Assembly: GCA_021432635.1 (NCBI GenBank) | Contig: MU270098.1 | Span: 124,001 to 188,000 of the forward strand | Origin: Thozetella sp. PMI_491 | Lineage: Eukaryota > Ascomycota > Sordariomycetes > Chaetosphaeriales > Chaetosphaeriaceae | Reading direction: 5' to 3' | Length of the DNA stretch: 64,000 bases | In this document: one piece after another, positions 1-64,000 of the stretch | Position numbering within the stretch: position 1 is the first letter of the stretch | Layout of the letters: each line of letters begins with the position of its first letter | Made by a program: the position numbers and the translations under genes | The notes under the pieces: generated by a model | The model's database searches: none | Told to the model about the DNA's origin: nothing | Seen by the model: only the letters and a program-made list of their open reading frames with translations

Positions 1-86
1 TAAGGAGAGACACATGAGTGCCCAGGGAGAGCAACCATGGTGAGTGCAGTCTTTACATGTTCGGACCCGGACCCGTTCGGGAATCC
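1..86. other. PKS 3' flank at window edge
   Basis: Sequence after the PKS stop. It has no gene; more cluster genes may lie to the left of the window. Confidence 0.5.
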
Positions 87-3000
87 TTAGCCACCATAGC
101 GGCCAGTTTCTCGGTAGCCACTCTCAACCCACTCACACGCCTCCATATACGCCACAGAAGTTGTCTCAACCCTTTCACGCTCCAAAATGTTGTAATGATT
201 TCCCGGCAGGTCGATCACTTTCATGTCTTCACCAAGTAATTCAAACCACCCGCCTAGCGCAAGTTTGCGGTCCTCACGCTCGCATAGCCATGCATCGTAC
301 GGTGGATGTTCATCTCCTTCCTCGGCAAGGAAATCTATGGTGACGGGGTCAACAGCATACAGGAATGCTGTTCTGGGTGGCTTGCCCGCGCTGGTCGGGA
401 CGTAGGTCGCGACCAGGTCAGCGCAGCGGATGGCATTGGACGCTGCAATCGCGTGCAGGGCATTGCCGAGTTTGTTCTGCCTCGCAGAGTTGGCACCGAA
501 GATCTTTTGGAACAGACGATGGAGGAGCTCTTCCACCCGGGGGTTGGTGTATCCATGCGGAGGCGGAGGATCCACGAGGACTAATCCGAGAATGGGGATT
601 CTGCCTTCGCGCTGCAGCAGCCTAGTAACCTCGTAGGCGATAATGCCGCCGAAAGACCAGCCACTGATGATAGCGGGCTGGCCTTTGCTGGTCTGGCGGA
701 TCAACTCGGCATAGGTCTGTACGACGTGGGCGACACTGTGCCACGCCTCCTCTTGCTTCAAGAGCTTGTCGTCGTGGATGGCCCAGATATCACGATCGAC
801 GAGGGATGAGAGGCGATAGTAGGGGCGTGAGAAGCCAGAGCCGGCGTGGATCAGAAAAATGGCTGGCTTTTGTTCAGCGCCGGCGGGCGCGGATTGGAGC
901 AGCTCGGGCTGTTGAGCGAGGCCTAGCCGTTCGATGACTAGCTGCTCTGTCTGGGGATCCAAGGGGATGCGCTTCCTTCGGTTAGGATCGGTGAGCTTGG
1001 CGATGCGCGTCTTGGCCGTCCCGTTGATGCTCGGCACGGGAGGTTGGGGAGACGGCACCACTGGGGTCGAATTCGGCACTCTGGTTCGTTTGTCCTTCGC
1101 GGTTACGTTGCTTACCAGAGACGAAGTATTGCCAGCTACGAGGTTGGTAAAATCGCTGACAGTATAACATTCTTTCAAGTCCGCCGTCTTGAAGCCGCTG
1201 GGGGACAGCTCGTGAAACTTGTACTCGAGCTCCAGCATCACCAGTGAGTCAATGCCGAGATCCTCGAGCGCTGTTGCAGGCGTGATGTGCGTAGGACTGA
1301 TTTTACAGGTGTGTGCCAGAGTTCGAATCACTGCGATGGAGAGCTCTGCCGAGGGAGACCCGGAGGACGGGGTGGCTATCGGAGCAGTCGTCGGAGCAGG
1401 AACAGCTGGGTTAGCGGCGTACGGGGACTCTTGAACCGTCTCCGGGGGCTCCTTGTCCTCGGCCGAGCTGATCAGGCCAACAATATCACCAACCGTGACA
1501 CATCTCTCAAAATCTACCGCTGCAAATTGAGTGGATCCAATCTCGCGGAATGGCTTTTCCATCTCTAGCATCAGGAGGGAGTCGATGCCCAGCTCGTCCA
1601 GGGACATGGATGACTTGATGTTGTGCTTTGGAATGTTGCATGCCTTGGAGATGATGTCCAAAACCGCGTCCTGTCGGTCCACCTGCGCCGATTTAGGCGT
1701 CATAGAAGGCTTCGGTGGGTTGGGAGCCGCACTGAGGTCTCCCGCGGCTTCTGGTTGCAGAACAGGTTCGACCGGTTCTGCCGAGTCTACTAATCGGACG
1801 ATATCCCCTACTGTGATGCACTTTTCCAAGTCCGTCGAAGCGAGCCGATTAGATGCCATCATCTGGAAGGATGCCTCCATTTCGATCATGAGGAGGGAAT
1901 CGATGCCTAGCTCGTCTAGCGTCATGGAAAGATCGATGCTAGACTCGGGAGCGTTTCGAGCTGCTGCGATGATTTCTATTATGGCATTTTTGTGATCTTT
2001 GTGATTGATCGATTTCGCTTGATATGAAGATGACTGGGTTGGCGGCGCTCGCTCCATCGCTGGCCTAGACATATTTCTTGCAGGTTCAAATATAGTTGGC
2101 TGTTTCACCGAAGGGCTCATCGCTGGGAGGCGCTCTATCGCCGGTCCAGGCGTACTCTTTACTGCTGCGGATGCGGTTGGGCGGGATGGCGGCTTCGCTG
2201 GAACGCCATGTCCCACTGGCGTCGGCAAGGCTTGAGAAAGCGCTTTGCTAATGCGGTCCAACTGAAGCTTTTGCAGCCGAATGCCCCTGATGACTGCAAT
2301 AACGCCCCTGGAATCAACCGCCACTGCATCCCCGATGCAGATAGCCCCTTGCTTGAGGTGAACGTTAGCACACCTAACTTCGAACTTCTCATCAAAGCTA
2401 GAGCGCAGCAGGCAGGCTTCTTCCACGGAATGGCCGATAAAAACCTGGTCAGCCTCGGCGGTCATGTTGCAGAGAAAGCCGGCGGTGTGAATGATGGTGT
2501 CCATCAACACCGGGTCAGCTGTGCATGTTCCGTCCGCTTTGGACAATGCTTCCAGTAGCGGATAGGTGCAATCCGCCAAACACTCATCGGCCAAATCATT
2601 CGTCTTCAACAAGTCGATGGACTGATATAAACTCGAATACACCACCACTCGGCTGAAGATTCGGTCGTATATCGTTCGTCGGCCCAGGATCTGGGACGTT
2701 GTTTTCTCGATTCTGGCCTTGATCTTTTCGGTTTCCGCAAGGAATCTGTCGGTGCGAGCTGCCATTGACGCATGCTCTTGCAGCTTAACCGAGCCCGTGC
2801 AATGGGTCGTACTGGCCGAAGATTGAGGGTCCCTGGATAGTATCTCAAACTGGAACGCCGGGGCAGCCTGATTGACTTGTTTCACTCTCGTGATGACGAT
2901 GCTGGAGCAATCAGGCGAGGTAACCAGCGGCTTGGCATACATCACATTCTCAACCACGATACTCTGGTCATTTAGCGGGACGCCAAAGGAATGGATCGTC

Positions 3001-6000
3001 GCGCTCAATGCCAGTTCGTGGAAGACAGATGCTGGGCAGAGAGGAACATCACACACCCTGTGGCCAGAAATATATGCATCAATGACACTGATATCGGTCT
3101 CGTATTCGGCGTATGCATTGTGACCTTTGGGGGGGGTATTGATCGCTCGTGATAAGAAACGATACGGCAGCGGCTCATCTCTCGCAGGCTTTGAAACGGA
3201 AGTAGTGGCTAACTGGACCTGTTTGTACTTGGTTTCCGCGTAAGGCACGACGTAGTCGATCTCCTGGAACGGCATGCCCGGTGCTGGTACCAGTCGCGGC
3301 CTGGGCACCAGATCTTCAAAATACCGTCTCCAGGAAACACCAAGACTAATCTTGAAAACCTTGGTCAGCATTTCGACGACCGCTGCTGCAGACTGGGAGC
3401 TTTCGACCAGGCTCGGGATAAAAGTTGCGCCAGGACTGTCCATCTGCGCTCGAACCATGGGGAGGATCGATGCATGGGGCCCGATCTCGATCCAGAGAGC
3501 GTCTTTGACACGAGGGTCCCTGGACTGGAGATTCGCGATGCCCTCGGTGAATCTAACCTTGCGCTGGGAGTGGTGAGCAAAATAATCAGTGCTCGGTAGC
3601 TGCTCTCCGGCATTTAAAACAGCACCGACGGCATTCAGAACTACCGAAAGCCGTGCTGGTCGAAGGTCGACCCTTTGCGCCAGGGTTGCCAGCTTCGTAG
3701 CAACAGTCTTGAGATGCTCCGTGTGGTAGGCAAATGGGATATCCAGCCGACTGCACTTGGTTCCGCTGCTACCAAACATGGCTCTAAGATCCTTGAGCTT
3801 GTCATCGGGCCCGCCAACGACACAGCTGCTGGGACTGTTATCGCAAGCGATGCTCACACCGCCCCACTGCTCACCGTCCTGCAGGATCTTGGTGACGGTA
3901 CTCTCAGCCGCGTTGACAGCGAGCATGCCGGTCGATCCCGGCGTGCAGTGGTCCGTGAGCAGTTCTGCGCGATGACTGACAAGGCGGAGACCGTCTTCTA
4001 GCGCAAGCACTCCGCTGATCACAAGAGCGGCATATTCACCCAGGCTTACATGCGCGTCAGCACAGATGGGCGTACTGCGGATAAGACGTAACTAACCTGT
4101 GTCCCACAAGCGCTATTGGCTGGATGCCCCAGGACATGAAGAGGCGTGCCAGTCCAACTTCAAGGACGAACAAGGCTGATTGGAAAGCCTGTACCTGGAA
4201 AAGGTTTTGGTTGTCGACTTTGCTGCTTAGAGAAGACATTATGACGTCCAAGCACGAGGGCTTCTTCCATTTCTGCAAGAGCTGGTGGCAGTACATGACG
4301 TGATCATGGAAAGGCTTGAAGGTGGAGACAAGAGCTCGCCCCATCCCAAAGTACTGGTGATAACTGGTCAGGAGTCGTGTCATATGTGGCTCGTTTCGAA
4401 TACATACCTGAGACCCTTGGCCGGAAAACAAGAAGACAACATTCGCGCCGGGCTTGAAAGCATTAACGCATTTGGCATCGCCCAAGTTATCTTGCATCTC
4501 CCTTGCACTCTTGCCAGTTGTGATAATCCGCTTTTCGAAGCTCATGCGACGTGCAGAAAGTGTATAGCAGAGATCCTCCAATTCGGATGGGCTCTCGATG
4601 GCGCCCAAGCGACGCATTACACGCTCTCGAAGGAGCTCTAGAGCCGCATCTGTCTTGGCAGAGAGGCAGAGCACATGCAGATGGCCATCGTTATGGGCCG
4701 TACAGGACTCCGAGTAGGGATTGGGTGGCTCCTCCATCAAGATGGCCCCGATGGAGCCTGCGGCGCCGAAATTGTTAACCACACCGAGACGCTTGCCATA
4801 ACCCTTTGTGGTCCAGTCGACGGCCTGCACGGGAATGACAGCGCAGTGCTGGTCCATGCCTGAAATTCGCGGATTCAGGGTGGTCAATAAGGCCTGCGGA
4901 GGTATGCGGCCATATTTGAACATGAGACACATCTTGATGGTCGCAATGAGGCCCGAAGCGGCCTCAGTATGGCCGATGTTTGCCTTGACTGACGTGATGT
5001 ATAGCGGGTTCCTCACTTCTCGGCGGCTGCAGAGGGCTTTGGTGATGCTGTTCATCTCATTAGGGTCGCCGGCTTGGGTGCCGGTGCCGTGCGCTTCCAC
5101 GGCCGAAACATCGTTCGGTTCGACCCCGGACTTCCGCAACAGGCGTTGCAGGACTTCTATCTGAGAAGGAGAGTGTGGATGGGTGATGGAGGAAGCATTG
5201 CCGCATTGGCCCAGCTCCGAGCCTCTAATTATGCCAAGAATCTGGTCGTTCTCTGCCAGTGCGTCTTCCAAAGTCTTGAGGACTACAGCGCCGCAACCCT
5301 CAGCACGGCAATAGCCATCGGCTGCGGCGTCAAAGCTCTTGCATTGTCCAGAAGGGCTCAAGAAGTGCGCTCTGTCCAATCCAATGAACATCTATGCTCA
5401 CCATCAGATACATGCCGCAAAAGCAAAGCTGGAAACTCACGTCGGGACTGGTGATTGTGTTCACGCCGCCAACAAGCGCGCTCCGACAATCGCCCGCCTG
5501 GAGGGCGCGAACAGCTAAGTTGATTGCAGTCATTGACGACGAACAGGAGGTGTCAACGGTCATGCTGGGGCCGCTCCATCGGTAGAAATACGATATTTCC
5601 CCACTGAGGAACCCTCGAAGATTGCCTAGGAGACCAAGTTAATCACCAGCGAGTCGGGACGACACACAATTTCGGGGCACTTCTCTCGTACCGGGCATGT
5701 AGTAGACATCGATGTCGTATCCCAAATTCTCGATGTAATCATGGGTAGCGACGGCAATATAGCAGGCAAACGTATCTTTAGCAAAAGCTGGAGTTGAATC
5801 GGGAGCGTATCCAGCGCTCTCGAGTGCCCGATGGGCGACTTTCAGCATGACACGTTGTTGCGGGTCCATCGAGGGCGCCTCGCGGGGAGAAACTGCGAAG
5901 AAGGAGCTGTCAAATGCAAATGGATTATTCATGAAGTTCCCCCACTTGGTAGACAGAGTTCTACCCTTCCTCACTTGACCGGCCGGGACGTAAAAGTCGC

Positions 6001-7403
6001 GGTAGTCGAACCTCGACTCAGGGATCTAGATGGGTTATAAGCGGTTGTGCTTCATAGGGTGGTACCAGAAGTCATACATACTTCGCGACATGAATTTCTT
6101 TTCCGCTCAAGATTACCCCAAAATTGTTCGCAATCGTCAGCATCCGCGACTTGACACGCCATACCTACGATAGCGATGTCACTGCGCATTTTGCTGTCCG
6201 CGGGTTTCGCATCAAGGCAGTCAAGAAAGGTGACGCTGCGAACAACGATGGAATCCGATCCGACTCGGAAGGGTTTGCCTGCGCCGTGCCCAGGGCCGTA
6301 GTTGTTGACCTGAAGAGTGCGTCGTTCCATAGAAGCCGATTGGCCAAGGTACTCTAAAGTTGCATTGACGGCCACCCAATCGACGGGTTGGACAAAGATG
6401 GACGATAAGACCAACTCCAAGAGGGAGTCCGCTGAGTTCGCATCAATGACCTTACCATCGGCAGGGGAGATGATGGCCGCTTGCAGCTCGGCGCACGATG
6501 GAAACTCTCTTCCCTGGGAGCCACGGTATTGATCCAGGACTGCCTCGAAAGCAGACCCTAGGATCGATTCGTTGTGGTAGAAGCTGGTGATATTCGTCGG
6601 TTTGACATTTCGGCTGCCCAAACGCTTTTCCTTGAACTGAGCCAGCCCGGATACAGTTCCACTCACGGTAAAGCTGCTTCGAGATAGCTTTGAGCTAATG
6701 TACAATGGCTCTTTCTGCGAAATTTGAATTAGCAAGGTAGTCTCGCCCCGCCCTTTTTAGCTCTCGGCATACGTACGACGTGCTTAAGATGCTGTTCGAC
6801 CAGAGCCGAGAGTTCGGAGAACATCATACCGTCCACATAAATCGCAGTAGCTTCTAGTGACGAGGCTTCATGGAATTCATCGGATGCAATACCAATTAGC
6901 AAAGCAAGTCGGTATACCTTGCTGGCTTGTTCCAAGAAGCTGACCAAGTTTGACGACGTGGCAGCAGCGATGGCCGGCAGCAGCCCGACACACAGCCCAG
7001 AGGCATAGTTACACCCGGGACTGCTAGGAGATGTTGCGTAATTGAGATGAAGATATCGAAGTAAGTGAGCGAGGCAGAGGGTGGAGAGTTGTACGGTAAC
7101 CTTTTGCTGGCATGCCAGTGGCGGATTGAGCAAATATTCTTTGTTGCGGAAGTCGAAGCCGTCAAAGTTGGCAGCTTTACGTGTTGATTTCTGCATCTCT
7201 CCGAGGAAGATCTTGTGACAAGACGAAACCAAGATCTGTCCGACAGGCGATGATGCGTCTGAAGCAATTCTAGCCATATGCTTGTCCGAGAACAGGGCAC
7301 CAGAGCCCATGCCCGAAAACGCAACAAAGCTCTCCATCGCGATGGGTGCTTGAGAGAATGATCTTTTGGGAGCTTGCGTTCTCGTCCAGTCCTGAGTTGG
7401 CAT
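87..7403 (-). CDS. Non-reducing polyketide synthase, SAT-KS-AT-PT-ACP-ACP-ACP-TE
   Basis: Iterative type I PKS that condenses malonyl-CoA into an aromatic polyketide. Seven exons: 7403-6777, 6714-6082, 6025-5692, 5625-5441, 5391-4408, 4353-4097, 4044-87; joined they keep frame and give 2325 aa. The 4407-4354 intron is 54 bp without an in-frame stop, so it could be misread as coding. Domains: SAT (Cys138 in GLCVG, His352 in GPGHG), KS from about 388 (Cys559 in DTSCSSS, His694 in EAHGTGT, His734 in NIGHTEA), AT (Ser1007 in GHSLG, codon split by an intron), PT (His1335, Asp1522), three ACPs (Ser1723, Ser1829, Ser1940, each GIDSL), TE (Ser2137 in GWSFGG, Asp2165, His2290). All catalytic residues are present. 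No C-methylation, reduction or reductase domain is built in. Met23 (7337) is an alternative start nearer the conserved SAT. The product cannot be read from sequence. Confidence 0.96.
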
Positions 7404-8948
7404 TTACACGCTACGAGTCTATCTGACCCCAAAGAAGAAGAAAATGAGTCTTTGCTGAAGAGAAATGGAAGAGAGGAAGGGGAGGTCAGGGAAGTGTGGT
7501 TGGAAGAGTGAGAGGTAGGGGTGTGAATGCAGGTCAGACTCCAAAACACATAGAGGGACGTCAGGATCTCTGTCCGTTATAAGCATCAAGGTTTGGTTAT
7601 ATGACCAAGGTTTAATCTCCTTGATATCATCCTAGCGAAGATGCAGAATCATCATACGATATTATAGATTACCCCCGAGTAGCAGCATCTTCGGTAGGCC
7701 ACGGTTGATACTTAGCGTCACCCTTCTGCATTAGAGAGCTCTCGGAGACTTTCGTATCCGAGAGCCGACATCAGAGCCGGAGATGCCTTTCGCATCTGCA
7801 GACTGACGACAGCGTCCGAGCAATCTTTGAGGACTGGGTGGTCCGCCAGATGCTACGAAGTACATGTCAACCCATGTGTGATCTCGAGAACCTAACCCTT
7901 AGTGGTATTGTCTTTTTTTTCTTTTTACTATGTGCTATATTCGATCTTACACGCACGTTTGAGAGATAAGAAATCCCACCTGGTGTAGTAGGTAGCCAGG
8001 GTAGCTTGGGGTGCATCGGGCGGCTGATGTAGCCTCTCTCAGAGCCAGGAGAGCAAGAAACTTGATAGCGACTGTTTAAGTCAAAACTATATCTCCCATG
8101 TGTTAGTTACTGGTCTTTTAAGTATAGATATTTAGCTGTGAATCAATCTAAAATACTGCTGGAGTATTCTCCACTAAGCTAAACTATTCGTTTTTAGGAG
8201 TTCATTAGCTATATTTCCAACTATAACAGACCGTCATATATTACGATACCAAGAAGAACAACATTGTTGCTCTATTTAGCATAGTCTGAGTAGTTTGAAT
8301 TAGTTTTATCTAATTTTATTAGATACAAGCAGTGAGATACTCGGGCCTCAGGGCCCCAGTTTGCTGTGCCCCCGGGAAACGGCTTTGATGGAACAGTGGC
8401 TGCAAGGGCCTTTGCATGGAGAGTCTAAGGTGTATATATAGTGATATAGTGATAGCTCCTGCATGTCTACCTAAGTTCCTCTCGATAAGGAAGCTCGGGG
8501 CATTTTCGGGGTTAACACGAAGCAACCGGCGATGAGACCGGCGATCAACAACACTCGCAATTTATGCGCGCACGCATACACAGACACAGACATACACACG
8601 CGTGCAGGGACACGCATTGCGGCAGATTCCGCGGTGGGGAAATTGCCGATAGTTGCAAAACCAGAATAATGCATCCAAGCCGAGATAAGCAGCCGGGTCT
8701 ACGAACAGTAGCATCGCCGCGGATTCCCTGATTGGGAAGCTCATGGTATTGTCACTGTCGGAGGAGAAAGTAGGAAGGCCAGTCTCCGCTCTTCTACCGC
8801 CAGTCTACCTCCCTTACTTTTTGTCAGCTATTTCAACACCCTAAGTCGTGATATTCGTGCAATCTACTCGTAGCCGAAGTTACTGAATGCAGCAACCTGT
8901 ATCTTCTTCTATTTTACCACTATCTTCGTGACTCCAAACTTCGCCATT
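7404..8948. promoter_or_regulatory. Divergent intergenic region between PKS and adenylation gene
   Basis: The PKS and the adenylation gene are transcribed away from this 1.5-kb stretch, so it must hold both promoters. It is AT-rich at about 7560-8330 and has a short CA/GA-type microsatellite near 8569-8605. I see no gene and no clear palindromic zinc-cluster site that I would defend. Shared control is inferred only from the head-to-head layout. Confidence 0.5.
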
Positions 8949-10811
8949 ATGACAGCCGACAACTCAACAGCCTATGGACGGAGGCTCCTCCCTGCGGTTC
9001 TAGATCAGCTTGCTGATACGAACCCTTCGAGGATCTATGCTGCCATCCCGAAGACGTCCGACGTAAAGGATGGGTACCGCGATATCTCCGTTGCAGATCT
9101 CGCACGCTGTGTCAATTTCATGGCCTGGTGGATCGAAGATAAATTTGGTAGAAGCGAAAGCTTCGAAACTATCACGTTTATCGGGCTGTCTGATCTGCGA
9201 GGTCCCGCTTTGTTCATGGCAGCTGTCAAGACGGGATACAAGGTGTGCGCTGAACTTGATCTTGATTACGAGCTGCTAGCTGATATTGATAGCTCCTGCT
9301 TCCGAATCCTCGGAACCCACCTGCGACTAACTTGTCGCTGATGAATCAGACTGGGAGCACCAAAGTTCTGTATTCTGAGGAGCTCGCTTCTCAGATCGGG
9401 CCACTACTAGCCGTCGCACCCTCATTCAGCACCAATGCGGTCCCTGATTTCCAAACGATGCTGGAAAGCCACCCGGAGCTGTACCCTTACCTGAAGAGCT
9501 TTTCTGAGGCGAGAAACGACCCCGTTGTGGTGCTACACTCTTCAGGATCAACTGGTGAGTCGCAAGGCTTTTTTTCTTTTTTTTTTTCTCTCTTTTATAC
9601 GCACCGCTAACAGGGGTCAAGGTCTTCCGAAACCGATAACATTGACTCACGGCTCTTGGGCTGCGCATGATAATGACCATAACTTGCCAGTTCCGCCTGG
9701 GCGTGAAAAGATGGATTCAACCGTCTTCAACCTTGATGGCGAAGCACGCGTGTACGTGATGCGGCCTTTTTTCAGTGTAAGATGATCCAAGTGCCACCTT
9801 GTCGTGCCAAGACGCTGATGGTGATATTTGGCACATAGCTGGGAGGTTGTTTATTCTTCATGCGTGAGTATGCCTATTGAGAAAATATCAGTTGTCCGCC
9901 AAGACTGACAAGGAGAAGATCACTCGATTTTCAACACAATTACGGTGGTTATTGGACCGCCCGAGATATTCCCAGATGCTACTTTGCTCAAGGCGATAGC
10001 GCGACAGCAAAAGCTGCGAGGCATCATCGTCATACCCGCCATGTTGGAACAGCTACTCCAAGACGCGGAGGGCATAGACTTGATAAAAAATCTAGAGTTC
10101 GTTACTTGCGCCGGGGCTGCCCTTCCCGATGACATTGGAGACAAAGTCTCCGGCATGGTCAAATTATTCCACTTCATCGGCTCCACAGAAACTTTCCCGC
10201 TACCTGAACTGCTTACGCCTCCGAGTGATTGGGCCTATCATGAGTTCCATCCCAATCTCAAGCATGAAATGAGACTCTACGATTCCAGCAAAAACACACA
10301 TGAGCTCATCATCCTGGCCGGCGAGGATGTCAAAGACATGACTCCTCTGTATCACAACATCCCTGGCGTCACTTCATTTGACACCAAGGACTTGTATATG
10401 CGACATCCCCAAAAGCCGACCTACTTCAAGTACTACGGGCGCAGGGATGATATTGTCGTTTTGGCGCTCGGAGAGAAAGTCAACCCTATCCCATTGGAAC
10501 AACATGTCCAGAAACATCCCTCTGTCAACGAGGCTGTACTTATCGGCCGCGGCAGAGTCCAATCGGCTCTGCTAATCGAGCCTCAAGAACCCCAGAAGTT
10601 CAAAGATGTTACCAGTCGCGCAGCGTTCCTTGAAATGATTTGGCCCCAGGTTGAAGAGGCTAACGCTTATGTTTCTGGGCTAGGCCGTGTGGCCCGAGAC
10701 AAGATTATTTGTACCCAACCTGACAAACCCTTTGTTAGGACGGGGAAAGGCAATGTCATACGCAAACAGACTGAAGAAGCCTACAAGGATGAGATAGAGA
10801 GTTTATACTGA
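8949..10811 (+). CDS. Stand-alone adenylation (ANL-family) enzyme
   Basis: Adenylate-forming enzyme expected to activate a carboxylic acid with ATP. Exons: 8949-9242, 9293-9554, 9622-9776, 9839-9863 (25 nt), 9919-10811; 542 aa. Visible cores: the P-loop-like HSSGSTG (codon split by intron 2), FHFIGSTET (A5), YYGRRDDIVV (A7/A8) and the GKG lysine near the C-terminus (A10). It most resembles the adenylation domain of fungal NRPS-like A-T-R carboxylate reductases but stops just after A10, about where the carrier domain would begin; there is no thiolation or reductase domain. A natural stop follows, with no frame-restoring exon that I can find. It is divergent from the PKS and convergent with the MFS gene. 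The substrate is unknown; a PKS-derived aryl acid is a guess from context. Confidence 0.88.
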
Positions 10812-10874
10812 GCTTTGTAACTACAATATTATGTAGTCAGCCTGGATGCGAAACCGAAAGCAAGCATAGACTTG

Positions 10875-10962
10875 AGATGGGTGGGGGGAGTGAAGGGGGG
10901 GAAGGGGAGAAAGGAGAGAGTGAGAGGGGGAGAAAGGGGGGCGGGGGTGGGGGCGGGGGTTG
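10875..10962 (+). repeat. G-rich homopurine tract between convergent genes
   Basis: A nearly pure purine stretch with many runs of four to seven G, located between the stop of the adenylation gene (10811) and the stop of the convergent MFS gene (11243). The sequence satisfies simple G-quadruplex run criteria on the plus strand. A role in transcription termination is inference. Confidence 0.7.
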
Positions 10963-11240
10963 TCATACTGCCATATCGAGTAAACTATTTGATCCCGGTG
11001 GGCTCTATTACGGTCCAATGAAATGTAAAATGTCAAATTGAGTAATGTAGACCATCTGGCTCTTCAAAGTCAAAGTGGCTATGGGCAGCGTTATGTGTGT
11101 CCAGAACCTTAGGTTTTTTACACCTTTTGGCTGGCTACCACCATGTCCCTAACCCCTTGGACTCTAATACTAAGGCTAACCATTGACTCGTAGGAGAATT
11201 CGAGACTGGCATCGAATATAAACAGCTATACTTGCAAGAT

Positions 11241-12855
11241 CTATAGATTGGCCTTCGAAAAATTTCCCCGCGCTCTTATTTGCTTGCCAAAGAAGAAGAA
11301 TAAGAAGGGCACAGGCAGCATTAGCACTCCAATGAAACCTAACACGGACAGTCCCCAGGCAATTCCTAGCTTATCTAGCATCGGCTCCTGCTATAATATT
11401 AGCAAGATCCCTTCTATCGAGTAAGAGTAGGGATTGACTTGCCATGAAGAGCGGAAACGCGGCGCCAAATATGCTACGCATAAATGTGACGGCAGCAACC
11501 GCTGACGCCGACAGCGGTACGAAAGTGTCAATTATCTGCTATGATCGTTAGTGAGTGTACATGGCGTAAAGAACATGCCATGCGCGGGTTACGTGCATAA
11601 TTGAGCGAGGCCTGGAAAATAGGGTAGAAGCCGCCGCCAATGAGCAGTATGCCGATGCACGGCACTACCCAGATGATATCCAATCCCCCAGTCCAGCCGA
11701 AGATGAACAGGCCTATAGCAAGGGAGAAAGAGCCAACCATCATGGGATAGAGTCTCGCCTCGGGGACGGACCGACCTCCGTTGCTGTCCACAGCACGGGA
11801 GTACATCCTTGAGTTGACGGTATTTCCGGCCAGCCCCAGTACGCATCCAAGTAGCAAGGCAATGAAGGGAAGCGAGCCAACTACGGGACTCCAGCCGCGC
11901 TTCCCTTCGAAGACGATGGGGATTGCCGAGAGGCTCCCGAACAACAAACCGTAGACGAAACTGGCGTAAAAGGACATGAGGAAGCATATCGGATCAGCCA
12001 ACAGCAGAAATGGCCGCACGAGGTACTTGCGGCCCAGCTCCAGCAGGGAAAATTTCCATTCCTCATGTTTGGCATGGAGTGCCCAGTTCCCAGTCTCGAA
12101 ACGTAATTGCCGAGCTTTCTGCAGGAGAAGTATGGGGGCGTAGGATTCGTCGAGCATCAGGGTAGCCAGCATGGCCGTGAAGAGCTGTGACAAATATCTT
12201 AGTCTTCGGAGTGCTGCAAATAGGGCAATCCGATCCTCATAATCCGCCGCGGTACAACGGGTGCCCGCTTTGGGCCGATGGGACTCAAGGGTGGCAGTAT
12301 GTTATGCACGTACTGCGCTCGAGAACTTACCTGCAGGATGCCCACTATATACATAGTCCAACGCCATCCGAGATAAGAAGTCGTGATTGCGCTGCCGACG
12401 ATCGGGGCCAATAGAGGACCGCCGACGACACTCATGGAGTAGATGATCAGGGCGGTCCCACGCTCCTTGGGCGCATAGATATCGCTAAGTACACCGCTCG
12501 TGGTCGTGATGACGGAGCTACCGAAGACGCCTTGGAAAAAACGCATGGCCAAGATCGTCTGTATGTCGGCCGAAGCACCGCAGCCGAAGGCGAGACCTGC
12601 CGAGACGAAGTAGGGTAGCAGGACAACCCATTTGCGACCGTACAGCTCAGACAGAGGGCCCCAGACTAAGGGTCCCAGGGCGAAGCCGAGGAGGATCAGA
12701 GAGGTTGCGAGCGAGGTGACGATGGTGCTGACGTTGAATTCGGAGGCAACTTGGGCAGAGGCGGAGGAGAAGACGGCCGAATTGAAGGATGCACCCGTCG
12801 CGGTGAGGCCGTACAGGAGCACCGTTGCTATCTTCTTGCGAGCCGGCCAGTTCAT
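11241..12855 (-). CDS. MFS multidrug-type transporter (DHA1-like)
   Basis: Integral membrane exporter, probably for the cluster product. Exons 12855-12331, 12184-11597, 11535-11443, 11387-11241 give 450 aa, the usual size for a 12-helix MFS protein. The loop motif GPLSELYGRK follows the second helix, and an RFFQG stretch typical of this subfamily follows. Intron 1 is GT-AG (146 bp). Introns 2 (11596-11536) and 3 (11442-11388) fit only as GC-AG introns: donors GCACGT and GCAAGT, each with a CTAAC/CTAAT branch site; no GT donor keeps the conserved reading frame. The C-terminal helices (LGIAWGLSVLGFIGVLMLP) lie in the last exon. Close to fungal polyamine/fluconazole-type DHA1 carriers; substrate unknown. 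Confidence 0.92.
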
Positions 12856-15268
12856 TGGGTGATACCTAATAGCTTCGATCAGTGGGTTCGAAGATAGTAG
12901 AGCTGCATGGTGGTGCCCTACGGATCGTCCGAGCCATCGAAATCCACGATTGCATCTATCCCTGTCTTCTCTTGGCCGAGTGGGTGGGTGAAGGGCCGTT
13001 GCGGGTTCCTTAGCCGCATGCGTGAAAGCACAGAGTCTGAGTGGCGAGGCATTGAGTCTGAGTGGAGAGACATCCAGCTTGATGCATCTGCACCATCTAG
13101 AACACCTAATGCATGCGGAGGTGCAGTAGCGTGGACTTGGCTGGCCACAGCAAAGGGCTGTCGGTTTCCAACTCTTCCACGGCTAGGCTCCGAAATGTTG
13201 ACCATCGCGGAGAAGCAATCGCAGAGGAGGGCTAAAGAAGGATGGTGAGTTGTAAAGATGCTAAATGGCGACCGTAGTCTAGCGAGTCGCTCCTTTACCG
13301 CTATTATTGTTCTTACAGTGTCTGGTCAGCGGTGGCTGAAGCAGACGAGGCACTTTCTCAGGTCGATTCCGGAAGGATTTTGCGGGTCGCTTTAGCTACG
13401 TTACAACTAAACGAATATTACAAAGCGAATACATGCTACATTGTCAAAGTAAAACTGGGAAGGTAAAGCAGTAATCCCAATGCACGGCCGTCTTCTGCTA
13501 CGCCTCAAGACTGGTCTATGTACGCATTGGAGTGGGGGCAAAACAGCAGTCCAGGCAGCAGGCACAGAGACTCTAACCCAGTATCCCCAGCACGCTGATG
13601 ATCCGCTAAAACCACAGGAAAATCGTGACATATGCAGCCATTTCAGGGATCGCTAATCCCAATCTCAGACCTCGGGTTCAGATCTCATCAGCATTTGACT
13701 TGCACTGTCCAATTTTTGGGTTTCCTTTTTTTTAATAAGAAAAAACCCCCTTTCCCCCCCCTTAGCTTGAATAAATTTAGCTTAATAATGCTCTATTCTA
13801 TTGCTCGGGGGTCGGAAAAGTCTTACGAGCCCTCGCACAGACCCCCGAGTAGCTCTGCATACTCTATGACTTGTTTTGTCTAGCGCCGGCATTGACAGTA
13901 GCGCCCGCCTTGGCAGCAGGCTGCTTATTTTCGCCTTCATCAGACCCTCATTGGCCCTCGCGACTTATTAACAAGGCTGCCTTAGCATGCAGCTACCTGC
14001 CTGCCAGCTGTACAGCCGCTGAAACGTAGAGCGTATCCTTAAGGGATCACCAAAAAAAACCGGGCCAGGGATCAGCCAGCGGCTCGATGCAGAGTGGGGG
14101 GGTAATGTGGCGTGCGTCGAATCGTTCGATGTTGACGTATGTCACGTTCACCGGGTTGGACGGGAGCATAGGAAAATGCAGGAGAGAACTTTTGCTAGCC
14201 TCGGTAGTAGGCGCAGGAGCGCCCGCCGCCTCCATGCATAGCCGTCGCAGCTTCTAGACTCCTCTTACGGCTCTCTACTCTCGGCTTCCTGTTTATGTCC
14301 GTCCGCCCCTCCGACAGGGTATGTATTTGGGATAGGCGCAAAGGATGACTACCAGGAAAGCTGAGCCGCAATGAAGCTGATCTGCCCGAAGCTCACACAC
14401 TTTGTCCAGTCCGAGAACCTCCGGCTGAGTCCGAGGACCTACGAAAGCGTCCGAAGAAGTCACCGATGACTACTGAGAGCCAGGTCTGGATAATACTTCC
14501 GGCTCCCGGCACAATGCGACGACGTAAGCTTTTTCTACAAGGACAGGGAGTGTTGTCACCTGTTGAGCTTTCAAGTCCTAATACCACGTTACGCCGGCAG
14601 CTGGTATCATATCACACTCATGCGAGTCGGCATCATTTTGATTCGCATAGGAAGGTAGCAGCTATCATGTCCACGCCCTTGTCAATGTAGAAACGCATTT
14701 TTGTGTTTAATTTAGTTGCAACATCTGCGTTTCTAGTGTGTTGATGATCAGCGAGCTTCCCTGCAAGGATGGAGTTTATCCGCGAGCTTGGTTCATGAGG
14801 TCAAGAAGACAAAGGGTAAATTGCGGCGCAAATCTTTTAGAATACCGCGGCCTGTACCACAGACTAAATATACCGCTTGTAAGCCTATAGAGACCTATAG
14901 AGCCCTATAGAGTCCCTGTAATTTATAGTTTGGGTAGACCTAGTACCATTTCACAGTGGTGTATGAAGGAGCCTAGTGTACAGTATCAGCTGAGGATGAA
15001 ATGTCTGGGTGACATACGGGATCATATCTCAACTGGGTAGACTGCTTTCTAATTTCTCCCCATGGGTCACGGTCTCCCTCATCTATGACATCCATTTCCC
15101 CTATAATTTTCCTTCAATGTCTCTTCTTTGCATCTTCTGCTCTGGATGAAATATACAGATCGGAACGACGTCAACAGGGAAATAAAAACGCTTTGCCGCC
15201 TTTAGCCTTTTTGCCGCCGTTGGCTTTTTATCTCTAACTCACGTTGACTGGTTATTTTCCATTCCAAG
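12856..15268. other. Gene-free intergenic region
   Basis: About 2.4 kb between the MFS gene and the methyltransferase. Only short open frames without recognisable motifs are present. It holds poly-A/poly-C tracts near 13726-13761 and a short tandem repeat at 14884-14912. It presumably includes the MFS promoter (left) and the methyltransferase promoter (right). Confidence 0.6.
14884..14912 (+). repeat. Three 9-bp CCTATAGAG direct repeats, 10-bp spacing
   Basis: The unit CCTATAGAG occurs at 14884, 14894 and 14904, followed by a further partial match (TTTATAG) at about 14921. It sits 350 bp upstream of the methyltransferase start. It could be a small array of binding sites or a transposon relic; the sequence does not decide. 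Confidence 0.7.
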
Positions 15269-16507
15269 ATGGCTGAGACAGAGCAACCGATGCCTCCTCC
15301 TTCCCTCCAGAGAGATGATAGTGTCACCAGTCAAGCAGGGGGACAATATGTGCAGTCGACGAGCCAAGATTGCAATGGGGCGGTGTTCCTGCCTGATCCA
15401 CTTGGAGTTCTTGCTAGAATAAATGACAACTTCGAAGACGCAGCGACCCTGAAAGGCTTCATAGACTACTGGAGTACTGTAGCTCCTAAGCTCCAGCAGC
15501 TTCTCCTTTCGTACCTGAACGGGGCATTCAAGACAATGGGCGTAAGCCTCAATACTCTTCCACAGGGTGCACTCATCCCGCCGGTCAATTACCTTCCCAA
15601 GCACGAAAAGGTTTTGAAGCGACTCTTCGAAATCCTCGAGGATGCGCAGTGCGTTTTGTATCAAGACTCTAGTTACGTGCGGCACACTGCGCCTCTACCC
15701 TCTGACGGCGACTCGTCTCAGCTTCTCGATAGCTTCGTGGCCAACCATCCTCGCTTCGCGGTGGACGCTCGCATGATGGCCGTCACCGGACCCTGGCTGG
15801 GCGAGTGTCTAACGGGCAAGATAGATCCGTTGTCGCTCATGTTCCGGGATCCTGCGGCATCGCAGGTGCTTGCGGACTTCTACCTTCATTCGCCCATCTT
15901 TGCCACGCTCACGGAGCACATGATCTCGCTGCTGGGACCAATTCTGAACGGCATCGACTGCACCGCCGATCACCCGCTCAGGATCTTCGAAGTCGGTGCA
16001 GGTCTGGGCGGAACCACTTCACGGCTGGTCGAGTTTATCCAAGCAATGGCCGTTCCCGTCGAATACACATTTACAGACATCTCCCCATCGCTTGTGTCCA
16101 AGGCCAGCGTCAAGTACGAAGCACATGCGGATTGGATACGTTTTATGCCATTCGACATGGAGAAACCCGTGCCGGAGACGCTGGTTGGGAAGTATCACGT
16201 CGTGATTAGCACCATGGCCGTCCATGCCACCTCCAGCCGGTCGAAATCCTGCTCGAGGCTTTACGAACTACTTGCTGACGGAGGTTTTGTCATACTATCC
16301 GAAGGCACGCAGCGCATTGACTGGTACGATATCACATTCGGTTTACTGGAAGGTTGGTGGCTATCTGGTGACTACGCACTTCAACCGGCTCATGTCTGGA
16401 TGCAAGAGTTCAAGAAGGCTGGGTTCCAGGAATGCGGTTACTCATCCGGCCCGAGCCGCGAGGCAAATACACAACAGTTGCTGGTAGCGTGGAAGAGGTT
16501 TCATTAA
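15269..16507 (+). CDS. Stand-alone C-methyltransferase resembling the NR-PKS CMeT domain
   Basis: SAM-dependent methyltransferase, single exon, 412 aa, no signal peptide. Residues about 60-175 match the N-terminal lid region that precedes the catalytic core in NR-PKS CMeT domains (PPVNYLPKHEKVLKRLF, then AVTGPWL). The core has motif I EVGAGLGGTT (241-250), FTDIS (268-272), VHAT with His319, SEGT with Glu345, and FGLLEGWWL (357-365). His319 and Glu345 match the His-Glu pair known from citrinin-synthase CMeT. There are no KS, AT or ACP sequences on either side, so this is a separate gene and not a PKS fragment. The nearby PKS has no CMeT of its own, so action in trans on the ACP-bound chain or on the released product is a reasonable inference. 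It could also be a free small-molecule methyltransferase. Confidence 0.9.
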   Translation: MAETEQPMPPPSLQRDDSVTSQAGGQYVQSTSQDCNGAVFLPDPLGVLARINDNFEDAATLKGFIDYWSTVAPKLQQLLLSYLNGAFKTMGVSLNTLPQGALIPPVNYLPKHEKVLKRLFEILEDAQCVLYQDSSYVRHTAPLPSDGDSSQLLDSFVANHPRFAVDARMMAVTGPWLGECLTGKIDPLSLMFRDPAASQVLADFYLHSPIFATLTEHMISLLGPILNGIDCTADHPLRIFEVGAGLGGTTSRLVEFIQAMAVPVEYTFTDISPSLVSKASVKYEAHADWIRFMPFDMEKPVPETLVGKYHVVISTMAVHATSSRSKSCSRLYELLADGGFVILSEGTQRIDWYDITFGLLEGWWLSGDYALQPAHVWMQEFKKAGFQECGYSSGPSREANTQQLLVAWKRFH

Positions 16508-17896
16508 TTAGCAGCTTTGGGTCCGTTGACTCATTTTTTTACTTATATTCCTAGTCTAGACGTCGAGATGTAACACCTAGTCACGTCAAGTCGTCTGGAA
16601 CACAAAACTATGCGTCTCTAGACGTACCTTGCTTGTACTTTGTTCGACGTACGGAAATTCACGTATATCTGAGAAAATGGGGAAATAGACACTTAGTAAT
16701 TTTCGCAATTGACGCAATTTACAGCATTTTTAACAATCAAATTATCGGTTAATTTTATGTGTGAAAAAAAGCAAAAAGAACAAAAGTCTTGGAGCTCCGC
16801 GCGTACGTGGCCTGTTCTGTGCGCACGGCTACATATCCTCCCATGGACTAGCCACTCCTCCCTCTGGTGGGGGCAACACCACACCACGCAATGTGATGCT
16901 AGCCTCCTCCCTTTCACAGGATATGATTCTGAGAAATGTAACTGAGTTGAGCCCTGAAGCATGTTTACACATCTGCACAGGTGTGGAGTTACCTGCGGAG
17001 GTACTACATAGCTGCATAATAAAGCCAGTGCCGACTACCGTATTCCTAGGATTTAGAACACGGATAAGGTATCCTCCTTCCCTACATAGAAGCTCGTATT
17101 ATGAAGAGTCATCTTGATTCTTGATAGCCTATGTCTCGGCGGCAAAAACTAAACCCGCAAAGCATGTGCCGCACCTGCACAGATGCTTGAATGCCAGCTT
17201 CTGCATAGCAACATACACGAAACAGCTCCAACGGACACAGCACTAGGACCTAAGTATTCACGAGGTAGCGGAATTTCCTATGAGGGAGTTTATATCGCCG
17301 AAATTGTGCTTAGGGTGCAGATAGCTCCGCGTAATCGGGTAAATCAGGAAACGATTTGCATGTACATATGCGGAACCGCTGGTCACGCAGCTATATGATC
17401 AAAAATGAGGCCACCTAGACACGAATATGATGCAATGCCGGTTTCCGTAGTAGAAATAGGACTTGCATACGAATGCAGTGAAGGAGATATGGGAAATAAA
17501 ACCCCTGGGGTGGGTGTAACTCGGAGAGCGCATTGTTGTAACCATGGCATCCCCTAGCGATATTGCGACTATACCGACCCTAGTGCCGGCTATTATTGAT
17601 GCCGGAGAAGAAGTTCTACTAGCGCCCGTGACGGGAGAAAAACAAGGTTGACAGTTTCTTTTCCATTCCCCTTCTGATAAATCATTTCAGAACTCTAATT
17701 TCGTTCTATTTGCGTGGCTGTCCACCCCTAATGCTGCTAGGCGCAACACCCATTTTATCAGACTGCCCCCGCCCCCTCCTATTATAGAGATACTAAAGCT
17801 GTGAGCATTAAGCTGAATTCTTTACTATCCGTATTTTCGAACGCCTCTCTTCCGGGGAACTTATACAATCTAGTCATTTAGACAATCGGAGCCAAA
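16508..17896. other. Gene-free intergenic region upstream of O-methyltransferase
   Basis: 1.4 kb with stop-rich frames and no recognisable domain. It separates the C-MeT and O-MeT genes, both on the plus strand, so it should contain the O-MeT promoter and the C-MeT terminator. Confidence 0.6.
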
Positions 17897-19151
17897 ATGG
17901 ATACCATTCTGGAGCAGCTTTCTACCTTGGCCGCGCAGGCGGATGAATCGGGCCGTCGTAAAGTGATCGATTTCATCTCCAATCTGCAGCTGAAGTTGGA
18001 AACGCCGCGTGATACACTGAATCGATTTTCGGGCATGGTAAGTCGAGAAGAATTCGTCCTAGTTGGCCTAGTCTCTCACACTCAGAGCAGCACATGAACA
18101 TTGCGGTAACTCGGATTGCCGAGGACCTCAATATCTTCCAGATCTTGGCCGCGAGCGAGCAGTCCCTAGAAGTTGGAGCGCTAGCAGCAAAAACGGGCGC
18201 CGCGCCCAAATTGCTCGGTCAGTTGGCTCATTCCTCGGCTTTAGTGACTGTGCCGCTGACCACAGGACTCTAGGTCGCATCTTGCGTTACTTAGCCTCCG
18301 TCGGGTTGGTTCGCGAGACCGGTCCGCATACCTTCGCTTCCAATGCTCAGACCAAGACATTGGCGCAGCCCGGCTACCGTGGCGCCATCTACAACTTCTT
18401 TGACAACCGAGGTCCTATCATGCAGGCCTTACCGGACTTCCTGGCCGAGACAGGCTATCAGGACCTCAACAGCTCGACCAACACGCCGTTTCAGAAGGCA
18501 TTCTCGACAGATCAGCCGCTCTTCGTGTGGCTACAGACCCAGCCTAAGCGTCTGGAATATGCTCAACAAACTATGTCGGTGAAGGATGAGGGCGTGGTGC
18601 CTTGGTTCACAGTCTTCCCTTTCGAGATGGAGCTTGGCAGCTTCGCCGGGCCACATGTATTCGTTGACGTCGGCGGAGGGTTCGGTCAACAGTCGGCTCG
18701 GTTGGTCAAGGCCTTCCCCCAGCTCAAGGGAAGAGTTGTGCTGCAGGATTTGTCTCAGACCTTCGTTATTCTGCCCGCACAGCCTGAAGGGGTCGAGACC
18801 ATGGTCCACGACTTCTTCCAGCCACAGCCCGTGAAGGGAGCAAAATTTTACTACTTACGAAACATCATGCACGATTGGCCCGACGATCAATGCATCACCA
18901 TCCTTAAACTGCTTGTGCGAGCGTTTGGGCCAGACTCCCAGATCTTGATCGATGAGATGGCCTTGCCTGAGCAGGGCGTTCCTTGGGAGGCGACCACGCT
19001 TGACTTGGGCATGATGTCATCTCTCGGCGCCTGCCAGCGCACTACTAAGGAATGGCATGCCTTGCTTGATGCTGCGGGTTTGCGTATCCTACGCATCGAT
19101 GCATACGTACCTCGCACTTTCGAATCCATTATCCAGGCTGTTGCCAAATAG
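17897..19151 (+). CDS. COMT-type O-methyltransferase
   Basis: SAM-dependent class I O-methyltransferase of the plant COMT/AflP-like fold, expected to methylate a phenolic hydroxyl. Exons 17897-18037, 18091-18217, 18274-19151; 381 aa. The N-terminal winged-helix dimerisation part (LGRILRYLASVGLV, split by intron 2) is followed by SAM motif I VFVDVGGGFG (about 218-227) and the catalytic-His region NIMHDWPDDQC (His289), with the usual post-motif acidic EMALP stretch. Length and motif order are normal for the family and nothing is broken. It is the last intact gene on the right side of the PKS cluster and probably a tailoring enzyme for its product. Confidence 0.93.
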
Positions 19152-19659
19152 GTATCCAGCATATCTACTTAGTAACCGCGTTTCAAATTCCTCGATTCTG
19201 GATATCACCGTAGTAGCAGATGTATTACAGCTCCGAACAAGTATGGAAAATGATGTAGGGGGGCTACGTCTTTTCCGAGATAGGCAGGTTCCCGCTCCCG
19301 CACAAGGCTGTAAAAAGAGTATGTAATAGAAGCAGACTCGGTGAATCTATATATCGCTTTCTTTTTGCCGTTTCTGCCGTGCGCCGCATGCTTCGTGACG
19401 ATATGCTGCCCGCAGCTAGAATCGGTGTTTCTGGCCCAAGCATTGCTGGTGGTCTAAGCTTCTGGTTGCGGCAGCCAATGAGCGTTGCCTATCTGTCCAG
19501 AGTCTGGTCTACCAACTGTGTATCCAAGATCTTAGAAAGTAGTCTAATTGAGTGTAAAAGAGGTGGCTAGAGGAGGGCGTATTATATACTCCATTTGGGT
19601 GGATACACACAACGTCTACCGCTCGACCAGGCTCGGTATAAGGCTAGGGTCGGGGAGCA

Positions 19660-21651
19660 AGGCCCTTTCCCGATGTCTTTTTCCGATCTCCTATATCTTT
19701 CCGGTCGGCTACAATTTGTCGCCTGGGTCAAACTCCAAATACCGAGATATTGATTGGTTACACCGTGTATTCCGCCCTGATGTCTCGTGCAATGGGGCTG
19801 ATGGTATTGAGTACTTTGCCGTATCTTACACGTGGGGACCTCCAACAGAACTTCTCGATCTCATCTTCAATGGCCAACCCTTTCTGGCTCTCACTACGAC
19901 AATTGAAGCCATCCACTATCTACGTCTAGAGAATTTGCCAATGTGTATCTAGATTTATTCACTCTGCATCAACCAGAATGATATGCTAGAGAGAGCGGCT
20001 CAAGTCTCCTCCGAGGCGACTATATACCGACAAGCCGTGCAGACTCTCATTTGGCTGGGTCCAAGCAGGGACGATAGCGACCATGCCATGGACATCGTTC
20101 ACGACGGTACATTGGCCAAGATGGAAACTTTTAGATTCCTTATCGCTCTTGTTAAACTTCTCCATCGAAGATGGTTTACGCGGATATGGATCATACAGGA
20201 AATAGCTCTTTCGCGGGAGGATCCGCTGTTGTTTGCGGCCGACGTAGTACGCCCTTAGAGGCAGCCTTGCCGTGTTTGTCATCAGGTTAGAAACCTTCAC
20301 CTATAGCAACAACGTTTGCCATCAAATGTCCCCATGCCCGATCCCACAAAGATGGAGGAGCCGCAGCTCTCGGCGGCTTTCAAGGTGTTTTGTCAGTTCC
20401 AGGACGCGCACAACACCATTTCCAAGAAGATACTTTTTGTCGACCGGCTCACTCTATATCCTCTGAGACGTATCTCTCACTTAAACCCGATCCGCGCGTC
20501 GGTGGCCATGGGGCCCAGAGAGGATCAATTGAGCCTTCGCGAGCTCCTAGTTCAGCCCCAGAAACACTCTGCTACTGACCCTCGGGACAAAATATATGGC
20601 ATTCTTGGGCTCATTGATGACCAAAACTCAAGTGGTATTCGGCCAAATTATCTCAAAGACCTCGACGATCTTTTTGGAGAGGTTATATTCAGATTGTGGG
20701 ACAAGACCGAGAAGCTACAGTTTACTGGTTTTTCCCACTCCTGAAGCCATCAGGAAACGCAACAAATTGGCCATCGTGGGTCCCAGACTTCCGAACGCCA
20801 TCAAGCAAAGAAGAGAGATGGAGCTTGTTCGCCATCAAGCAAAGAAGAGAGATGGAGCTTGTTCGCCATCAATCTCGGTATGTTGCGGAACAAATACATG
20901 GTTTTCAAGCAGCTAGACTCTGGTCCATAGTATAGTGTTTCTACAAATGGAAACTGCTTGACCACACGGAGCTTCTATCTGGGAAGAGTCGAGTCTCTCG
21001 CAAGACCACATATTTTTGAGTGGCTTGGCTTTAGTTACAACTCCCGGGAACTCTCTTTTAGCCCTACCCCAGCCGATCTCTCTGAAGGTTAGAGAGAAGC
21101 TATTTGGAATGATATTGACTGATTTAACGCGAGTGTTATCCGGTATTCGGAAGATATAAGTAAATTGTGGCAATCTCGAAGTTGTCAAGATCGAACTGGA
21201 GACTCGATGGACCCAGAGCCCCCATGGAAAGCGTTTCATGCCTGCCTACCGTCGAAGTTGGAATACGAGAAAAACCGGGATATATTACAGCACAAATTCG
21301 ATGTACTCACTCGCAACTCGCCTCTACCGCTGGGTTTTGAATGCGATGGTGCTAAGAATGTCACAGAAAATAGGAAGCGGATGGTTTTTGGCAAGCCACT
21401 TTCAGATGGAGGACGACTCTTAATGCAAAGTGAAACACCCTTCTTCTCAACATCGAGCGGTATCTTTGGCTTTGGCAAGTCCAACTTAGAAGTTGGCGAC
21501 GAGATCGTCATGCTTTTCTCAGGATTCGAAATTCCCTTTTGCTCTACGGAAAGTCGATGGCGGATATAAAATGATTTGCGAAGCGTACGTTGCGAGAGAC
21601 TGGGTCGACCTGTGCACAGATCGTAAGCTCCAAGGATTCCAAATATTTTAG
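19660..21651 (+). pseudogene. Degenerate HET-domain gene
   Basis: Relic of a heterokaryon-incompatibility (HET) protein. Recognisable blocks in one frame: YFAVSYTWG (about 19814), SLCINQND, AVQTLIWLG, RRWFTRIWIIQEIALSRE, then ATDPRDKIYGILGL (about 20572), and a C-terminal VGDEIVMLFSG / ICEAYV block. Lesions: a TAG at 19950-19952 where the family has Trp (WIDALCINQ), a stop at 20256-20258, a frame change before the PSWVPDF block (about 20775), a 34-bp tandem duplication at 20797-20864, further stops near 20930-21090, and a frame change near 21555. The TGG-to-TAG change is compatible with repeat-induced point mutation but one site proves nothing. Intact HET proteins trigger cell death after non-self fusion. 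Confidence 0.9.
20797..20864 (+). repeat. Perfect 34-bp tandem duplication inside HET pseudogene
   Basis: Two identical 34-bp units lie at 20797-20830 and 20831-20864, with the first nucleotides of a third match continuing to about 20871. Because 34 is not a multiple of three, the duplication by itself shifts the frame. Confidence 0.95.
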
Positions 21652-24264
21652 AATTGATCCTCTTATACTTGACTATTAAGATAAAGCGACGCTTCGAGGG
21701 TGCCATGACCCTGAGTTCGTGTCAATGTTGCAATCAGGAGATGACATCGGCATTACGTCCAGCAGAACTATGCTAGCAGTTGTCGAATTGCCCTCGCAAT
21801 GCTTATGCCCTCGCAGTAGTTTCTAGACTGATACACGTCTTTGAAGTTGTAACTAAGTGATTTCCTTCTCTGTCTCCTTTGAAGGTAGGTTTACGGAGTA
21901 CTGTATATTGATTGATTGATTCTTCAACGCCGTATAGCAAACAGGATATACCTGGTGCTTTTTCGCCCCTAGTGGAGTATTTGGCGCCTAACTACTTTAG
22001 ATACTAGTATTAGATACGAGCCTGGGAGTTAAGACCGTGGTTAATCGGGTAAAGCCCTTATGCAAGACAGTGTCGGGCACCAGCTGGATTCTCCTGAGCG
22101 CTTTTCCCGCTGGAAGGATTTTCGTCCCCTTTAGGCAGGCAGGCGTCCCTAGGATGGCCACCTTGACTATCTCGTATACCCCCCGCCCCCCGGCTGTATC
22201 CTAGATTCCCCCTTAGGCCTAGGCCCTTTATTCTGTGGTGTTGCAGGAGGCTGCGGGGCCTCGGCTCCCCTCGGTCCCTGGGGGCCAGCTAAACTGGCTG
22301 CGTTCAACTGCCAAGAAAATGGGCCCTTGCGGGCGAGGGGTGGGTGGTTCCCTTGGTCTTCGAGTCGAAGCCAAAACCTGGCAGAGCCGGTCGTTCCAGG
22401 GCCGTGATCCTCCTCCTCTACATTGTACGTGGCTAGACAAGGAGGGTCGTAGATCGCGGCGGCGGCCGAGGGAGGTCGTATGACTGCGTAAGTGTGCGTG
22501 CCGGTATAATCGGTCCTCGGCCAGGTCCCTACACAGCTGCCTAGTAAGGGACTCACCCATAGGCCCGGGCAAGAGCCCAATCCACCGTACTACGACCCCC
22601 GAGGACGTGTAGAAAGGATAACCATCGAGGGGGCTTTTGAGGGCCGTCGAAAGCTGGCCTTTTTGCGGGCGTCATAGGCATGCAATAGCTAGTGTTTGGC
22701 TCTGGCTCCGTGCCATTGGCTTAACAGCTGGCTAGTAACCCTAAGGACGAAAGATTATTTCAGAGGAGTGTGTATCCTGCACGTTGAAGCAATGCCGTTT
22801 AACGTAATTAATTGCACCATGTCTGTACGTAATTGCAACTGGTTTATCTCGCCAGCGATAATTAAACGTATTCTCGACGACCTCAATGTGGGTACCGATA
22901 TCTTTCGAGGCGCCACGGGCAGAAGTGGGTTGTCTCGATTCCGGATGTCGATTCCGACGGGACGAGAAAGCTCGCTGCATTTTGCTTGAGGAGGGAGGGG
23001 AAGAGAGCAGGTACTGGTTATTCGGGTCTAAGGGGCGAGACAAGGTCAGCGGGGTCATGTGGGGGGGGAATTGAACTCCTTTTTTTTTTTCTTTTTTTTC
23101 TTTTCTTAGCTTCCTTCCAGTGATCACATGCAGCTTTCTTCAGGTAGGCTTGGTAGGCTAGATGGATCTCGTTGCGCACTCAAAACCCCAGCCGCAACAG
23201 CGACCTGGCTCTAACTGCCACGTTCCTCAATACCTTAAAACTGGGCGGTGGTCTAGACCCCCCTAGCCAGCCAACGTGGATACATTCCTTCTTTAGCCAA
23301 TTGACCAGACCGCGCCGCCCCCTGTCTCGGCTGGCTATGTGGGGGGACTTGTGGGAGTCGGCGAACACCTACGGCACCCAACAGGAAATAAATGAAATGA
23401 CCTAATCTTACCTAATACGCCTCCCGGCTGCTGCCAAGGCAAACTGCTCGTACCGTTTGGGTGAGCAATACGTGCCGCTACACAGTCTCCTCCCCTCCCG
23501 CGCGAATCGGCCTCTCCAGCGCGAATCAGCCTCTCCAGCGCGAACCGGTCGCTCCAGCGCAAATCGGCTGCTCAATTGACTCTACCATGACGTGTGTCCG
23601 CGTGTTCGGTCTCTCTGAGCTTGGAAAAAATAGGCTGTACTTAGAGTACAGCTCTGGGGTAGATCATGCCATATCAGCACGATTTGGGGGCTATGTACTA
23701 TCTGCTCGCCTTTTCTCCTTTTTTTCTCCCGCTCTAGTGGCGGAATTCAGGGTCCTGTAGATCTGGACACAGCCACGGAAGCTAGTCCTCTTACGTCGCC
23801 GAATATCGAGTCTTGGAAGAACGCGCGTCGCTCGCTTAAGCAAAGTTCACAGGGTTTACGAGACACTCCTTAGTTGACCTGCCGCGTTTGAGGCGAAGAA
23901 CTGGGAACGATACTCCGTGTGAAGTAATTAACCCACTTTCGTGCTCGCACTTTCCTCTCCCGTTCTGCCAAGTAGCCGCGGCCGATCTCCTCAAAATGAA
24001 ACGACGTGTCCCCTTTCTCCTGGGTGTCCCGTGGTCGCTCTTCCTGGCGAAAGAGCGGTAACCTTTCTCCATCACAGAGAAGCCGGCTAGCGCTAATCCA
24101 TAGTCATTCGCGGCCAAAATCACCCTCTTCCACGAACAATCCACGGATAATCCACGAATACTCGATCCCCCATCCGGGCCTACACCTGCTACTGCTCAGA
24201 CGTTAGTATCGACACGGCTTCCGTCTGAGTGAGATCCGACCGACATACCTCTAAGAGACATACA
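21652..24264. other. Gene-poor stretch with GC-rich block
   Basis: 2.6 kb without a supportable gene. The part at about 22030-22680 is clearly GC-richer than its flanks and has overlapping open frames on the minus strand (22167-22580) rich in Pro, Gly and Arg, as expected from base composition. It might be an old transposon fragment but I see no reverse transcriptase, integrase, transposase or terminal repeats. Poly-T/C tracts lie near 23080-23105. Confidence 0.5.
23501..23576 (+). repeat. Four imperfect 19-bp tandem repeats
   Basis: Units start at 23501, 23520, 23539 and 23558, each based on CGCGAATCGGCCTCTCCAG; copies 1 and 2 differ at one position and copies 3 and 4 are more diverged. No gene overlaps. 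Confidence 0.85.
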
Positions 24265-26278
24265 ATGGATCGGGATCGTATCTTGACGGCGCGAGCCGTC
24301 GAGGAGATGATAGCGGAGGGCCGCACGATCGTCATCTTCGAAGACTTCATCCTGCGACTCGATTCATGGCTCGACAAGCATCCCGGAGGTCGTTTGGCAA
24401 TTCTGCATATGGTGGGAAAAGATGCGACCGACGAGATCAAGGCGTAAAAAGAAGCTCCTACTATCATCCCCTTCTACCCCGTGTGCTCCCCTGGCGTCTT
24501 GGGGAAAAGGCGTCCGCACTACCTATATAATGGTGTGTTTGAGCTTAGTTCCAATCGATGACCCGTGTGCCGTTTATGAGTGATGTCACATCTTCCTATT
24601 ACATGTTAAGGTGCTGACATATCCATTTTTTCCCCGATGCAGGTACCACTCCATTGCTACCTGGAAACCTATGAAAGCCTATCGGATCGGCCGGAAGCCA
24701 CCTGGACCATGGGCTAACATGACACCACCGGTCCGCGGGGGGGTATATCGAAAGAGGGATGAGGCATGGCCAGCCGGAGATATCCTCGATAGCTCCGATA
24801 CAGAAGGTGAAAGGGCTAGCCCCGATCCCGACACGAGTTCCTCGACTCCCCCCACCTCCGACTGCGACAGCTCAGACAGTGGCAGCGACGAACCTGCCCC
24901 GCCCGAGAAAGCCGTTCGACAGCGAGTCCTAGGACGCAGAGATGGAGCCGCACAGGATGCTTCGCGCCGCCACCACAGATCAGCCGCCGAATACGTAGAT
25001 CTGTATGTGAAGCAAGAGGTCGACCGGGACACTGCATCGTACCCGTCGCTGGACCCCGCGATCCAGCAAGAGATCGCGCGGAAATATCAGATTCTGCACC
25101 AGAGAGTTCGCGATGAAGGGCTGTACAACTGCCCGTATCTAGAATACGGCAAGGAGATGGCCCGCTACCTCAGTATATTTGCTATGTTCCTGGTGACCCT
25201 CCGCTGGGGCTGGTACATCACGTCGGCCGTCTTCCTAGGGCTCTTTTGGGTATGCTATTGCCAGCGCGTGCCTGATTGCATGAAGAGTGCTAATTATCCC
25301 GAATAGCACCAAATCATGTTCACTGCGCACGACGCCGGACATCGAGCCATCACCAAATCCTTCGTCGTCGACACACTTATCGGCATGTTCGTCGCCGACT
25401 TCTGCTGTGGTCTGTCAATCGGGTGGTGGAAGAGCAGCCACAATGTCCACCATCTTGTTACAAACCAGCCAGTCAGTCTTTATACATCTCCTTCCCCTTG
25501 GGTTACGCTAACCAATCATCTTTAGGAGCATGACCCGGATATTCAGAACGTCCCGCTCTTTGCGACATGCCCATCCTTCTTCCGCTCACTTCGCTCTAGC
25601 TACTACGACTTCACATTCGTTTGGGACCGTGTAGCCGACTTCATGGTCCCATATCAACGGTATACTTACTACCCGGTCATGGGTATTGCCCGATTCAACC
25701 TGTACCTCCTCTCTTGGCTCCATGTGCTCTCTACCAGATCCTCGTCCCTCGGCAGCAGCAAAGCTTGGTGGATTCGGCCCACCGAGATCGCCTTCATGTC
25801 TTGCTACTGGTTTCTCTTCGGGTACTGCCTCCTCTGGCGTACGCTCCCGACCTGGAGCTGCCGTGTTGCATTTATACTGGTCTGCCACATTGCCACCATG
25901 CCAATCCACGTCCAGATTACCTTGTCTCACTGGGGCATGTCCGTATCCGATCTTGGGGAGTCCGAATCCTTCCCGCAGCGCCAGCTTCGCACCACGATGG
26001 ATGTCGACTGCCCCGCATGGCTCGACTTTATCCACGGCGGTCTGCAGTTCCAAGCAATTCATCATCTCTTCCCACGGGTGCCGCGCCACAATCTACGCAA
26101 GGCTCAAGGCTTGGTCAAGGAGTTCTGCCGAGATACAGGAATTCCGTATTTGGTTTTGGGATTTATGGATGGCAACCAGAAGGTCTTGAGCAGGTTGGAG
26201 GAGGTTAGCAATCAGGTGAGAATTATGGTCGATTGCCAGAAGTACATGGCAGAAACTGGCGAGAGCGGGTTGCATTAG
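24265..26278 (+). CDS. Cytochrome b5-fused fatty acid desaturase, delta-8 sphingolipid type
   Basis: Membrane desaturase expected to introduce the delta-8 double bond into the sphingoid base of fungal glucosylceramides. Exons 24265-24443, 24643-25249, 25307-25471, 25526-26278; 567 aa. An N-terminal cytochrome b5 domain has the heme ligands HPGG (His39) and His62, the latter just after the first intron (199 bp, unusually long here). Three His boxes follow: HDAGH (270-274), HNVHH (307-311) and QAIHH (493-497); a Gln replacing the first His of box 3 is the hallmark of b5-fused front-end desaturases. Between b5 and the membrane part lies a Ser/Asp-rich low-complexity insert (about residues 90-150). 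All iron ligands are present. An in-frame ATG at 24229 would add 12 residues. Not obviously linked to its neighbours. Confidence 0.95.
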
Positions 26279-26814
26279 AATGGTGTCAATATTCGCATTA
26301 GTTACTCCGGCGTCTAGGCGTTCTCTTCGCTTCCAAGAAATTGCTTAAGAATCTTTGGCGACTCCCACGCAAGCGACGCATTCAGTCAATCACCATCGTT
26401 CTACACTCATGACCAACTCTTGCCTTGAACTTGGTAGTACACTTACCGTAGGCCGCTACCATCACTGCTGTAGGTGCTGTCGCCTTTGGCAACAAATGTG
26501 CAGCCCTCGAGTTCTGTGCATGGAGAGTGTTGGGCGAGGGCAGTCCCCGATACTGAATAAATCCAGGCAGACAACCCCTCTCAGATGGAGGGTGGTATAG
26601 TACCTAGGTAAGCTTCAAAAAGGGTTACATCCAGCAGTCTTCAGTCTAGATGTATGATCACTTAGAATCAGTACAAGCTGCTACGCTGTCACTCATGGTA
26701 TACAGACGGCATCACATGTTTGCAATAATACACTAATCATTTGAGAGCAAGCACCGACACCCTAGAAACGTTATCTACTACACCCTCTCTCTATCTCCAG
26801 CTAATAGTTCAAAG
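26279..26814. other. Convergent intergenic region
   Basis: 535 bp between the stop of the desaturase gene (plus) and the stop of the ankyrin-subtilase gene (minus). It has no recognisable gene or repeat and must hold both terminators. Confidence 0.6.
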
Positions 26815-29800
26815 TCATTTGAGCAACTTCAAGGCCATATCGATCATAATCTTGGCTCTGTCTCGATCACTCTTGCCACTATCCTCAAAGACATCGCTCA
26901 GTGGGTCAAACGAGTCCCACACCTGGATGAATTTGTTGTTGGTGATCGCGCCGAGTCTGCTGAAAGCTGCCTTGATGCCAGCTTGTTCGGCGAGCTTCTG
27001 CACCTCAATCGGATTGATAATGCGGAGATTGTCGTTCCCGCTAGCTCCTGATCCGTCGCTGGACGTTGCAAGACACAAGGCTCCCGCCTTGACGCAGTAG
27101 ATAATGGTTGCTGCGAGGCCGGCCGCAAGCGCCGTAGCGACGCTGGAGCCCGTCGATGACTGGAGTGTCCTGGCCTTTTCGGGGAGGACATACTGGCTCG
27201 TGCTTCCCAGGGCTTGTACAACCTCAACTCCGGGGAAGATGAAGTCCAGGTCACCCTTGGGGCCCGCAAAGGAGAATATGGTGCCGTCATCGCGGGCAGC
27301 GCCGATACGGAAGAACTTTTCGCGGCGGTGGGCTGTGGGGTAGTCCTTGTCCGTAAACTGGCCGTGGTCAGGGGAAGAACAAAACATGGTGATGTTCCTG
27401 TTGTAGGCCTGCTGGAGGACGTCCGTGAAGTCGGTCCTCTCCGGGTCGCTCTCTGCCGGGACTGGTACGGTCCAAGACATGGAGATGATGCTCGCGCCCT
27501 TGTCTATAGCGGCTTGGAGAGCCTGACGGAAAGCAAAATGTCATGTCAGTTAACTCGGCTCATTTCGTACTTTCTGGCCCCTCGAAAATGGAAGAGAGAA
27601 GAGGGATGCGAGCGAGTGAGACGGAAAACTTACGCTAATGACAGACTTAACCACGATCTGGCTCTTCCCCTCCGGATTGTCGATACTCTGCAGCCGGATA
27701 GGGTAAATCTTGGCCATTGGGCAAACTCTTTTGATCATGCTCGCCATGACTGTGCCGTGCCCCTTCTCCGAGACGAAATACGGCTGCTGCCGGCCATGCG
27801 TATAGTTGAAGCTCGCGCCGTCTAGCACATGGCCGTCGATCGAAGGGTCGAAAGGGTCGACCCCATCATCGATGAGGGCTACGATGACGTCCTTCTCCAA
27901 GCCGCTACCCGTACCCCGCGACTCGACATACTTGTCTCGCGTGTCGTCCCAGAACTTTTTGAGGTGTGCAGCAAATCTGTCCGTGCACTTGAGCCACTGG
28001 TGCGAGGTGATGTCTTGCGAGGCTGCAGGGCCAGGAGCGGCTCCTCGCTCTTTCGTCGCGACCTTGCGCTCCTCGTTGTTGCCTTCGAGGATCTTGAAGA
28101 CCTCGACGTGGGTTTTTACGGGCGAATCGCTAGCCGTCTCTATGGTACTCTCGTCATCTGCCTGACTCGGCGCACTATTGGAAGGTTTTTTCCCTGGAAG
28201 GACGAGCGTGCTCGCTCTATGGGCGTCGATGTTTCGGTTGAGCCGTGTCTTGAATTCCTCAACCCTAGCACTGATCCAGGTTTCCGAATCATATGTCTGC
28301 TACCCAGGTTAGCCGTCGGCACCGTATGCCTCTGTTTTGCTTTGGGGCTCACTCGCCTCTGCAGGGATGTGGAGGTGGATCTTTTCAAGCATTGGCAATG
28401 TAGACAACCCTTCCGGCTCGCTCCAGGCTCGAAGGATTACGTTATTGCCGCTCCATCGAAGAGTCAACTCTCTTAGTGGGTTAAGGACGGGTCTGGCTCC
28501 AGCGGCACCATCTATCGCTGTAGCTTCCTGTATTGCCTTGCTGCCCACTCCACATATGATGGAAGGATCCAGGTCGGCCTTTTGCCAGTCGAGGTGCTCT
28601 ACTGTAATCTTCTCCAGACATTCCTTGATGGCCTCTTCGCTATGGGCGGTACTTCCGGTATCGTCCACAGAGACCTTGATGATATGACGGACGCCTTTGG
28701 CGTACAGCCAGTCAAAGAAGAACTTCATGTCGCGACGTCCACGTCGTCCCGGAGGGTTCTCCTTTGCCTGCCGGCCGCCGAGCTGCACGGTCACCTGCGG
28801 AAACGAGACGAATTGGAGGACCTCATCGAACTTGAGCCGGTCTCCTTGGCCTTTTCCAAAAGTCTTCTTGAATGTTTCGCCTTTAATCTGGAGAGGAAGT
28901 AGGTCGTAGTCAAAGCAGACCTGTCTGTCTGGATACGTCAAAGCGGACACTTAGCCAGCCGAATGGGGACGAAAGCGGTTACACAAGTAATGGAAAGGAG
29001 TAATTTTACCTTCAGGGTTTTTGCCGTAGAGGAACGAGATGGCAGACTCGGTCTTTCTGGTCCTCAGGTAATGCAGTTTGAGCTCATGAAGGATCCGCTC
29101 GGAGTTTCTGGCCAGTGTCTGCGGACTGGGCTTCTCGCTCTTCTTCTTTACTACCTTCTTCTTGGGGTCGCCAATGCCGTCCATGCGCGAGGTTGAGGAT
29201 CTTTTGATAGATGTATTCGGCGGGGTCTCGGTATTCGCGTCCCCGCCGGCTGCCGGTTGGGCCACCTGGCCCTCCTTCTGCTGTATTTCATTCGACTCAG
29301 AATCGTGTTCCTGTATAATCCTCTTGCCGGCATCTCTGAACTTGGGTCTGTTTGCCGACTGTTTCTTCCCCTCCGTCTCGCCATCAAGGGCCTTTTTCGG
29401 GTTAACCTCGCGAGGCTGAGCTACGTCGCGCGCGCTTTCGCCCACGAATTCGGGTCCGAATTTGCCCTGGTGCTTTGGGTCGACCTGCCTGCCCCTGTCC
29501 TTTGGGTTAGTTATGGCGGTACTCCCCTGTTTCCCTGAGGGGTCTCCGACGTCGCCCTTCTCCGACCTCTTCCTCCCCTCGGCTGGATCTCCGGCTTTTG
29601 CCTTGGATTTCAGCAAATCTAGGTACAGCTTTGCGGTATGCTGATGCTCCAGATATACGGATCGCTCAACCATGCTGTCCAGGAATGTCTTGATCGGCCT
29701 CTGTAAATTATCCTTCCTCAGCTTCGCGATGGCCTTTTGGTCTCGTTGGATGAATCGAGCAATAACGTCGGTCCTGTCATCACCGCACTGGCTATATCTC

Positions 29801-30444
29801 ACCGCGTAATGGAGTGGCGTCTTGTTGGCGGCGTCTGTGGCTTCCAGAGCCGTGTCATCTGCGTTATCGATGAGCATTTTGGTTATCCTGGCGCGGAGAT
29901 CCCTCTCGAACGCGATGTGTAAGCATGTCTTTTTCTCGCCGTCCCTACAAGGGTTTGCAAGTGCTCGGGCGACAACCGACTTGTCAAGACAGCCTTGTAG
30001 CATGTACTCGACTAGCTTCCATTGCTTTTCCAAGATCGCCAAGTACAGGGCGCTCTGTCCTTTCTCGTCTTCGTCCTTCAGTAGTTTGGGGTAGGTGTTG
30101 AGTAGGCGCTTGACGAGGATCTCCATGTTGGCTGCTTTTGCTGTCGGAGACTTGACTACCTCGACGACTTTGTGCAGCAACGTCCCAGCATCTCCTTTCC
30201 AATCAAGGACCTCCCCGAACTCCCGGAAAAACCTGTTGACACCTTCGGGCGTCTCAATCTCGGATATCTTCCAGAGTGCGTTCTGAGCACGTGCGAAGAG
30301 CTTGCTAGGAGACATGTCCTGCTTGGCCGAGGGCTCTCCCCCGTCGTCGACTTCGTCGTCGTCGTCCTCTTCCTCTTCCCCATCCCCGCCATCGTCATAC
30401 TCATCGTCCTCTGGGTCCTTTCTGTTTTCATAAAATTGCGGCAT
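26815..30444 (-). CDS. Ankyrin-repeat protein with C-terminal subtilisin-like (S8) protease
   Basis: Predicted intracellular serine protease, with no signal peptide. Exons 30444-29010, 28928-28357, 28296-27634, 27522-26815; 1125 aa. It starts with an acidic Asp/Glu tract (about 11-36), then ankyrin-like repeats (about 85-260, e.g. GQSALYLAILEKQWKLVEYM and NKTPLHYAV), a charged linker, a middle region of unknown fold (about 480-670), and a subtilase domain with Asp812 (VALIDDGVD), His849 (KGHGTVMAS) and Ser1017 (TGSSVATAL). The triad is complete, but the place of the oxyanion-hole Asn reads CSSPDHG, so activity is uncertain. Intron 2 (28356-28297) fits only as GC-AG (donor GCGAGT, branch CTAAC). 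The acceptor of intron 1 could also lie 20 bp upstream. S8 domains are known as effector modules of fungal NLR-like proteins; the head-to-head neighbour and the NACHT-ankyrin gene nearby fit such a role. Confidence 0.9.
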
Positions 30445-31315
30445 GGTGAAGCAGCTCCAATGCGCGTGGTTGCGTCGGTGAGAATACCTGGAGCAAGTTT
30501 AGGAGATCCAAGAAAAGCTGGTGAAGTAGTTGGAGACTCGCTCTCTTGTGTCGGGAGGCTGTGTCTCGTGCATGTACGGAGTACCTTGGTGACCTGTCGC
30601 AAGTGCGGGCGGCCGGCGTTCCCGTCCACAAATGGCGGCACCCCATAGCTACCAATCTGTAGCGCGGAGCCTCGTTAACCGTTCTTGGTCGTCACTGCAA
30701 CACAGTGCGCCATTACCCTGGTCATTTTGCGCAGTCTGGCACAATGGCCCCCACCGACCCCTACACCATCGCGCAAGAGGTTCACCTATAAGGACAGCGA
30801 TCAGGCGGAGGAATGTAGCCACTCCTGATGCAGTCATCAACCAACCCCCCCTTTATATGCAGGCCACCGCCAGCCCTCTTCATGAGATTGCCACCAACCT
30901 CAGCTGAAAACATTTAGCGTGGTTCTGAATGAGATGCTCGATGCTGATTTGGGCTTGTCGAAGTGCCTCTGTCTTGCATCTCAGCTCTAGCATCTATTGA
31001 GTTAGCAACAACCTATACAATAGACAAACGACAAAATATCTCAGGTTTTTGAGGGGTTTACCCACTTATGTGGGCTGGCTGATCTTCTTCCTTGTCGGAG
31101 AGTGTCGCTACGCGGGCTGGGGGCGGTTGAGGTCCCTGTATTGTCCCCTGTTACCCCACCTTCAGCCTCGTTATACTAAGGAGGTAACCCCCCTTTGATC
31201 GACTGCTCACAGCCGGGTGACCAGCTATTCATTGCAACTCGTGTTCCGTCTTCAATTCGAATCCGCCGTTCTCAGACCAAATCCAAGCCCTCGGGAATAA
31301 TCCTCGCCGCCAGCC
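30445..31315. promoter_or_regulatory. Bidirectional promoter region of ankyrin-subtilase and coiled-coil genes
   Basis: 870 bp separate two ATGs that point away from each other. No gene lies between them. Co-expression of the two divergent genes is a reasonable but untested inference. Confidence 0.5.
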
Positions 31316-32857
31316 ATGGCCGACATACCGGAGCACAAGGCGAAGAAGACGGATCCCAATCTGGAGGGTATCGAGCTGGACGACGATGTCGAGGTCTTCG
31401 ATATTGGCATGTTTGAGGGGGGCGCAGAAGGTAGCGGCTTTCACATGAAAAACAACCCCAAAGACCCCTACCAGCGAAAAAATATGATAGAGCGTACAGG
31501 AAGCGTCGACATCAGGGTCGCTCTTGTCGACGTCGTCCATGGATACCTTTCGACCGAGGATCTGGACTCCTGGGCCACTCTCATGGTCATATTGATTCGC
31601 TTCGATCCCCAGAAGAATGCGCGCCGTGTCGAAGAAGCAACCATTGAGCTAACATTCGGGGCTCAAAACCCAAACGACTATACACCGGAGGTGGTGAACA
31701 TCTCATTCAACGGACACTACAGCTTCCTTCCGAGCGAGCAGAAGGAGACAATCGTCAAGAGCGTCGACGGCAGCATCGGCGCCAGCTACGGCGCCGACGC
31801 GAAAGTCGAAGCCAAATGGGAAAAGACGGCCGAACGACAGACGACAGACGCGACTACCATTAGCGGCGGAATATATACGGTCGGTGGCGTGGAACCGAAC
31901 CGTGTCGCTAAATGGACTCTGCTCGAGAACGAGACGCTCAACACAGGCGTCCCAGCAACTGTACGAGTGGGCGTGCTGATCAAGAGACTGGACGAAAAGG
32001 TCTTCACTTGCATGCCAAAGCTCAAATGCAAGGCGGACAAATGGACATCGGTGGAGACTGTCTTCTCAAAAATTCCTAAAGATGACCCTGTTCTCCTGAA
32101 GCCTGATGCCAAGGCCACGAATAAACTGATGGTGTACGATCTTGAGAATCTGGAGAAAACGCCGTTCGATAAGCTTAGTGATGTCACCTTCACAACCATG
32201 ATCGCCGATGCCCTCAAGACTCACCAGCAGCCTACCAGCCAGGGATCCCAGGCTGGTTCTGCCAAAAAGGCAGTGGCGGGTGACATCCCAAAACCTGCAC
32301 CGACACAAGCACCGGGCCAGCCCGCGCCAAAGCAATACCTGCCAACCCAGCCTGCGCCAGCATCGTTCGTGTCGACGCAGGACGCTTCTACGCAACCCAC
32401 TCCAGCACGTTCCTTACCGGCACAATCCGCTTCAGCGGCGCCGCTCATACCCGCGCAACCTATCCCAACACCTAATCCAACTTCGGAATTTGAGGACCGA
32501 CCTAGCCCGCTGAACACCCAGCCGCCGACGAGTCCTGATCAAGCCGTACCAGCGCACCCGTCGATCGAGACGGTGACGAAAGCACCATCTGACGACTTTC
32601 CTCCGTCTACTTTACCGCCCGATTGGAAGGAATACGTCGAACAACGCCTCCAAAACATGGAAAAAGCATATAACGACAAGCTTGCAGAGGCACATCAAGC
32701 ATATGCCGAGAAGCTAACTACCGAGTTGGCAGCGTCGCGTCAGGCCTTCCGCGACGATATGGCAGTCCAGATGACTACTTTAACCAGTCAATTTGATCAG
32801 TCCATTGCTCATCTCCAGGCCATAGCTGACCAGATCCGTCAGACTTGGAGCCGCTGA
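31316..32857 (+). CDS. Fungal protein of unknown function: beta-rich domain, Pro/Gln linker, coiled coil
   Basis: Single exon, 513 aa, with no signal peptide and no membrane segment. Three parts are visible. Residues about 60-300 alternate hydrophobic and polar residues as in a beta-sandwich and contain the landmarks DIRVALVDVVHGYLS, VVNISFNG, a glycine-rich GSIGASYGADAKVEAKWEK, and WTLLENETLNTGVPATVRVG. Residues about 300-435 are low-complexity Pro/Gln/Thr/Ala. Residues about 440-513 are heptad-rich and should form a coiled coil. I recognise the N-terminal part only as a type recurring in fungal hypothetical proteins and assign no function. It is divergently paired with the ankyrin-subtilase gene and 0.8 kb from the NACHT-ankyrin gene. 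A scaffold or oligomerising partner is a guess. Confidence 0.85.
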   Translation: MADIPEHKAKKTDPNLEGIELDDDVEVFDIGMFEGGAEGSGFHMKNNPKDPYQRKNMIERTGSVDIRVALVDVVHGYLSTEDLDSWATLMVILIRFDPQKNARRVEEATIELTFGAQNPNDYTPEVVNISFNGHYSFLPSEQKETIVKSVDGSIGASYGADAKVEAKWEKTAERQTTDATTISGGIYTVGGVEPNRVAKWTLLENETLNTGVPATVRVGVLIKRLDEKVFTCMPKLKCKADKWTSVETVFSKIPKDDPVLLKPDAKATNKLMVYDLENLEKTPFDKLSDVTFTTMIADALKTHQQPTSQGSQAGSAKKAVAGDIPKPAPTQAPGQPAPKQYLPTQPAPASFVSTQDASTQPTPARSLPAQSASAAPLIPAQPIPTPNPTSEFEDRPSPLNTQPPTSPDQAVPAHPSIETVTKAPSDDFPPSTLPPDWKEYVEQRLQNMEKAYNDKLAEAHQAYAEKLTTELAASRQAFRDDMAVQMTTLTSQFDQSIAHLQAIADQIRQTWSR

Positions 32858-33684
32858 TACAGCGAGCGGTAATCACCAGACAAGCATATGGTGTCCTTCA
32901 TTTGTATCCCTTTCGCGAGAGCAGATATGTCCGGTCTCGGGAAAGAGGCACATAGTTCAATGCTAAGCAATTATTACTGTTTCTCCGGGATTGCGATGGG
33001 CTACTAAGTGTTCATTTGTTTGGCCTCGTGCACTCATGGTTCATTATACAATGATGCGCCGTGTAGTAATGATTCGTCCTCCGTAGCCAGCGCACCAGGT
33101 TCCTCCCAAAGTAACCTTGCGAACATGGCGCGGCTTGTGGAAGGCCAAGGACAGCTCACTTCTTTGAACTTTTTTTTAGCACTGTGTACATGCTAAGTAC
33201 TTCCCACAGACGCGCTTACTAATTCTGCAAGCAGCAATTACGTAGTAGTTTCCGGCCCTTGGCCCTTTGATAGCTGTTCCGTCCCCTGTCCAAGAAGCCC
33301 CTCGACCGGGGTCTGGATGGGGCGGGCCATAGGACGGCTGCCCCAGGGCTATGCTATTTCGGCTTAGATTTGCCAGAGGCGCGCGAAGAGCTGACACGCC
33401 ATCCGCGAGAGCTAGCTCTCCCTCCAACCTCCAACCTCTGCGCAGTGAATACCGTCGGTTTGTTTGTGCATTCTACAGGATTTGCCGCTCGCTTTGAGTA
33501 CCCGCCGTCTTCACCATCCTTTTCGTCACTACTCGGATTCCTTGAAGCCTCAGTTTGCTGAGAAAGCTAGACTGTTACGGCTGTCAAATAATGAGCTGCG
33601 TGCTCCAAAGACCTTAGCGCGTGAATGAGGTCGATCATCACCGTCCCGCCGCACATCTGTCTGATCCGCGAATTTTAAACAAGC
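32858..33684. other. Intergenic region upstream of NACHT-ankyrin gene
   Basis: 0.8 kb without a recognisable gene. It contains the presumed promoter of the large plus-strand gene that starts at 33685. Confidence 0.6.
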
Positions 33685-36600
33685 ATGGAGAAGGACACAG
33701 AGGAGAACGATGCTGGTTCGGCAGCCGAGCGCCGACCAGACTCTCTTGAGTACGACAGAGCGCCGTCTGAACTCGGCGAGAACGACGACGATGCCCGCAG
33801 CACTTCAACCCGGACAAGCGATCTCTTTTCAAGACCCGCTTCACCGTCGATTCAGTCAGAGAGGCAGAAGAAGCCCAATGGCGTTGGCCTAAAAATCAAC
33901 GATCAGCGTTATACGTCAGAATATGCTTCTTACGAGTAAGTAAGAGGAGAAGCACACATTATTTGCGGTTAAAGTACTGACCTTTGGCAGTGTCATCACC
34001 GTCCACGGCATACGGGATGACCGAAGTACGGCATGGAAGACCAAAGCGGGAGAATGGTGGGTAAGCGAAAAGCTCTTTAGGAGCGTGAGCTACTACATTA
34101 GGGAGATCAACTTCTCCTACGAGATTGGCGAGCATGCAGATATCTTCAAATCAGATGGTATTGCGAAAGAGGCACAGACTCTCCTGAATGAATACACCGC
34201 CATGAGATTTCGGCTCGAAGAAGACGACACGAACCGTCCTGTCATCTGGATCTGTCACGACATTGGAGGGACGATCGTAAAGCAGGCTCTCCTTCTGGCC
34301 GCCATGAACCCCCAACTCTACGGGAAGATTGCGATGTTGACGACTTCAATCATATTCCTTGGCTGTCCGCACCGAGCCCATTCGGTTCTGCAGCTCGAAG
34401 ATGAGCTGTATCACCTCTTAACCCTACCGGGTCCCGAAATAAAGCAGGGAATTGTCCAGACGGTCGGGAGTCTTGCCCGACAGGTCACCAGCGTGAATCA
34501 CCGTTTCTCCGAGACAAAATTGAACTGTCGCGCGTCCATAATTAATATTCACAGTCTGAAACCTGGGAAATATTTGAGGAACGAGAAGACTGAGGACACA
34601 AAGCCGCAGTCTGCCGATGCATACGAGAAGGGCCCGGTGGTTTCCGGAGAATCTACGATTCCAGCAGGGGAGAAAGGTGCCGACCACTCGTCGGACATTA
34701 CAGAAGGCCGGCTATCAGGTCTGCCCGACCTTCCGGCTGACAAAGTCCAGACGGAAGAGGCGGAAACGAAGCTCAGGGAAGAACCTGTCGCAGAGCAGCC
34801 CAAGATAGAGAGGGACAGCTTGGTAGATAAAGCACCTGTGGAATCCGGAGAGGCCCCTGCTTCGGAGAAAGAGCCGGAATCTCTTGTGATAACACCATTC
34901 CAGAAATACACAGTATTGATGGGGCATCCCTTGGAGACTTGGTCCCGGTACCGGTTCCAGGGCAACCATCTCGACCTTGTCAGAGGGTACAATCCAGGCG
35001 ACGAGGACGGTTCCGACTGGGTCTCTTCATACGGTGGCCAGATTAACGAGGCCGGATTGCGTAAGATCCCCATGCTCGTCTCATATCCAAAATAACTGAC
35101 AACATTCCGGCTTTGCCTAGTTATTGAGGTCGACAATGAACTCATCCCGTATGAAACCATCCTCCTTTCACTCGCGCCCCCCAGACGAACAGCAAAAGTA
35201 GAGTTCGATGCTCGTCTCCCCAAGCATCCATTCATAAAATGGATTCACGGGCAGGAAGCGTACAAACAATTCCAAATGTCCACTTCCCCGAGGATACTAT
35301 ATTTGCACGGCCACTCGGAAAGCTCTATCGGCGAGCTGTCACAGAGGCTGTATCTCGATTATGATTTCGAGGCAATAGACGTCCAGGATGACCCTAAAAT
35401 GTCCGTCTTATATTTCCAATTCGAGAAGCGGGACAGCAGATTCAACAATATTCGAAGCATGCTTGTCACATTCCTGAACGACATCATCTGGCATTTCTGG
35501 AAGGACCTCCGGGGTCGAGTCCTAGAGACATTCCGTCTCCTTACCTACTATGACTCTTGGTCATTGGACGATCTGTATAATGCCCTCATTGGCCTGAGGG
35601 ATTGCAAGGAGCTCCAGAGGCTTACCTTATTTATCGGCTGTTTTGACGAATGCGACGATAAAGAGCGGCAATGGTTTCTCACGCGCCTTCTGAAGTCACA
35701 CAGCTACAGTGATCAACTATTCAAGGTTATTATATCGTCGAACCGGCTTGATGATATAATCTCAGGAAACATTCCGGCAACCTCGACTCTCGACGTGACT
35801 CAATGCCGAGTGCAACAGGAGGAACAGAAGACAGCGTCAAAAATGCAGATCGAAGAGCTCGAAAGGGCCATGGCTAATCTTGTGCAACGGCGTCCCATGT
35901 TCAAGCAGTTCGATGGCCTGCTCGCAGAATTGATTAGCCAGTGCAAAGGTGCCGTACATATTGGACAAGCAATCATTGCTTGGCTCGGCTTTTACAAACG
36001 CGGATCTCCGACGGCCGAGATGGAAAAGACTATCCGAAAGCTTTTCCCTGTCACGCCACAGAATCTTGTCAAGGTCTTCACTGAGTCTCATGATCCAGAA
36101 AAGGCTGCCCGCGCAAAGAGCATCTTCTACTGGGTGAAATATGCAGAAGAACCTTTGACTCTAGAGATGCTGGCCCAGGCGCTAGCCCTAACTATGTCAC
36201 AAGACGAGCCGTGTCTCGTGGATGTCGACTACCAGGATCTCTGTCATGATATCGAGCGGCTGTTCGGTGGGCTGGTGTTCGTGGACGGACGTGATATCAA
36301 ATTCTTTCACGATTCGATCTACGACCTGGCAGACCTGGATCTGACAAAGAGTCCGGAGGACCAATCACCAGATATTCACAGGCAATTGGCTGAAACGTGC
36401 CTTCGTTGCCTGCTCTCGAAAGATGGCGTGGAGATGCTTTCTGCTCTATCGATAGAGCGCTACGGCGCTGCTCCGGACGCCACGCCGTTAATGCTTCCGC
36501 GGTCCAACTTCGTCGATTACGCGGTTCGCTTCTGGCCTAGGCATTATATACTAAGTAGAGAGAAGGCGCCGGTCGAACTGGTGACGGAATTCTTCCATAA

Positions 36601-39600
36601 CAAGGACGCGAGGAATGCATGGGCTGAGGCACACTACGTCACGTCTAACGCCTTCACTCGAATTCATCGGAGCTACATCTCATCTCTCCCCTACATGGCT
36701 GCGCTTGGGTTAGACAAGCTAGTTTCTCGTCAAATACAACTCGACAAAGACGAGCCGTCCTTTAATGAGGATTGTTGGCTAGCAATCGCGGAAGCTGCCC
36801 GACATGGGAACCAGACGATGGTGCTTTTGCTATTGGAGCACACGCGAGTTGACCAGACTCATCTCCGAGATGCAGTATATTGGGCAGCTTCGTACGGAAA
36901 AGGGGGGGCACTGGATGACCTAGTCGGAATCGCGCAAGGCATCAAGGACTTCCAGTGGCCCCAATACATTCTCTGCCGAGCTGCATCCGCGGGCCTCGAG
37001 ACGCTCATCTCGGCATTGGCACAATCCGGGTACGACATGAACGAGAAGGTCGGGTTTGGCGACTGGACCGCTATCGGCCTTGCCGTGCAATGCTACCAGG
37101 AAGGGGCAGTCAAGTTACTGCTGAAGTCCAATGTGGATCTGAGTCGAGGGGGCGGCGAAGAAACTACTCCCGCTATGGTAGCCGCCAAACTCGGTCACCC
37201 TGGCATCTTCAAGCTGCTTCTAGATGCGTCTTCTGGTCTCGAAGAGAAACATGGGCCGGGCAACGTAAAACTCGTCCGCACTACAGTAGCTTCTGGACGT
37301 CCGATGGCGCTCAACGTCCTCCTTGAGGCAGGGGCCGTGTTCAAAATTGGAGACGCTGAAGACTCGGAAGAAGACAATGAGCTTAGGATGCCAATCACTT
37401 ATGCTTCCGGAGCTGGCCACGAAGAATGCGTGCGTTTGCTGCTCGGGAAGGGGGCAGATGCGCGTGAGGAGTCCGATTTGGGAAACGCACTCTACTTTGC
37501 TGCTGAAAAGGGCCATCTCGAAATTTGCCGCATGCTGCTTAAAAACGGGGCGGACGCAAACAAGTCTCCCGAATCGAAGGAGATGCTTCTGTTGCAAGCC
37601 ATCTCTTCGGGGAAGCTCGAGTTGGTGAAACTGCTGATTGACGAGGGCGGTGCCCTAGTCAATGCTGTTGATACCAGCAGCACCACCAGTAACACGCCAT
37701 TGGCGCGAGCTGCCAGGGAATCCAACAAGGAAATCGTCGAGCTGCTGCTTGCTAAAGGTGCGCAAGTTAATTTAGACTTGCCAGGAGCTGAGAACCCTCT
37801 CTATGGGGCTGTTTATCAGGCGGATGAAGACCTTGCCAAACTCCTGATTGAGAAAGGTGCCAAAGTCAACTGGCGAGCGGAAGAGGGCAGCTGGGAGGCG
37901 CTTCATGCGTCCTATGATACGCCGTCTCTCGTGAAGCTTCTGCTAGAAAATGGCGCAAACATTGACAGCATGTCGAGGGACGGAACAGCGATGATGCTCG
38001 CCGCGAGATGGGACTTCCCGGAAAGCGTTAAAATATTCCTTGCGCACGAGCCCAAGCCGAACCTGGAGCTTCAGGTAGACAACCCGGACAGCACCGCCCA
38101 CACCTGCACAGCACTTCTGATGGCCTGCCAATCTGGGAAACCCAAGAGCGTGAGGTTACTCCTCGAAGCAAAAGCTAACCTGGCTCATGAGACGAGCGCT
38201 GGGGAAACCGCCCTGACGATATGTTTGAGCCAGGACGGCGACGAGGCTGAAGAGACGCTTAAGACATTGCTCGAATTCAGGCCAGACTTGGGCCGGAAGA
38301 ACAAGAACGGGGACACAGTGCTCCACAATATCCGGTTCGGCACCTCCGTGTCGCTCGTCAAGCTCCTGATCAAAGCGGGAGCCGTGGTTGATGAGCCAAA
38401 CGCAGATGGATACACGCCACTCGCCATGGCTGTAGATGAGGAGAATATCGCAGTCGCGCGGTATCTCATTTCTCAAAATGCCAACGTGAACGCCATCGGC
38501 CCCAAGTTCGGTAGCATACTCAGCATTGCTTGCAGCAAGGGCTCGCTTGACCTGGTCAAGCTGCTGTACGAGGCCAACGCAAATCCCAGTCGCGTCGACT
38601 TCGAATACGGTGAGTCGATCCTATACACGGCGCTCGGGCGATATGACTGCGCGAAAGTGGTGCGCTACCTGGTCGACGAGCGCAAGTTCGACGTTAATAC
38701 GCCAGGTGGACGTCTGGGCTACCCCCTCATTCGGGCGGCGTACGATCGCAGCACACCCATGGTGAAGTACCTGATTCGACGAGAGGCCGACGTCAACGCC
38801 GCAGACGAGCTTGGACGACGAGCTGCCCACGTCGCTGCCGCCACCGGGAACTCAGACATGATCGAGGTACTCATCAAGAAAAAGGCGGACGTGTATGCGA
38901 GAGACAAGTATGGCCGGACACCAGTACACTTCGCTGCGTCTGCGTGGGGCCCGAGGGGACTCGAGATTCTACTCGAGAAGGCACCGAAGGACTTTGATCC
39001 CAATCATGTTGACCAGGACGGCTGGACGCCACTCATGTGGGCCTGCCGGTGGAGACCAGATCAGTCCATGCTGGATCTCCTGATCGATAAGCACGGCGCA
39101 GACGTTTGGGCCAGGAGCCGCGACAACCAGTGGTCAGCCCTCACGCTCGCAAACTTCCACGACTGGGATTCCGATAGCAAGGCGAAACTGTCGCCTCCAG
39201 AGGACAAACGCGTCAGAATAGACAAAAACGGCAGCAAGCAGCTTTGGGACGAGTCGCAGCACAGGTCACGGGTAGGGGATGCAAAGGCTAGCAGTCCCTG
39301 CTGGAGTTGTTTGGAGGTCCGTGAAGCCAATTTACTCTTCCCCAGCCACCATTTGCTTTTTTTTTCTTTTTGTGTCGTTTGATCTCATGCAGACTAACAC
39401 TTCTGCTAGGCCATTCGCGGTACCATGTGGAAATGTAGTGATTGCCACGAGGAGGTGAGTCTCTGTTTCAAGTGCTGCGACGACCGCTCCACGATACACA
39501 GAGACCACCACTTTGAGGAAATCGGACCGATATACGCCCCCAGGGAAGCATCTCGCTCGCGGCCCGGCTCCGCAGCGACTGCGGCAGACGCCGCCGAGGA

Positions 39601-39706
39601 AAATGACACAGGGGAAACTCCCGAAGAAGACACTTCCGACGAAGAGGAAGTAATGGAGGAAGACGAGGCTGAGGAAGATGAGGAGGATGAAGAGGACGAT
39701 GATTAA
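33685..39706 (+). CDS. NLR-like protein: alpha/beta-hydrolase, degenerate NACHT, ankyrin array, ZZ finger
   Basis: Exons 33685-33935, 33991-35060, 35121-39316, 39410-39706; 1937 aa. Order: disordered N-terminus; an alpha/beta-hydrolase-like domain (VHGIRDD about residue 88, then WICHDIGGTIVKQAL with Asp174 where lipases have Ser); an acidic linker; an NTPase-like domain whose P-loop position reads LYLHGHSESSIGEL (about 500-513) without the GK[S/T] pair, with a Walker-B-like LFIGCFDECDD (about 609-619) and SSNR strand; a winged-helix-like part (YWVKYAEEPLTLEMLAQAL); a long ankyrin array of roughly 20 repeats (about 970-1800); and a ZZ-type zinc finger (CWSC, CSDC, CFKC, then HRDHH) that spans the last intron. 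The tail is almost pure Glu/Asp. The architecture follows fungal NLRs (effector, NACHT, repeats). The catalytic Ser and P-loop Lys seem lost, which suggests a binding or signalling protein. ATP binding is doubtful. Confidence 0.93.
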
Positions 39707-40159
39707 ATATAAGATAGAAATCCGGAGCTGGCATTGAGCTGGCATTCTTGTTGGCGTTATTGAACATGCTGCCTGCTATGCTGTAATGAAAAATTACTTC
39801 CTACAGCTCACTAAGCTTCTGGGCACCATACATTGCTCGAACACAGGCAATCAATCGAATGTGGCTCGGAGCTAGACTGAGAAGGAGGGGCGCAGCTCCA
39901 GGGTTGCGGGGCTCTGGCTGAAGCTTCAAGTCCGATACTTGCGGGAGCGGCGTATCCGTAAGCCTGCCACAGAGCGGGGCGGGGAAGATGGCAACCATTT
40001 GATCAAAAAGGATTCTTCTGATTTGTGACATCTTCTCTTTATTTGATGTCGAGCAAGGCGCGCCTTGTTCGCTGCCTTGCTATACCCAGCTGTGTCTCCG
40101 ATATTCTTCTATTCCTCGCACCCCCAAGCCGCATTAAACCTGGACATTGTCGTCCCGAG
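39707..40159. other. Intergenic region
   Basis: 450 bp between the NACHT-ankyrin stop and the F-box gene start. No gene is visible. An open frame continues upstream of the F-box ATG to 40025 but lacks an ATG there. Confidence 0.55.
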
Positions 40160-41701
40160 ATGAATCCGCTGAATCTTGCGCCGGAGATTACCCAGCACAT
40201 ATTTGATGCCTTTGTTCTATCGCGAGAGCTGTGGCGCGTGATGCGTCTCCGCTTGGTTTGCCGTATGTCTAATTTAGTTTGCCTGTCGCCGCTCATTGCT
40301 ATACGCTTCTAACCTAGGTCCCCTCCGGTAGGCGGGTTCAAGTATTACACCGACGACGCCATAGTCCGCCTTCGCCTGCTGCATCAGTTCGTCGGTACCC
40401 CGTACCACCTTGAATATAGCGGTCCTCCCCAGGATTTGACGCGACACCGACAGGCCTGGCGCGATTACCTCATGACATACCTTGCGCACCAAGCATGGAT
40501 GGAACGAGGCACCACGACCACTCTTGCTCGCATTTACCACGTCGCAGAGGCTCTTCGTGAGGACGCGGCTCATGACACTGTTCCGTCGTGTCTCATCCCT
40601 CTCCTCCATCAAGCAGCGAGGAATAGTTTCTTGCCGCTGGTAAAACACGAAGCCGACGAATTGTCGACTTGGCCTGACGATGAAATCGCAGCAGACATTT
40701 GCATCGCCGCCATTTACCTCAATCGGACAGCATATGTTGAGCGACAGATAGCACAGGGTCTACGTTTTGGGAATAGCCTCCAGACATGTGATGTTTCGAG
40801 CAACCTCTTTGGAGGGGCCTTGGTGGTAGCAACCTGCCGGGGCGACATTGGAATGCTCAAACTCTTGCTCTCGTCCAATCCCGACTACCAAGCCTCTCAA
40901 ACGTTAAGCTGGACCGACCTGAGTACTATTCTCTATGTGGCTGCTTGGATGGAACACAGAGATATTTTCAATTTTGGTTTTGGTAGTAAGCCGCTCACAG
41001 AGCCCGAGGCAATAGTGCGGTGGAGAGAATATCTGGACCAAGATGACCTTGAAGCCGTGGCCCTCTTGGTGCCTTGGGTTGATAGCCTCAAGCGCACTAT
41101 GGCCATGATCGGACCCGATATCATAATGTTCAATCCAAAACAACCAAGAGGCTTTAATGAACCATTTCTTAGGTCTATCGAGCTTGGCAACGTGGAGATA
41201 GTACGCTACTATCTTAGGCAGGGGGCGACGTGCAACCATCCTGGAGGACACCGAGATTTCGCCATTGTGAAAAATAGATATACCGAAAGATTTCAGTATC
41301 TCCTCCAAGCCGTTCAAAACAACGACGAGGCGGTAGCAGAGATCCTCCTCGATGCCGGTGCGGATCCCAATTGGTACCCGCCGACATTAACACCGCTCCT
41401 GGTCGCGGCGAAGCAAGGCAACATCGCTCTAGCGAAAATGCTCCTAGACCATGGAGCTACTCCCGACGAGGGGCAACCGCCTCCCATAGTGGCAGCAGTT
41501 TGGAAGGAGCATCCGGAAATGTTCTATCTCTTACGTGCGTACGGTGCGAGACTAGATACACCCGAGACGGGGGCCTGGGCCATGACAGTTGCGATGGCGA
41601 ATAGCCTTGACTCAATGGTGGATCTCTTAGTGCGCGAAAGTGTCAGCGTCAACGAGGTCCTGCATCGGGTTGACTTCGATCATTTCTCGTCAGTAGTCTA
41701 A
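40160..41701 (+). CDS. F-box protein with ankyrin repeats
   Basis: Two exons, 40160-40262 and 40332-41701; 490 aa. The N-terminus is an F-box (LAPEITQHIFDAF, then LWRVMRLRLVCRGFKYY across the intron), expected to bind Skp1 in an SCF ubiquitin ligase. The middle and C-terminal parts hold ankyrin-like repeats, clearest at LLDAGADPNWYPPTLTPLLV and AKMLLDHGATPDE, which would select targets. The intron acceptor at 40331 was chosen because the earlier one (40318) brings an in-frame stop. It is the third ankyrin gene in 15 kb and lies in the same direction as the NACHT-ankyrin gene. The link to that gene is positional only. Confidence 0.85.
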
Positions 41702-42167
41702 GTATACATTAAAATACGAGCAGGATAGTTATGTAGTATACGTCCTTCGGCATTAGATATTGGTAGAAAGCATGGTTCTCAAAGTGAGGCTAGCTATATG
41801 CTAGACGTTACCAGTACCCTATCCGGCTTCAACTGAATGTTAGTCTCGTTATAACTAGCATAGTTACCTACGTAGCATACGCCTTTGATGATATTATTTC
41901 CTAGTCCTTAGCAGTGGCTAGCTGTATGTTAGCGTCCATCTCGCAGATAAGCCTGCTTTGTTATCAGGGCTCCGGACCCACTCACTGTCGGTCTTCTTCC
42001 ACGGAAGAAGCCTCCGCGGGGTAATCAGCGCAGCTCTCCAGGTTTAGAACCAACTGGGTCTCATACGATAACGTCCAGGAAATCCTCCTGGGACTAAATT
42101 GCCCATTTACTTGCCCGCCACCTCCTCGTCCCAACAGTGCGCAATCTAATCCAGCAGTCTAGTCGTC
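41702..42167. other. Intergenic region
   Basis: 466 bp with no recognisable gene or repeat. Confidence 0.55.
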
Positions 42168-43223
42168 ATGCCGCTCCCAAAAGACGTTACGGAGTTTATT
42201 AAGGGCATGGGCAATGCTTGGTCCCCAAACGTCAACGCTGCATGTGAGGCCTTTTTTACAAAGTGCCATAGTGCCCAACCCCAGACTACGCCGCAGCCTT
42301 TTCGGTGCACCAAGAACATCTCCTACGGGCCATACGAGCGAAACAGGCTAGATGTGAGGGGCACACCGAATAAGCACCAAGCCTCGTTTACTAATGCTTG
42401 TGCCTAGGTCTATCAACCCACACCTACCGACGAAGCTCCTAGCAACGCACTGATGGTAGTGTACTTTCACGGAGGTGGCTTTAGCGCAGGTGATAATGAT
42501 ATATCCGAACATATTCACGGCAATATCGGTAATAACTATCAACTTATAGAACTCTCGCGTTCTTGGCCCTAGGAAGCTAATGTGCTCACGGCAGCCAAAG
42601 TCTTTGCACATCACAGAATGGTGGGCATCCTCGCTACATACCGGTTGCTTCCAGACGCTCGATTCCCGGAAGGCATGGAAGATGTAGCCGCTGCATTACG
42701 TTGGGTGAAGGACCATGCCCGGGAGTATGGCGGCGACGAGAGCCGGGTTTTTGTCATTGGCCAGAGCGCAGGCGGTGCACACCTGGCCATGGCCCTGTTT
42801 TCAGGGCTTCTCCGCCAGATAGATGCCGTCCCTCGTGGGATCGTCCTCCAGAGCGCTCCATTCTGGTACGACCTCACCCAGGCCCGACGCAAGGCAAATA
42901 TGCTACAATACTATGCGGCCAGCGACGAAGACGGCGCGCTCAAGGACTGCGGGCTGTCCATGTTTAGGCGCTTAGGCACGATCGACGCATTCGAGACTGA
43001 GCTGTTTATTACGGTGGCCGAGTTCGACTTTGACGAGTGTGTTAGGGGCAACATGATGTTTTTGGAGGCATGTCGGCTGCAGATGAAGCGACTTCCCCGT
43101 TTTGAGGTTTTACATGGCCATAACCACGTCAGTTACGCTCTTTCCATGGGACTGGAAGGAGACGAGATAGGTCCAAAGATTCTATCATTCGTACAACGAG
43201 TGATAGGAGAGGCGGAGAGTTGA
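42168..43223 (+). CDS. Alpha/beta-hydrolase (HSL-like esterase)
   Basis: Cytosolic esterase/lipase-like hydrolase. Exons 42168-42353, 42408-42528, 42595-43223; 311 aa. The oxyanion motif HGGGFSAGD, the nucleophile elbow GQSAGGAHLA, a VAEFDFDE acidic loop and a C-terminal HGHNHVSYAL histidine form a complete esterase set. The acceptor of intron 2 at 42594 is required; the earlier AG (42572) leads directly to a stop. The preferred substrate is unknown. It is convergent with the gentisate dioxygenase gene 240 bp away; a common role in aromatic ester catabolism is possible but not shown. Confidence 0.87.
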
Positions 43224-43466
43224 GCTGGTCCGCATTTTTACCTGGATGCTATATGGTTTGCAATAGAGAAGCCTGCCGGCAGGGTTTGTAACGGCTCAAA
43301 GCATCGTTAAGGTTAAACACATCGGAATGCTAGGTGGCTATAGTTGACTTCGTGCAAAGTCGGGAGGATTGGGAATGAAGCTGAGATATCATCTATGTAC
43401 GCAGCCAGGCAGGGTCGACATATGAGTGCAGTAAATAAGACATATGGATTGAATAGCGATGACCCT

Positions 43467-44498
43467 TTAACTCGTCTTCCAAAATCCTAGGTTTTGCAGC
43501 ATAGGCTTATCCGAGAAGTAAAATAAGTACGCTTGCTCCTCCGACTTGGCTTGGTTCGTGAACTCATGCCAGCTGGGAATGGCGAACGCGTCTCCCGGAC
43601 CCCACTCTATAGTTTCCTTAACTTCGCCATCGGAACTGGTGATCTCTGTCGTGCCGTAGCCTCTGTGCACCTGGAAGATGTGATTTGTCGTTTCCTTCCG
43701 CCTCGTTGAGGCAGCGCCGGCGTTGATTCTTTCCATGAACGCCCCAATAGTGGTTGAGACTGACGCTCCGCTGGGCAGTGTGTATTCTAGCTGTGCATAG
43801 CTGCCGGGCACAGCATCGAGACGCTTCTTCATCTCAGCCCATGCAAACTTCATCTCCGAAGCTTCTTCATCTGTGCACGTGGCACTTTCGTGCGTGTCCT
43901 TCCCAAACTCTTCCGTGTAATGTTCAGTGAAGTCGATGGGGTTCGGCTGGAAAATTGGAATGTTTAGCCCGTCCAGCCAGATGACGTTCTTATTGCCCTC
44001 GTTACCATGGTCGTGCCAGTTCCAAGACGGAGTAATTATCAGATCTCCCGGCTCCATGTACATCTTCTTGCCCGAAATAGCGGTGTAGCCCTGCTCGCCC
44101 TCAATGAGGAAGCGGACAGCGAACGGCGTGTGCCGATGGCAAACCGCCTTTTCCCCGGGTAGAATGAGCTGGTGCGCCGCCAGTAATGTATCTAGGGTGA
44201 AGGGCGACTCCTTCTTTCCTGGGTTGATGAAGAGGACCGCGCGTCGCTCGGCTTGGCGTGGGTCAACGAGCTTTGCCGCGGATAAGAGAAGGCTTTTAGT
44301 GTCGGCGTACGACCAGATCGCAGGGACCTGTTTGCTGCGCGGCGCCTTTCCCGCGATCGGTGCTCCGGTGTTCCAAAGAGGAACCGTTGCTTTTCCGAGG
44401 ATCTCAACCTCCAGAGCATCTTTACTTTTCACCGTATCCGCAAGACTCTTCGTCTTGATGTCCACGGTGGGTTGTGTGAGTTCTGCAACAGAAGGCAT
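43467..44498 (-). CDS. Gentisate 1,2-dioxygenase
   Basis: Fe(II) cupin ring-cleaving dioxygenase that converts gentisate to maleylpyruvate. Single exon, 343 aa, the normal family size. The first cupin has CHRHTPFAVRFLIEG (His121, His123) and WNWHDHGNEG (His162), the iron ligands, plus MEPGDLIITPSWN; the second cupin keeps the fold (GPGDAFAIPSWHEF) but not a full ligand set, as usual. No maleylpyruvate isomerase, fumarylpyruvate hydrolase or salicylate hydroxylase lies in the window, so the rest of the pathway is elsewhere. Salicylate-like or PKS-derived gentisates are possible substrates. Confidence 0.95.
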   Translation of the reverse strand: MPSVAELTQPTVDIKTKSLADTVKSKDALEVEILGKATVPLWNTGAPIAGKAPRSKQVPAIWSYADTKSLLLSAAKLVDPRQAERRAVLFINPGKKESPFTLDTLLAAHQLILPGEKAVCHRHTPFAVRFLIEGEQGYTAISGKKMYMEPGDLIITPSWNWHDHGNEGNKNVIWLDGLNIPIFQPNPIDFTEHYTEEFGKDTHESATCTDEEASEMKFAWAEMKKRLDAVPGSYAQLEYTLPSGASVSTTIGAFMERINAGAASTRRKETTNHIFQVHRGYGTTEITSSDGEVKETIEWGPGDAFAIPSWHEFTNQAKSEEQAYLFYFSDKPMLQNLGFWKTS

Positions 44499-45207
44499 AT
44501 TGGGCTGAATTGTGGTGATATTCTATTGCGAAACAAGTGTTTCTGATGCAGGGAAATTCTTATGTTTTGGATGTTAAAACATAGCTTATTTACATAAGAT
44601 TGACACAAGCTGATGCCGACGGGCTTACAGGGCGCCGGCTGCTATCCGAATCTCCACGGGAAGCATCCGGTGGGGTTGCCGGCTATCAGCTGTGGCTTTC
44701 GCGTATCCATATGTACTAGCATAGCGCCTCGGCTTCATCGCCGCGGCAGACAAGGCTACACGATACGATGCTAAAAGAATTATCCAAGGTGACTAAAGAT
44801 AGTATGAAGGGCAAGGGAGCCGCCTCTGTAAGTAAAGAATCATGAGATTCGGGCACCCCGCGGCAAGATATTTGCTGTAGAATCTGGGGCAGGAGTGGAA
44901 CGCCACATAGTACCTGATGCGGTGGCTGACCATTTTGTTACCCTCAACTAAGGTAGTATGAAGAGTGACTATCATAGCTGTCCTCGACCATGCAGCTGTC
45001 GTCATATCGCGCACATGCAAACAGGAGAACGCGAAGCAAAATCACCAGGTTTATCTCTTCTTGAATCAAGTGACTTATCTAACACCTCGCCAGATGTGGA
45101 GGAGTAATAGACGCCCCAGGATCTTAAACGCCAACTCTCTCTTCTTTGCTATATATATAGTAGGTAGACTATTAACAGCCTCAGTTCAGTACAGGTTACA
45201 GGCTTAC
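44499..45207. other. Gene-free intergenic region
   Basis: 0.7 kb upstream of the gentisate dioxygenase; it should contain that gene's promoter. No other gene is recognisable. Confidence 0.55.
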
Positions 45208-45477
45208 CAAATACCATCAAAAATTATATCGCTACCGACTGAACTTATTCTCTGGATCTTGAGTTATCTATATTTGATTGGGATTGACGTTCTTCATTTT
45301 CGCAGCGTCCGTCGGCGCTTCAACTCACTCGCCGCGCTCAATAATAGCTCGCTACTCCTAGTCACGGAGAAATTGCCCTTATACACAGCCAATATCTCTA
45401 TTTCTACTGCATATGCTCCTCCTTTTAGAGGAGCAAGAAGTTTCGCGTCGACAAACTTGGGGAAGGATAGACGTTAA
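45208..45477 (+). pseudogene. F-box gene remnant
   Basis: An open frame contains an F-box-like segment (IISLPTELILWILSYL, then VLHFRSVRRRFNSLA) and ends soon after. No start ATG with a plausible context lies in frame near it, and no substrate-binding repeat follows. The surrounding DNA is AT-rich and full of stops to 46180. I take it as the 5' relic of an F-box gene; a short functional gene cannot be excluded. Confidence 0.5.
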
Positions 45478-46184
45478 ATTAACGAGCAAGGCTCCAAGCA
45501 CTTATTTATCAAGTGTGGTAAGACGCTGCAGCCAGCAATACAGCCACAATTAGCTTTTGCACGTATATTCCGCAAGAGAAAAAGTGTCGTGGAACGCAAG
45601 AGAATATATAGTTTGTAATACTTGGAAGAATTTGGAGGGCGGCAACTTATGCCAAGCTGCTGCTTCCAGCTATTCGCCTGCAGCCTGCTTGAAGATTTTC
45701 TCACATATGGACTTATTCTTACTCAAATATTCTTTACCTAAGTTTTCCTGCAGGCGAATTTCATGATATATGAGGTGTTGTGAGATTTGGAGTGTTTCAC
45801 ACTGTAAGTCTATGTAAAAAGAGCAAGGTAGATATTCTACATTAGCTTTACTTCAGAATGACGGCTTGACGCTGATGCTTCTACGTCCTGATCGGTTCAA
45901 TCGATGCCAGCTAAAGGAAACTGTAAAAAGGAATACCTGCCACTATATAAAGCAGGCCCACGACTACTGTCATACTACACTTCTCGAGCTTGTGCTATCT
46001 TGCCATCCTTGGCTTTGTCTCCTGTAAAAGTATTGAATGGGGATGATTACAAACAAATAATAACCTTGCATGTGCAGATTGGGAAATATGTAGTGTCTCT
46101 CGATTTAGATGTTTGATGGTAATAGATTATTTGGGGTAATTGCGCCTGATGGTACGAATAAACTAAGCAGATAATTGAAATGTA
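45478..46184. other. AT-rich intergenic region
   Basis: 0.7 kb without a recognisable gene, possibly decayed 3' sequence of the F-box remnant. Confidence 0.5.
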
Positions 46185-48859
46185 CTAGTTGACCATGCCC
46201 CTCATGATTTCTGGTCGGGACTCTGTGGAATGAATAAACTGACAACGGTCCCACTTCTCAAGATTCATAAAATAATGTGAAGAAACCTCATCTGCAACAG
46301 GGCAAAAGGGGTCTCCAGCGTGATAAAACCAGCCGCATGTTGAGTAGCTTTTCGTCATCCTCTGCGCAATCAGTGGCATTTTTTCCCAGCCGCAGTTATC
46401 TTGGAACACTTCAATGACAGCTTGCATGCTGAACCTCGAGGAGAGCGAAGCATCGCTAGTAGAGATTTTCCGGTACGTGAGAAACTCTGTCTGGATCGCT
46501 GCCCAGAGATGTCCGAGAGATTCATGGCCGCAATAATAATTCTTGATGGTGCCAACAACATGTAATTCGCTCCCGTACAACGGGTGGCAATAGCATATGT
46601 CTTCAGATTCTGGATCAAAGTCCATATTTCTCCTATTGCCGTGTTTCAATCTATCTGCTTTTGCAGACTTGAGAACCGCAACGAATGCGCGCCAGCCAAG
46701 TTGCCTTTTTGCATCCCAGGATTCAGTTATCTGCTCAGGAACGTGGGATGCTAGCTCGACCGCGTCAAGAAGCAAGTGATCGCAATCTTCACAATTTGTG
46801 GCTCCGAGGAGGAGGGAGATGGATATCTCAACTTCTAATGTCGAATCGGCATTATGTGCCAACATGCATGTTAAACATGCAAGCGCTCCAAACAACGTCT
46901 CGTCCTCGAAACCGGCGCTGGCAAGATATATGGTGACAACCACTAGAGCGTGTAGAGGGAATAGACTTAGGTCCAATCGGCATACATTGCACTTTTTCTT
47001 GAAAAGCCCACTTCTGGTATTGATATCCGGGCTCCATGGCATTCCCAAGATCGCGGTGATGGAGTGACAGATTGCTTGCACTGATGTGTGGCAAAACGCG
47101 TGTTTCCATTCCTGGGGTAAGCTGGGGAACCCGGCAGCATATAATTGGCGAATGCATGGTGAGTCGGCATCCCATCGTCCACAGATATCTTTTTCCTCCC
47201 CTGGGAATTTTTGCTGATTTTCGAAGGCGGCACAGACAGCAGGAGGTCGAAGAGTTGTGTGAGAACGGAGAACTGTTATCATTAAAGAGTCAAGGACTGT
47301 TAGGCCCGATGAGTCGATGTAATTGATACCGATGGAAAAGCCTTCAAGTAGATTCTCCGCGAGGAAAGTAATATTGAGGCAGCAGTGCTTTGATCCATCT
47401 AAAAAAGGATGCAGCGAGATGGAACGGATGAATTCCTTTCAATGACTGTGGAGGGTCAAGTCCACCGAAAGATTCTGTCCTGAGAGAATCGATGTTGCCG
47501 CTCATGATAGCAAAGGCCCAAGAATCTGCTCTCAGTTGATCAGGTGACTTCTCAATTGCTTTGACAACAGAAATATAAGATAAAGGGAGGTCTTCCGAAC
47601 TCATGCTAGTGAAGTCATTTCGAGATAGCCGTTCTTGCATGGCATCCGACAAAGACTGCTCTTCTCCTTGCCATTTCGGCCAGGTTGACTCATCTTCGAT
47701 ATCATATTGCTGTTCGGGAATTGGGTCTGGAAGATATTCTACCCCCCGTGGTTCACAATAGTGTATGCTCCATTGGCACAACTGTGACGGCGCTATGACA
47801 TTTGAAAGTCGTCTTGGAGGTGGTGAAGGAGACAGCAGGCCCATAGGACCGCGTTGAGAAGAAATTTCCGGTATCTTCCCAAGGATCCTCATTGATATCA
47901 AAGAATGATTCCAGTGCTTTGGACCTCGGCCCCAGTATTTCGCAGTCATGAAAGAAAACATCCAGTAGTCGTGAAGCCAGGTTAACATAGCCCTAGCCAC
48001 AGTCAGAGGGAGATGTCGAAGATATTTTTGTGAAAAAGGAAAAAAAAAAAAAAAAAAAAACTTACTTGGGCCCCCCCCTGGTAATCTGTGATAGTAGCTC
48101 CTCATGAGCTCCTTGAAGAAAGAGGCCGGAAAGCCGCTGTATGGTATTCTGCCGCGCCAGTTGTGTAGTGGGTGAAGGAGATCTCGGAAACCCACCAAAT
48201 GGAGTCTGTCCAGAAGTGTCTATTGAAGATAGGAACGGTGGGGTTGAAAGACGACCTCCGAAAGGCGAACTCTTCTGGCTCTGACTTGTGAGGTTTGCTA
48301 TGAAAGAATCATAAGGGAGGCTCCACTTTGAAAACCTGGAATGAAGTCAGAATTTGGCTCCACCCAAGAAGACAACACTACCAACAGGCGGGCTTGGATG
48401 GTTGGGGTACTGTGATGCCGGATTTGATCGTGCATGAATCGCTTCAGTTGTTTCCTGTCTACTTCCTTGGCATAGCCACCCTGCTCGATAACCAGGTCTG
48501 AGGTGCTGCCGCCGGCAAATGCACGCTTTGCGAGGGTCGATATCACAGCCTGTTTCTCTTTCGACGTTATGCGCTTTTTGATACCCCATTTCTTGAATTG
48601 GTACAGGTACTGCGGGGGACTAGTATTACAAGTTAACGTCCGTTGCTCTTCAAAAGGATGGGAGTCCTGACTTGGCCGAGAACTCGTATACTGCCTTCAT
48701 GCGGACGGCAACGTCATGCACACTCAGCCTCTCATCCATATATAGCTGCACAATGATGGGCTTGAGCTTCTCCCATCGCTGGTCGTAAGAAACATGGAGA
48801 AATTTCTCTAGTTTTGACGACGATTCCCCAAGGGAAATATCTCGCATAGCTTCGTCCAT
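46185..48859 (-). CDS. Clr5-domain protein with a one-base frameshift
   Basis: Member of the fungal Clr5-domain family, a large group of presumed nuclear proteins of unclear function. The Clr5 domain lies in exons 48859-48672 and 48619-about 48382 (RWEKLKPIIVQLYMDE, then QYLYQFKKWGIKKRI). A third exon ends at 48066; intron 48065-47993 follows. The exon 2/3 join is uncertain (best guess intron 48381-48326). From 47992 the conserved C-terminal region begins, but at 47401-47406 a T6 run (sense strand) shifts the frame: before it the frame reads IHPFHLAASF, and after it the conserved LDGSK continues only one frame over, then runs intact (YIDSSGLTVLDSL, CGRWDADSP, FCHTSVQAICHSITAI) to the stop at 46185. 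One T fewer would restore the family sequence. So this is either a young pseudogene or a homopolymer sequencing error. Confidence 0.8.
48040..48060 (+). repeat. 21-bp poly-A tract touching a splice donor
   Basis: An uninterrupted A run on the plus strand is a T run in the Clr5 transcript and directly follows the GTAAG donor of its third intron. Length variation here is expected in both cells and sequencing. Confidence 0.9.
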
Positions 48860-51800
48860 TGCTATGCATATGCGTGCAACGCGTGAGGACTAGGGATGGT
48901 AGGCTTCGGTAGGTAAGAGAAAGAGGAATGGGGAAAAGACAGAGAATCGAGTTGGAGCTACAGCGGGGTACTAGGAAGGTCGAGGGGCGGTTTACGGGCG
49001 AACCAACTGCCTCATGGCGGACTTGTGCAGTTTTATGGCACTCGGCCAAGCCTCAGGCACCACGACATACCCTCAGTGGTACAGCACGGCAGGCAGGTAA
49101 AACTTCGGAAAACGGGAGAGATGAAGAGAGCCATCTGTGTTGAGCGGCAAATCTTACGACCAATTTAAATCGCTACTTCAAATGTGATTGCTGCCATTAC
49201 CAGCCATCTCGTTGTCAAGCAATAGCTTTGACTTGCGGGCTCTTCAAGACTGCCGTGATGACTATTCAACAATTTCAGATTTCATGTTGAGGTACTGCCT
49301 CGCCAGGACCAAGAATAGCACTTGAAGATATGATAGAAGAACTGACACAATATCCCAGTAACCATAGATGCACCAGCTCTCATCCCAACTACTAGTAGGT
49401 GGTTATTGCCAAGAATTCTACCCTATCTCTACTATAAGTTGCGGGTAATCCGTTTAAGTTTCTTAGAGACCCGCAATTTATGACCTGCTATAGCAGCGTC
49501 GGCCTGGGAGGTCTGATTGCTTAATCCAACCGAACGATTGCCTTCATCGTAAGGTTCGTTAATAAATCCCTCGATACGGCTGTAGCTTAGGGTCTCTGTC
49601 ATGGCGTTCTCGTTGCGTGATCTGGTGGCATTGTGAGCGAGCGTATCAGCATTGGGCCTGGGTTAAGACAAGTTGTTAGTAGCGGCCGAGGAAGAATACG
49701 TAGAAGAGGAACATGTAAGTAATTGCCAGTTATCAGATGGTCTCTTGGAGTATGAGGACATGGTGTTGGTTCCTGGGAAAGATTTTCTTGTCTTATACGA
49801 ATCCTCTGAAAGATCGACACAATTTGTTCGGCAGGGGTCAAGAAAAGAAATGTAGAGTTCAAAGATGTGAACGATGTGGTTGCCATGGAAGGACGGCTGG
49901 CCGGGCCTGGGGGCATTTATGTGATAATACAGATCATCTTAACACGCCTTGCTCTTCGGCCTTCTCGAGCCTCATTTCAGTCACGATGTACCGACGGGAA
50001 GAAACTTACCAGTACTCTTTGCCTACGAGCCTACAAGATGATACCGATGGAGCGAGGGTATAAATGTAGACTGCGTAAGGTAAAGGATGTACTTGACAAG
50101 GAATAATGGCCAAGGGAGGACTTCGGAGGGACATTGGAATCCATGGAAAATTGTTTGAGCTAATGACCGAAGCGCGATGCGCCTCATGAATACCAGTAAA
50201 CATGTACCTCGAGCATCGTGATAGCAGACTTCTAATCAGACCACAAAATTCTAGAGAGACACCTGCGTAACTGCAGCGGCTCTCTGAGCCCTCGTTATGT
50301 GCATTGCGCATATACGAGTCTGGAACAAAGTTTAGGATACAAACCAACACCGAGGTGATTGTTAATATGGTACGGGGAAGGGCATCGGAGCAGAAGTCAA
50401 GCAGGGAACACCAAAGCCTGAGGATTTCTTCAAGAGTGATAGCTATACACCTCAATGATACGTAGGCATCAGTGCATCTAGGCCTGCGACCTTGATTTGC
50501 CTTCACTAGTGCTCCTGAGGGAATCGGAATGGATAGGTGGACCGTGCTTCTCGAATCACCTTGTTGCGCGCTAACAACCTTCTCGGGCAGTCTTGTCAGG
50601 CGGAACATAATATATGTTATTTAAATATCGAAGATTATTATTCAAATATTGAGACTACACCTGCTGACATATCAAACTCGACTTGCTGGATGATGCCGAG
50701 GCTCTACCATCATACACCAGCCCTTGTTTCAGCATGATTAAACGATTGGCATTATACATGTACACACAAAAATGCAATACAGATTAAACTGATCGTATAG
50801 GCCATCTGGAGTCCTCACTGATCGCTGACGATTGAGTACCATACCTACCTACCTACCTCACTTACCTAACCTGACTGCGCTGGTAACGCCAGTACCGAAC
50901 TAAGCCGTATTTCGACATGCCGTCGTCGTCGTTAGATAATTGCCCCAGGGCACGAATATTACAAGGCATGAATATAGTCTTTTAAACGATACGCCCGGGT
51001 TATCCACGCCAGGGTGCGATTCAAGCCAATGTCGACTCGAGTACATCTGTCGAGGAAGAGACAGCGGGTCCGCATTGCCCAATGGAGGCCAAGGAGAGCT
51101 GCATCGCGGCACGAGAAGCAGAACGGATAGTGCGGAACATACGGGCCCAGGCCAGTGAAGTTGGACCAGTCCGCTTGCGAATTTTCGAATCCTTCAGCGG
51201 TGAATATTGTTAGCAAATCAAAATCTTGCCGAATGTGCAATTCCCGGGCTTTGAAGGCCAAGTTTCAGGTTGGCGAGCATAAGCTCGGTGAATTAGCGTG
51301 TTCGTGTCGGTCTGGAAGCCATCTCTACCATCCAGTAATGTTAGTCCGTGGCGTTAGAATTTCGGTGAGAAGGAAATTTTAATCATCGGAATGGCCTTTT
51401 AATGGTTGGTGTGAGCTTGTTGACAAGTGGCTTCGCAGCTGGGGTTGGACGCTCTTATGCCGGGCACTCGGACGAGGCTGATCCGACCCCGCTCCAGATG
51501 CACGAAAAGTGCTGAAATCGAGTGCTTGGCACGCCTGGAAGATACTGATCAGAGGCGGTGTGACGCGCTCTCTTGTCCCCGTGCCCTCATTATTGATCAC
51601 TGCATATGCCGTCTCGCCTCACTTTGCTGTCGGCAGTTTTCGATGGCGGGTGAAGTTAAGCGCTGCTGTCGGGGGCTTTCGGCATCAGGATAGCAGCGCC
51701 CTGGGTAGCCCGGAGATGCAGCCCACTCTTGGATTGATCGGGATATCTAGGGACGTCTAGACGAGGCTCGGGGTAGAGGATAGTTGATGAGCTGTGGAGA

Positions 51801-54690
51801 AAGGTTAGCTCACGTGATAAAGTCAAGTGGTCAGGTGATAGCTCACGTGGTTCGAAGTGTCGAAGGATCCATGAGGTGCTAGAGACTAGCGACGAAGAAT
51901 GATGATGCTTGCTGTCTCCGTGCCTCCATGCCAAGTAGCGAGAAGTGTCGAAGAGTAGGTGGCTAAGAGAGATGGAACCGAAATATCGTGATAGGGCGCC
52001 TCTTGCAATGAAGAGGCGATCCCAAGGCGGAAGGATAGAATGAGAAAGGTGGAATCAGAGTAGAATATAGCATGACGAGAAATAAAGATGAACTAGATGA
52101 TGACGAGAAAAATATCTGTCTTAACGGGAGGAACAAGACGAAGTAAGGAACGAGGATGGAAGAAGGAATGGAAGGAGTGAGCAGTAGTTGATGCTGTCTG
52201 ATGTACTTATAGGGTAGGGTAATGGCGGGACGCCATGATCAACCACTGCGCTTACTGCGGAGCCTCGAGGGTCAGAAGGTCAGAATGTCGAGGGTCGGGG
52301 TCGAGGGTTGGCCGGCACTTAAGGAGTGAAATGAAGTATAAGGAAAGAGATATTTTGCGGCGGCATTGTCACCGGTTCGGGCCAACTACGCACCTGGTCC
52401 GACCCGAGTGGGGCGAGAACTTTGACGCACTTTGCATATTGAGCCACTTGTGGGTGTCCTCACAAAACGAGACAAGCCAATGAAGCGACGGCCACAAAAC
52501 GAGACAGGCCAATGGGAAACTCCAATAACCAATTTTCACAAGGTACCTCATGTACAACAACCAAAGTGCGTGTCTCATGCACACTGGCGCTGCCTGCGCC
52601 ATTCAATCCTAGGACACAAAACCAAACTGGCCAATCACTGCGAGATTCGTAGCGTATTTTGGCGGGGCGTGATTCACCGCAGGGCTGACGCTAGGCTGGC
52701 AAGGTCCGGCCGGTCTCCCTTGCGCGATCGAGGGCCAGAGGGCGCGTTCCCTAATCCTAGCCCCCCTTCGAATGCGCAAGGTGCTCCTGCCGCTCTATGG
52801 CACGTGTAGGCCCGAGAGGCTTGCAAAGATGGTGTGATTGGTGCATAAGAACAGCTTTCAGTGGCGTCGCCGGTGGTAGCCATGTACATGACTACCAATA
52901 TCTTGCCCAAGCTAAGACAACTCGGTTCTGTCCGGTGTTCACACTCTCGAATTATGCATTAACTGCGACCGCTTGGCCAGGACTGTTCCAACTCGGCAGC
53001 TTTTTTCGTTCTTTTTCTTCGCGTAATCAGGATTAAGGTCGAACGCACCTGATTAACGAGGCCGACTAGAGGATGCAATTACAGGCCTCATCTAATTGCA
53101 TCTTGACAGCATCCCTACCCGCAAGACTCACTTTGACGCGCCGGCTGTGTGATACTTTTGAGCTCCGAGCGGATGACTGATGCACCATTCGTGGCTAGTT
53201 TCGAAGCCCTCCAGGAATCGCCTACATAGGTACCTTAGACACGGCCAGGCGAAACTCGTGTTATGTGACCATACGCAGCAAAAAGTCTTGGCTCGTCTTG
53301 CTAAGACAAGCCCTCTCTTAATAACGTAATCCAAATCACCCGACTGTTCTTCCGAAGCCACTTCCACACAGCCCTGAATGCTCCACCCCTCTCGGTGTGC
53401 CGACGATGTAGCCACCAACCTGGCGTTCTCCATAGCAGGCTCGCCGACGTCGAGACGCGCCTGCATATGGCGCGTCTGAGCGACACATGGACGCTGTGGA
53501 ACGCCTATAAGCCCACCCCTCGGCTCAGAGGTCACTATCGAGAACATGACGACAGACTTGCACTCTCGCTCCTGATAAGAGTCAACGGTGCCGAGGTCAA
53601 TGCCAATGAGCGCCAGTTTGCTGTTACGACACCATTCGGCGATAAACTTTTCCGTTTTCCGCGTGCGCGAGAGTGGCGTGGTACGGTATAATGGTGAGCA
53701 CATCCTCTGCCTCGAAGCCGAGGGTCCTATCGACCATCTCTGTCTTGAAGATGGTCCAGAGGCGAGCCTGCATATTGACGATCGGCTTCAGCGCACTAGC
53801 TTCCGCCTCTTGCATGCATATCGTGCCGGATATCACAACTATAACTGAATAAAATTACAGCCAGGAGGACTGCACTGCCCGCCATAGTTAGCCATCCAGG
53901 CGTCGAAAGATGGGTCGCGCCCTTTGGGAGCACCTTTTATCTCGACCCAATTTTCACCACAGTAAAATATGGCTTAAGCAAGGGACAAATTCCCTCGCTC
54001 AATACGCCACTAGATCTAAAGTACTACACCTGGCCAACGAATGCCCATAAGATGGCATAACAGGGACCTGGTGAGATGATGCTTAATGGGTTGCTCGCTT
54101 GTACTATCCTCGCCTTGCATTTTGCGATTTAGTGTGGCCAATGGTGTTGCTTATCCCATGCGAGAATTACCTTGACCTCGCGAAAAATAGGTATAATTTT
54201 TCCCTCTTGGAGATGGCACCTGCCTTGTCAGTAGCTAACGTTGCGTCATGTTGCTTTGCGAAACCCTTCGATCCCTATAAGTGTTGCGTATGGTGTAGTA
54301 ATGACGGTATCAGTATATTCCTGAATGAGGATTTTGGGGATACAACAGTAGATGGCACACACTTTATTAAGATGTTTAGTACTGCTTAGTTCCCATCGTT
54401 CCGATCGCGAGCTGCCATGTAAGTTGGCATAACGACGCTTCAAAACGCCAGCATAATATTCTTGCTCTATGACGTGTTTCACGCCACGGTGAGTTGTATT
54501 CGTAACAGATTGAGGGTCTAGGATCATCCTGGCGGCGAAGTACCCAATCTGTACGAGTTCAGCGCCCACGGGCGTAACATCATCCATCATCTGCAATAAT
54601 GTAGTGTTTATAATTAATATTGTAAGTGCAAAGTTGAGAATGAATGTCAGTGGGCTACACATCATGCATTAAACTACGTGGACACCGTAT
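48860..54690. other. Long gene-poor region
   Basis: About 5.8 kb in which I cannot defend any gene. The longest frames (minus 50006-50608, minus 53128-53703, plus 53395-53848) show no motif, no exon-intron logic and no family resemblance that I recognise. Small features: a CCTA microsatellite at about 50843-50858, and direct repeats near 52461-52636. Decayed coding sequence may be present at 53130-53840. Confidence 0.5.
52461..52636 (+). repeat. Dispersed 22-bp repeats containing GCCAAT
   Basis: CACAAAACGAGACA followed by A/G and GCCAATG occurs at 52461-52482 and 52493-52514, with a more diverged relative at about 52615-52636. No gene starts close by. Confidence 0.65.
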
Positions 54691-54727
54691 TTCACTAAAA
54701 TAAGCGACCCTACGCTTCGCTTCGGGG

Positions 54728-54817
54728 CTTATTTCCTCTAGCACACCCTACGCTACGCTTTGGGGCGCTAGAGCTGACCTTCCCGAAGGCCATATCTAAG
54801 TGCTAGAGGAAATAAGT
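54728..54817. repeat. 17-bp perfect inverted repeat (hairpin)
   Basis: CTTATTTCCTCTAGCAC at 54728-54744 is the exact reverse complement of 54801-54817, with 56 bp between. It directly precedes the CCAG-rich repeats and may be part of the same element. Confidence 0.85.
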
Positions 54818-54891
54818 CTGACCTTCGGTATATAAAGCCAGCGTAGCCAGCGTAGCCAGCGATCCAGCCAGCCAGCCATCCAGCCAGCCAG

Positions 54892-55148
54892 CCATCCAGC
54901 CAGCCAGCCAGCGATCCAACCAGCTGGCCAGCGATCCAACCAGCCAGCCAGCTAGTATGATAAAGGAGAAAAGAGGAGGAAAGAGAAGGAAAAACGAGCC
55001 ACGAGGGTAGAAATATAAAACCATCCAGCCAGCCAGCCAGCGATCCAACCAGCTGGCCAGCGATCCAACCAGCCAGCCAGCTAGTATGATAAAGGAGAAA
55101 AGAGGAGGAAAGAGAAGGAAAAACGAGCCACGAGGGTAGAAATATAAA
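54892..55148 (+). repeat. 129-bp tandem duplication with CCAG microsatellite
   Basis: Copy 1 is 54892-55020 and copy 2 is 55021-55148; they are identical apart from the last base. Each unit starts with CCAGCCAG-type tetranucleotide repeats and ends with a purine-rich AAAGGAGAAAAGAGG segment. The CCAG run extends left to about 54840. A hydrophobic open frame on the other strand is a by-product of the repeat. Confidence 0.95.
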
Positions 55149-55396
55149 GCTCTTGTAGCGAGATTAGCCAGCCAAAGCCAGGGGTAAAAGCTAGATCCAT
55201 TATTTAGTGGATAAAACTGCTCGTGAGCCAATTCATGAAGACTGTAAGTAGTATTGTACCCTGTATAAGCCAGGGGCCAATTTTTTAAGCCAATCTACGT
55301 TGGCTGCAGCGCAGGGAAGCTGTTTTTTAAGCCAATTACAGCGCGAAGAGCCACTTTTTAATGGAGTAAAAAGCTCGTGAGCCAATCCATGAAGAG

Positions 55397-55462
55397 AGCG
55401 ATTTCGCCATAAGTTTTAAGCGATTTCGCCATAATTTTTAAGCGATTTCGTCATTAATTTTT
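55397..55462 (+). repeat. Three 22-bp tandem repeats
   Basis: Units AGCGATTTCGCCATAAnTTTTA start at 55397, 55419 and 55441; the third has several changes. A further pair of related sequences, GCTCGTGAGCCAAT, lies at about 55219 and 55371. Together with the 129-bp repeats, this makes 54.7-55.5 kb a repeat island. Confidence 0.85.
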
Positions 55463-55868
55463 TTTTCAGACGCCGTAATAATGACCTTCGGTCAGATGAT
55501 AGGAATCGAGAGAACCGCGGAAGTTCTCGGCATATGTACGTAAATGTCCGCCATCAAATTGAACTCCATCTAGCGACATCTACAATCTTCACCGGTTAAA
55601 CAACAGTGGACTCTTTTCCGTAAGTCCCGCATAATCATGAGCATCCATGCAGGCCTGGCGACTGTTTAGCACGCCTTGACGACTGCGAGATCGAATCTTC
55701 AGTTCATAATCACCGATCGCCTTGAACTGCGGGACGCCTTGTTTTGTGAATGCTACAATGGCATCCGAGAGTTCCGAGGCGTCCACTATACCCCATTTAA
55801 CTGGAGCTGTCCTGGAATTATTCTGTCTAGGGGGGTATAAAACTGCAAAAACGATCCACCAGCTGTGT

Positions 55869-56960
55869 TTATTTGGTCTCAGTGTAGGAGTTGTAAGGCA
55901 AGAAGCTACCACTCTCAGAAGCGGAGACCTCGTTAACAGCCGGCACCGGCTTCCCTTTGCTCGGTTTCTTGTTTGACCAATTGTCCCTAAACAGGGTCCC
56001 TGGTTGGAATACGGTCAGGAGCGCCGTCGCCAGCACCATCATGGTGCCCTCCAAGATCATGTATGTTACTTGGTCGTTAGCAAGATCCGACTGAAACCCC
56101 TTGCTAAGCTCGGCACAGCGGAAGACGCTGCGGACGAAGATGAAGACAACGGCGAGAGTCATAGCTAGATCGTAATTAGCAGGGGGAGAGAGGCGGGTGC
56201 AGTGTCGTGAATACGAACCGATCAGAAAAAACTTCATGCGCCGGCGCGTTTCGTTCGAGGTGGACCCCGTGATTCGTCCATCATGTATAGCGCGCACCAC
56301 TCGCATCCTGAAATCGAAGCAGAGAAGCGTGAACACTACCAAGCTGAAGACCTGCCAAGCAAGACCGGCAATCATAATGTTGACGCCGCGGTCCTTCTCT
56401 TCTATAGTAACAGCCACAGTCGCCAGGCCACCACCGGCAGCCTGAAGGACCAGCGCGAGAAGATCGGACGAGATGAAGGCGATGGTATAGAACCTGGTTG
56501 AGAATCGGGCCACATCTACCCCGTAGTACCGGATGACTCTGGAGAAGCAGAGATAGATGCCGGCGGTAAAAAAGGCCGGGGCGATGGTGACAGTGACGAG
56601 ATACCTGGACGATCGTCAGCACGCTTGCCAGGCGCGAGCACAGCTTGTCGGGCACACTTACATGATGAATGGGTCGGAACGGAAAGGGTTGTCATGCATC
56701 TGCAGGCGTGCGACGTAGCCTACAATCTCGAGGACCAGACCCAGGACCATGGGGATGTTGTAGCTCCATGTCCTATAGAGAAAGGCGAAGACTGCCTGGG
56801 CTAGGAGAAAGAGAGCGAAGACCGCCAACAAGAAGGCATTGCCTCCGAGCGAGGGCACGTATCGGATCTGAGCCCACTCAAGGGGGCAGGTGTCAAGTGT
56901 ACAGTTGATCGACGGGTTGAAGTAGGGGCTACTGAAGTTGAGGTAGTGGGAGGGATCCAT
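55869..56960 (-). CDS. RTA1-family seven-helix membrane protein
   Basis: Lipid-translocating exporter-like protein of the fungal RTA1 family (relatives confer resistance to 7-aminocholesterol or affect sphingoid-base export). Exons 56960-56662, 56604-56219, 56164-55869; 326 aa, with about seven hydrophobic segments and an extracellular Cys-containing N-terminus (Asn-linked sequon near NCT). Family landmarks: SDLLALVLQAAGGG, IMIAGLAWQVFSL, and FRCAELSKGFQSDLANDQVT before the last helix (EGTMMVLATALLTV). The tail is polar and cytosolic. It is intact and is the only clear gene between 49 and 60 kb. Confidence 0.93.
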
Positions 56961-59900
56961 GGTGGCTGGAAGTAGGCAAGTCGCCGAGGAGCGGTTGGGT
57001 TCGAGTTTGAGCTGGAGTTGCCGAGAGATCGGACAAGATTATAGAGGGGAGGACCATTCGATTTATATTCGAGCACCATGGCTGCCGAGGGCCCTTGGGT
57101 ACCGGCTGCCACGAATTTGGGATGGATACTGTCGATTTCGGGAGTGCATTTGGGCTCTCTATCCTTGCCTTGCCCCAAAATAGCAGAGGGGTGTGGAACC
57201 CGCCCCTAGTCAAATCTCAGCCTCCTGCTGCCTTGGGCGTGCCACACCACCACCTCTTCGGCAACCTCGAACGCGATGGTGATGGCGGTGCGTACGCGGG
57301 TGTAGGACGCGTTTATTGCACCAGACGATTTCCTATCTAAAATTCTAGTCAATTTTTGAACACATCTGCCTCCAACATGCCAAAGATTCCACGTGTCTAT
57401 CCTCAAGCTGTAGCAAATTGAACGTTTGGAACCTTTTGGAAGGACAGCAACCTGTGCTGCTGCCAGCCTGCTACCGCTCCCTACCGTACTTGTTTCCGTC
57501 CAATGCCTTGCGCATGCGTTCCCGCGCTGGCCACCTATCTCAGCAACATACGTATACACGGAGCCACCAGGTCCTTGTGTGCCACGCCCTGCAGGGCAGG
57601 CAAGGCATGGGAATTTGCTGGCTGCTTGTTTCGTAGGCATCAGCGCTAGTCTCGTCCCAGCCGATCCGCGGCGTTAATCTGGACTTGCTTGGACATAAAC
57701 CCCGGGGAAAAGTGGAGCGAGTCCGAAAGAGTGGGTCGCTGAAGGGGCGGAGGATTCACAGCAACATCGAGGAGCCTCAGCCCCAAAAGCCTGTTCGGAT
57801 CGGCCCCACATTTTCAGGGCCAATGGTCCTCGAGGCGGCGGCGCAGCAGCTATGAGGTCCGGGGGCTCTACATAAACTGGGAAACAAAGGCAGCATCTCG
57901 CGGCCGGCAACTACTAAGTCGCTGCCTTCGCGACAGGGCCACATCCGGGGCCTTGATGTAACGGCCGCGCCGCCCGGCCCCTATCTCTTGCCGCGAGAGA
58001 GCCAGTCATGAGCTTGGGCACCATGAACAAGTACAAGTCCGCGACAAATTTGCAACAGCCTTCATTTCCCTAAGCCCTCCGTGAGACCCTGCACCATGGT
58101 CAAGTATGATTCGTCAGCGCATCTGGAACGCTAGTAAGGCGATAGATTCGCGTTCGCGACCTATCTCGGGGCCCTCGAGGAGTGTCTCCCCAAAACGTGG
58201 TCGAGCATGGTTTACCAACACATCTAGAACGGCAAGGCCATGGGCGTTCGAGATCGATCTTTTGGCTCCAAGAACTGGTACCCTAAAACGGAGCTGTGTA
58301 AGGGTAGGACGACCGACGATAGAAGCCTGGTCGACATCGAGCTCCTCGCCCCCCGAAGCAGCGGACCCTGGCAGGCCAGAGTCGATCACCCCCAAGCGCG
58401 GGCGGATAGGCGGAAGAATAGGTAATCTTGGTGGTCCATCTGGTACCGCCGTGATAGCTATGTGGCATTGTCGCTGATCGAAAAGTCCCTTGCCTTCCCG
58501 CCTTAATCTTCAGCCAGCCGAAAGTGGTCTAGGGCGTACGTAGGTTGACCTCAGCCCCAGGACCCGGGTAGTAGTTTGCGCTGCCGGCTGGGAGCCACGG
58601 CTACCTCTATACAAGTACCTCACTTTCCATAACGAGCGAGTGAGGTGTGTGCGGAGCCGCACAGGTGCCGGCAGATTGGGCCTGTGGGTTCGGCGATGCT
58701 CCGAGGTGGGGCCCACTGTTTGAGGAGGCGAGCTGTTGAGCCCGTAGAAGGATGCGCAACCACACAATCTGACTCAGATGGACGACCGTGGCGAATGTGA
58801 AGGGCTGCATACCAGAAGCTACATCGCGCCTGTCATTTATCCCCCTCTTAAGTTTACCCGACGGCTCGATGATATGTCTTTCTCTAGCGCAGACAATCTG
58901 GTCGAAGAAGGCACTCATCTCGGTTCTCTCTGTTAGGCGTACGCCACTTCGGCGGTGACTTGAAAAGTCTCCGGGCAGTCTCAGCTGGAAAATGCTCAAG
59001 TTGGCCATCCACATGTGCCAGCGTACCCCAAACAGATGGCCATATCCCCCAAGAATGCCAATATGCCGGCCCAGAGTGTATTTTCTTGCACAACTGTTTC
59101 CTCCATAGCCCTTTGCTATTCAGATGATGAGATCGAGCTGGTTTCTCCGATCTCGAGTCTCCTGGTGACAAGCATCCAGTGTTTATTTGGTGTCACCCTA
59201 GCTCGGAGAGTTTCATTGCAACCGTTGTCATTCGCTCGTTCATTCTCCTCGTGGGTAAACGTGACGCAGACGTGATCGCCTCCTGATAACATATTTATCT
59301 TCCTAATGTGAGTACGTGCTTCGCGTGCATCCTCTCCCCAATGGTGGATTTAGCTTATACGTTTGTGGGCAGTTGTGCGATATCACTGATCTCTTTCAGG
59401 GGGTTTGCCGCCCAGCTTGCTTTCTTCGCCTCTCTTGATTGGAATATATACGGTCATATATACATCCTTGTTTTATAGCTCCCTTTCCGACGAAGGTCCG
59501 TATTCGGTATTGATGAGTGTGGTTGGTACTGAGACACACGTGCACGTACACGCAACTCATCAATATTGCCTGAGGAGATGTTATCTCGAAATGTTATCTC
59601 GGTCCCAGGTGACCTGGCCAAATACTTAACAAATCGCTGATATCTTTATCGTAAGCTAGCTAAGGTCATAATATAGCTACCGAGTAGTGGTCGGTAGCTA
59701 AGCAACATTAGTATAATTATCAATTTATGGTACCAAATAGCGACCTTTCACGTGTTACGCGCTTTCTGGCGTATACACTCGCTGACTTGATCCGTGAACA
59801 GATCTGTAGATATAGTTTTTGACTCCCGTCATTCTTGCGTAACGGTCAAAACTATTGTTGAGCTATCTCAGATAGCCTCACTGCCGCCTTCCGTATCTGT

Positions 59901-60413
59901 AGTGCCGTGGGCCGCTATATGGTTACGGCGGCAATTGTGGTCTACCTATAGCGTGGCAGTCGTTGTAACATCCACTATATTTCTATACTAAATATGGCAT
60001 GTATAACTGCATAATTACTCTCAGACCAGATTGCCGCCGACCACGCAACCTCACGACGAAGCCAGCACAAGCAAACAAGCACTTTTAGGTCGCGCAAAGT
60101 ATGATATACAAGAAATCTCAGGCACAGCCAATGAACTAGGAAATCTCATGGCAAAAGATTGATCAAGCATGCACGCCGAATCCCTGAAAGCCGGCGATTC
60201 ACGGGTGCTCCCAGCTGGAATCACACAGGCTAACCACCACTGCCCGAGGGCCGGTTCGTCACATGACCTGCATCGAATAAACCGGTGTCATTATAAACCT
60301 CCCCCTTCCAATATGACTGGCATAGCAAGCTAACTGACTGGTGCTCCAGAATAATCTAAGTACTAGATAAACCGACTGAGCCAAGATTATGGTAGACATA
60401 GCAAGCTGACAAG
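56961..60413. other. Gene-poor region
   Basis: About 3.4 kb. The left end should hold the RTA1 promoter. Around 58100-58430 two open frames face each other but show breaks and no family that I recognise. The rest has short frames and AT-rich stretches (59.6-60.4 kb). Confidence 0.5.
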
Positions 60414-60660
60414 GTGGACCGTGCACCTCAAAATCTCCGCGCTGACAACTTGAGGCAGCTGAGATTGTATGCCTTTTTAGTGCAAGCAGTTGGACCTTTT
60501 GTACTTACCCATGCTACGAAAGGACAAGTTTCGATTGGTCAGTTGGCGGATAAAGTGTGCCTCCGCCGCCGAGCCTCCAACATTTCTCTGATCCTCGACT
60601 AACTACATGCTCACCGCATAATTCGCCCATCTCGACGGCTCTCTCCTGCGTGCTAACCGA
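60414..60660 (+). pseudogene. O-methyltransferase-like N-terminal remnant
   Basis: A 62-codon frame without an intact start reads LRQLRLYAFLVQAVGPFVLT, then SIGQLADKV, and after a stop HAHRIIRPS. This order resembles the winged-helix dimerisation region of fungal O-methyltransferases. No SAM-binding part follows; the MAPEG gene begins at 60692. I take it as a truncated relic. Identification is weak because only the variable N-terminal part is left. Confidence 0.4.
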
Positions 60661-60691
60661 GACAACGATTCCAGACAAAGAATAGCCTGTA

Positions 60692-61251
60692 ATGCCTCAA
60701 AACGCAAATGCAGCGTTCTTTACAGTATGTCGGCTATCATTTCCGCTGGGTTCCTCGACTCACCATCTCACGGTAGATACCCATCGCGTATACAGTCGCG
60801 CAGCTGGGCGGCGTCTATAGTAAACGCTTGGCTAGTCAGGTATTCGACAATGCCCAGCCGAGGGATTATCTCGCAGCCGTGATGAAAGACAACAGCATTG
60901 ACAAGGCGGTGCGTTCTCGCGAGTGTCCCAAGTGATAGGACGAGTGCGGCTAACGCTAGAGAGTCTTGCTAGACCAAAGCGCGCATCCGTCGCGCCGATG
61001 CCGCTGAGGCTAACAGCCTGGCTACATTAACTCTCTTCGGGCCGGCGGTGGCGATTGCGAGCGTCGCCGCGGTTCCCGCCGAGACCATCAATGGCCTAGC
61101 CGTCAGCTACTTGGCTTTGCGAATTGCGTACATGGGTGTCTATATCTGGGCTGGCGGGAACCGGAATCTCTGGCCTCTGCGAAGCCTCACTCATTGGGGA
61201 AGTGTGTTCGTGGCAGTTTCCTTGTACGTCATAGCCGGTTTGCAGGTGTAG
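60692..61251 (+). CDS. MAPEG-family small membrane protein
   Basis: Membrane-associated eicosanoid/glutathione-metabolism family protein. Three exons, 60692-60724 (33 nt), 60777-60908 and 60973-61251, give 147 aa with every junction in frame. Landmarks: DNAQPRDYLAAVMKDNSIDK, then KARIRRADAAEANSLATL (the Arg/Glu/Asn signature of the second helix in MAPEG), ALRIAYMGVYI, and a last helix FVAVSLYVIAGL. Four hydrophobic segments fit the fold. The 11-codon first exon makes it easy to miss. Fungal MAPEGs are usually of unknown substrate; glutathione conjugation is a family inference. Confidence 0.82.
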
Positions 61252-62820
61252 GAGGAAACAAGCGAAGTAACTCAACTACGGAGGCTAGACTTAATATATA
61301 CTGGCGCCGTTAAGCCCTTTGTAGTATGCTGCAGCTACCGTATTTTTTTTTGAAAAGAAATCCCCAAAAAAAATCTGGTGGATGCCTAGGAACACTTGCT
61401 ACTCTTCTAGTTGCCAAATACTGAAGCACTAACGAAATGTTAGGTTCTAGGGCTCGTTTGTAAGGATAGGGTGATACCGATTAACCTTTTGGGGGTTAGT
61501 ATTGATAATCTCTGGATAAAAGCAGCTTAGTTACCTCTTTGTGTTCAGACATGTATTACTAAAAGCCAAAAGGGATAGTTCAAGTGTAACCTTCCATTCT
61601 ATCTGGTCTTCCTAGCCATGATCGGTTGAGATGGCTGAAAATAGATGCTTGGCGCTGGCTGATAGGTACATAGGAGGTTGCAGTCGACCGCTAGAGAAGG
61701 GTAATTAGAGTCTGTCCGTTTAGGGCGAGTTTGCCTATTTCTTTCACGCCTGCTATGTGTGCGCACCCATTACGAGTTAGTTTCTAACTTGGTGGTATGA
61801 GTTGCCAATAAAAGTGTCCCCGGCCCGTCCTTGCCACGCCGATGTTTTGGTGCTTCGATGGGCTGATTGCGTCGTGCGAATATGGATTGTTTCTATACGA
61901 GTTTGTGCGGCCGCTGGAGTTCAGCCTGTAATCATTACGTTACCAATTCTCCTGTTTGCAGCGCTTACAGGCGCGGGAAGTTGAATGATAGTCAAGCGCT
62001 ATAACGTTACGGTTGGCTGCTGGACCAACAGTTGTACGGCTGTACGATGGCGGTACGATGCCGGCCGGGCAATGGGCCGAAGGAATAGGCAATTATTGAG
62101 CTGCTGCAGCCCCTGGTTGGGCGGAACAACTCGCAAGGGCTCGCGACGGCGGTCAAATGACCTGGCAGTGCTGCCGAACTTTGTTGCCCAAAGAGGAAAT
62201 TTTGCTGGATGGGCCCGTGGTGCTGACCCGGCTTGGCAACTCGGCTCCTCTAGTCCAAGTTATTTGGGCACGAATTTGGCAACGAAATTGAGCTATGCTG
62301 CCACTGCCGCCCGGCGCCCGGGAATCAAGTCAGTGGCGCCTCGGCCCCTTTGCATTTCCCCGAGGCCCCCTATGTCGCAAGGTCCCGGGGTCGCCTTTGC
62401 CTTTTGGCTCTTGCCACGACGGCAGCGATTCGCAGGGTGCAACGTCTTTGTTCGCCGGATGCGACCTCGCCATGCACGCCATGTTTAGGCACCCGTCAGT
62501 TGTCTCCCCACAGCTGGCTGCACTAGGCTAAACCATGAGTTTTTTGACCGAACTTGGCCGTGATTGGCCCCGAATCTCTTTTTCCAAGCCCGTAGCTTAG
62601 CTAAGGCACCACTCTGGGTGCTACCGCGCTATAGTTATCCCCTTGTTGACCTGGCCGCTCCTGCTCGGGAGTCGCGACCCAGCCGCAAGAATATAAGACA
62701 TCATGAGTCCCCCCTTGACGGTTGTGGTCCTCTGGTTCTGGTGCAAACGGACTTGAACTTGCCTTTTCATCGCATCCGGTGTCCAGCGCTTCCCTCGACG
62801 ACGCCGATCTTAGCTCGAAG
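61252..62820. other. Intergenic region upstream of secreted enzyme gene
   Basis: 1.6 kb. The GC-rich open frame at about 61985-62488 has no motif and is rich in Arg, Pro and Gly, so I do not call it. A TATA-like AATATAAG lies about 130 bp upstream of the next start (about 62689). Confidence 0.5.
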
Positions 62821-64000
62821 ATGAAGACCTTTTCGCTTGCGGGCTGCATCGCCCTGCTTTCGGCCATCTCGTCGGCCCACCCCCTGGACGCGTTCTCGTC
62901 TGGTGTCGAGACGAGGCAGAGCGGCTCTACATGGTTCCTGCCCAACCTCGACCACACGTCCGGCCCAGTCCGCGGCTACGTCCCGAATCTCTTTAACAGC
63001 GGCGGGCAGCAAAACTTCACCTACCCTGTGTATAAAAGCATCAACTCGGGCGACTCCCAGGGCTTTATCAATGCACTGTATTCTGATGGGCCCAGCGGCG
63101 GCCAGCGAGACAATTGCTGGCTGGCGGGCCAGCCTCGTGTCATCTACCTGGCTCCTGGTACGTTGTTGCGGTTCACACACTCTGGCGAGCCGGACCTTCT
63201 AACCCGCCTATCTAGGAACCTACACCTTTACGTCTACCGTGTTTCTTGACACGGACACGGTCATCATTGGTGATGCCAAAAACCCACCGACCCTCCGCGC
63301 CGCCGCGGGCTTCAGCGGCAACTACCTCATTGTGGGCGGCCAAGGAGATGGCGATGCTCGCCCGTGCGGCGGCTTCGGTGGTGAAACCCACTTCTCCGTC
63401 ATGAGTACGTCGTAATCCTTTGTCGAAGGTGCTCTGCAATGTGATATACCAGATGGGCTGACAAGATCCCACAGTCAAGAACGTCATTCTCGACACTACA
63501 GCCAATGCAGGCAGCACCGGGTTCACGGCTCTGAGCTGGGCTGTTGCTCAGAACTCTGCTCTGGTGGGTCGTCCGCGATTGAATGTGTTGTTTATCTCGC
63601 GGTGCAGGCCATACTGACATAAGCACGTTAGGTCAATGTGGAAATTACCATGCCTCAGGGTGCCCACACTGGTAAGTGCGATCGCTCTGGTTCCCATACA
63701 CAAAACCTCCTCGCTAATTCCCTTCTCCCTAGGTATTGTTGTTGGCCCCGGTTCGACGCTTTCGATCTCGGACGTGAAGTTCAACTTTGGCAATGTTGGT
63801 TTGCACTGGAGCGGTAATTCCTCCCCTTCTCTCTGATCAAGCAGGATGTCAAATTAACGATATCCCAAAGGCCACCAGCAGGCTCAGGTTAGGGGCATGA
63901 CTTTTAACAAGTGCACTACTGGCTTCCTTATCGATGGCGGATCTACCATTAGCGTGATTGCCCCGACGTGCGACACGGTTAGCTTCTGCATCGTCCTCAA
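62821..64000 (+). CDS. Secreted GH55 / pectate-lyase-superfamily enzyme, 5' part
   Basis: Extracellular beta-helix glycosidase, probably an exo-beta-1,3-glucanase of family GH55 or a close relative; cut by the window end. Exons 62821-63157, 63216-63404, 63475-63563, 63632-63671, 63733-63813, 63871 onward, all phase-consistent. A signal peptide is clear (hydrophobic core in residues 5-17, likely cleavage after SSA at about 19), with a possible propeptide to the ETR near residue 34. The beta-helix part has YLAPGTYTFTSTVFLDTDTV, NPPTLRAA, and repeated short beta-strand turns (MIKNVILDTT, VNVEITMPQGAHTGIVVG, SISDVKF). The catalytic region lies outside the window, so the substrate stays open. Confidence 0.88.

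Follow-up and report, generated by a model that had tools for sequence, protein, structure and literature searches.

An ankyrin–S8 protease, a protein without a recognised domain and an NLR-like protein recur as neighbours in the genome of Thozetella sp. PMI_491

Introduction

The interval 26815..41701 of the window, a 64,000-nucleotide stretch of Thozetella sp. PMI_491 (contig MU270098.1, positions 124,001 to 188,000 of the forward strand), raises the question of whether neighbouring genes for an ankyrin protease, a partner protein, an NLR and a further ankyrin protein belong together. An earlier note had treated all four as one set. Recurrence of the arrangement was assessed at paralogous loci within one 72.3 Mb genome.

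Results

Gene content of the interval

The interval contained four genes, A to D (Table 1). Among open reading frames of at least 120 aa, none lying between these looked like a further gene, in agreement with the earlier description of an island without unrelated genes. Gene A encoded an acidic N-terminus followed by ankyrin repeats, a conserved middle region and an S8 subtilase domain. Its identification in the earlier note as an ankyrin-S8 protease was confirmed with Pfam (S8, E=4e-18; Ank_2, E=8e-9), and the motifs of the Asp/His/Ser triad were present (IDDG, GHGT and GSSVATA). Reading gene A as a frameshifted pseudogene was set aside, because a GC-AG intron, at the protein position where the paralogues on contigs C19a and C20 (L037, L038) break frame, restored an open model. 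Superstructure-forming repeats are common beside the protease domain of HET-Q2-like (Q2L) S8 proteases, and gene A likewise combined a triad-bearing S8 domain with such repeats (Ank_2). The genes adjoining it were B and a fatty-acid desaturase rather than a gasdermin, and genome searches for gasdermins gave no candidate on the window's contig (C84).

Gene D was an ankyrin protein by Pfam in its provisional model, as had been claimed. The F-box attributed to it was not recovered: Pfam gave none in the whole provisional model at E<=0.1 and none in the first 70 residues at E<=1, where the sole match was MerR (E=0.16).

Table 1. Features of the interval, in window coordinates
Feature	Position	Strand	Description
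Gene A	26815..30444	-	Ankyrin-S8 subtilase, 1125 aa, 4 exons; gene model and Pfam
Gene A exons	30444-29010, 28928-28357, 28296-27634, 27522-26815	-	
GC-AG intron of gene A	28297..28356	-	Inferred; starts GCGAGT, ends TAGCAG
A/B intergenic region	30445..31315	.	Divergent pair, 871 bp; gene models
Gene B	31316..32857	+	Single exon, 513 aa; one of seven family members found in the genome
Gene C	33685..39706	+	1937 aa, 4 exons; gene model, Pfam
Nucleophile elbow of gene C	34253..34270	+	CHDIGG, Asp for Ser; genome C84:158253
Walker A position of gene C	35297..35332	+	LYLHGHSESSIG, no GK[ST]; genome C84:159297
Gene D	40160..41701	+	Exons 40160-40262, 40332-41701; 490 aa; ankyrin protein

Recurrence of the S8-B-NLR arrangement

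Seven B-family loci were found in the genome. At six of them B was flanked by an S8 gene and, on its opposite side, by a hydrolase-like STAND NLR. The order S8-B-NLR was constant in all six complete units, with the S8 and NLR genes transcribed outward and B between them. Single-sequence searches with three B members gave five loci including the window, and at four of these an S8 hit lay within 6 kb, for which the probability under random placement was approximately 1.4e-7. Among four S8 loci that were read, one had a gasdermin, one had neither partner and two were A-like in layout; directly upstream of both A-like genes lay a remote B relative (profile E=1.5e-12 and 5.7e-10).

Since the genome is rich in NLRs (294 NPHP3_N candidates at first look), a single NLR neighbour means little. 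The best three of seven non-self relatives of the STAND region of gene C (C19:769, C20:540 and C6:1258) each had a B gene at a distance of 2.5-3.4 kb; these STAND relatives did not include the NLRs of the C19b and C5 units. B-linked genes also made up five of the seven loci closest to the S8 part of A and four of the five with its middle region. At the sixth among the loci like A's S8 (C25:101199) there was an NLR but B was lacking, and no B was detected in the 11 kb read around C5:1571, an A-kind S8 gene without a Pfam ankyrin match. Ankyrins exceeded the Pfam cut-off in four of six B-linked S8 genes, those at C6 and C5 being below it. The S8 loci on C125, C95, C96 and C66 were rejected as units, as profiles found neither B nor gasdermin in the stretches read. 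A weak gasdermin candidate, C66:179033, was located 10.3 kb from the C66 S8 gene, outside the stretch read.

The protein distances of B, S8 and NLR over the six units gave correlations of r=0.72, 0.69 and 0.45, values that were reached by 10/720, 21/720 and 53/720 permutations, respectively; the S8-NLR distance correlation was weak. An S8 tree of 13 rows contained a branch (82/99) parting six B-linked rows from two gasdermin-linked ones. This tree was not relied on, because 61 of 500 shuffles parted the rows equally, one of ten inner branches was well supported and the branches were long.

The recurrence at six of the seven B-family loci makes us highly confident that A, B and C belong together as one unit, and their adjacency is beyond chance. 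There was no sign of this for D, whose three relatives (C14, C42 and C19:941) were all away from S8-B-NLR units; with its relatives elsewhere in the genome, D was rejected as a fourth member. Of the set proposed in the earlier note, protease, partner and NLR thus stood, and the supposed F-box protein fell away. The S8-unknown-NLR unit was undescribed in the sections available to a partial literature search (PMC10197012, PMC12881547, PMC11138114, PMC9815663, PMC10989679, PMC12258605).

The B family

Searches of Pfam, NCBIfam, PADLOC and PDB returned no significant match for gene B, already taken to be of unknown family. The protein consisted of a conserved core (approximately residues 20-300), a Pro-rich linker (residues 306-425 are 22.5% Pro) and an Ala/Gln-rich C-terminus that looked helical by eye; a crude secondary-structure tendency was set aside, its signal being too weak. 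With one member as the query, 28 bacterial or archaeal stretches fitted a pattern and none was confirmed as a relative, nor was any plasmid relative confirmed with the window member as the query; these single-member searches have no bearing on other fungi. The seventh B core (C87) ran into a DUF6594 match below the cut-off, and the frame after it held the hydrophobic remainder of DUF6594 (E=9e-17), a combination that hints at membrane action. No S8 gene was found near this core in the 8 kb read or elsewhere on its contig.

Fungal gasdermin genes usually, if not universally, have an S8 or CHAT protease gene beside them. Such a protease gene adjoined six of the seven B loci, and 12 of the genome's 18 candidate gasdermins had an S8 hit within 10 kb. 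At the level of sequence, B was nevertheless rejected as a detectable gasdermin. No gasdermin in PDB was matched at E<=10 by one-, five- or seven-member B queries, whereas the same test recognised this genome's gasdermins (E=2e-22) and a five-member gasdermin profile reached RCD-1 at 1e-16. Profile-profile comparison of B with gasdermins gave probabilities of 0.9%, 0.4% and 0.1%, against 100% (E=2.6e-39) for two disjoint gasdermin sets of the genome. The best B match to a nine-member gasdermin profile lay in a Gly-rich, hairpin-like stretch of both, but fell elsewhere when a four-member gasdermin set was used.

Gene C and its sister NLRs

Gene C encoded, in order, a hydrolase-like region, a degenerate STAND/NPHP3_N region, an ankyrin array, a ZZ-like zinc finger and an acidic tail. 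Pfam bore out two of the modules previously assigned to it, the ankyrins (Ank_2, E=5e-98) and the NTPase-like part (NPHP3_N, a STAND NTPase family; E=5e-8, 33.6 bits, cut-off 24.8), and gene C thus had the STAND NTPase and C-terminal repeats of a fungal NLR. The other two were less firm. The hydrolase-like N-terminus had no Pfam match in C itself (in two sister frames scanned, Abhydrolase_6 was just over the cut-off at C5:1577 and under it at C5:350), and the zinc finger, read by eye from its cysteine pattern, stayed below the cut-off (ZZ_ADA2, E=0.011).

Gene C was without the Walker A lysine and without the Ser nucleophile of SesB-like hydrolases (GHSxGG). An active NTPase is doubtful, given the degenerate Walker A LYLHGHSESSIG. 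The suspicion that the NLR's hydrolase is dead was upheld insofar as Ser was replaced by Asp in C and the serine was gone in four of five sister units. The NLRs of five of the six units had neither the P-loop lysine nor the hydrolase serine, Walker A being intact only at C5:349 (GRSGSGKS). The elbow residue in the seven proteins read was Asp in four and Asn, Gly and Ser in one each. Epoxide hydrolases use Asp as the nucleophile, and the elbow Asp of gene C may act in this way. In the sister NLRs at C19a, C20, C6 and C19b, the hydrolase part was read by eye without gene models; the C19a frame contained one TGA. The hydrolase domain of C was matched by 23 other rows; only two of these lay near A-kind S8 genes, and both ranked outside the best matches.

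Discussion

Proposed mechanism

As a whole, the best explanation, to which we give an even chance, is that A, B and C form an inherited module of fungal non-self recognition or regulated cell death. The ankyrin-S8 protein would be an intracellular, HET-Q2-like sensor-protease, its ankyrins sensing a target. Once activated, the S8 domain would cleave B, probably in the variable tail, so that the conserved core is set free to act as executioner, perhaps on membranes. B would then occupy the place of gasdermin in known S8-gasdermin pairs, and the NLR would be a largely inert regulator that works through binding (as a scaffold, a decoy or a brake) and not through catalysis. Action of the protease on B is plausible, at slightly less than an even chance. 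The analogy with HET-Q2/HET-Q1 makes it more likely that A both senses and activates, and that B executes. More tentatively, B could have founded a second fungal family of executioners that are activated by proteases, distinct from gasdermins and possibly pore-forming, in a unit that also holds a sensor-subtilase with ankyrins and a pseudo-receptor NLR lineage mostly without ATP binding or hydrolase chemistry. If this is true, the same kind of protease serves with another partner and would be a general activator for various effectors; B would be a family ready for yeast co-expression tests, and the pseudo-NLR set natural material for the study of NLR function without ATP.

Alternative explanations

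The roles of A and B could be reversed, with B as a brake (inhibitor or chaperone) on the ankyrin-S8 protein and the S8 domain as the executioner, freed by loss of B, perhaps via the NLR. Triad motifs were present in all seven S8 genes checked, so toxicity could reside in S8 itself; a protease whose inhibitor is encoded beside it predicts equally tight linkage, and B did lie between S8 and NLR in every complete unit. We consider a brake unlikely in view of the C87 core, which continues into DUF6594 with its hydrophobic C-terminal part and had no S8 gene in the sequence read, and of the S8 gene at C5:1571, which has no detectable B and would be harmful if B were an obligate brake. None of the seven B members matched a Pfam inhibitor family. 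Less probable still is that B is a gasdermin diverged past sequence recognition and the pair an ordinary gasdermin/S8 module. The neighbour is similar (S8, often with ankyrins), as is the core length of approximately 290 aa, and the shared Gly-rich stretch points the same way, but its loss as the best match with the four-member set, the near-zero profile-profile probabilities and the failure of five- and seven-member B profiles, beside controls that succeeded, argue against it.

We give the lowest probability to linkage of A, B and C by block duplication only, with unrelated functions. Such duplication could by itself keep the genes linked and predicts the correlated distances of the three proteins, and NLR and S8 matches are very numerous in this fungus. 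The linkage has, however, outlasted divergence to 15-37% identity in B and 18-25% in the NLR STAND region across units, and B stays in place although its orientation deviates in two of six units. The neighbours downstream of S8 also vary where seen (a fatty-acid desaturase in the window, an ABC-transporter-like frame at C6).

Comparison with known systems

In the sections available of PMC10197012 and PMC12881547, fungal S8 proteases activate gasdermins encoded beside them, and these reviews, like the part available of PMC10989679, describe fungal protease-gated death modules as protease plus gasdermin. The two-gene HET-Q1/HET-Q2 and other Q2L clusters, as given in the same sections of the three reviews, resemble the unit in that an ankyrin-S8 gene adjoins a gene with a core of approximately 290 aa, and in being small, dense and present in several copies per genome. 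The unit differs in its partner, which is not detectable as a gasdermin, and in its third gene, which is NLR-like and lies on the opposite side in all six units. Within this genome, both gasdermin-linked S8 frames scanned carried DUF7580, whereas B-linked S8 genes carried ankyrins. Bacterial gasdermin-protease operons (bGSDM) likewise place protease and effector genes together in a defence context; in contrast to these, B relatives were unconfirmed in bacteria and archaea (one-member query) and in plasmids (window member).

Ankyrin NLRs that combine NACHT with a SesB-like alpha/beta hydrolase, in some cases also with a treble-clef zinc finger such as ZZ, are described in the part available of PMC12258605, and gene C shares their domain order. 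Gene C and four of its five sisters differ from them, having neither the P-loop lysine nor the hydrolase serine. Compared with amyloid-signalling NLR clusters, the unit has a protease and has lost the NLR P-loop lysine in five of six cases; Pfam assigned neither HeLo nor HELL to any of its three proteins. Like NWD2/HET-S, PNT1/HELLP and the three-gene cluster of Chaetomium globosum, as given in the available sections of PMC12881547, the unit would place receptor and executioner side by side within two or three genes.

Gene models and recurrence of gene B beside S8 genes

The Thozetella sp. PMI_491 assembly searched here comprises 72.3 Mb in 157 contigs. The window corresponds to C84:124001-188000, and exon models were confined to its genes (genes A to D; see table). 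The second intron of the ankyrin-S8 subtilase gene A starts with GC. At the corresponding residue the paralogues on contigs C20 and C19 (unit C19a) also lose their reading frame, so the site was interpreted as a GC-AG intron rather than as damage. The F-box that the earlier note had placed in the ankyrin gene D was not borne out, as Pfam detected none in a provisional model differing from the final one by one splice. The left end of the window carries an apparent secondary-metabolite cluster with polyketide synthase frames (KS, AT, DH, ACP, TE) and two methyltransferase frames.

Features of the window and related loci (positions without a contig are window positions; those after L0xx count within that stretch of the genome)
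Feature	Position	Strand	Description
Gene A	30444 to 26815	minus	1125 aa, four exons; Peptidase_S8 (E=4e-18), Ank_2 (E=8e-9)
Gene B	31316-32857	divergent from A	513 aa, one exon; 871 bp from A
Gene C	33685-39706		1937 aa, four exons; hydrolase-like, STAND (NPHP3_N, E=5e-8), ankyrins (Ank_2, E=5e-98), ZZ-like finger, acidic tail
Gene D	40160-41701		490 aa, two exons; ankyrin as sole domain
Polyketide synthase/methyltransferase frames	87-5391; 15248-16504; 18072-19148	-; +; +	domain matches
Unit C84 (window)			elbow CHDIGG
Unit C19a	C19:763-771 kb		elbow AHDIGG
Unit C20	C20:540-548 kb		elbow AHNIGG
Unit C19b	C19:272-282 kb		elbow GHDIGG
Unit C6	C6:1258-1266 kb		elbow GHDLGG
Unit C5	C5:347-356 kb		elbow AHSLGG (C5:350, serine kept)
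Hydrolase-like NLR frame	C5:1577		elbow AHGLGG
C2H2-like zinc-finger genes	L056 207-1955; L057 2-1594; L059 89-2213 and 6351-7649		by eye
DUF7580 S8 frames	L041 3011-5014; L060 5276-6058; L057 3856-4728		Pfam

Searched against its own genome, B matched four loci besides itself (C19:766828, C20:543363, C87:188381 and C19:277358); a C33 match to its Pro-rich part was taken as low-complexity and dropped. Two other B members retrieved the identical five loci, plus one weak row apiece (E=0.09 and 0.36), also dropped. An S8 search of the genome yielded 102 rows, merged into 78 loci, and four of the five B loci had an S8 match within 6 kb (approximately 1.4e-7 under random placement). The S8 genes at all four carried ankyrins above at least one Pfam cut-off. 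At the C87 locus, neither the genome S8 search nor the 8 kb read contained an S8 gene.

The S8 loci read were those of the six units described below, C5:1571 and, some in part, seven others of the 78. Among these were four at which no B was known beforehand. Two of the four (C6:1265893 and C5:355561) showed an A-like layout with a remote B relative immediately upstream (profile search, E=5.7e-10 and 1.5e-12, respectively) and ankyrin matches under the Pfam cut-offs. The S8 gene at C6:343 adjoined a gasdermin, and C125 had neither B nor gasdermin, upstream stretch included. Gasdermins were also found at C131 and C65, and neither family was detected by profile at C95, C96 and C66. C5:1571 is a further S8 gene carrying the middle region of A, with B absent from the 11 kb read and ankyrin absent by Pfam. 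When loci were ranked by likeness to the S8 part of A, five of the best seven were B-linked, the others being C5:1572 (third) and C25:101199 (sixth).

Between the lone A-kind S8 gene and the hydrolase-like NLR frame at C5:1571-1577, a gene resembling dienelactone hydrolase by eye (L064 2512-3354, C5:1575.5 kb) occupies the expected place of a B gene. Of the four S8 genes read that lack both B and gasdermin, three (C125, C95, C66) have C2H2-like zinc-finger genes nearby; these zinc-finger genes could be a third S8-linked family or merely an abundant one. DUF7580 preceded the protease in all three scanned S8 frames without visible ankyrins; gasdermins were present at two of these loci. The two gasdermin-linked S8 frames scanned for architecture both carried DUF7580.

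Architecture and divergence of the S8-B-NLR units

Six complete S8-B-NLR units were found, two of them on contig C19. This recurrence, among paralogous loci within one genome, backs the earlier proposal that protease, partner and NLR belong together. In every unit B is central, the S8 and NLR genes are transcribed outward from it, and the NLR-side protein matches NPHP3_N, the Pfam STAND NTPase family. B is oriented with the NLR in four units (window, C20, C19b, C5) and with the S8 gene in two (C19a, C6). Identity between units was 15–37% for B, 25–41% for the C-terminal half of the S8 protein and 18–25% for the NLR STAND region. Distance matrices correlated between B and S8 (r=0.72; 10 of 720 permutations as high), B and NLR (r=0.69; 21 of 720) and S8 and NLR (r=0.45; 53 of 720). 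Identities and correlated distances fit an old duplication of a linked block whose linkage has since been kept. The 25 kb or so of C19:258-282 kb hold a complete unit together with an S8 match and a gasdermin candidate (C19:266022).

A search starting from the NLR gave the same association. Queried with C's STAND region, the genome yielded seven non-self rows. The best three (C19:769315, C20:540003 and C6:1258109, the last with a B discovered from the S8 side) have a B gene 2.5–3.4 kb away, measured between starts; the remaining four are on contigs without B. Because the genome is very NLR-rich (a first look gave 294 NPHP3_N candidates, of which 150 were scored, with at least 151 matches), an NLR neighbour by chance is not unusual, and by a hand estimate about 5% of genome points lie within 6 kb of a candidate. 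That the three closest kin of C all lie beside B genes is, by contrast, rare. The hydrolase-domain search was less telling: just one of the 23 non-self rows adjoined a B gene (C5:349846, row 13 of 24) and one the lone S8 gene (C5:1577205, row 24).

Active sites

The S8 triad motifs were present in all seven genes checked (six units and C5:1571). Hydrolase elbows were compared in seven NLR-side proteins; the hydrolase part was recognized by eye at C19a, C20, C6 and C19b from the elbow and surrounding motifs, and the one at C19b precedes a STAND-ankyrin frame. To the earlier note the NLR hydrolase had seemed dead. The serine of C is indeed replaced, by Asp, which can act as the nucleophile in other alpha/beta hydrolases, and the Asp forms were therefore graded as only likely dead, the Asn and Gly forms as probably so. 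The Walker A lysine was missing in five units (window, C19a, C20, C6, C19b) and kept solely at C5:349 (GRSGSGKS), in the same frame as the kept hydrolase serine; the one comparison for this loss was an unrelated NLR at C25 (L063), with an intact P-loop by eye. NPHP3_N scores of the six units (35.3, 52.4, 47.5, 50.4, 58.2 and 60.9 bits) were all under 76.3 bits, the lowest among the matches listed genome-wide. The C19a STAND frame contains one TGA, which could mark either an intron or a defect.

Comparison of B with gasdermins

Since fungal gasdermins often adjoin S8 genes (in approximately 60% of cases, according to passages of PMC10197012 and PMC10989679), a gasdermin was the first hypothesis for B. 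As a control set, the neighbour of another S8 gene (L041) led to nine relatives in this genome. Their profile matched RCD-1 (8jyz, E=2e-22), the HET-Q1 pore (9uv9, 7e-17) and bacterial bGSDM (7n51, 2e-4), so the profile test works on this genome; five of the nine also matched PADLOC bGSDM. A five-member control, the size of the first B set, still reached 1e-16, and two disjoint gasdermin sets matched each other with 100% probability (E=2.6e-39). B profiles of five and seven members had no PDB match at E<=10, and profile-profile probabilities of B against gasdermins were 0.9, 0.4 and 0.1%. With the controls positive, B as a gasdermin was rejected at the sequence level. As a counterpoint, the best short match between B and the nine-member profile fell in a Gly-rich, hairpin-like stretch of both; with a four-member set the best match lay elsewhere. 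The hand-joined L041 sequence alone missed RCD-1, so single-sequence failures were given little weight and profiles were relied on. Gasdermin candidates numbered 18, some weak, after two of 19 rows were merged as one gene, a row at E=0.69 was dropped and C6:342374 was added; 12 of the 18 have an S8 match no more than 10 kb away.

B tail and proposed mechanism

B has a conserved core and a variable C-terminus. Almost nothing follows the core at C19a and C20, the window tail is Pro-rich and then Ala/Gln-rich, and the C5 tail is acidic. At C87 the B-core frame (L039 2847-4556) continues into a sub-threshold DUF6594 match, and the next frame holds the remaining, strongly hydrophobic C-terminal part of DUF6594 (E=9e-17); the two unjoined frames are probably one B-DUF6594 fusion gene. 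Such variability would suit a cleavable or targeting tail.

From its position, we infer that B is a candidate substrate and executioner of A; its variable tail would be the site of cleavage or targeting, and C would most likely act by binding. In the fungal HET-Q2/HET-Q1 pair, passages of PMC12881547 and PMC10989679 describe the S8 protease HET-Q2 cleaving the HET-Q1 C-terminus, which frees a pore-former. Whereas A adjoins a protein in whose sequence gasdermin likeness was not detected, the protease of that known pair cuts a gasdermin.
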